Part shown: positions 1 through 31,872 of the stretch, piece after piece
How positions within the stretch are numbered: the first letter of the stretch is position 1
Layout: the number at the start of each line of letters is the position of its first letter
IMG/VR virus record: IMGVR_UViG_3300018079_000027
Location: 1 to 31,872 of that record
Length of the DNA: 31,872 nt
Reading direction: 5' to 3' (one strand)
Origin: a virus
Notes under the pieces: model-generated
The model's database searches: none
Told to the model about the DNA's origin: nothing
Seen by the model: the letters and a program-made list of their open reading frames with translations, nothing else
Made by a program: the position numbers and the translations under genes

Positions 1-27
1 CGCTTTCTTCGTGTCGTAGTAGAACAT
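1..27 (-). CDS. Start of an unidentified gene (partial, runs off the window)
   Basis: An ATG at 27-25 is preceded by a strong ribosome binding site (GAGGAG, 6 nt upstream of the ATG). It opens a frame reading MFYYDTKKA before the window ends. Only nine codons are visible, so no function can be given. The spacing from the upstream gene (stop at 43-45) fits the tightly packed operon. The call rests on the start codon, the ribosome binding site and the context. Confidence 0.55.
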
Positions 28-42
28 CGCTCGCTCCTCAGT

Positions 43-300
43 TCAGAAACGCCCGCGGACCAGCGCCTCGGGCACGACCGGGAACGGCAAGCCGCCCCCT
101 TTGTCTTCACACGCATCACACAGGTAAAACACGTGCCCCACGAGCGCGGCCAAGATGAAGCCACCGTCGGCGCCGCAATTGGCACAGAAGACGGGATCCA
201 TCCACAGCCCACGCCGGCCTCGCCGTTGGCCCCGACTCCGCCGCGCCCGGCAATCAGGTAGCTCGGGATTCGCCCGCGCCCAGAGCGAATCGACTGGCAT
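43..300 (-). CDS. Small zinc-ribbon-like phage protein, function unknown
   Basis: An 85-residue protein. Residues 38-66 hold two CxxC knuckles, CANC and, after a hydrophobic FILAALVGHVFYL stretch, CDAC. This is the pattern of a treble-clef or zinc-ribbon fold that probably binds one zinc ion. The N-terminus is Arg-rich (residues 19-30). The ATG at 300 has only a weak ribosome binding site (AGGCGA), and a second in-frame ATG lies at 201, just before the zinc knuckle, so the true start could be shorter. It starts 6 nt after the stop of the 74-residue gene. I know of similar short zinc-knuckle proteins in podovirus late operons but cannot assign a role. Confidence 0.7.
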   Translation of the reverse strand: MPVDSLWARANPELPDCRARRSRGQRRGRRGLWMDPVFCANCGADGGFILAALVGHVFYLCDACEDKGGGLPFPVVPEALVRGRF

Positions 301-306
301 CGTCGC

Positions 307-531
307 CTACGCGCCGGTGAGACGGCTCGTGACGACGTCGATCGTGGTGGTCGCCCGCGCCTTCAGTTCGTCGATGTCGGTCGCCGTCATCTCGGCCGAC
401 CAGAAATCGACACCGTCGGTGTTCCCGAAGACGGGCGTGCCGTCAGGCTGGCGACTGAGCACGAAGGCCCCCCGCGGATACGACGCGAGCAGGGCCGCGT
501 GCATGCTATCGATCATCTCTCGTCTCGTCAT
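307..531 (-). CDS. Small hypothetical protein (74 aa)
   Basis: It begins at ATG 531, with AAAGGAG 8 nt upstream; a GTG one codon earlier (534) is a poorer fit to the spacing. The protein is soluble and mixed alpha/beta in appearance, starting MTRREMIDSMHAALLASYP and ending in a Thr/Val-rich tail. There is no signal peptide, membrane segment or motif I recognise. It sits between the 99-residue baseplate-type protein and the zinc-knuckle protein in the distal late operon. Confidence 0.7.
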   Translation of the reverse strand: MTRREMIDSMHAALLASYPRGAFVLSRQPDGTPVFGNTDGVDFWSAEMTATDIDELKARATTTIDVVTSRLTGA

Positions 532-544
532 CACGCCATCTCCT

Positions 545-844
545 TTAACAAGCGCAGGGGGTTTCGGCCACCGTCAGGACGTGCGTCTTTGCGCCGCCCG
601 TCTCAAGCACGGTGTCAAATTCTACTTGCGTGGGGTCGATGCCGACAAGCACGCGCCCTTGGGCGAAGGCGACCCACGTCCCGAACCCTAAGAGCACGGC
701 CGGGTTGGTCGGCACCGTGGAGAGAAAGATCGAGCCCACCGGCCAGGTGTGCTCATCCGCGCGCGCCGCCGCTTCGCGATTGTCTTGCCGCCGCAACGGT
801 TCGACGACGCGCCGTGGTCGCTGTCGGGCTTTGTCGCGTGCCAT
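545..844 (-). CDS. Short tail-fibre/baseplate-type protein (Gp10 C-terminal-like domain)
   Basis: A 99-residue protein. After a basic N-terminus (residues 1-30), residues 34-92 carry VGSIFLSTVPTNP, LLGFGTWVAF, GRVLVGID and ETGGAKTHVLTVAE. This is the order seen in the Gp10 C-terminal / tail-collar-like domain at the tips of many phage fibres and baseplates, where it takes part in trimerisation or host contact. In the family the TVAE stretch normally leads into a His-rich HTH segment, but here the protein stops a few residues later (TPCAC), so it is a short or clipped form. The start (844-842) overlaps the stop of the giant gene by 1 nt (TGATG), so translation is probably coupled. Confidence 0.75.
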   Translation of the reverse strand: MARDKARQRPRRVVEPLRRQDNREAAARADEHTWPVGSIFLSTVPTNPAVLLGFGTWVAFAQGRVLVGIDPTQVEFDTVLETGGAKTHVLTVAETPCAC

Positions 845-3800
845 CAGCGCCTCGGCCCACCGAGCACCACGGCCGCCGGGTTCTGCGTCTTCCCTTCGTC
901 GAGCGCCATGATGCCGTCCAGGGTCTTGTTGATCTGGCCGGCCGGGAGATGGAGCACCGTGCCCCCGACATCGACGGCGGCGCGTCGGAACGCCGCGTCC
1001 GGTTCCCCCTGCCGCGCTTGTTGCCCGAGGCGGGACAACGCGGCGAAGAATCGCGCGCCGGCCGGCCCGTCGTAGCCGTAATACCCCTGCAACGTCGCGC
1101 TGATCTCCCGGAGGCCGATCATCGTGCCGCTCATGTAGGACGCGACTTCCAGCGCCAGCCGCCACGCGAGCGCGTCTTCGTCGTCCTCCTCCCCAGGCCG
1201 GAGCGCGGCGCGCACCATGTAGCTGATGACCGCCGGCACGATGAAGAGCATCAGGTAGTCCGAGGCCAACCGTCCGACATCGGCCGGCTCGGTGAACCGC
1301 GTCCGCTGCGTGCTCTCCGCCGCTTGGTTGTAGAGCACGTTGAAGAACGAGTAGAAGTTCGTCCAGAGCCGCATCATCGGCCCGCCGCGTTGCACTTCCG
1401 ACAGATCCTTCATCTGGCCCCCGCCCTGTGAATCGAGGACCGCTTGATCGGCGAGCGCGACGGCCCTCGCCTCATCGTGCAGGCCGTTCGCGTCCAGATT
1501 GCGCGGGTCCGCCATGGCCTTCTCGTAGGCCCCGAGCCACGTCGGCACGTCGGCCATGCGTTGCATCGCTTGGATCATCCAGAAGTAGGAGTCCGCGACG
1601 CCTTGCGCCGACACGGTGCCACCGGACGCGCCACGGATGGAGGCTTCGACCCACCCGGTAATCACCCCGGTATCGACCCCGATCCGCCGGCGGATCTCGG
1701 CGATCTCCCGCTGCTGTGTGCGGCCACGCGAGCGCATGAACGCGCTCTGCTCCATGATCCAGTCCACCGTCTCGATCATCGTGGTCGGATGCCGGAACCA
1801 GCGCGCGAGCCCGCGCAGGACCCACCTCGGCCCAATCCGCACGGCACTGTTCGTCAGGCCAATCGGCTGAAGCATGGCCGTGGTGAGGTTCCAGCCGAGG
1901 CCGGCAATCGTCGCGCCGGCGCGAATGTGATTGATGAACCGCTCGACACCGCCACGCGCCGGCACGTCCCCGAAGGCCACGTCGCGGATGGTGTTCCGGA
2001 TCTGCTTATACACGAGGTCGCCCTGCGTCTCCAGAATCGCGTCCTGCACGGCTTTGTGGCCGATCAGGCGCCCGATGTCGAGCAGCGCCTCATGATGCGT
2101 GAGGTCGTGAATCACCTGATCAACGTGCTCGAACATCGGCCCGAAGTCCAGGCGCACCTTCTCCTTCAGCGTCGCTACGCGGGCCTGCGTATGGTTCCGC
2201 TTCGTCGTCGCGTGCGCGTAGGCCGCGTACCGCGCGAGATTCGCCGCATCGAGGTCGAGCTTGCTGATGGCCGTGGCGCTCAAGCGGTCGTCATACTTCA
2301 ATGGGAAGTAGCCGCCCGTCATCTCGCGCGTGCCGAGCCGGAAGGTGGCCGCCTCCACACGCGCCGGCGCCAGCCCGTAGACGCGCTCCTGCTTCGCTTT
2401 GATCGCCGGCCAATAGGAGTCCAGGAGATCGAAGACGCCCTGCACGAAGTCCGCGTCCGCCGGCGTCAGCGTGTCCAGGATGCTCTGCACCTGTTCCGTA
2501 CTCCACCCCTCGCCACGCTGAATCCGATCCCGGTTCCCATCGTTCCCCCAATTGAGCGCCACCATCAGGCGCTCCATCTGCGACAGACTCCGGCCGACCG
2601 CCGGGACATGCTGGCGCTCGTAGAGCAACCGCTTCGACCGCCCCGGATACGCGCGCTCGATGAGCGCGGCGAACCGCGCCGTGGCCTCGGCGTTCATCTC
2701 GGCTTCCCGTGCCCCGGCGTCATTAAGTGGACGCAGGAACGCGTCCCACACGGGTCCGCCATCCTGGAACCCGTCCAAGACCCGCACGAGGGACGCGAGC
2801 TTCCGGTGCCCGGCGAACCAGTCCTCGACAGCGCGCCGCCGTTCTTCCCCAGGCGGGCGATCGCGCCGCGGCTCGCGCCGACGTCTGCCCTGCGCGCGGA
2901 TCGACGTGGCCATCTCCGTGGCGGCGGCGTCCAGTTCCGCCTTCTGGTCGCCCTTGAGGAGGCGGCTGGCCAGCCGCGCGAGATGGAGAATCTGCGCGAT
3001 GCCGTCCGTGATGCCGATCAGTTCGGCCACCGTCACGTCCTGATAATTGATGCGTCTGGCGTCGTTCAGGACTTCGTCCGGCAGATCGACCGGGAGCCCC
3101 TCCCCTTCCATCGCCGCGACCCACTTCGTGATCTGCGCGCGCCGCTCCAGCGCCGGCCCGGACACACGCGCGAAGTCGTAGCGGTCCAGGATACCGAGGA
3201 TCTGATCGAGGAACGTGCCGCCCGCGAGGCCGAGGCGCGCCTGCGTGGCCGGGCGGTTGAGATCCCGCGCCTGCGTGATGCGCGACTCGATCTCGGCCAG
3301 CGTGGTCTCAGCCTCCCGGTAGAGGGCGAGGTGGAGCAACTCCTGCGTCTTGGCCTGAATCGCCGCGTCGAAGTCTTGCCGCGCAGCGGCCTCGGTCGCC
3401 GCCTGTGAGGCCCGCCGGGCGGCCGACCAGAACACGGCCGGCTTCAGGTCACGGTAGCGCGTCGCGGCGATACGCGCCTCGCCAATCTGCCGGATGGCGT
3501 CCGCCGGCGGGAGCGCGCCGCGGAGCGTCGCCCCACCACTGCGCGCCTTCCCCTTGAGGTTGGCCAACTCCCCACGCAAGGCATCGATCTCAACTTGCTT
3601 GCGCCCCTCCGCGATGGCGATCCGGAGCCGCGTCTCGGCCTCCAGCCACCGCCGCTCGTACGCGCGCTCCTTGCCCGCGTCGCGGAGCTTCTCGGCGCCT
3701 TCCGCCCGCACCGCGTCCTCGAACGGCGCCACGCTCCGCCGGAGCTGCCCAAGCGCCCGCAGCTCTGTGCGGATGACCAGCGCCCGGTCTGCGTTCGCCG

Positions 3801-6800
3801 TGGCGGCCTGCGCGGCCTCCGTCACAGAGCCGTCGAGCAACAGCGAGCCGTGACGGTCGATCATGAGTCGATCCGTCTCCCGGTCGATCGCCTGCCCCAT
3901 CGCCGGCGCCTCGGTGATCGCCGTCAACAGCTCGTCGCCACTGCCGAACCCGAATCGCTGCGCCACCGTCTCCGGATCGAGGCCGCCCTCGGCACTGTAG
4001 ACATAGGGCTTCGGGAGCGCGCGGAGCCGGTCGATCCCGAACCGGTCCACGATCAGCCGCCTGGAGAGCTTCAAGGGCGGCGTGATCAGCCCCTCCACGA
4101 GCGGCGTGCCGTCAGGATTCTTGCCGGCGCGCATGGCGGCCAGCGCCTTGTAGACGGGCTGCTGCTGCACGGTGCTCGCGACTTCCGCACGCACCTCGTC
4201 ACGCTCGGCCCGCCACTGGCCCTCTTGTTCCCGGCGAATCTCGGCCAGGAGTTTCCCGTCCAACTCTTCCCGCGCCGTGCGCGACGCGGCCTCAATCGTG
4301 GACCGGTAGAGGCCAAACCGCGCCGGGGTCATGCCGGCCGCCTCGGCCGTCAGGAACAGCGGCTCCATGCGCCCGCGCGCCTCCGCCTCCGTGATGGCCT
4401 GCTCGCTGGCGAGCATCCGGTCAAAGATGGCCCGCACCTCTGGCGTGAGCGTCGCGTCCATGTTCCGCAACGCGCGGTAGATCCCCAGGAACCACGCACG
4501 AAACCGCCCGAACGCGGACCGGAGCGCCTCGCTCGGGGCGCGACCTTCGGCGAGATACACCTCGAACAAGCGCGCCCACTGTTCGTGTTGCGCACGCCCG
4601 ATCTCCCGCCGGTTCTCCACGCCGAAGAGTTGCAAGATCGCACCGTAGTCTCCAAGCATCCGCCGCTGTGAGGGGGTGAGTTGTGCCGGGTCCTTCAGGC
4701 CGAGCCCGTCTACCACGTCCCCAAAGACCTCTAAGAAGAAGTGCCCGGTCTCGTGCAGGACGGTGGAGAGGTCGGCCTTCTCGAAGAGGTTGATGGTGAT
4801 GGTCCGGTTCGGCCCGATCACAATCGAGCCGCGCTTCCCGCCGAGCGTCGGCTGGAAGAGGATCTCCGGCCGCGTGGCGGCGAGATCGGTCCGGAGCGCG
4901 TTGATGGCGGCATCCCGGCTCGCCGTGTTGCCGGGGTCGTAGTCCATGACCGACAGCCCGGCTTTCGCCAGGATGGCGCGCGTCGCCGGCGTGGCAGTGG
5001 CTGGCACGACCGCGCCCGCAAACTCCGTGAGCTGCACGGCCCGTTGGGGTTTGCTCTCGAAGTACGGCACCGGGGCGTCCATGAACGCCCGGGCGGCTTC
5101 GACGCCTTGCGCCACGACCGACGCCGGCACGTGCGAGAACCCCTCCGCCGAGAGCGCCTTCCGCATCCGCGTCTCCGGCGTGTCCCGCATCGACTTCGCC
5201 CACCGGGCGACCGCCCGCATCGACGCATCAAGTCCGTGCCAGGTATCGATCTGCCCGCGCCAGTCCGTCTCGGTGTAGGAACCGAGCACTTCGCCGCGCC
5301 AGTCCGCGAGGAGTTGCTGCGCGCGCGCGCGTGCCTCGTTGACCTCGCTTTCCGGCTTGATGGCGTAAGCCGCGACATTCCGCATGTGTTCGACGGAGCT
5401 GAAGCGTCGCGCCGCCGCGGCCCGGGCCTTGCCCTCGCCGAAGGTCATGTGCTGCTGCTGCGCGTTGATGGACACCGTGGCCGTCATGCGCTCGACGATG
5501 TTCTCCAACGTATAGGGCACCTTGCGTCGGCGGAGCGTAATCTCCGGCGCCGGATGGAGCCCGAGAATCTGGCGATCGACCCACGCCTGAAACGCTGGCG
5601 TCCGCCCGACCATCTGCGCGTCGAGCGCCGCTTGCGTCGCCCCCACATCCATCCGGACCTTGCCGATGGCGTCCAGACTCCGGAGGACGCGCGGCGTGCG
5701 CCCGAAGGCGAAGAGGCCGTCGCCGTCTGTGTTGAACCATTCGTCCTCCAAGGAGGCAATCAACTCGCGCGTCGCCGCCTCCGCGTCTGCCGTGATCGCC
5801 GCCGTGTGCTCGACGAGCGCCGCCCGCACCGCGGCCGTGAGCTGCTGCCGATAGGCCGTGTCCGCGACGCCGTAGCGCCCGAGCTGCTCAGCGCCACCCG
5901 AGGCGGCCAAGAACGCTTGGAAACTCGGCGCGGTCACCCACCCCGCCTCTAGCTCCTTAGGCACCAGCACGGGCGGCGCCGGCGTGACGCCCTGCTCCCG
6001 CAGGAACACCGCCTTCGCCATCAGCGAGCGCCGGAGGATCTGAATGGACTCCTCCGGCCTCGGCCGGCTCACCGCGTGGTCCCACACTTCACTGAGTTTG
6101 CCATCTTCCTCGTAGGCCACGCTGTCCCTGCGGAACGTGTTGACGAGCGCCTGCGTGGGCTTCATCTTGGCCTTGCGATACTCGGGCGCCGGGAACGTCA
6201 TGCTCCAGGCGTCCGCGTCGAAGACGGGATGCTGCGCCGGGTCCGCCAGATCCCGCCCGCCCAACAGGGTGATCTCGCCGAAGCCGTGGAGGGCGCCGCT
6301 CCCTTCCGGCTGCACGGCAATGGACGGCACGGCGAGCGCGCCGAGCGCCTCGGCCGAGGCGAGGTTCTCCGCCGTGAGCTGATGGATGGCCGTCAGCCGT
6401 GGGCTGTCCTGATAGAACTCCACGACCTCGATCAGTCGGTCGTCGAAGACGACGTAGTTGGCCGTGCCCTCCTGCACCGAGCGGGACAGACCATCGAAAT
6501 ACCGGAGCCCCGCGACGCCGTGGGCGGCAAGCTGTGCCGAGGCCACTTTGGCAAACTCCTGATTGAGTGACCAGCCGCCGCTGGGTGGGCGCCCGCCGAC
6601 CGTGGCCGCCCGCCGATGCAATTCGCGGTAGATGTCCTCGCCACGCCACACGAAGGCTTGCGCGGACTGGAGCTTCCGATCGAGGAGCGCGCTGTGCTCC
6701 CGATACCACTCCGCCCACGCCTCCGCGTTGCGCGTCTCGACGTAGTACCGGCCGGCGTTCAGGATCTCCCGCGTCTCGATGTTGGCCGCCATCCGCTCCG

Positions 6801-9800
6801 CGATCAGCATGGCTTGCAGGCCGGAGCCGCCGACACCGAAGAGTTGCTCCGCGTGCGCCCAATCCGGGATGGTGAGTGCGGCGTCGATGGTGAAGCCGAG
6901 CTGCACCAGCGCGGTCTTCACAATCGACGGCTGCTCAGCGATCGGCTTGTCCCAATCGAGGAAGTGCGCGTCGTCGGGAATCTCCACCTTGTAGGTGCGC
7001 CCCGGCTTCTCCGCCGGGAGGATCTCCATCCGGTCGCCCCACTTCTCCAGGGCGGCGAGCGCGGCGCGGGCCGCGGCGAAATGAAACAGGTCCCGATTGA
7101 GGTCGCCGCTAAAGGTGCGCCCCTCTGCGAACACGACCTCGTAGTTGGCGATGGAGCGCGTCAGTTCGTCCCGGAGCGCGGCGATGCTCGCCTTCCCCGG
7201 CCGTTTGAAGTGCGCGCGCGCGAACAGCTCCAGGAGCCCACGTCCGAGTTGCCCGCCCTCAGTCGTGGTGTGGTTGAGCGTGCCGTAGACACTGTCCTCC
7301 TCCCCGATCACGCTGACGCCGTCGATCACCAGTCGCTTGTCCAGGCCTTTGCCGGCCAAGCGCTCCCGGTAGCCCTCGGCCACGTCCCGCAGACTGGCGA
7401 AGTAGAGGCCGTAGCCGAACGCTTGGTGCCCTTCCCCATTGCCGATGCTATGCAGCGAGAACTTCTCGAAGATGTAGGGCGAGCCGTGGTAGACCGGCTG
7501 AAACAGTTCCGTTTGCGTCCCCTTCGTCGCCCGGTCCTCGGTGGCCGTCAACGCGAACGGCGCCTCGATGGCCGGCGTCGCGACCTCCTGATCGCGCACG
7601 GCGCCGGCGGCGGGGAGTCGCGGCTGCACTTCCCCGGTGTCGAGCACATCCTCGGCCGGGAGGCTGTCTTCGTCGATCACGACGAGTGCCGGGAAGGCGG
7701 TCTTGCCGAGCATCAGGAGCGCATCGAACCGATGGCTCCCTTCGAGGATGTAGTAGTAGTCCGGGTCCGGGTTGCCGGGCTCGATCACGACGATCAGCGG
7801 GTTGACCTCGCCCGAGGCCGCGATGGCATCGCGGAGCGCCTCGGTGCGCTGTTGCGTCTGGGGATTGATGAAGGTGGGCGGGGGGGTCGGACCGAACGGG
7901 ACCGCCCGGATGCCCGGCAGGACGCGGTAGGTGGAGAGCGACGCGCTGATGGAGTCGGTGTTCGGCACCTCGGCCCGCACGACGAGCCCGTCCACCACGT
8001 CCGAGACGACCGGGTAGAACGCATCGAGTGCCGGCGCGGCTGTCGCGCCCTGCGTGATCGGGACAAACTCACTGCCGCCGAAGGGTGGCCCGTAGGTCTG
8101 CGTGCCGTAGAGGCCTCGCGCGCTCCGATACGCCTCGGCGAAGCTGTCGTAGAGATCATGCCCGGAGGGCGTGCCCTCGTCGGTGAAGGCCGTGAGCTGC
8201 CAGCGCCCGGCCTCCTGTGTGCTCGGATGGACAACGAGTGCCCGCCCGGAGGGCGCGATCAGCCGCACGCCGGCCGGCGTCGCGCCCGCCTCGACGATCT
8301 CCTGTTCGACTTGAGCACGGCGCTCGGCGTTACGGGCCTTCAGCTCCTCCAATGTGGGCTGGGCCGCCGGCGCCGGCGCGGGCTCCCCGAACAGATCGAA
8401 CAGCCCTTGCTCGAAGGTAGACACATCGAAGCTGATCTCCTCGCCTTCGACGGGACCCAACCAGGAATCGGCCCACCATTCGGTTGTCGGGTCCATGCCC
8501 ATGACGGCGAGTTGATCGGACCCGGGATAGACGCCTTCCGTGTAGAGCGCCGGGTGCCGGATCGCGTCGTCGATCGCCTCGGTGAGCACGTCCGGCGTCG
8601 TGATCCAGGCGTAGCGATCGTCTTGCCGGAGTGACGTGGCCAACAGGTCGAGCGTCTGCCGGCTGTCCTTCTGGAAGACGCCCTTCACCCCGCGCACGCG
8701 CCCGAAGGTCTGCCCCTCCATCAGGAGCGCCACTTCACCAGGGAACGACGGGTCGGCTGTGTTGAGCCCGCCACGGTCGGCGATGGCCTTCAAGAGATCG
8801 AGCGGATCGTGGCCGCTCTCGGTGTAGGTGCTCGCGGCCTCTTCCCAGAGGTCAATCCGGATCGCGAACTCGCGTTGCAAGAGTGCGCGGTCTACGTCTG
8901 GCTGGAGTTGCGCGGCGTGGTGCGCGACGTGCGCGAAGAGCGCCCCGTAGTGCTGCGTGCGGCGGACGGCGTGGGCCTCGACGACGTAGCGGCGGCGGCG
9001 GGAGGCGAGGGCTGTATCGGACTCGCCGGTGCGCCGACGGACGAGTCGGGCCACCTCATTTTCAGCGACGCTCGGCCGGCTCTCAAAAAGGCCAACCGCG
9101 GGGTCATCCCCTGTCGCACGGAGGTCAAGACGGTCACCCTCGGGTTCGGCATCGGCGACTCCAGTCTGCGCTTCGGCCGCCGGCGCCGTCAAGCCAGGCA
9201 CTTTGCCGCCCCGGTGCTCGTGGATCTCGAACCCGGTCCGACTCTCCACGCCGAAGGTCTCGCCGTTCTGCGCGTGGTAGTCCACGGCGCCGCCCGTCGG
9301 AATCACTCGACGACGACCGGCGCGGTCGTAGACGACAAAGGTTTGGCCGGCGGCCGTCATGGCCGCGAGGCGACGGTTCTCTTCCTCGGACCCCAGGCCC
9401 GTCTCGCTGACGTTCGCGGTGAACGTCTCCTCTCCCCGCGGTTCGAGCGTCGCGCCGCCCAGCTCGGCTTCCAGCTCCGCCAACCCCGGGATCGCCTCGG
9501 CCGTCTCGCCCGGCACCACGAGGTCCGATCCCGCCGGCGGGACGGGCGCCGCGGGTGCGGCGGGCGGCGCGGCCCCCCCGCTCGGCTCGCTCGGTGCGCC
9601 CGGCGTGACACGTGCCGCCTCGGCGGCGGTAGGCCGCGCGACCGTCAACCCGTATCGGCTATACAGCGCCGCGGGATCGAGCCCGGCCTCTTCGGCCAGC
9701 GTGCCGATGCCAGCCGCTAGGAGTTGCGAGATCGGCTCAGCGGTCGCCGCCGTGAATTGCCCGCCCGTGACGAGCTGCGCGGACACCGCCCGCCGGACCT

Positions 9801-11523
9801 GCTCTCGGCTGGACGGTTCGGCCGCTGGCAAGCCCGCCTCGGCTTCCTGCTTCGTGCGCTGCTCCTCGATGAACGCGGTCGCCTCCCGCGCGTTCATCTC
9901 CTCCGGCCCCAAGCGCAACTCCCCGCCGAAGAAGCCGTTGTGCTCGGTCCCCGCCAGCGTGACCGCGTAGCGGGCCGTGGGGATGGCGAGGTCGACGCCC
10001 GTCTCCCTGGCCGTGGCCAGCGCCGCACGGTCCCCGGTGACCGTGGCGGCCATCTCGGCCGGGTCGATCCCCTTCTCCTGCCAGTACGTCGTCCAGGTAT
10101 CCAGTGGGGCATAGAGCGTGCCAATCGGCCCGTCTTTGGTCGCCTGCTCCAGCAACTCTTGCGCCGCTGCCGGCATCCGCGTGACGGTCTTTGACTGGCT
10201 CACCCCTTCCCCGAGGGCCGTGAACCAGGTGGCATTGTGCTGGGCTTGGCGTGCCCGCTGGACATCGTGCGCGAGGCTGAGGGTAGGGCCGGGTAGGCCG
10301 ACGAACGCGAAGCCCTGAGCGGCGCCTACCGCCTCGCGCCCCAGGTCGGCCATCACGTCGTCCGGGGTCCGCATCGGCAGCGGTTGCCCGGACACCGCCT
10401 TGCCCAACTCACCAGACAGAATCGTAATCGCTCGCTGGGCGACCTCGACCGCTGTTTCCTTCGTCACGACACCGCCGTAGCTCCCCAAGGCATCGCGGAG
10501 CGCCGCGCGCACGGTGGGAGACTTGAGCGCCGTCGCGATCGCGGTCCGTGCCATCGCCCCCTTCAGTTGGTTGAGGCCGGGGATGCTCTTCGCGAGGATC
10601 CCCAAGCCCACCACTTCGAGCCCGGCGTTCAACCCGCCAGCGGCCAGCGCGGCCACCTTCGCCACGTTCTGATCAAGCGGCCGACCGAGATCGTCGGTGA
10701 AATCCGGGTTGGTCTGGAACTCGTCATAGGCGAGCCCGGCCTCCAACTCGAACCCGAACTGGGCGGCCCCCACGCCCAAGCCGACCGAGAGCCCGAACTT
10801 CGCGCCGGCCGCGGCCCCAGGAATGGCCCCCACCCCGCCGACCACAGCCCCGCCGGCGCCGCCGATAAAGGCGCCCGTCACGGCTCCCAGGACGCCTTTG
10901 GCGCCCGCGCGCTGTGCGCCGAAGAGCACGTTGGCCAGGAGCGCGGATCCACTCGTGACCGCCCCCCGGAACCAGGAATCGCCGGCGCCCAGCCGCGCGC
11001 CGGACTCGGTGAGGAACTTCTCCGAATTGAGGGCGTCCAGCTCCTCGCGGGTCAGATCCCGAAAGAGGCTTTTCGTGCGAAGTTCGGCCATCCGCATGTG
11101 CGCGGCCGACTGCGCGAAGGCCCGTTGTGGCGCCGTGACGAGCCACTCCAGGAGCCCTAACTGTTCGAGGTCATCCTGCGCGAGGGCCGCGTTCTCTGGC
11201 TTCGCGGTCCACTGCGCGAGCGCCGGCGTCTCATCTTGCATCGCCGCATAGGGCCGCCCCTCGACGGCGCCCTGCTTCTGATACCGCTCAAAGTCCCGAT
11301 CGATGATCGGCGCCGGCACGCGGAGCTGGTCGGACAGCCGACGGACCTCCGCGGCGCGCTCAGGCGTCGTGTCGGTCGCCGTCCGCATCGACCGGCGCAG
11401 TGTGCTCTCCCGCGCGGACCGCTGATCGAGGATCGTCTGGTAGAACGGGTTGGGGTCCGCCGACGGCGCCTGATCGTCGTCGAGCCGTTGCAGCTCGTCG
11501 TCGAATTGATTGAGCGGCGACAT
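844..11523 (-). CDS. Giant gp16-like ejected virion protein with polyvalent-protein domains (3559 aa)
   Basis: It follows gp14-like and gp15-like genes, the place of T7 gene 16, whose product is ejected into the host. Regions visible in order: a charged N-terminus; a Gly/Ala-rich glycine-zipper segment at about 208-256; a Pro/Ala linker near 640-670; a helical region near 900-1000; a ParB-like fold near 1170-1290 with EGSHRFD (His1264); an ADP-ribosyltransferase-like (ART-PolyVal) region at about 1340-1695 with YHGSP (His1346), GYGLYF and EGTANYVVFDD; a zincin metallopeptidase motif HETGH (His2257, Glu2258, His2261); long charged helices at about 2400-2860; an LPD38-like region from about 2870; and a hydrophobic segment near 3419-3440. 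It is nearly three times the length of T7 gp16, and I see no clear lysozyme or transglycosylase motif. Likely carried in the capsid to help DNA entry and deliver enzymes. Start and stop overlap both neighbours by 1 nt. Confidence 0.9.
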   Translation of the reverse strand: MSPLNQFDDELQRLDDDQAPSADPNPFYQTILDQRSARESTLRRSMRTATDTTPERAAEVRRLSDQLRVPAPIIDRDFERYQKQGAVEGRPYAAMQDETPALAQWTAKPENAALAQDDLEQLGLLEWLVTAPQRAFAQSAAHMRMAELRTKSLFRDLTREELDALNSEKFLTESGARLGAGDSWFRGAVTSGSALLANVLFGAQRAGAKGVLGAVTGAFIGGAGGAVVGGVGAIPGAAAGAKFGLSVGLGVGAAQFGFELEAGLAYDEFQTNPDFTDDLGRPLDQNVAKVAALAAGGLNAGLEVVGLGILAKSIPGLNQLKGAMARTAIATALKSPTVRAALRDALGSYGGVVTKETAVEVAQRAITILSGELGKAVSGQPLPMRTPDDVMADLGREAVGAAQGFAFVGLPGPTLSLAHDVQRARQAQHNATWFTALGEGVSQSKTVTRMPAAAQELLEQATKDGPIGTLYAPLDTWTTYWQEKGIDPAEMAATVTGDRAALATARETGVDLAIPTARYAVTLAGTEHNGFFGGELRLGPEEMNAREATAFIEEQRTKQEAEAGLPAAEPSSREQVRRAVSAQLVTGGQFTAATAEPISQLLAAGIGTLAEEAGLDPAALYSRYGLTVARPTAAEAARVTPGAPSEPSGGAAPPAAPAAPVPPAGSDLVVPGETAEAIPGLAELEAELGGATLEPRGEETFTANVSETGLGSEEENRRLAAMTAAGQTFVVYDRAGRRRVIPTGGAVDYHAQNGETFGVESRTGFEIHEHRGGKVPGLTAPAAEAQTGVADAEPEGDRLDLRATGDDPAVGLFESRPSVAENEVARLVRRRTGESDTALASRRRRYVVEAHAVRRTQHYGALFAHVAHHAAQLQPDVDRALLQREFAIRIDLWEEAASTYTESGHDPLDLLKAIADRGGLNTADPSFPGEVALLMEGQTFGRVRGVKGVFQKDSRQTLDLLATSLRQDDRYAWITTPDVLTEAIDDAIRHPALYTEGVYPGSDQLAVMGMDPTTEWWADSWLGPVEGEEISFDVSTFEQGLFDLFGEPAPAPAAQPTLEELKARNAERRAQVEQEIVEAGATPAGVRLIAPSGRALVVHPSTQEAGRWQLTAFTDEGTPSGHDLYDSFAEAYRSARGLYGTQTYGPPFGGSEFVPITQGATAAPALDAFYPVVSDVVDGLVVRAEVPNTDSISASLSTYRVLPGIRAVPFGPTPPPTFINPQTQQRTEALRDAIAASGEVNPLIVVIEPGNPDPDYYYILEGSHRFDALLMLGKTAFPALVVIDEDSLPAEDVLDTGEVQPRLPAAGAVRDQEVATPAIEAPFALTATEDRATKGTQTELFQPVYHGSPYIFEKFSLHSIGNGEGHQAFGYGLYFASLRDVAEGYRERLAGKGLDKRLVIDGVSVIGEEDSVYGTLNHTTTEGGQLGRGLLELFARAHFKRPGKASIAALRDELTRSIANYEVVFAEGRTFSGDLNRDLFHFAAARAALAALEKWGDRMEILPAEKPGRTYKVEIPDDAHFLDWDKPIAEQPSIVKTALVQLGFTIDAALTIPDWAHAEQLFGVGGSGLQAMLIAERMAANIETREILNAGRYYVETRNAEAWAEWYREHSALLDRKLQSAQAFVWRGEDIYRELHRRAATVGGRPPSGGWSLNQEFAKVASAQLAAHGVAGLRYFDGLSRSVQEGTANYVVFDDRLIEVVEFYQDSPRLTAIHQLTAENLASAEALGALAVPSIAVQPEGSGALHGFGEITLLGGRDLADPAQHPVFDADAWSMTFPAPEYRKAKMKPTQALVNTFRRDSVAYEEDGKLSEVWDHAVSRPRPEESIQILRRSLMAKAVFLREQGVTPAPPVLVPKELEAGWVTAPSFQAFLAASGGAEQLGRYGVADTAYRQQLTAAVRAALVEHTAAITADAEAATRELIASLEDEWFNTDGDGLFAFGRTPRVLRSLDAIGKVRMDVGATQAALDAQMVGRTPAFQAWVDRQILGLHPAPEITLRRRKVPYTLENIVERMTATVSINAQQQHMTFGEGKARAAAARRFSSVEHMRNVAAYAIKPESEVNEARARAQQLLADWRGEVLGSYTETDWRGQIDTWHGLDASMRAVARWAKSMRDTPETRMRKALSAEGFSHVPASVVAQGVEAARAFMDAPVPYFESKPQRAVQLTEFAGAVVPATATPATRAILAKAGLSVMDYDPGNTASRDAAINALRTDLAATRPEILFQPTLGGKRGSIVIGPNRTITINLFEKADLSTVLHETGHFFLEVFGDVVDGLGLKDPAQLTPSQRRMLGDYGAILQLFGVENRREIGRAQHEQWARLFEVYLAEGRAPSEALRSAFGRFRAWFLGIYRALRNMDATLTPEVRAIFDRMLASEQAITEAEARGRMEPLFLTAEAAGMTPARFGLYRSTIEAASRTAREELDGKLLAEIRREQEGQWRAERDEVRAEVASTVQQQPVYKALAAMRAGKNPDGTPLVEGLITPPLKLSRRLIVDRFGIDRLRALPKPYVYSAEGGLDPETVAQRFGFGSGDELLTAITEAPAMGQAIDRETDRLMIDRHGSLLLDGSVTEAAQAATANADRALVIRTELRALGQLRRSVAPFEDAVRAEGAEKLRDAGKERAYERRWLEAETRLRIAIAEGRKQVEIDALRGELANLKGKARSGGATLRGALPPADAIRQIGEARIAATRYRDLKPAVFWSAARRASQAATEAAARQDFDAAIQAKTQELLHLALYREAETTLAEIESRITQARDLNRPATQARLGLAGGTFLDQILGILDRYDFARVSGPALERRAQITKWVAAMEGEGLPVDLPDEVLNDARRINYQDVTVAELIGITDGIAQILHLARLASRLLKGDQKAELDAAATEMATSIRAQGRRRREPRRDRPPGEERRRAVEDWFAGHRKLASLVRVLDGFQDGGPVWDAFLRPLNDAGAREAEMNAEATARFAALIERAYPGRSKRLLYERQHVPAVGRSLSQMERLMVALNWGNDGNRDRIQRGEGWSTEQVQSILDTLTPADADFVQGVFDLLDSYWPAIKAKQERVYGLAPARVEAATFRLGTREMTGGYFPLKYDDRLSATAISKLDLDAANLARYAAYAHATTKRNHTQARVATLKEKVRLDFGPMFEHVDQVIHDLTHHEALLDIGRLIGHKAVQDAILETQGDLVYKQIRNTIRDVAFGDVPARGGVERFINHIRAGATIAGLGWNLTTAMLQPIGLTNSAVRIGPRWVLRGLARWFRHPTTMIETVDWIMEQSAFMRSRGRTQQREIAEIRRRIGVDTGVITGWVEASIRGASGGTVSAQGVADSYFWMIQAMQRMADVPTWLGAYEKAMADPRNLDANGLHDEARAVALADQAVLDSQGGGQMKDLSEVQRGGPMMRLWTNFYSFFNVLYNQAAESTQRTRFTEPADVGRLASDYLMLFIVPAVISYMVRAALRPGEEDDEDALAWRLALEVASYMSGTMIGLREISATLQGYYGYDGPAGARFFAALSRLGQQARQGEPDAAFRRAAVDVGGTVLHLPAGQINKTLDGIMALDEGKTQNPAAVVLGGPRR

Positions 11524-13307
11524 CAGCGTCCCGCCGGCCGCGGCCCGATGGACGGACCCAGACGCCGGATCCGCAGGTCGTGCGAGATGTAGAGGTCCAA
11601 GACCGTCTTGTCGTTCACGGGCGTGCCGGCGCGGCGGAGCGCCTCTTCAATCTGTGGACGCATCCCCGGCGGTACGTCGGCAATCGTGAAGTCCACGACG
11701 CGCTTGGTCTGATCGCTCCAGTCGTAGGTAAACGGCCGGTAGATCGCCTTGAAGGACCCAGGCACCGTTTCACTCTGGCCGAGAATGAAATCAAGCTTTT
11801 CTTGAATTTCATTCCCCGTTAGCTTCTTGCGTTTCCCGGCGACGTCGGGCGCCTGTGCCGCTTCAATCGCGAGGTCAAGTTGCCGTTGCACGTGCGCGAC
11901 GGCGTTGCCGTCTGGCGTGCCCGGCTTCGCCTTCGGGTCGATCCCGTAGAGCCCGAGCGTGCCGTCGAGAATGTCCGTCTTCGTGCGGAAGAGCGCGAGG
12001 TCCTTCTCCGCGGCGTCCCGGTTCCCGCTCGCGATCGAGAGCTGCACCCCATTGAGCTGCTTGAACTCGACATCGTCGAGCAGATGCCGGTACGCCATGA
12101 GGTTGGTCTTGCTGGACGCGAACCCGTCCGGATCATCCGCCGCCTGTCGCATCAGCCGGTTGTAGACCGCCCAGTCGGTCTTGATCGGTTTGCCGGCGGC
12201 GCGCTGCGTGGCGTAGCTCCACATGGCCGAGCGGGTCGAGCCCTCGAACCCCGCCCACTGTGCCGGCGGGATCTTCGTCGGGTCGCCGGTCTTGTCGATG
12301 ATGTCGTAGCCGACGCGCATCGACTCCTTCGTCGCCTCGTCCTGTTCCCGATCGGCGATCGTGCGGTCGTGTTCGAGCCGCCGTTCGACCTTGTCGCGTA
12401 ACTCGCCTTCGTAGGCCGCCGCCTTCGCCCGCTGCTCGGTGAGCGTCCCACCCTCGCGCAGAATCCTGTCCGCGATCTTCTGCGCCTCGACCGTCTCGGT
12501 CCCCTCCGTGAGCGCCGTCCTGACATCGTCCAGTTTGTCGCCATCGATTTGATCGGTGGCCGCCTCGAAGTAGACCGTGGCGGCCTTCGGCTGCTGCTGC
12601 GCGAGCAGGTTGTAGATCACACCGACGTGCGTCTCGGTCTTCACGGCGCGCACTTGGGCCTCGACGGCCTCGGGGCTGAGCCCGGCGCGTGGCCCGTGCG
12701 TGCGGACCTTCTCGATGGCCTTCGTCAGCTCTTCCCCGACACGCGCCGGGTCCATCGCGTTGGCGACGGCGGCGTTGGTCCGGTTGGCCACGTAGGCCTT
12801 CACTTCGTCGGCCTCGTAGGTTTGCATCTCCGTGAAGACATGGCGCCGCAGCGTGATATCCAGCCGTGCGGCCCGGTTCGCGAACAACTTGGCGGCGATG
12901 GCCCGCTGGCGGTCGTTCGACGCTGTGCCAGCGAGATCGCCTGTCAGCTTCTTGAACTCGCCGTTGACTTGCTCGGGCAGGACGTTGGCGGCCTCGCCCT
13001 TCTGCGCGAGGGCGCCCGTCTGCGGGTCGTAGAGGCGCGGATTCTCCCAGGCGTCGAGCTGATTCTCCAGGTTGAGCCCGAAGACCTCGTCCGCCCGCTG
13101 GCGTTCTTCGTGGACGATGCGCGCGACGTTCTCCGCCCCGATCCGCGCAATCTGCCCGCCGAACTCGGCGATGGCGAGCCCGGTCTGCTGCTTCGCACGC
13201 TCGACGCCGACGCCCGTGGAGGCCTCTGTTTCCCCGGCCGTCTTTCGCGCGCCGGGCAGCGCCGCGAGTCCAACCTGCCGTTCGCCGTAGCGGGGGACGA
13301 TGGGCAT
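11523..13307 (-). CDS. gp15-like internal virion (DNA ejection) protein
   Basis: A 594-residue soluble, mainly helical protein. Its opening (MPIVPRYGERQVGLAALPG) and the ENPRLYDPQTGALAQKG and NDRQRAIA stretches in the first 140 residues match the internal virion protein family that T7-like podoviruses place between gp14- and gp16-type genes. T7 gp15 (747 aa) forms part of the internal core and of the ejection channel across the periplasm. There is no signal peptide or membrane segment. The start overlaps the gp14-like stop by 1 nt and the stop overlaps the giant gene's start by 1 nt, so the three ejection proteins are probably made by coupled translation. Confidence 0.85.
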   Translation of the reverse strand: MPIVPRYGERQVGLAALPGARKTAGETEASTGVGVERAKQQTGLAIAEFGGQIARIGAENVARIVHEERQRADEVFGLNLENQLDAWENPRLYDPQTGALAQKGEAANVLPEQVNGEFKKLTGDLAGTASNDRQRAIAAKLFANRAARLDITLRRHVFTEMQTYEADEVKAYVANRTNAAVANAMDPARVGEELTKAIEKVRTHGPRAGLSPEAVEAQVRAVKTETHVGVIYNLLAQQQPKAATVYFEAATDQIDGDKLDDVRTALTEGTETVEAQKIADRILREGGTLTEQRAKAAAYEGELRDKVERRLEHDRTIADREQDEATKESMRVGYDIIDKTGDPTKIPPAQWAGFEGSTRSAMWSYATQRAAGKPIKTDWAVYNRLMRQAADDPDGFASSKTNLMAYRHLLDDVEFKQLNGVQLSIASGNRDAAEKDLALFRTKTDILDGTLGLYGIDPKAKPGTPDGNAVAHVQRQLDLAIEAAQAPDVAGKRKKLTGNEIQEKLDFILGQSETVPGSFKAIYRPFTYDWSDQTKRVVDFTIADVPPGMRPQIEEALRRAGTPVNDKTVLDLYISHDLRIRRLGPSIGPRPAGR

Positions 13308-13882
13308 CAGGCCGCCGCGCTCTTCGTGCCTCGCCCGAAACCATACCTGGACTCGACGGCGGACGCGCCCTCGATGATGGACCCGACAGCGCCAAACCGC
13401 GCCGCGACTTGCGCCTCACGACCCGCCGCTGCCGCCTGGACGCCTTCTTTGCGCGTAATGACCGCCCGCTGCCGGGCGTCCTCCGCCTCGACTTTGTAGC
13501 CCCAGGCTTCGCGCGCCGCGTTCGTCCGGATCTGCAGCGCGTCCAACTCGCCGAGGAACGCCGCGTCGGCCTGCACGTCGACCGCTGAGCCGAAGTTCAC
13601 GTCGATGTTCCCGGCCGCGATGCCGGCGCGTTGCGTGCCAATCATCCCGTCCACGCGCTGACGAAAGCGGCCTTCCTCGTCACGGCCACGGGCCTCGGCA
13701 TCCTTCGCCTGCAGCTCCGCCACGGCCGCGTTGTAGTCCGAGAGTTGCGCCTGTGACTCGGCGGCTTCTTGCGCGGCGAGGCCGGCGCGCTTCGCGGCAC
13801 GCCCGGCGCGCACGGCCCCGACGACTTTGGTCGCCGTGCCCGCGATCAGGAGCCCAATGCCGAGTGCCGTGAAGGCAGCCAT
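13307..13882 (-). CDS. gp14-like internal virion protein
   Basis: A 191-residue Ala-rich protein. It has a hydrophobic N-terminus (MAAFTALGIGLLIAGTATKV), a long coiled-coil-like region (about 25-90), and the stretch GIAAGNIDVNFGSAVDVQAD followed by LGELDALQIRTNAAREAWGY. The latter is typical of the internal virion proteins encoded just upstream of gp15-type genes. The size fits T7 gp14 (196 aa), which is proposed to form an outer-membrane pore at ejection. The ATG lies just after the stop of the 107-residue gene (TAAGCGATG) with little Shine-Dalgarno sequence, so coupling is likely. Its first ten residues and the DNA encoding them are shared exactly with the 106-residue gene at 26015. Confidence 0.85.
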   Translation of the reverse strand: MAAFTALGIGLLIAGTATKVVGAVRAGRAAKRAGLAAQEAAESQAQLSDYNAAVAELQAKDAEARGRDEEGRFRQRVDGMIGTQRAGIAAGNIDVNFGSAVDVQADAAFLGELDALQIRTNAAREAWGYKVEAEDARQRAVITRKEGVQAAAAGREAQVAARFGAVGSIIEGASAVESRYGFGRGTKSAAA

Positions 13883-13886
13883 CGCT
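13857..13886. repeat. 30-bp direct repeat, copy 1 (gene-start repeat)
   Basis: An exact 30-base match to 25990-26019. It covers the first nine to ten codons of the gp14-like gene, its ATG and the 4 bases upstream. The same part of a different small gene carries the other copy. Confidence 0.95.
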
Positions 13887-14209
13887 TACGTCGCCGCGTA
13901 GAGTTTGTCCGCGAGGGAGGATTCGGCCGCTTCCGTCTCCAAGGCCATGTCAGTGATCTGCAGGCTCACCGACCGGGTCGTGTCGGAGTCGCTCTCGTGC
14001 GCGGACACGCTGGTCACCGCCACCTTCGCCACGAGCATCAGCGTGGTGCCGACCTTCGGCAACGCGATCCCGAGCTTGTCGAGCGCCTCGTTGTCCAGGT
14101 TCAATCCGAGCCCCCACTGGTAGATCGGCGCATCGACCGCCACCGTGTCCGTGTAGCGCTTCTCGCGTTCCTTCGGGTCGATCTTCATCGACACGAGCTT
14201 GTGGTCCAT
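13886..14209 (-). CDS. Small virion-type protein, possible capsid staple family
   Basis: A 107-residue protein starting MDHKLVSMKIDPKEREKRY, with YQWGLGLNLDNEALDKLGI in the middle and VTSVSAHESDSD and SVSLQITDMALE near the end. This matches a small family often found among phage structural genes, some members of which I recall being annotated as capsid staple proteins; that name is tentative. The ATG at 14209 has GGAGG 5 nt upstream and follows the nozzle stop by one base. An ATG at 14230 is in frame but has no good ribosome binding site. No membrane segment is seen. Confidence 0.75.
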   Translation of the reverse strand: MDHKLVSMKIDPKEREKRYTDTVAVDAPIYQWGLGLNLDNEALDKLGIALPKVGTTLMLVAKVAVTSVSAHESDSDTTRSVSLQITDMALETEAAESSLADKLYAAT

Positions 14210-14210
14210 C

Positions 14211-16445
14211 TCACCCTCCCACGTCGACATTCGGAATCACCCCAAGGATCGTTAACGGCAACGGGTCGGTCTGCCGGATGAGCACGCGCCCACGCTTCGT
14301 CGCGCTGGAGGTCAGGCTCAGCTCCAGTTGCCCGGTGTGATCGCGCTCGGTCGTGTCCCACGGCGCGAGTGTGTATTGTCGCAGATGCGTCTCGTCTTCG
14401 CCCGCCGAAAAGGACCGGCTAGACCGGTCCACGAGCACCGACACACTGCCGACCCGCTTCTTCCGGTCCCGGATGTCGGAGCCCGCCGCGTCCATGTCGA
14501 GCAGTTCCACGTCGGGATACCGGATCGGCAGCCCCACATGAATCAAGCTGGCGGCCACCGCGAGCGTGATCGCGCCGGTCGTGACCACAAACGCCGACGC
14601 GCCCGGCGTCGCCGGGTTGCCATCGAACACGACCGCGCCATCCGCTACGACCGCGACCACTTGGCCGTCCAGATGACTGAGCCCGCTGACCGTCGTCACG
14701 GGCACGCCGGCGTAGGTGAGCCCGGAGTCCACGAAGAAGCTGTCCGTCGCAAAGAACGCCGGGCGCGCGTCGCGCTTGGCGAGCCGCTCGATGTAGCGCA
14801 CGGTCGCGCCGCCGATGGTCCGGGCGACGAGGAGGTACACCACGTCCTCGGTCCCTTCGGGCACGACCACCACGTCCTCGATGATCCCGCTCGTCTGCGC
14901 CGTGAGCGTCTGCTGGATCGTGGTGTGCCGATGCCAGCCCCAGACCTCTTGTTCGCGGAGGTAGGTCAGCCCGAGCAGGACGCCGTCCGCGCGCACGCAC
15001 CAGACAATGGAGTGCGGGTTCTCCTGATAGGCGATCTTCCGGATGGTGAGGTTCTCGAACAGGTGCGCGGCGTAGACCGTGAGATCCCGGCCGGCCAGCC
15101 CCTCGACCCCTTGCGAGAACTGCGCATCGCGGATGATGCTTTGGCGCGCCTGCACGTAGATCACGCTGTTGCCGACGACCACCGGCTTCACGTCGGCGGC
15201 ACCGGCGTAGAGCTGTTGATCCGCCGGCAGGTTCGACGGTGTCAACGGTTCGCCGGGTTGGCCGACCGACCAGCCGCCGCCGCCGGTGAACACGATGAGC
15301 TGCTTCAGACTCAGCAGATGGCGGACGGGGTGAAACAGGTTGCCCGCGATGCGAAACGTGATCGCGTCATCGTCCTGCAACGGCGAGGCGATCCCGAAGT
15401 TCGACGGGAACCCCACACGCGAGCCGTAGATCGCGTCCGGCTCCGTGACCGTGTTCGCAAACAGCCGACGTTGCTGATGGAAGGCGGAGTGGCGCGGAAA
15501 GTTGTTGGTGGTCGTGAACAAGACGCGCGGGATCGGCGGCGTGACGTTGAAGTCCGGCACGAACCCGGTGTCGTTGAAGCTGGCGGCCGACGCCGTGCCG
15601 GTGAACCCGAACGTGCCGTTGTCGTAGCGGTCGCAGTAGACGTAATACTCGGCGGCGCCGGACACCGGGGTCCACGTGAGTACGTTCGGCGCCGTCGGCG
15701 TCGGCTCCGCGCACGCCGCCACGGTGGCGGTGGTGGAGGCGTTCGACTCCTCATACGTCTCGACGGCCGCCGCGGTGACCTTGTAGCGGTAGGTGAGGGT
15801 CCCCGCGGCGCCGGCGACGCCCCCGAGGCCCGACGGCGCCGCGATCGCCGGCGTCGTCGTCACGGGTCGCACGACCCACCGCGTCGTGGACGAGAAGATG
15901 AGATCGTGTGACGGCTCGAACGCGCTCGTCAGCGTGAGCACCGCGCCCGACTGGTTGTAGTCGAACAGGCCGTTGCCCCCGTAGGGGTGGGGAATCTCAT
16001 AGATCCCGCCGGCGGGCATCGCATACCAGAAGCCCGTGTTGGGCGGCACTTGATTCAGGTTCGCGGTGTGGCAGTAGTAGTTCACGCCGCCTTGCACGAC
16101 GAGGTCGCCCGGCACGTAGTTGACGACGGCCGACCAGGCCGACAGCCCCGTCACGGTGACGAGCGCCCCGGTCAGGTAGAAGCGAAAGTACCCGACGCCG
16201 ACCTCGATGAGCATGCCATTGCCGTCCGGCAGATGGAACGGCATCAGCATGACCGTGGCCGCGGTGGTTTTACAGGCGCGGATGAACCGAAAGCCCGCCC
16301 GATTCTCGACGCCCCCTTCCCGGCGCACGACGAAGTTCTTGCACGTCTTGAGGGCCGAGAGGTAGCGCGCGGTGTCCGCGCGCGCATGGAACGCCGGCGC
16401 CAGCTCGCCACCGGCGAAGCTCCGTTGCATCACGCTCTCGGCCAT
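14211..16445 (-). CDS. Tail nozzle protein (T7 gp12 / tail tubular protein B-like)
   Basis: A 744-residue protein, close to T7 gp12 (794 aa). The N-terminus carries SFAGGELAPAFHARADTARY followed by KNFVVRREGGVENRAGF, the hallmark of this family, in which the protein forms the nozzle at the tip of the short tail. Residues 104-142 (WSAVVNYVPGDLVVQGG to FWYAMP) look like a small carbohydrate-binding type 5/12 insertion. About 200-305 is fibronectin-III-like (Thr/Ala-rich, ending before NVTPPIPRVLF). The C-terminal half is beta-rich. The gene begins directly after the stop of the 42-residue membrane protein (TAGATG), which implies coupled translation, and it lies downstream of the adaptor domain, as expected for adaptor-nozzle partners. 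Confidence 0.9.
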   Translation of the reverse strand: MAESVMQRSFAGGELAPAFHARADTARYLSALKTCKNFVVRREGGVENRAGFRFIRACKTTAATVMLMPFHLPDGNGMLIEVGVGYFRFYLTGALVTVTGLSAWSAVVNYVPGDLVVQGGVNYYCHTANLNQVPPNTGFWYAMPAGGIYEIPHPYGGNGLFDYNQSGAVLTLTSAFEPSHDLIFSSTTRWVVRPVTTTPAIAAPSGLGGVAGAAGTLTYRYKVTAAAVETYEESNASTTATVAACAEPTPTAPNVLTWTPVSGAAEYYVYCDRYDNGTFGFTGTASAASFNDTGFVPDFNVTPPIPRVLFTTTNNFPRHSAFHQQRRLFANTVTEPDAIYGSRVGFPSNFGIASPLQDDDAITFRIAGNLFHPVRHLLSLKQLIVFTGGGGWSVGQPGEPLTPSNLPADQQLYAGAADVKPVVVGNSVIYVQARQSIIRDAQFSQGVEGLAGRDLTVYAAHLFENLTIRKIAYQENPHSIVWCVRADGVLLGLTYLREQEVWGWHRHTTIQQTLTAQTSGIIEDVVVVPEGTEDVVYLLVARTIGGATVRYIERLAKRDARPAFFATDSFFVDSGLTYAGVPVTTVSGLSHLDGQVVAVVADGAVVFDGNPATPGASAFVVTTGAITLAVAASLIHVGLPIRYPDVELLDMDAAGSDIRDRKKRVGSVSVLVDRSSRSFSAGEDETHLRQYTLAPWDTTERDHTGQLELSLTSSATKRGRVLIRQTDPLPLTILGVIPNVDVGG

Positions 16446-16574
16446 CTACCAGATCCACGCGCCGAGCCAGAGCCCAAGGGCTAGACCCGCAGCACAGACA
16501 CACCCGTAGGTGAGGCGCGTGAGCAGCGTGTCCATCCGCCGCAGAAGATTGAAGTGTGTGCGCCACATCGCCAT
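16446..16574 (-). CDS. 42-residue single-pass membrane protein, function unknown
   Basis: The ATG at 16574 overlaps the stop of the large fibre-adaptor gene by 1 nt (TGATG). The frame runs 42 codons to a TAG that abuts the nozzle start, so both junctions fit the coupled packing of the operon. A basic N-terminal half (MAMWRTHFNLLRRMDTLLTR) is followed by one hydrophobic helix (about residues 23-42: YGCVCAAGLALGLWLGAWIW) that ends the protein. This gives an N-in, tail-anchored topology by the positive-inside rule. A second ATG lies at codon 3. It could be a lysis accessory, a small holin-like protein or a virion membrane peptide; nothing in the sequence settles which. Confidence 0.6.
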   Translation of the reverse strand: MAMWRTHFNLLRRMDTLLTRLTYGCVCAAGLALGLWLGAWIW

Positions 16575-19500
16575 CAGTCGCGCCCCGTGATCCAATCGGC
16601 CTCGCCTTCAGGCTCCTGCTGCTGCTCGTTCATGTCCGCGACCTCGGCATCCTTCAGCACGTTCCCATACATCGCCAGACAGAATTGCGCTCGGTCCTTG
16701 TCGCGTGACAGCGCCGCCGCCAGGGACGCCGCGAACCGCCAGGCGAGCGCATCGCGGAAGAGCGCGTTACCGAAGAACGCCGGGCAACTCACCCGCACGG
16801 TGTATTCCAGCACGAGCGGGACCGTCGCCGTCGCGACCTCGTTCGTAAAGATGACCGGGCCGGTCGCGTCGAGCCCGTCGCGGAAGGGGATCGGGGTGGG
16901 GTGATGCGCCCGGCCGGCCTCGACCGTGGCGATCCGGCGCGCGAACATCATGGCGTTCGGCGCGCGGTAGCTGTATTGCCAGTCGTTGTTGACCGGCACG
17001 GCGGCCGTGCCCCCCACGAGCACGAGGTTGGCGTAGGCGGTCGCGAAGGGCCAGGGGAAATCGCGGAGGACCGCGTTGATGTCCTCTTTGATGTGCCGCC
17101 GGGCCGTCGCGGCTTCCTCGCTCAGCTCGGTGGCCACGTTGGCCACGACGCGCGAGATCCCGATCCGCGACAGGGCGATGTTCACGAGCTTGCGCGTGTA
17201 GACTTCGCAGACCTGCCCCCCGAGGAGCCCCCCGATGTTCGTGGACGTGTTCGACAGGACGGACGCCTGATCGAGGTCGGGTTCATCGACGAGGACGACG
17301 GGCGTCACGACGGCGTCTTGCTCCACCGGTTCGCCCCAGTCGGCCGGCCTTGAGGAGTCCGACCCGACGGGCACGCTCTCGGCGTTGATACTCCAGCCCC
17401 CGTTGCCCGCCGTCGCGCTCCCTGGGAACACAAAATATGTGTAGGTGACCCCGGTCGCGTTGAGGGTGATGCCGACCGTGAACCCGTCGATGCTACCCGC
17501 GGTGATCCCCGTGGTTTGGTTCGTGCCGGCCAGCGTCGAGCTGTTGACCGTGGTGTGCGAGGGATCGCGCTGAATGGCGATGGCATTGTGGGGTTGCACG
17601 ACGGCCCACATCGGCCGCAACCCGCTCGCCGGCGCGAGCGAGATGGTGCGCGAGGCGGCCCCATCGCCCACGTAGGAGCCCATGGCCATCACCCCCGCCT
17701 GGCCGACGGCGTTATTGCCGTCGGCGCGCCGGAAGGCGACGTAGGGATAGTCCGCGAACTGCGCGGTGAGGAGCCCGGCCCGCGCGACGAGCGATCCCGC
17801 GCCGATGTCGAGCGCGTTGGTCACCGGCGTGCCCGTCGTCATGAGCGACACCGCATCGGTCGCGTGCCCCGGTCCTTTGAGGATGAGCGTGTCGGTCGTC
17901 GTCGTGCCGAGGTCTTCCTTGAACAGAAACACCAGCTCCGGCGTGAACGCCGCCGCGTCGAGCGGGACGGTCTGCGGCCCTTGGTTCTGTCCCAGAGCAA
18001 ACACACCCGCCCGCGAGAACCGCGCGGCGGGATCGCAGAAGGCGATGTACTGGTAGGTGACCCCGGTCGCGTTCACCTGCCCATGGACCGATGCGATCCG
18101 CACGAGGAACTGCATCTGTTGATCGGCCGACGGACTGCCCTGGACGAAGGCGAAGTCCTGCGTCGCATCCATCAGGCCCGAGATGTTCACGCTCTGATCC
18201 ATGCTGATGTGCGCCGCGAGCATCGACGACCACCACTTGACGCCGCCGGTGTCACTGGTGAGCGGACGGATCCAGATCCAGATCGGCGCCGCGGCGAAGA
18301 TGAGATCCTGGCCGAGGTTGTTGCCGGCATACGTGCCACCTTTGATGACGACCGGCCCAAACGGGAGTTGCCCGGCCCCCCAGGGCGACCGCGGATAGGG
18401 CGCCGTGTGGTAGCCCCGGAACGTGGGCGGCGGCGGCGCCGACGGGACCACGGGCGGGACTGCCGGCACGACATCTTCCGCGCCGAAGACACCGACCAGC
18501 TCAACACACCCGTGCAGAATCGCCGCGACGGCCGCGGTCGCGTCGTTCGCCTTTTCGTGGCGCAGCTCGATCGCGAGGTTCTTGTACGGCTGTGCGATGT
18601 CACCGTTCGGCGCGGGATCGACGTAGAGGACGTTGCGCCATTCCATGCCCGCGGCCTGGACGACCGTCGTCAACACGGCCGCCGCCGCGCCCACCTTGTA
18701 GCCGAGCTTCCCGTCCGGGGCGCCCCCGGCAGAGATGAAACCCGCGACGTTGAACCCGACCCACCCGATCGCACCCGGGTAATTGTCGAGTTGCGCCACC
18801 GCGTCGGTATCCACCGAGACCATCGCCAGGGCCGTCGTGCTCGTCAGCCCGAGGGTCGTGGACTGGGCGGCGCGTTGCGTGAGGTGGCGGACGTCTCCGG
18901 TCCAGCCACTATGCGAGGCGTTGAACGCCGTGGGTCGAATGAGCGCGACGTGGCTCCCGTTGAGCCAATCGGTCGCATGCGAGAGGCGCATCCACTTCGT
19001 CGGGTTCGTCACCGGCGGGAGATTCGTCGAGGCCTCGCGCGCTTTGTAGGTCCCGCCATTCGTCCAGCGGACGATCTCCCCGCCCACGTAGCCCGTGCCG
19101 GCGTTCCAGGCGATGAGGAGCGGGTCGAGCACGTACGGGGGGAGCCCCCCGATCCAGTCGTCAACATCGAGTCGCACCGACGAGGCGGAAATGCCCGTAA
19201 TCGAAGCCCGGCCGAGCGTCACGGTGCGCACCAAGCCCGGATCCGGCGCCGTGAGACCGGCCACGAGCAGGACGCCCTTGAGATAGACATCCATCGTGAA
19301 CACGTTGCCCACCGCACTGTGGATGATGTCGAGGCGCGCCCAGGTGTCGAGTACAAGTTGGCCGGCCGTAGTGAGCAAGGTTTTGTTCGCGCTGCTATTG
19401 ACGCGGAAGAAGGCGAATTGTCCGGTCGCGGTGACTTCAATCAACAGCCCGGACCCCGCCACCACGGACCCCGTGCTGCGATAGATCGACACCGCGGCGT

Positions 19501-20242
19501 CCGGGAACGCGAGCACCGCGCGCAGGTAGACCCGATCCCAATGCCGATCGGCATCGGGGGAGAGCGTGTGCGTGCGGACTTGCACCGTGGCGCTGTTGTC
19601 GCGCCACGCGACGCCGAACCCCTCCACCGAGCGGGAGGCGACGCGGGAGAAATCGTTGAGGGTGTCGGTGGCCCCCTCCCCGCTTTCCGGCGTTTCGATG
19701 CCGTCGATCCAGCGGCGCGGCCGAATCGGCGCCGGCTCGGTGGGCTCACTGCCCTCCGTGCCGGCCCCGGCCGCCGGCGGGTCGTAGACCACGTGCCCCG
19801 CCCAATAGAACTTCGTGCTCGAGCCAAAGAGCCACCAGCCCGTGGACCGCGTGAACGTCGCCGCGTTGCGCGGGAAGTCGTTCGAGTTGGTGAACCAGGG
19901 CGAGCTGAGATAGCCCGCGCCCGTCGCGGGGATCGCCTCGCCCACCTCCACCAGGGGGTAGGCTGGCGGATACGCGCCGTCATTGATCGCGAACTCGACC
20001 GCCGCGCCGCCTTCGGGTGGGCCTGCGGTGTAGGGTGCGCGACGGATGCACCATTCCCCTTTGACCCCGACGATCGGGAAGTTCACGGTGTCGGGGCCAT
20101 CGGCGCGCGGCACGAAGAGCAGACCCCCGACGCCGTTGGGCCACGCGTCGGTATCCCCAGCGCGCAGAAACGCAGTGAGCTGTTCCGCGTAGGTCTTGTC
20201 GCGGACGTGAATGTAGTAGTCGAGGATCTGCGTCTTGGCCAT
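16574..20242 (-). CDS. Fusion of surface/fibre-like protein to tail adaptor (T7 gp11-like) domain, 1222 aa
   Basis: Residues 1-200 form an unrecognised N-terminal region. About 205-368 looks like a LamG/concanavalin-type jelly roll. Residues 379-421 (WNAGTGYVGGEIV to KWMRLS) resemble a carbohydrate-binding type 5/12 module. A Pro-rich linker at 591-607 precedes three related modules (about 608-737, 742-838, 845-942) of the phage DUF7483-like kind, with NATGVTYQYIAF and NATGVTYTYFVF at the ends of the first and third. Residues 1011-1222 (VCEVYTRKLVNIALSRIGIS, then RHIKEDINAVLRDFPWPFA) match the adaptor / tail tubular protein A family, usually a separate protein of about 200 aa that joins portal to nozzle. 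No internal start with a ribosome binding site is visible at the junction (near 17212). The start is ATG 20242 after GAGGGGCTG. Confidence 0.85.
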   Translation of the reverse strand: MAKTQILDYYIHVRDKTYAEQLTAFLRAGDTDAWPNGVGGLLFVPRADGPDTVNFPIVGVKGEWCIRRAPYTAGPPEGGAAVEFAINDGAYPPAYPLVEVGEAIPATGAGYLSSPWFTNSNDFPRNAATFTRSTGWWLFGSSTKFYWAGHVVYDPPAAGAGTEGSEPTEPAPIRPRRWIDGIETPESGEGATDTLNDFSRVASRSVEGFGVAWRDNSATVQVRTHTLSPDADRHWDRVYLRAVLAFPDAAVSIYRSTGSVVAGSGLLIEVTATGQFAFFRVNSSANKTLLTTAGQLVLDTWARLDIIHSAVGNVFTMDVYLKGVLLVAGLTAPDPGLVRTVTLGRASITGISASSVRLDVDDWIGGLPPYVLDPLLIAWNAGTGYVGGEIVRWTNGGTYKAREASTNLPPVTNPTKWMRLSHATDWLNGSHVALIRPTAFNASHSGWTGDVRHLTQRAAQSTTLGLTSTTALAMVSVDTDAVAQLDNYPGAIGWVGFNVAGFISAGGAPDGKLGYKVGAAAAVLTTVVQAAGMEWRNVLYVDPAPNGDIAQPYKNLAIELRHEKANDATAAVAAILHGCVELVGVFGAEDVVPAVPPVVPSAPPPPTFRGYHTAPYPRSPWGAGQLPFGPVVIKGGTYAGNNLGQDLIFAAAPIWIWIRPLTSDTGGVKWWSSMLAAHISMDQSVNISGLMDATQDFAFVQGSPSADQQMQFLVRIASVHGQVNATGVTYQYIAFCDPAARFSRAGVFALGQNQGPQTVPLDAAAFTPELVFLFKEDLGTTTTDTLILKGPGHATDAVSLMTTGTPVTNALDIGAGSLVARAGLLTAQFADYPYVAFRRADGNNAVGQAGVMAMGSYVGDGAASRTISLAPASGLRPMWAVVQPHNAIAIQRDPSHTTVNSSTLAGTNQTTGITAGSIDGFTVGITLNATGVTYTYFVFPGSATAGNGGWSINAESVPVGSDSSRPADWGEPVEQDAVVTPVVLVDEPDLDQASVLSNTSTNIGGLLGGQVCEVYTRKLVNIALSRIGISRVVANVATELSEEAATARRHIKEDINAVLRDFPWPFATAYANLVLVGGTAAVPVNNDWQYSYRAPNAMMFARRIATVEAGRAHHPTPIPFRDGLDATGPVIFTNEVATATVPLVLEYTVRVSCPAFFGNALFRDALAWRFAASLAAALSRDKDRAQFCLAMYGNVLKDAEVADMNEQQQEPEGEADWITGRD
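17441..17461. repeat. 21-bp direct repeat inside the fibre-adaptor gene, copy 1
   Basis: Exact 21-base match to 18053-18073. Both copies encode the NATGVTY end of the repeated protein module, so they mark a recent or conserved module duplication. Confidence 0.85.
18053..18073. repeat. 21-bp direct repeat inside the fibre-adaptor gene, copy 2
   Basis: Partner of 17441-17461. It lies in the first of the three related protein modules, with the other copy in the third. Confidence 0.85.
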
Positions 20243-20272
20243 CAGCCCCTCAGCCCCTCACCCCAGCAGGGC

Positions 20273-20596
20273 TTACGAGAAGTGCCCCGAGGCGACCACG
20301 GTCGAGCCCGCGCCTGTCGTCACGCGCCAGCCACCACTCGCGGCCGTCACGCCGGCGATCTCCAGGTCCACCACGTAGACGCCCACGCCGCCGCCTGGTG
20401 AGTTGGGCAGAATCGGAATCGCCGCGCCGCCGGCGCCATCCTTGATGCTCACCGCGGCTGTGAGGGCCGTGGCCACGGTGATCACCAGGCGGACCAGCAC
20501 ATCGCCCGGAGCCCCGGTCGCCCCCAGCACTTGATCGGTTTGGCTGGCCGCCACCGTCTCGTAGTCGGTTTTGCGGTGATAGAGCTGTCGTCGCAT
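20273..20596 (-). CDS. Small beta-rich virion protein, probable decoration or surface protein
   Basis: A 107-residue protein. After a short basic N-terminus (MRRQLYHRKTDYETV) comes the stretch AASQTDQVLGATGAPGDVL, then alternating Val/Ala strands and a GGWRVTTGAG motif. I recognise this pattern from small proteins near capsid and tail genes of many phages, but their role is not firmly known to me. The ATG at 20596 has GGAG 9 nt upstream. The 30 bases between its stop and the next gene contain a tandem GAGGGGCT pair that supplies the next ribosome binding site. Confidence 0.75.
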   Translation of the reverse strand: MRRQLYHRKTDYETVAASQTDQVLGATGAPGDVLVRLVITVATALTAAVSIKDGAGGAAIPILPNSPGGGVGVYVVDLEIAGVTAASGGWRVTTGAGSTVVASGHFS

Positions 20597-20630
20597 GGTC
20601 TCGGTCTCCTCGTCTCTCCGGACGCGCGGC

Positions 20631-21086
20631 TTAGTCGTCGCCGATGGGGTTGCGGGTGCCGGTGGCCACGTCCCCGACGTTGTCCGGGCCGACCTGCATT
20701 CCCGGTTGCGTCTTCATTTTCAGGATGTCGTCGTGCTCCTGCCGGAGCGCCTCGTTCGGCAGCGTTAGGCTCTCGGGCACGTCCGCCCCCACGCGCTCCA
20801 TCCAGTGGGCCGACCAATCTGACGCTTTGGCCAACCGGAACACGTCGCCGACCCGTCGGCGCGTGTGCAGGTAATAGCCGACCTTCGTTGCCCGCACCTT
20901 GGCGCCTGTGCGCGCCGCCACCCCTTCGAGCGCTTGTGCCCGCGCGAGCGCGCGACTCCCGACCGTCATCGCGGCGTTCGCGGGCTCGGGCGCCACGCGC
21001 CGCGCCACCTGCCCGGTCGGAGGATTGGCCGGCACGCTCCGCGCGGGTGCGGCGGGCTTCGTCCCTTTCCGTGTCGTTGATCCCAT
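20631..21086 (-). CDS. Phage protein with a possible SH3-like core, function unknown (151 aa)
   Basis: A well-placed ribosome binding site (AAGGAG, 6 nt before ATG 21086) supports the start. The N-terminal 60 residues are basic and Pro/Ala-rich, probably disordered. Residues 60-100 (KVRATKVGYYLHTRRRVGDV, then SAHWMERV) resemble small domains in other phage head operons where a 'GYY..RRR.GD.F' motif precedes a WME motif. The C-terminus is polar and Gly/Asn-rich. Its position just after the cement gene and hairpin suggests a head-completion or minor virion role, but this is inference. Confidence 0.7.
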   Translation of the reverse strand: MGSTTRKGTKPAAPARSVPANPPTGQVARRVAPEPANAAMTVGSRALARAQALEGVAARTGAKVRATKVGYYLHTRRRVGDVFRLAKASDWSAHWMERVGADVPESLTLPNEALRQEHDDILKMKTQPGMQVGPDNVGDVATGTRNPIGDD

Positions 21087-21106
21087 CGTCGTCTCCTTGT
21101 GAAGGC

Positions 21107-21138
21107 GGCGCTGGCCCTCCGTACGGGGAGCCAGCGCC
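21107..21138 (-). terminator. Strong intergenic hairpin after the capsid genes (terminator, attenuator or processing site)
   Basis: A 9-bp perfect stem (GGCGCTGGC with GCCAGCGCC) is extended inward by a G-U pair, further C-G pairs and one mismatch, closing on a GTAC loop. It sits in the 72-base gap between the cement gene stop (21159) and the ribosome binding site of the 151-residue gene. No T-run follows on the minus strand, so it is not a textbook intrinsic terminator. It could cut transcription partly after the high-expression capsid genes, as T7 T-phi does after gene 10, or protect or process the mRNA. Confidence 0.55.
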
Positions 21139-21158
21139 GTCCGGGTGTGCGCGTGTGC

Positions 21159-21602
21159 CTAGACCGCGTAGCCCTTCGCGTAGTTCCGTGATGCCACGGA
21201 GAAGAGCGACTGTGCGGTCAACCACGCCGTGAGCGTGACCGTCGCGGCGCCGCCCACCGGCGTCACACGGATGCCGATGAACCGCAACGGCCCGGCCAGC
21301 GCCGGCGTCGGGGGCCAGGGCATGAAATGCAACGCCCCGAGCGGGAGGTCCGCCGCGAGGAAGGTCCGCTGCGACACGACGACGATCCCCGCCGTCAGCG
21401 CGCCATCCGTCGCCTGAATCAGCTCGACCAGGACGGTCGTTGCCGAGGCGGCGACATCCACATTGATACCGAAGCCCATCGGCTCACCGACGCCGATGTC
21501 ACGCTTGGGCGTGACGTTACCGAGGTCAATCGAGTTGGTGGACACCGCGACGGCCGTAAAAGCCTGTGCGTCGGAGACCAGCAACAGAGCGTCAAGAAAC
21601 AT
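21159..21602 (-). CDS. Capsid cement protein (Bbp16-like)
   Basis: A 147-residue protein beginning MFLDALLLVSDAQAFTAVAV, then STNSIDLGNVTPKRDIGVGE. This is the typical opening of the Bbp16 cement family, which sits on the outside of BPP-1-like capsids and stabilises the shell. The rest is beta-rich, ending in a TAWLTAQSLF strand. The start at 21602 has AAAGGAG 7 nt upstream; an ATG six codons earlier would place that site inside the gene. It follows the major capsid gene by 60 bases, the usual order, and precedes a strong hairpin. Confidence 0.88.
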   Translation of the reverse strand: MFLDALLLVSDAQAFTAVAVSTNSIDLGNVTPKRDIGVGEPMGFGINVDVAASATTVLVELIQATDGALTAGIVVVSQRTFLAADLPLGALHFMPWPPTPALAGPLRFIGIRVTPVGGAATVTLTAWLTAQSLFSVASRNYAKGYAV

Positions 21603-21620
21603 GGGTCCACTCCTTTGCAA

Positions 21621-21636
21621 CGCCCGGAATTGGGCG
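21621..21636 (-). other. Small hairpin between capsid and cement genes
   Basis: A 5-bp GC stem (CGCCC/GGGCG) with a 6-base loop lies just upstream of the cement gene's ribosome binding site. It is weak and may be chance. It could modulate cement translation or mark an mRNA processing point. Confidence 0.25.
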
Positions 21637-21662
21637 ATCTGCTCTGATGGTGCATCCGACCG

Positions 21663-22808
21663 CTAGGGGATCGTCGCCTCGGTGTTCAGGATGGCATCGA
21701 CGCGCCGGATGGGCACGTTGCCGAACATGAGCACCCTCTTGCCCGCGAAGTTCTCGTAGGTCAACCCGCCGCCGGCCGAGACATCGGCTCGCGCCTGCTT
21801 CCGCAGGTAGCGGCTGACGCGCCGGTTGACGTAGAACACCCGCTTGCCGAGCGCGTTGGGGATCAGCTCGTCCGCCTGTTCCATGTGATCGATCAGGTCG
21901 GTCGGTGTGGCACCGGTCAGGTTGCTCGTGTCGATGTTGGCGATTCGCACGATGTAGCGCCAATCCTTCACGACCAGCCCGGCCTTCCACTGATACCGCT
22001 CGCGCAACGCGCGCATCCGCGCGCCCGCGACGCCGGCGGTGACTTCGACCGTCTCTTCCCCGTAGTCGTCGTGGACGAGCCCGGCCTTCGAGCCCTTCGG
22101 GAAAATCCCGTGGCAGGTGTCCTCCCCCCAGGCGACGAGCCAGATGCTCGTATTGTCCGAGCCGACCCCATCCGCTTTGATGATGTTGTCGCCGTTGCTG
22201 GCGGTGGAATCCGAGAAGCGCGGCGCGAGGCCGGTGAACTCCTCAGGGGCGAGCCCGCCGTTGCCGTAGATCAGGGTCGAGGCCATTTCCTGATTCATGG
22301 CTTCGAGGAACGCCTTCGCTTCCGACAAGCGGAACGCGGAGATGTTCCCGTTGAGCATCGCGAGATCCTTGTCCACTTCCGACCACGCTTCGAGCATCCC
22401 GGTCTGCTCGTCGATCTGCACGGTCGTGGACTTGGACGGCGCGACGCCCTGGTTGAGCATGCGCCAGAACACGGAGGGGAGGCCCGACCGCACCGTCGTG
22501 CGGTGCCCGGTGGGTAGGTTCCCTTCGCGCCAGAGCATGTCGTCGAGCAACTCGTTCGACTGGCTCAACAGTTCGACGATGTCCGGCACTTTGCCGTTCG
22601 GGTCGAGGCGCTTGGCCCAATCGTTCAGGGTCAGCGCGCCGGTGCCCAAGACCACGCCGAACACCACCAGCGTGTTCACCGGGTTACTGAAGAACTCCGC
22701 CAGAGCGCCGGAGCCCAGCCCCGAGCCCGTGTGGACGAGCGAGGCCGCGCTCACCGGCTCGCCGAACGCCATCAGCGCGGCGAGGATGACCAGCAACAAT
22801 CGAAACAT
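21663..22808 (-). CDS. Major capsid protein with hydrophobic N-terminal extension
   Basis: A 381-residue protein. From residue 58 (GALTLNDWAKRLDPNGKV, then LDDMLWREGNLPTGHRTTVR) it matches the major capsid family of BPP-1-like podoviruses through to the C-terminus, so the shell subunit is complete. Family members as I know them start close to the TLNDWAKR motif. Here about 57 extra residues precede it: a signal-peptide-like stretch (MFRLLLVILAALMAFGEPVS, possible cleavage after VSA at 19-21), a Gly/Ser linker, then a second hydrophobic segment (about 44-57). The ATG at 22808 has GGAG 8 nt upstream. GTG codons near 22660 could start a conventional-length protein but lack a ribosome binding site. 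Confidence 0.9.
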   Translation of the reverse strand: MFRLLLVILAALMAFGEPVSAASLVHTGSGLGSGALAEFFSNPVNTLVVFGVVLGTGALTLNDWAKRLDPNGKVPDIVELLSQSNELLDDMLWREGNLPTGHRTTVRSGLPSVFWRMLNQGVAPSKSTTVQIDEQTGMLEAWSEVDKDLAMLNGNISAFRLSEAKAFLEAMNQEMASTLIYGNGGLAPEEFTGLAPRFSDSTASNGDNIIKADGVGSDNTSIWLVAWGEDTCHGIFPKGSKAGLVHDDYGEETVEVTAGVAGARMRALRERYQWKAGLVVKDWRYIVRIANIDTSNLTGATPTDLIDHMEQADELIPNALGKRVFYVNRRVSRYLRKQARADVSAGGGLTYENFAGKRVLMFGNVPIRRVDAILNTEATIP

Positions 22809-22816
22809 GGATCCGT

Positions 22817-22820
22817 CTCC
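22817..22820 (-). promoter_or_regulatory. Ribosome binding site of the major capsid gene
   Basis: GGAG, 8 bases before ATG 22808. It is the only good Shine-Dalgarno match near the capsid gene and is the main evidence that the long, hydrophobic N-terminus is translated. Confidence 0.7.
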
Positions 22821-22836
22821 AGTTGGGGTCTACGCG

Positions 22837-23559
22837 CTAGGGCGTGGCGGCTTTGTCGAGTGCCCGCGAGGTGGCATGGTCGTAGAACTTCGAGGCGGTG
22901 TCGGTCCCGCCGCTCGCGCTGGCACTCGATCCCGTGCGTCCCGGTGCGTCTTCCCCCATCAGTTTGCCGAGGTCGGCCAAGAACGACACGACCTCGATGT
23001 GATTGCCAGCCCCGCCTCGGTTCATGAAGGCGAGAAACCCGTCACGACGCGGATGACCCTCAGGACGCACGCGCGCGATAGCGGCTTTGGCGAGCGTCTG
23101 CGTGCTCGCCAGGTGATCCCCGCCATACTCCGCGTCCGCCTTCGTTGTCGCGGCCCACTTCGCCGACTGGGCGGCGACCCGCGCGCCGAGGCGTGTCGCC
23201 TCGCTGGCCAGTTCGGCCTGCGCTTCGTCGTTCGTCCAGTCGTTCTCACGGGCCAGCGTCTCCAGATAGGTGAGGTCCTCGGTCGTGATGAACTCCGTCG
23301 CCTCCGTCGGAACCGTCAGCGCATACGTGGCGGGCGCTTTCGTCCCGCCCGCTGCGGCGGCGGCCGTGGCCGTGGCGGCGGCGGTCGCTTTGTCGGCGAC
23401 CTCTTTGGCAGCGGCATCGGCCGCTGCCTTCTGCTCGGGTGTCTGCGTGGCACCGGCGGTCTGCGCCGTGTCCCCTGCTGGCGACCCTGAGCGATTGGGT
23501 GTGGAAGCGGCGGCGGTAGCGTCGGCGGGCGCCTGTGCCCCGGCTGCGGCTGTCGTCAT
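22837..23559 (-). CDS. Head scaffolding protein
   Basis: A 240-residue acidic, Ala-rich protein placed directly before the major capsid gene, the standard scaffold position. The first 75 residues are low-complexity Ala/Thr/Gly and probably disordered. Residues 80-210 hold YALTVPTEAT, ARENDWTNDEAQAE, DAEYGGDHLASTQTLAKAAI and GNHIEVVSFLADLGKLMGED, a series I recognise from scaffold-type proteins of BPP-1-like and related podoviruses. A Ser/Gly-rich tail follows. Such proteins guide capsid assembly and then leave or are cleaved. I see no protease motif. The start overlaps the Bbp19-like stop by 4 nt (ATGA). Confidence 0.82.
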   Translation of the reverse strand: MTTAAAGAQAPADATAAASTPNRSGSPAGDTAQTAGATQTPEQKAAADAAAKEVADKATAAATATAAAAAGGTKAPATYALTVPTEATEFITTEDLTYLETLARENDWTNDEAQAELASEATRLGARVAAQSAKWAATTKADAEYGGDHLASTQTLAKAAIARVRPEGHPRRDGFLAFMNRGGAGNHIEVVSFLADLGKLMGEDAPGRTGSSASASGGTDTASKFYDHATSRALDKAATP

Positions 23560-23939
23560 GGTGTGTCGTCTCCTGTGTCGGCGCGCGCGGTGTGCATCGC
23601 GGCGATCTCGGCGGCCTCAGCCCGTTGCTTGGCCCGCATGTCGTGTTCCATCAACTCGAAGAGATCCTCGTCGGCGCGGAGGAGCGCGGCCTTCAGTTCG
23701 AGCCCGAAGTTCCGGCGCCCTTCCCGGAAATACATGATCGAGCCTGAGTGATCGAACACGGTGTCGTCCAGGCCGGCCCGCCCGAGGATCTCCCACATCA
23801 ACCGCCGCCCATCCGCCTGATTCATGACCGCCCGGACCACAGCGAGGAACTCGTCCTCGCGCTGCTGTTCTTTGCGGCGCGCGAAGGCGACCTGTTTGCG
23901 GTCGGCCGCGTTCTTGACGAGGGGCTCACGGTCTCTCAT
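23556..23939 (-). CDS. Bbp19-like phage protein
   Basis: A 127-residue helical, charged protein. MRDREPLVKNAADRKQV at the start, GRRLMWEILGRAGL in the middle and MYFREGRRNFGLELKAAL after it are the marks of the Bbp19-like family, named from phage BPP-1. It is typically found between portal and scaffold genes. Its exact role is not known to me; its position points to head assembly. It overlaps both neighbours by 4 nt (ATGA), so it is very likely translationally coupled to the portal gene. Confidence 0.85.
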   Translation of the reverse strand: MRDREPLVKNAADRKQVAFARRKEQQREDEFLAVVRAVMNQADGRRLMWEILGRAGLDDTVFDHSGSIMYFREGRRNFGLELKAALLRADEDLFELMEHDMRAKQRAEAAEIAAMHTARADTGDDTP

Positions 23940-25693
23940 GCGCCCGCTCCAGCGGCGGCGCCTTGCGCGACGCGGTCGAGCACGCTATCACGGCCCACGG
24001 GCGCCTGCGAGGCATCTTTGGCCGCCTTGGCCATCGCCATGGCGTTCGCCGCCGCTTGCGCTTGCTGGGCTTGCTGGGCCTCCGCGCCGGCCAGCTCGTC
24101 GGCTTCGTCATCGGATCGCACCAACTCGGGGTCCACGCCGAGCATGTCTTGGTAGGTGTCCACGATCCGGTACGCGTTGATCTTGTGGCGAACCTCGGGG
24201 AAGACCTCCACCATGGAACCGATCGACTGGACGAAGCGGTCCTGCCCGGAGACCGAGACGAGTTTCTGCGCTTGTTGCAGGATGGAGATGTATTCCACCT
24301 TCAGGTTCACCCCGCTCAGATCCTCGGGCGCCTCGGGGATGAGCCCGGCGTCCACCATCAGCTCGAAGACACGGTCCACGAGTGGATCGAGCAGCTCGTC
24401 GTTGGTGCGTTCGAGCACCGGTCCGAGCGCGATGAGCTTCTCCTCGTGGCGCTCCTCGATCTCGCGCGCCGTGGGCCGGTCCGCCCCCAGGCGGTCATCC
24501 GAACGCGCCAGCATGAGGAACAGGTCTTCGTAAAACGCGCGCTGAATCCGATACTGCGTGTCGCCGAGGTCCCGGGCGAGATGCTCGATGTTCAGCGTGA
24601 CTTCGTGGATCGCACGGAGCCCGTTCGCTGGGTCCCGCACGTAGGTCACATCCGCCGGCAACAGGCTCGTCTTCTGCGAGCGCAGTTCGGGCGAGCCGAC
24701 CAGCGGCGGGTCCACCATCTTCGCAATCGCCTGCCCCTTGCGCCGTTGCATGATCTGAAGCTGCTTCACGTCCCCGAGCGCGGTCATTCCCGGGCAGTCC
24801 GTCCCGTAGGCATCATCGGCCGTGATGTCCCAGCGCGGCGCCATGATCGGGAAACTCTTGAAGCCGGACTCCCGGAGGAACTTGCGCTCCGCGCGCACCA
24901 GCTCGTCGGACCCCAGCTCGAAGTGGCAGCTCGTCCACGGGAGATACTTCGCTTCCAATCGGCGCGGGTCCACTTCTTCGTTCGGCATGACCAGCCAGCA
25001 CAACTCGAACGCGGCTTCGTAGTTGCTCCGGTCCCAGGCGTTCTTGACCGCCGAGCTGATCGTCGTCCAATCGATGTCCCGGTAGCCTCGGCGCACGCCG
25101 AACTCCTCGACAATCTGCCGGCACGTCAACTCATATTTGCGGATGAAGGTGGTCGCGAGGCCACGCGCATCGAGCGCGAGCGCGTAGCTCCCAATCGGAT
25201 AGGTGTAGGCGCGGAAGAGGTCCTTCGCGTCGGGGAGGATGCCCATCGCGGCCGTGCCGAAGACCCCCATGTCGCCGTAGACAATCGGCAGCATGTTGTA
25301 GAGGTTGGTGTCCGCGAAGATCACCATCATCCGTTTCCGCACTTCTTCCAGCCACACTTGCACGGGTTTCGCCGTGGCCAGATCCGGGTCGGGCGTCGTG
25401 AGCTTCATCCACGGCCGCGCCGGCGACGTCAAGCCCGCGTGCAGGCCCGAGGCGAGCGTCCGAGCCGCGAACCGCCCGGTGGAGTCGATGATGTTCTGGT
25501 TCCGCTTGTCGCCACGGTTCCGGTCGCCAGGCCAGAAGCGCGTGCGACGCGGCAAGAGAAAGTCTCCCAACTCGCGCCAGTGGGAATCGAACGACGCGCG
25601 ATCCGACCACAGCCGCGTCTGGAGCGCCTGATACCGCTCGCGCTTCGTCGTCTGATATTTGTCGCCGGCGGCGGCGTAAAACGTGGACGCCAT
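23936..25693 (-). CDS. Portal protein (T7-type head-tail connector)
   Basis: A 585-residue protein. SHWRELGDFLLPRRTRFWPG, DSTGRFAARTLASGLHAGLT, SPARPWMKL and the VYGDMGVFGTAAM stretch are the classic marks of the podovirus head-tail connector family. Twelve copies form the ring through which DNA enters and leaves the capsid. The C-terminus is Ala/Gln-rich (the AEAQQAQQAQAAANAMAM region), as often seen in portals. I take ATG 25693, one base after the preceding stop. A longer reading from 25738 would overlap the upstream gene and adds residues unlike the family. Confidence 0.92.
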   Translation of the reverse strand: MASTFYAAAGDKYQTTKRERYQALQTRLWSDRASFDSHWRELGDFLLPRRTRFWPGDRNRGDKRNQNIIDSTGRFAARTLASGLHAGLTSPARPWMKLTTPDPDLATAKPVQVWLEEVRKRMMVIFADTNLYNMLPIVYGDMGVFGTAAMGILPDAKDLFRAYTYPIGSYALALDARGLATTFIRKYELTCRQIVEEFGVRRGYRDIDWTTISSAVKNAWDRSNYEAAFELCWLVMPNEEVDPRRLEAKYLPWTSCHFELGSDELVRAERKFLRESGFKSFPIMAPRWDITADDAYGTDCPGMTALGDVKQLQIMQRRKGQAIAKMVDPPLVGSPELRSQKTSLLPADVTYVRDPANGLRAIHEVTLNIEHLARDLGDTQYRIQRAFYEDLFLMLARSDDRLGADRPTAREIEERHEEKLIALGPVLERTNDELLDPLVDRVFELMVDAGLIPEAPEDLSGVNLKVEYISILQQAQKLVSVSGQDRFVQSIGSMVEVFPEVRHKINAYRIVDTYQDMLGVDPELVRSDDEADELAGAEAQQAQQAQAAANAMAMAKAAKDASQAPVGRDSVLDRVAQGAAAGAGA

Positions 25694-25694
25694 C

Positions 25695-26015
25695 CTAGTA
25701 TCCCACCAGCGAGGTCTGCCGAAGCACCGCTTGCCCACCCGTCCCGGGCCGCGCCTGTGTGCTCAGGTTCCGGAGCCCGCCCCCCATCGCTTTCCGCTTC
25801 CGCTTCGTCACGGCGAGGTCCGCGGCTCGCCGGGACTCGCTCGCGGCCCGCGCGGCATCGGGCGGCGTCGGCACGCCCGGACCCTCCGCGACCGGTGTCT
25901 GCTGCGCGGCCTCCGCCGCGGCCTTCTCCGCCTTTTTCTTCGCGGCCCGCCGACGCGCCAGCGCCACGCCAGCACCAACCGCGGCGCCGATGCCGAGTGC
26001 CGTGAAGGCAGCCAT
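25695..26015 (-). CDS. Small Ala-rich basic protein sharing its N-terminus with the gp14-like protein
   Basis: A 106-residue protein. It opens MAAFTALGIGAAVGAGVALA, a Gly/Ala hydrophobic stretch, followed by a very basic helix (RRRAAKKKAEKAAAEAA), a Pro-rich middle and a KRKRKAMGGG patch. The first ten residues are identical to those of the gp14-like protein and the DNA there is a 30-base exact repeat. It lies directly upstream of the portal gene. It looks like a small membrane-interacting or virion-packaged protein, but I know no family for it. Confidence 0.7.
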   Translation of the reverse strand: MAAFTALGIGAAVGAGVALARRRAAKKKAEKAAAEAAQQTPVAEGPGVPTPPDAARAASESRRAADLAVTKRKRKAMGGGLRNLSTQARPGTGGQAVLRQTSLVGY

Positions 26016-26019
26016 CGCT
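25990..26019. repeat. 30-bp direct repeat, copy 2 (gene-start repeat)
   Basis: Exact match to 13857-13886. It covers the start codon and first codons of the 106-residue gene plus the 4 bases before its ATG. The two copies are about 12 kb apart and in the same orientation. Confidence 0.95.
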
Positions 26020-26317
26020 ACCCGCCCACTACGGACGCCGGGCCGACCTTACTACTCATGGTCTGTACACCTGCGGGCAGACCGGCTGCGGCACCGCCGA
26101 CCATCCGTGGCTTGCGCTTGCGTTTCCCAAACGGCAGCAGCGCACTCGCCACCCCACCGACGACGCCGCCGACGGGCTTCGGCGTGGTGACGCCGGCGAC
26201 CGCTTGTGCCGCGTCTACCGTGGCGCCGCCAGCCTTCGCGGTCATGCGGCGGGCGACGCCGGCGACCTTCTTTCCGATCCCGATGCTCGACCGTGCGAGT
26301 CCCGTGAATCCGGCCAT
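26018..26317 (-). CDS. Small basic Gly/Ala-rich protein, function unknown (99 aa)
   Basis: It starts MAGFTGLARSSIGIGKKVAG, a variant of the MAAFTALGIG opening of its downstream neighbour. Further Gly/Val-rich stretches (GGVVGGVASALLPF) and a KRKRKPR patch similar to the neighbour's KRKRK follow. The pair may be distant duplicates. It begins 4 bases after the GNAT stop and ends 2 bases before the next start. Composition suggests a membrane-active or DNA-binding virion peptide; this is inference only. Confidence 0.65.
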   Translation of the reverse strand: MAGFTGLARSSIGIGKKVAGVARRMTAKAGGATVDAAQAVAGVTTPKPVGGVVGGVASALLPFGKRKRKPRMVGGAAAGLPAGVQTMSSKVGPASVVGG

Positions 26318-26321
26318 CAGC

Positions 26322-26771
26322 TCAGCTCACTTTGTGCAGGCGCTTCACGAACGCGGTCTCCACCGCCACGTACCCCAGGCGCCGATAGAACGCCTCCAGG
26401 TCGGTGTCCCCGGTTGGCGACACCATTTTTACCATAATTGCCCGTTGTCGCACTGCCCAATCTTCCAGACACCCCAACAGGCGGGGGCCGAGCGTCCTGT
26501 GCCGGTGGCCCGGCTCAACCCACCACGCGATCTCTTCAGCAATCAACTCACCAGAAACCTGGTGCCTCAACACCGCCACGGCGAGCATCCCCTCGACACG
26601 CCCGTCGACCTCCGCGACGAAGATCGCGCCGACGTGGAGCACCGTCAGGATGAGGCCCTCGACCGCCACGGGGTTGAACGGGAACAACGCGCCGTAGACA
26701 CTGCTGGCGAGGAAGTGTCGCGTCAGTTCGACGAGCCGGTCGAGGTCGTCCTCCATCGCGAGTCTGATCAT
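26322..26771 (-). CDS. GNAT-family N-acetyltransferase
   Basis: From ATG 26771 the protein is 149 residues, the normal GNAT length. MIRLAMEDDLDRLVELT is the usual first strand and helix. EEIAWWVEPGHRHRTLGPRL is motif A, with an RHRTLG variant of the Q/RxxGxG/A acetyl-CoA loop, and EAFYRRLGYVAVETAFVK is motif B. The enzyme would transfer an acetyl group from acetyl-CoA to an unknown amine, on a host or virion protein or a small molecule. An in-frame ATG at 26831 would add 20 residues but has no good ribosome binding site. ATG 26771 overlaps the stop of a short upstream ORF (ATGA), so translation is probably coupled. Confidence 0.8.
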   Translation of the reverse strand: MIRLAMEDDLDRLVELTRHFLASSVYGALFPFNPVAVEGLILTVLHVGAIFVAEVDGRVEGMLAVAVLRHQVSGELIAEEIAWWVEPGHRHRTLGPRLLGCLEDWAVRQRAIMVKMVSPTGDTDLEAFYRRLGYVAVETAFVKRLHKVS

Positions 26772-26812
26772 CGTGTCGGTTTCTCGTAGATAGTTCCATC
26801 CCTTGTATCCAT
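26768..26812 (-). CDS. 14-codon upstream ORF preceding the GNAT gene
   Basis: The best ribosome binding site in this stretch (AAGGAG, 8 nt spacing) points to ATG 26812, which is not in the GNAT frame. It encodes MDTRDGTIYEKPTR and ends at a TGA that overlaps the GNAT ATG (ATGA). The simplest reading is a leader that loads ribosomes for the GNAT gene by coupled re-initiation. The peptide itself may have no function. Confidence 0.4.
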   Translation of the reverse strand: MDTRDGTIYEKPTR

Positions 26813-26817
26813 TGTCG

Positions 26818-27060
26818 TCACTCCTTCTCATCGGTTAACTTCTGGTGCAGGTTGACACGGCGCGCGGCTTTCCACGCCTTCCGTGCGCGCTTGCCTGGTG
26901 GTTTTTCGTCGAGCCGTCGCATCCCCTGCGCCGTCGCGAGGTAGCGCGTGATCCCGTCCGCACTCGTCACAATGGTCCCCGTGCCCTTGCCGGGCAGCGT
27001 GACGATCTGCGTGCTGATCACCGCGAGAATCCGCGCCGTGCGCGCAGCGTCGTAGATCAT
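26818..27060 (-). CDS. Small basic protein following terminase, function unknown (80 aa)
   Basis: The start at ATG 27060 overlaps the terminase stop by 1 nt (TGATG). The N-terminus (MIYDAARTARILAVISTQIV) looks helical, followed by a short beta region (GTGTIVTSADGITRYLAT) and a basic, Lys/Arg-rich C-terminal third. No family is recognised. Its last codons contain the ribosome binding site for the short ORF upstream of the GNAT gene. Confidence 0.7.
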   Translation of the reverse strand: MIYDAARTARILAVISTQIVTLPGKGTGTIVTSADGITRYLATAQGMRRLDEKPPGKRARKAWKAARRVNLHQKLTDEKE

Positions 27061-28559
27061 CAAATCTTCACCTTGTAGGGATCAAAGTCGGCCTCGGCTG
27101 TCGTGGCGCCCATGTCCGGAAACACGTCGGCCGGGCTGACCGCGAACGGGTTGCCATCGTGAAGCGCGGTGTGTCGCCGCCGGAACCGCTCCATCATCTG
27201 GCCCGGCTGATCGGGCATGGCGAACGTGAGCGCGAGCGCATCGGCGAGGTCCGGCGACTGGCCAAGGCGCGTCTTGATCTGGTCCTTCGGTTCCAGGACG
27301 AACTTCCCGCCGATGAAGGTGTAGGTCGGGACGGTCAACTCACGAATCAGCTCCGGCAGGTGCGGGAGCGCCATGCCCGTGCTGATCGCCTTCGCCATCT
27401 CCAGCCACATCTCGGCGCGCCGGTTTTTGTATTGCCGGTCAAGCGCGGTGTCTTCCGCGAGCACCGGTATCACCGGGTAGCCGGCCGTGATCAGACTATC
27501 CACGACGCCGTGCCCCCAATGGCCGGAGTCATCGATGAGGATCAGCTCCGCGTCCCACTTCGACATGGCGCGGGCGACGCGGGTCGCGATCGCCGTCGTC
27601 CGCTGGACGCGCATCACCACGGGCATGAAGGCCGCGAGCCCTTGCCGCGGGAAGATGACCGTCCGGTCGTCCCCGAACCGCGCCACGTCCACGCCCAGGC
27701 GCTTCTGCGACCACTCCCACGCATCCGGTCGCAGATGGCGGCGCATCGCCAGCTCGACCTCTTCGACGCCTAAGAGCGCGTTAATGCTCGCGGGCGGGAA
27801 CTCGCCGAGCACGTTCACCTTCACCCACGGGTTGTCGCGACCGTATTGTTCGATCTGCTCCTTCGCCCACGTCAGGGAGATCCGCTTCGAGCGGCGCGGG
27901 TCGTCCGGGTCGCCCGTGATCGTGATGACGTACCAAAGATGACGATCCTGCGTGTAGGCGCGATAGAGCGGCCCGGTGACGTGTGTGGGGTTGCCGCCTT
28001 GAATAATCTTGGCCTCGACGCCCTCGTTGGCCAGGATGGCTTCGGCCGCCACCATGACCGCTTGCGGGATGCCCCCGCTCTCGTCCAGCACGAACATCAC
28101 ATGGTCGGCGTGCAGGCCGGCGAGCGCGTCCGCCTGCTGTTGCGCGTCAGCTTTCCGTGGCCACGTCCGCGCCACGGCGAACCAGTTCTCCGGCTCCTCC
28201 CGGTACACCACGCGCGTCTGCGTCCAGAGAAACGTGTCGGTGAAGAATCGCGACTTGTGCATCCACTTCGCGATCTCGGGCCAGAGGTTCGTGTTGAGGT
28301 TGTCCCCCGTGATCGAGGTGGCGCCGATCTTCGGATACTTGCGCGTGGCGAGGAAGTTGAGGATGCACCACGCCTCGAAGGCGGTCTTGCCGGGACCCTT
28401 GCAGGCTTTCAGCGCGATCCGATTCACGGACGGCTTGGCGAACGCGCGGAGCCCCTCAAGTTGGAAGGTGTCCGGCTCGACGCCGAACTCCTCCCGGACC
28501 ATCGCCTCGGGATGCTCGCGCCAGCGCGTGATCTTCTTGTGCGCGGACTCGATGCCCAT
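27060..28559 (-). CDS. terL: Terminase large subunit
   Basis: A 499-residue packaging motor with both expected domains. ATPase: Walker A ACKGPGKT (residues 52-59), Walker B VMFVLDE (154-160, Asp159 and catalytic Glu160) and a QGGNP coupling motif (187-191). Nuclease: first acidic residue in GVDVARFGDD (Asp291), second in LIDDSG (Asp343/344) and last in SPDLADAL (Asp437/Asp440). It pumps DNA through the portal using ATP and cuts genome-length units. It begins immediately after the TAA of the 68-residue gene (TAAATG) and its stop overlaps the next start by 1 nt. Confidence 0.96.
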   Translation of the reverse strand: MGIESAHKKITRWREHPEAMVREEFGVEPDTFQLEGLRAFAKPSVNRIALKACKGPGKTAFEAWCILNFLATRKYPKIGATSITGDNLNTNLWPEIAKWMHKSRFFTDTFLWTQTRVVYREEPENWFAVARTWPRKADAQQQADALAGLHADHVMFVLDESGGIPQAVMVAAEAILANEGVEAKIIQGGNPTHVTGPLYRAYTQDRHLWYVITITGDPDDPRRSKRISLTWAKEQIEQYGRDNPWVKVNVLGEFPPASINALLGVEEVELAMRRHLRPDAWEWSQKRLGVDVARFGDDRTVIFPRQGLAAFMPVVMRVQRTTAIATRVARAMSKWDAELILIDDSGHWGHGVVDSLITAGYPVIPVLAEDTALDRQYKNRRAEMWLEMAKAISTGMALPHLPELIRELTVPTYTFIGGKFVLEPKDQIKTRLGQSPDLADALALTFAMPDQPGQMMERFRRRHTALHDGNPFAVSPADVFPDMGATTAEADFDPYKVKI

Positions 28560-28766
28560 TTAGTTGACGCCGTGCTGTTCGATGAGATCCCGTCCGTCGA
28601 CCGCGTTATGCACCACGAGCACCCACCCGTTCGGCAGCCCATCCACGCGCGGCTGACACCAGCACCCACGGCCGCGTTGATTGTGTCGTCGGAGATCCTT
28701 CACGGGGACGATGTGGACGCTCTTGACGCGCCCGTGGATATCCTCGATGGCCGACCACGTCTTCAT
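28560..28766 (-). CDS. Small conserved phage protein between terminase subunits (68 aa)
   Basis: It begins at ATG 28766, overlapping the small terminase stop by 4 nt (ATGA). Residues 18-63 read VHIVPVKDLRRH, CWCQPRVD, then VLVVHNAVDGRD. I recognise this layout (IPxxDLxxH, CWCxP, VHNxxDGR) from short uncharacterised proteins near terminase genes in many tailed phages. The Cys-Trp-Cys and nearby His residues could bind a metal. No function is established. The longer reading upstream in this frame (from 29207) lies inside the terminase small subunit gene and is not used. Confidence 0.8.
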   Translation of the reverse strand: MKTWSAIEDIHGRVKSVHIVPVKDLRRHNQRGRGCWCQPRVDGLPNGWVLVVHNAVDGRDLIEQHGVN

Positions 28767-29716
28767 GCGTCCTCGCCCTCGTCCCCGTCGATGATCTTCG
28801 CCAGTGCCGCGACGCCATGCCGCACGTTCAGCGAGCGCGAGAGCTTGCCCCCGTTGATGGCCATCAGCTCGACCGCATGCACCCGGTCGTCGAAGACGAT
28901 ATCGTAGTCCCCGAAGGCGTTCCGCTTCACCGACTTGAGCGCCAGCCGGAGGTTCGCCGGCCACTCCCTGAGCGGGCGCATCTTCCCCGCGTCGTCGTAC
29001 GCGTCCAGGATGTCCGCCCGGCCCACGATGGACAGCCGCGCCAGACTCTCGTCGGCGTTCATCTGGAGCGCCTTGAAATTGGTGGACAGCTCCCTCTGAA
29101 GCCGCGCCCGGATCTTGGCGTTCCTCAGAGACTCGTAGGCCCCGGTCGCTGCGCTCTCGTAGGTACACCTGGGATGCGACGCGAGATAGGCCCGCGTGCC
29201 GTTCCACCCGTTACTCAGGTAGTGCAGGACGAACGCCTCTTGCGGTGGGGTCAGCGGGCTGTCCGCATCCACTAGTCTCGTCGTGGGCTTCAGGGGCTTG
29301 GCATCCCGCCGGCGGGATGGGACCAGAGGTTTGGCGCGTTTCTTGGCCGTGCCGAACGGTCCTGGTTTCAGCGCCTTCACACAATCGGCGGCATCGTCCG
29401 GCCATTCGTCCATCGGCAGCAGCCGGTTACCCTTGAACAGCCGGCGCGGATCGCCACGGGCGTGCCGGGTGAGCCCTTCGAGCGCTTCGTCGCCGTCCAT
29501 CTGAAGCCGGACTTTGCGCGCGGCCTGCTCTGTGGCGAGGAATGCGGCTACGTGAGGTTTCCTAAGGGTTTTATGCCCTTCGGTCGTCGCCGTAGAGGTT
29601 TTGGCTCGCGGATGCACGGCTTTGTAGGCCCGCGTGGCGTTGAGCCCGTTGCTGAGGTATTCCAGGCAGAACCCCTCTTCGGGGTCTGACAAGGTCGCTG
29701 TACGCTTCCGGGCCAC
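28763..29716 (-). CDS. terS: Terminase small subunit with duplicated module
   Basis: A 317-residue protein, about twice the usual length. Residues 9-122 and 155-269 are two copies of one module. Each has a helix-turn-helix type start (FCLEYLSNGLNATRAYKAVH and FVLHYLSNGWNGTRAYLASH), then RKPHVAAFLATEQ / RNAKIRARLQREL, then MDGDEALEGL / MNADESLARL, then LLPMDEWP / MRPLREWP and KPGPFG / KRNAFG. A basic linker (123-154) joins them. The pattern fits the Terminase_2-type small subunit, which binds packaging sites on phage DNA and hands it to TerL. The start is GTG 29716 with no strong ribosome binding site; a TAG 10 codons upstream rules out a much longer form. Confidence 0.88.
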   Translation of the reverse strand: MARKRTATLSDPEEGFCLEYLSNGLNATRAYKAVHPRAKTSTATTEGHKTLRKPHVAAFLATEQAARKVRLQMDGDEALEGLTRHARGDPRRLFKGNRLLPMDEWPDDAADCVKALKPGPFGTAKKRAKPLVPSRRRDAKPLKPTTRLVDADSPLTPPQEAFVLHYLSNGWNGTRAYLASHPRCTYESAATGAYESLRNAKIRARLQRELSTNFKALQMNADESLARLSIVGRADILDAYDDAGKMRPLREWPANLRLALKSVKRNAFGDYDIVFDDRVHAVELMAINGGKLSRSLNVRHGVAALAKIIDGDEGEDA

Positions 29717-29757
29717 GATACCGACGAGCCTACCATGTGACTAGGAAGTCGCGCCAG

Positions 29758-29967
29758 TCATCGCAGCCCCCGGTGACGATCAGGTAGGCAGATCAGTGAC
29801 TTGGTCTTCCGGCCGGACCACGCACCCATGAAGCTGGTTGGGGCCTTCGTCATGTTGCTGCCCGGATGGCGGCGCTCGGCCTCAGTGAAGAAGCCAACGC
29901 GCGGACTCCCGATCCACCACGAGACCGGCGCAGCGGGTTTCGGCGCGGTCGTGGTCGGCCCGGTCAT
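29758..29967 (-). CDS. Small hypothetical protein (69 aa)
   Basis: The ATG at 29967 overlaps the preceding stop by 4 nt (ATGA), the operon's usual junction, which is the main support. The N-terminus is Pro/Thr-rich (MTGPTTTAPKPAAPVSWW), followed by a basic, loop-rich C-terminus (GAWSGRKTKSLICLPDRHRG). No motif is recognised. The 41 bases between its stop and the small terminase start hold only a weak 5-bp hairpin (TGACT/AGTCA). Confidence 0.5.
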   Translation of the reverse strand: MTGPTTTAPKPAAPVSWWIGSPRVGFFTEAERRHPGSNMTKAPTSFMGAWSGRKTKSLICLPDRHRGLR

Positions 29968-30191
29968 CTGGGTGATGGCGCGCTGTCGACGATGAGGTTC
30001 TCGGCCAGTACGGATGTTTGGCTCGTCCCTTTCGCCGTCATCCGCCGCCCGTTGAACTCAATGCGAACCCGCTTGAGCGAGTGACCGATGACGATGGCCG
30101 GCACGCGACCATCGGACTCAACCAAATGCTCGTAGCCGTACACGCTGGCCTTCGGCTTGTAGCGAACACGGGTGTTAATGTGGAACTCCAT
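29964..30191 (-). CDS. Small beta-rich hypothetical protein (75 aa)
   Basis: It begins MEFHINTRVRYKPKASVYGY and continues with alternating strands (VPAIVIGHSLKRVRIEFNG), which suggests a small SH3- or KOW-like barrel. It starts 3 bases after the preceding stop and ends with an ATGA overlap. Function unknown. Confidence 0.65.
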   Translation of the reverse strand: MEFHINTRVRYKPKASVYGYEHLVESDGRVPAIVIGHSLKRVRIEFNGRRMTAKGTSQTSVLAENLIVDSAPSPR

Positions 30192-30194
30192 TGT

Positions 30195-30404
30195 TTACCA
30201 TCGTTGGATTGGAATCACTTGACGGAATACGTCATCAGTCGCCTGATCGATCAGCCGCACCGTACTCGTGTTCCCAACCGCGTTCGTGTAATCGTTGAAG
30301 CATTTACTGACCAGCTCGAAGTCGTCGGCCGAGAGTCGTGTGCTCCAGCGCCCGCCGCCGATTTCCACCTGCATCGCATACCTGAACCCGCCGGCTGTTT
30401 TCAT
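30195..30404 (-). CDS. Small hypothetical protein (69 aa)
   Basis: MKTAGGFRYAMQVEIGGGRW looks like two beta strands. It is followed by a helix (ADDFELVSKCFNDYTNAV) and another strand pair (TSTVRLIDQATDDVFRQV). The start overlaps the zinc finger gene's stop by 4 nt (ATGA). No family is recognised. Confidence 0.65.
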   Translation of the reverse strand: MKTAGGFRYAMQVEIGGGRWSTRLSADDFELVSKCFNDYTNAVGNTSTVRLIDQATDDVFRQVIPIQRW

Positions 30405-30619
30405 TTGCGCGCCAATCTGTCGAGATGCTGCCGTGCCGCCATCCGCCAGAGCGCCTCGACAAGCGTCGGGTTCTCGGTAATCGCCTGCTTCGCGTGCGTC
30501 GTCCAGATGTGCGTGAGCAGCTCGTTGTTGTTATCAGCCTTGTGCCCGCACTCGCTACAGCGCCATTCCAGGCCGAGCCACGGCCACGCCAAGCCGAGCA
30601 CGCGCCCGTTCACCATCAT
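30401..30619 (-). CDS. Small C2H2 zinc finger protein
   Basis: From ATG 30619 the protein is 72 residues. WRCSECGHKADNNNELLTHI followed by WTTH gives C-x2-C-x12-H-x4-H, the classical C2H2 spacing, with hydrophobic residues where the finger's core lies. The tail is helical (NPTLVEALWRMAARQHLDRL). The ribosome binding site GGAGG lies 5 nt before the ATG, and TGATG overlaps the preceding stop by 1 nt; ATG or GTG codons directly next to it are possible alternatives. It may bind DNA, RNA or protein. Classical C2H2 fingers are uncommon in phage. Confidence 0.7.
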   Translation of the reverse strand: MMVNGRVLGLAWPWLGLEWRCSECGHKADNNNELLTHIWTTHAKQAITENPTLVEALWRMAARQHLDRLARK

Positions 30620-30825
30620 CACACCCTCCGATGCGCGCTCACCGGCTGTAAGATTCGGCGGTCGCTGAAGCTCTTCACGTCGCCCGCCGGCACGCGCCGC
30701 CCGCTTGCGAAGACCAGCACCTTACTCCGTGTGCGCTCAAGGAAACGAGCTTCGAACGTCTCGCCGCTCTTGAGCGTCACACGCACCAAGCGCCCGCGTG
30801 CCGTCATCGTGTGTGGTGTCTTCAC
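30619..30825 (-). CDS. Small beta-rich basic protein (68 aa)
   Basis: The sequence RGRLVRVTLKSGETFEARFL and then SKVLVFASGRRVPAGDVKSF suggests a small five-stranded barrel of the SH3/Sm type, possibly nucleic-acid binding, but no family is certain. The start is GTG 30825 or ATG 30807; neither has a clear ribosome binding site. It overlaps the zinc finger gene by 1 nt. The 33 bases upstream (30826-30858) are somewhat AT-richer and hold a TAAAAT that could be a weak -10 element. Confidence 0.6.
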   Translation of the reverse strand: MKTPHTMTARGRLVRVTLKSGETFEARFLERTRSKVLVFASGRRVPAGDVKSFSDRRILQPVSAHRRV

Positions 30826-30858
30826 TCGTCCGCACCCCCGTATTTTAGGCAGTTTGTT

Positions 30859-31185
30859 TCATGACTTCATCCCTTGAAGAAGCTCGTGCCAGCGTGTCAA
30901 GTGCTCGACTTTCTGTAGCCGGCGCCGACGTATGGCTCCCTCGTTCAGCCCGAACATCTTGCTGACGATCTGCATCACCGCTTGCACGTCCGCGATTTCC
31001 TTTTCGAGCGTCAGGTGATTCGGCTCGCCGGTCTCCGGCTCAGTGCCGTGAATCTGGCACCGGCCCACGATGGCGACCAGCTCGCCTAGTTCCTCTTGTA
31101 GCTTGCCGAGTGTCTTCTTCGACGTGACGTCTGACCTGGAAGAGCGCGAGCGCATCACCGGCACGTCTCGCTCTGATCGTGCCAT
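30859..31185 (-). CDS. MazG-like NTP pyrophosphohydrolase
   Basis: From ATG 31185 the protein is 108 residues, which fits the small all-alpha NTP-PPase family. LGKLQEELGELVAIVGRC supplies the first acidic cluster (ExxE) and TLEKEIADVQAVMQIVSKMF the second (E-x-x-D). The C-terminal KVEHLTRWHEL is shared with many phage members. Such enzymes hydrolyse nucleoside triphosphates to monophosphates, cleaning nucleotide pools or lowering alarmone-linked signals during infection. The start lies 2 bases after the previous stop. Confidence 0.8.
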   Translation of the reverse strand: MARSERDVPVMRSRSSRSDVTSKKTLGKLQEELGELVAIVGRCQIHGTEPETGEPNHLTLEKEIADVQAVMQIVSKMFGLNEGAIRRRRLQKVEHLTRWHELLQGMKS

Positions 31186-31187
31186 AA

Positions 31188-31379
31188 CTACACGCCGGGT
31201 TCGGCGTCGAGCGGTAAAACCGCTTCTGACTTCGGTGTGATGACTAGCTCGACGCTGCTGTTGCGATGCACGGTCCACTCAAGCAGGTGGTAGTCACCGA
31301 GCATGCTGCGCGAGATGTGCTCTTCGAGCAGCGCTTTCAACGTCTCGCGATTGATCGTGATGCGTGTTTTACCCTTCAT
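31188..31379 (-). CDS. Small hypothetical protein (63 aa)
   Basis: ATG 31379 opens MKGKTRITINRETLKALLEE, then HLLEWTVHRNSSVELVITP, a strand-helix-strand-strand pattern. The start overlaps the zinc finger gene upstream by 11 bases. A longer in-frame reading from 31445 would lie inside that gene. No family is recognised. Confidence 0.65.
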   Translation of the reverse strand: MKGKTRITINRETLKALLEEHISRSMLGDYHLLEWTVHRNSSVELVITPKSEAVLPLDAEPGV

Positions 31380-31587
31380 CGTCGTTCCCTCTTTCGCTGT
31401 TGTGTTGTTCTCCGCGCCGTTCCTCGCGCGACAACCCATCGGCATCGCGCGTGCCTCGACAATCAGGAAACCCGGCGCATCCCCAGAACCGCCGCCCTGA
31501 CGATTGGCCGAAACGATCCGTCGTCTTTGAGATGCGCGATACCATCGGCCCGCCGCACGTCGGGCACTTCAGGTTCTCCGGCTTCAT
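31369..31587 (-). CDS. Topoisomerase-type C4 zinc finger protein
   Basis: A 72-residue protein starting at ATG 31587, overlapping the methyltransferase stop by 4 nt (ATGA). LKCPTCGGPMVSR and RRFWGCAGFPDCRGTR match the C4 zinc finger found at the C-terminus of bacterial topoisomerase I (CxxC, then CxxFPxC), here standing alone. Such fingers bind single-stranded DNA. The acidic and basic tail (DADGLSREERRGEQHNSERG) looks disordered. A DNA-metabolism role beside the methyltransferase is plausible. Confidence 0.8.
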   Translation of the reverse strand: MKPENLKCPTCGGPMVSRISKTTDRFGQSSGRRFWGCAGFPDCRGTRDADGLSREERRGEQHNSERGNDDEG

Positions 31588-31872
31588 CCGACCTTCTTCT
31601 CGGCGGCTTCTCCCACTTGATCGCCCCAACAGGTCCAGCCCTTTCGATGTTGCCGGGCAAACAGCTCGACGCGCGGCCCGTCGTAGAGCCGCTCGATCAT
31701 CGTGTGCACGAGCGCCGGCTTCTCACTGTGCACGTCACTCTTGCGCTCGCTGAAGACGGAGTCGAACATCGGCGTCGGGCGATCCGGCGTGCAGCTCCCT
31801 CGTGTCGCGATAATGAGATGCTCGTGCCGGATGCTCAAGTAGTTCCCGAAGTTGTGCAAGACCTTGTCCCAC
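31584..31872 (-). CDS. MT-A70 family adenine N6-methyltransferase, C-terminal part (N-terminus outside the window)
   Basis: The frame is open to the window edge, so about 95 C-terminal residues are visible. Starting at the edge it reads WDKVLHNFGNYLSIRHEHLI and IATRGSCTPD. Then come SERKSDVHSEKP, IERLYDGPRVELFARQ and KGWTCWGDQVG. This is the standard C-terminal order of phage and bacterial MT-A70 methyltransferases, which add a methyl group to adenine N6 using S-adenosylmethionine. The catalytic DPPW-type motif would be upstream and cannot be seen. In phages such enzymes often shield DNA from host restriction. Confidence 0.85.
   Translation of the reverse strand, partial: WDKVLHNFGNYLSIRHEHLIIATRGSCTPDRPTPMFDSVFSERKSDVHSEKPALVHTMIERLYDGPRVELFARQHRKGWTCWGDQVGEAAEKKVG

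What the first reader, a model, noticed from the sequence alone, without database searches (positions are those of the whole stretch)
844..11523. A 3559-residue ejected protein carrying several enzyme-like domains
The gene sits where T7 gene 16 would be, yet the protein is nearly three times that size. It carries a ParB-like EGSHRFD motif (His1264), an ADP-ribosyltransferase-like region (YHGSP at His1346, GYGLYF, EGTANYVVFDD) and a zincin HETGH motif (His2257). These are hallmarks of polyvalent proteins. If ejected with the DNA, this phage would deliver a set of host-modifying enzymes before any phage gene is expressed.
Basis: partly seen in the sequence, partly recalled or inferred. Interest (0 to 1): 0.72.

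Follow-up and report, generated by a model that had tools for sequence, protein, structure and literature searches.

The report
Phage ejection protein with cargo bay
This giant phage protein looks like a standard delivery machine with one slot holding interchangeable enzymes, and short repeated marker sequences at the enzyme borders suggest the enzymes are cut free, probably by a protease built into the same protein.

Summary
In detail: a 3559-aa ORF on the minus strand (844-11523), in the gp16 position of a Bbp10-type (Bordetella phage BPP-1) podovirus, with all quoted motifs. It is not simply a bigger gp16. In 29 relatives a fixed chassis (N module 540-757 aa; zincin to C-terminus 1231-1440 aa) flanks one slot of 20-2035 aa that explains the size differences (r=0.99). 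The slot holds ART, PBECR-type RNase-like, GGDEF, GNAT or LPD domains in different relatives; here a weak ParB-like segment, an H-Y-D ART and a PBECR5 cassette. A [LFYIVM]-x-Q motif sits just before the zincin in 136 of 140 clusters (control bins 47-67; first tested on new loci, 91 of 107 vs 27.8) and also flanks internal ART and PBECR5 cassettes. In the window it falls at Q1342, Q1705 and Q2224, around the ART and PBECR5 units. Best reading: an injected effector polyprotein on an ejection chassis, cut at LxQ joints, probably by its own zincin. Cleavage, protease identity and packaging are inferred; N4 vRNAP, similar in layout, is packaged uncut.

The parts
844..11523 (-). Giant ORF, 3559 aa, Bbp10/gp16-position ejection protein
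   Evidence: PHROG 9880 over aa 2647-3550
11119..11397 (-). Chassis: LPD22 domain, aa 43-135
   Evidence: Pfam PF18834 3.5e-16; profile found in 32 of 35 non-truncated proteins
9634..10278 (-). Chassis: conserved N module, aa 416-630
   Evidence: iterated HMM
4834..9633 (-). Cargo slot, aa 631-2230 (1600 aa)
   Evidence: slot length 20-2035 aa in 29 proteins with near-constant flanks
7666..7860 (-). ParB-like segment, aa 1222-1286 (weak)
   Evidence: PHROG ParB-like hits 2e-4 to 0.015; low model confidence over aa 1238-1337
7498..7506 (-). Joint LFQ, aa 1340-1342
   Evidence: Q nearly invariant before the ART in 21 sequences
6418..7497 (-). ADP-ribosyltransferase (H-Y-D type), aa 1343-1702; H1346, Y1374, D1694
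   Evidence: Pfam ART-PolyVal weak, below cut-off; alignments; model matches ART folds, best row aa 1341-1705
6409..6417 (-). Joint FYQ, aa 1703-1705
5977..6399 (-). PBECR5 RNase-like domain, aa 1709-1849
   Evidence: Pfam PF18814 3e-16, above cut-off
4861..5946 (-). Two segments that travel with PBECR5, aa 1860-2221, function unknown
   Evidence: profile hits in 21, 21 and 22 loci for PBECR5 and the two segments, duplicate contigs included
4852..4860 (-). Joint LFQ, aa 2222-2224, just before the zincin
   Evidence: Q in 70 of 74 aligned rows; 136 of 140 clusters carry the motif here
4273..4833 (-). Chassis: zincin-like metallopeptidase, aa 2231-2417
4741..4755 (-). HETGH active-site motif, aa 2257-2261
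3724..4251 (-). Chassis: helical segment, aa 2425-2600
859..3471 (-). Chassis: C-terminal core, aa 2685-3555
11523..13307 (-). gp15/structural-lysozyme-position protein
   Evidence: PHROG 10475 6e-49
13307..13882 (-). gp14-like internal virion protein
   Evidence: PHROG 418 9e-25; Pfam T7_gp14 3.6e-5, below cut-off
14211..16445 (-). Tail protein of PHROG 376
   Evidence: 3e-161
21663..22808 (-). Major head protein
   Evidence: PHROG 212 4e-91
23936..25738 (-). Portal / head-tail adaptor
   Evidence: PHROG 332 5e-153

Best explanation
The gene encodes an effector polyprotein built on an ejection-protein chassis. Shown: a conserved N module, a conserved zincin and a conserved C-terminal core flank one slot, and cargo domains are exchanged in that slot. 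Shown: a short motif [LFYIVM]-x-Q, mostly [LFY]-x-Q, lies at the zincin-side end of the slot in nearly all relatives examined and at borders of internal ART and PBECR5 cassettes. Inferred: the protein is packaged and ejected like T7 gp16; the LxQ joints are cut after Gln, most likely by the zincin in cis, during assembly or after entry; this frees here an ADP-ribosyltransferase (aa 1343-1705) and a PBECR5 RNase-like unit (aa 1706-2224) from the DNA-delivery core, so that they act on host targets before phage genes are expressed. My split of confidence: one-slot chassis 0.9; LxQ joints are processing sites 0.65; the zincin is the protease 0.5.
For: Slot: 29 proteins, N part 540-757 aa (sd 51), zincin to C-term 1231-1440 (sd 49), slot 20-2035 (sd 532), r(total length, slot)=0.99; 98 cluster representatives of the wider census, slot 13-2342, r=0.97. 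Cargo differs: PBECR1 in BPP-1, ART in SR18, LPD23 in AF, GGDEF in L005, LPD3 in L008, GNAT+PBECR5 in Ab9. Motif rule written down before the test, then met by 91 of 107 new clusters vs 27.8 +/- 4.4, maximum 41 in 500 draws of random windows; anchored on HExxH, 136 of 140 vs 47-67 in eight control bins. Internal joints over 60 aa from the zincin: ART1 start 11 of 12 (control 2.4), ART1 end 6 of 6 (1.4), ART2 end 12 of 14 (5.5); PBECR5 cassette upstream 16 of 17 (control rate 0.34 a window), downstream 16 of 16 with no control computed, four of them judged by eye to be followed by something other than the zincin. ART1 in proteins with this zincin: LxQ upstream in 14 of 14 rows; in closed ORFs without it 2 of 8. 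The best structural row for the modelled ART runs from aa 1341 to 1705, the interval between two joints. N4 vRNAP, reported as packaged unprocessed (PMC5512222, section 8) and without signs of degradation when purified (PMC12633501, passage), has no tight LxQ between aa 2014 and its HELVH.
Against: No cleavage or virion data for this family were found. N4 vRNAP carries an HExxH domain in a similar place and is packaged uncut, so such a domain need not act on its own chain. The predicted model puts ILF of the last joint in a short strand (block mean pLDDT 65), so that motif may belong to the zincin fold. The N-side joint is only mildly enriched (tight 46 of 103 vs 28.0 expected, loose 74 vs 58.7), and the 45 residues after aa 630 of the window have none. 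Five tight LxQ matches in the window slot do not lie at the joints named here (aa 883, 967, 1039, 1655, 1893). In one search LFQ is enriched in slots (16 vs 2.7) but [LIV]xQ exceeds shuffles in the chassis too (692 vs 566), and looser [FY]Q patterns are not clearly enriched in slots. Without this zincin: L263 has ART flanked by LxQ (ORF truncated on the left), L217 too (truncated on the right, so a zincin may follow), and L290 has LFQ before ART with a different HExxH. Foldseek gave no PDB match at E<=0.001 for the zincin model. P1 DdrB, which is processed, has no tight LxQ next to its HELGH. PBECR5 in L119 lacks the upstream motif.
Confidence: 0.55

Rival explanations
1. LxQ is a structural element: at the last joint it is the first strand (or a bound pseudo-substrate) of the zincin, and elsewhere a linker habit. 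The polyprotein is delivered and works uncut.
For: ILF predicted as a short strand; N4 vRNAP uncut.
Against: The spacing between Q and the RG that starts the zincin varies (gaps at four columns); the same motif borders ART and PBECR5 units with unrelated neighbours away from the zincin.
Confidence: 0.2
2. The joints are cut, but by another protease (a phage head protease or a host protease), as T4 and giant phages mature head proteins with a prohead protease at short x-x-E sites (site consensus recalled).
For: The late operon has a gene whose PHROG is named protease (window 22837-23559), as is Bbp18 of BPP-1; SPN3US head proteins are cut by a prohead protease (abstracts in a search listing).
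Against: The two BPP-1 capsid proteins appear uncleaved (PMC3863775, passages); neither 'protease' gene has a Pfam hit up to E 0.1; ART1 has LxQ in 14 of 14 rows with this zincin and 2 of 8 closed ORFs without.
Confidence: 0.2
3. An ordinary polyvalent protein as described in 2017; the joints are seams that help recombination exchange cassettes and have no role in the protein.
For: Cassettes are exchanged between relatives.
Against: The motif is kept in the protein with a variable middle residue and different neighbours, and some other large phage proteins show other repeated joint motifs. Seam use was not tested at DNA level.
Confidence: 0.1

Closest known systems
Bbp10 of Bordetella phage BPP-1 (Rauchvirus) and PHROG 9880
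   Same: Same gene position and same chassis: N module, zincin, C-terminal core; residues 700-1000 of Bbp10 were a seed of the CLCA_X zincin family in 2013 (PMC3650047, passages)
   Different: Slot of 174 aa with a PBECR1 domain instead of 1600 aa with ART and PBECR5
Polyvalent proteins (Iyer et al. 2017, PMC5512222; sections 8, 9, 19, 29, 32, 34 and passages read)
   Same: LPD22, H-Y-D ART, PBECR, ParB-like and zincin domains in large proteins near virion genes; release of domains by the zincin proposed there
   Different: What I read does not describe the fixed slot, the Bbp10/gp16 chassis or joint motifs (text finds: bordetella 0, gp16 0, linker 0, LFQ 0)
N4 virion RNA polymerase (gp50)
   Same: N-terminal domain, enzyme, HExxH domain, large helical C-terminal domain in that order; ejected (PMC12633501, passages)
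   Different: Enzyme is an RNA polymerase; packaged uncut; no tight LxQ before the HExxH; weak zincin profile hit (E 6e-4) and no detectable homology of the C-terminal core
Cyanophage A4 pre-ejectosome (PDB 9k3a)
   Same: Residues 1421-1603 of a chain of a virion-internal ejection complex are the best structural row for the window ART, Z 11.0 over 149 residues; that they form an ART is my inference
   Different: Chassis profiles do not hit and HExxH is absent in the largest ORF of Anabaena phage A-4L, which I take to be the same phage
Bcep22-like DarB-like protein (JC1 gp69, 4515 aa)
   Same: Giant protein found in podovirus virions by mass spectrometry, 51 unique peptides (PMC9144972, passages)
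   Different: DarB-like; not compared by sequence here

Membership tests
Bbp10-type (PHROG 9880) ejection protein | Homologous C-terminal core | tested here: met
   PHROG 9880 E=0 over aa 2647-3550; tblastn to BPP-1 36% over 98% of the query
Bbp10-type (PHROG 9880) ejection protein | Encoded directly after gp14-like and lysozyme-like internal proteins | tested here: met
Bbp10-type (PHROG 9880) ejection protein | Present in the virion and ejected | not testable with these tools
   needs virion proteomics
Polyvalent protein | Several domains of disparate activity in one polypeptide | tested here: met
   LPD22 and PBECR5 above Pfam cut-offs, ART by alignment and model, zincin motif
Polyvalent protein | Encoded next to virion genes | tested here: met
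Tox-ART-HYD2-type ADP-ribosyltransferase | His in strand 1, Tyr in strand 2, Asp in strand 5 | tested here: met
   H1346, Y1374 invariant and D1694 nearly invariant in 21 sequences; strands not checked one by one
Tox-ART-HYD2-type ADP-ribosyltransferase | ART fold | tested here: met
   VIA-align top 19 rows: 9k3a, diphtheria toxin and 17 tankyrase entries, Z 6.3-11.0; Foldseek alone gave no match at E<=0.001
PBECR5 nuclease | Pfam PF18814 above gathering score | tested here: met
   60.5 bits vs 25
PBECR5 nuclease | Catalytic His/Arg and Ser/Thr | not tested
   positions not mapped
Zincin metallopeptidase | HExxH with downstream Glu | tested here: met
   H27 E28 H31 and E84, E91 invariant in 31
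Zincin metallopeptidase | Zincin fold | tested here: inconclusive
   Only a weak row to lethal factor protease (4xm7, Z 4.5, 98 residues, rmsd 5.0) and Spartan at E 0.1; Foldseek none at E<=0.001
ParB/sulfiredoxin nuclease | Sequence family match | tested here: inconclusive
   best PHROG E 2e-4, sulfiredoxin PDB E 0.27, low model confidence

The most novel reading that the evidence does not exclude
Injected effector polyproteins of phages carry a family-specific punctuation code. In each family one short peptide motif is repeated at the domain borders and read by a cognate protease: LxQ with this zincin; [IL]QF[ML]PAE, RFQP and AFS[IV]S in other large phage proteins that carry the same kind of ART (L277/L283, L280, L226). 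Exchange of cassettes between families would then require re-punctuation.
Probability: 0.4. Interest if true: 0.85.

Novelty: new variant of a known kind. Interest (0 to 1): 0.7.

Why it matters
Polyvalent proteins were described in 2017, and release of their domains by embedded zincins was proposed there; I saw no site named. A concrete, conserved joint motif turns this into a bench test with single peptides and isolated phages, and gives a way to split giant phage proteins into effector units by sequence alone. It also explains why Bbp10-type proteins vary from about 1900 aa to 4200 aa: the delivery machine is nearly constant and the load changes.

Tried and rejected
A larger gp16 with enzymes scattered through it: rejected, the extra length lies in one slot. 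The zincin as one more host-directed effector: not excluded, but it belongs to the fixed part, not to the exchanged part. Homology of the C-terminal core to N4 vRNAP C2: no detectable profile match. P1 DdrB as a positive control for LxQ: weak profile match, no tight LxQ next to its HELGH; uninformative or against. Zincin-less relatives L028-L032: L028, L029 and L031 were examined; the script took wrong segment bounds for L028 and L029, and from its lists the only LxQ near the helical segment is a conserved AAYEQ; too few to count. Foldseek on both models: no PDB row at E<=0.001; no zincin stood out in the second look except lethal factor at rank 8.

Limits of the sets. The 29 proteins leave out six without an N or zincin hit and the truncated ones; start codons are guesses, and Mel-JY33 lacks its first 100 codons in the fetched stretch, so its N part and total are 100 aa short. 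One search dropped 2 of 109 clusters; one search dropped 1 of 141; one search dropped 15 of 118. The 74 rows of alignment A2 are the window and 73 of 108 usable rows: 28 were not printed and 7 were left out by hand. The ART1 scan used one pattern containing Q before YHG; rows carrying the other, unbiased pattern still give 12 of 12 with this zincin. Of its 80 loci 28 rows had my anchor; they were not deduplicated (L218, L235, L246 and L292 are contigs seen before, L253 and L269 are near-identical), the motif there was broader and no control was computed. Alignment A3 had misplaced rows; for A4 four rows were removed and eight trimmed before folding. Codon-level conservation of the joints and the PBECR5 catalytic residues were not examined. 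Literature: ten searches of an open-licence library listed no paper that I recognised as describing LxQ joints in phage polyvalent proteins; only the listed top rows were seen. The phiRIO-1 and Carin-1 virion papers were not held, so virion data there are unread.

Full report
Observation. The ORF 844-11523 is on the minus strand and encodes 3559 aa without a stop. The window is a whole virus record of 31,872 bases with a podovirus late operon: terminase, portal, head protein, tail protein, gp14-like and lysozyme-like internal proteins, then the giant gene. A longer record (L003, in G001, 44,805 bases) holds the same virus; one 15,960-base overlap has no mismatch.

What it is. PHROG 9880, which by its members and matches is the family of Bbp10 of BPP-1, covers aa 2647-3550, and 42 phage records hold a tblastn relative of this part. 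Iterated profiles from the window show constant modules in relatives: LPD22 (aa 38-126), an N module (416-630), a zincin (2231-2417) with a helical segment (2425-2600), and the core (2685-3555). In 29 proteins the N part is 540-757 aa and the zincin-to-end part 1231-1440 aa, while the slot between them runs from 20 to 2035 aa and accounts for the total length (r=0.99). In 98 cluster representatives of the larger census the slot is 13-2342 aa (r=0.97); there the constant parts vary more (N 385-809, zincin-to-end 700-1472), some of it probably from broken or misjudged ORFs. The C-terminal part was used to recruit the first set, so its constancy there is partly by construction; the N part was not used.

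Cargo. Pfam on 27 slots, all but the two shortest of the 29, finds ART-PolyVal, PBECR1, PBECR5, GGDEF, GNAT, LPD3, LPD23 and DUF7178; seven slots have no hit at the limit used (E 0.01, 0.1) and some hits are below cut-off. Even BPP-1 carries a PBECR1 domain (4.5e-9) in a 174-aa slot. The window slot (1600 aa) holds a ParB-like segment (weak), the ART, and PBECR5 with two further segments. PBECR5 and these segments were found in 21, 21 and 22 loci, duplicates of a few contigs included, mostly together. A profile search with aa 1060-1200 and with the ParB part 1205-1300 found only copies of this virus among the loci held then, though aa 1268-1320 match L006. The ART has the published H-Y-D arrangement (PMC5512222, section 9): H1346 and Y1374 invariant, D1694 nearly so in 21 sequences. 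Its predicted model (mean pLDDT 76 for aa 1196-2228) matches, by VIA-align, the cyanophage A4 pre-ejectosome at Z 11.0 (aa 1341-1705, 149 residues aligned), then diphtheria toxin and tankyrase rows at Z 6.3-8.1 that start at aa 1330-1338. Foldseek alone gave nothing significant.

The joints. Listing the last residues of the slots showed [LFY]-x-Q just before the zincin in nearly all relatives although the cargo differs. I wrote the rule down and tested it on new loci recruited by the zincin: 91 of 107 new 70%-identity clusters have [LIVMFY]xQ in the 20 aa upstream, against 27.8 +/- 4.4 in random windows of the same proteins; eight of the 16 misses have the Q just beyond the profile start. Anchored on HExxH, in-sample and new clusters together, 136 of 140 have it 22-52 aa upstream, against 47-67 in eight control bins; a tighter form gives 122 against 13-36. 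In 74 aligned sequences the Gln is kept in 70, with a variable gap to the RG that starts the zincin. Clusters are still related, so these are not independent trials. A plain count is mixed: LFQ is enriched in slots (16 vs 2.7 in shuffles) and not in the chassis (6 vs 9.0), but looser forms are not clearly enriched in slots and [LIV]xQ exceeds shuffles in the chassis as well.

Internal joints. Where the zincin is more than 60 aa away, LxQ precedes the ART1 start in 11 of 12 (control 2.4), follows its end in 6 of 6 (1.4) and follows the ART2 end in 12 of 14, the two failures perhaps being false anchors (5.5). The PBECR5 cassette has LxQ upstream in 16 of 17 (control rate 0.34) and downstream in all 16 where the end could be set, without a control; in four of these, by eye, the next domain is not the zincin. 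In the window the joints are Q1342, Q1705 and Q2224; five further tight matches in the slot do not lie at these borders. The N-side joint of the slot is only mildly enriched (46 of 103 vs 28.0).

Link to the zincin. Some proteins without it show other motifs repeated at their own joints: [IL]QF[ML]PAE or variants in L277 and L283, RFQP in L280, AFS[IV]S around ART in L226, which has the core but no HExxH; L247, L252, L266, L271, L290 and L291 showed no such repeat. This pattern was seen after the fact, with motifs chosen by eye, and needs its own test. N4 vRNAP has the same order of parts with an RNA polymerase as the enzyme; it is described as without evidence of degradation when purified (PMC12633501, passage) and as packaged unprocessed (PMC5512222, section 8), and has no tight LxQ between aa 2014 and its HELVH. 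This fits the rule but also shows that such a domain need not cut.

How it most likely works. The chassis would be packaged and ejected as T7 gp16 is (established for T7, PMC8954989 passages; inferred here). Joints would be cut after Gln, by the zincin in cis as the simplest reading, leaving a delivery core and free effectors. The ART would modify host proteins as proposed for such ARTs; PBECR5 would cut RNA (proposed). Timing is open: before packaging, in the head, or in the host. A precedent for giant proteins in podovirus virions is JC1 gp69 (4515 aa, 51 peptides; PMC9144972, passages).

Rivals. The motif may be a strand of the zincin; another protease may cut, though the two BPP-1 capsid proteins appear uncleaved (PMC3863775, passages); or the joints may be mere recombination seams. 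The zincin assignment rests on motif, invariance and earlier profile work (PMC3650047, passages), with only weak structural support.

Novelty. Polyvalent proteins, their ART, PBECR and zincin domains and the idea of release by zincins are published. The single exchange slot in the Bbp10 chassis and the LxQ joints were not in the passages and search listings I saw. I file it as a new variant of a known kind.

Noticed in passing
L277, L283, L280, L226: Other large phage proteins with the same kind of ART repeat different short motifs at their domain borders (QF[ML]PAE, RFQP, AFS[IV]S), as if each family had its own punctuation.
   Followed up: partly
L001:10033-10554 (BPP-1 bbp10 slot): The annotated 'crystallin motif' protein Bbp10 of the model phage BPP-1 carries a PBECR1 RNase-like domain between its N module and zincin.
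   Followed up: partly
window 13307-13882 and 25695-26015, minus strand: Two proteins of the operon start with the same MAAFTALGIG sequence; possible duplication of a leader.
   Followed up: no
L005:7328-8929: A GGDEF (diguanylate cyclase) domain as cargo in the slot of an ejection protein (2e-16).
   Followed up: no
L297, Anabaena phage A-4L largest ORF, YHGT at 1456 or near (match listed at 1442-1457 of the stop-to-stop reading): The solved cyanophage A4 pre-ejectosome seems to contain an ART-like end in a protein annotated only as tail protein; that A-4L is the same phage is assumed.
   Followed up: partly
L028-L032: Distant relatives with the chassis core but no hit to the zincin profile; what replaces it is unknown.
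   Followed up: partly
window 16574-20242, minus strand: 1222-aa tail protein with a weak carbohydrate-binding module hit (CBM_5_12, E 0.007, below cut-off).
   Followed up: no
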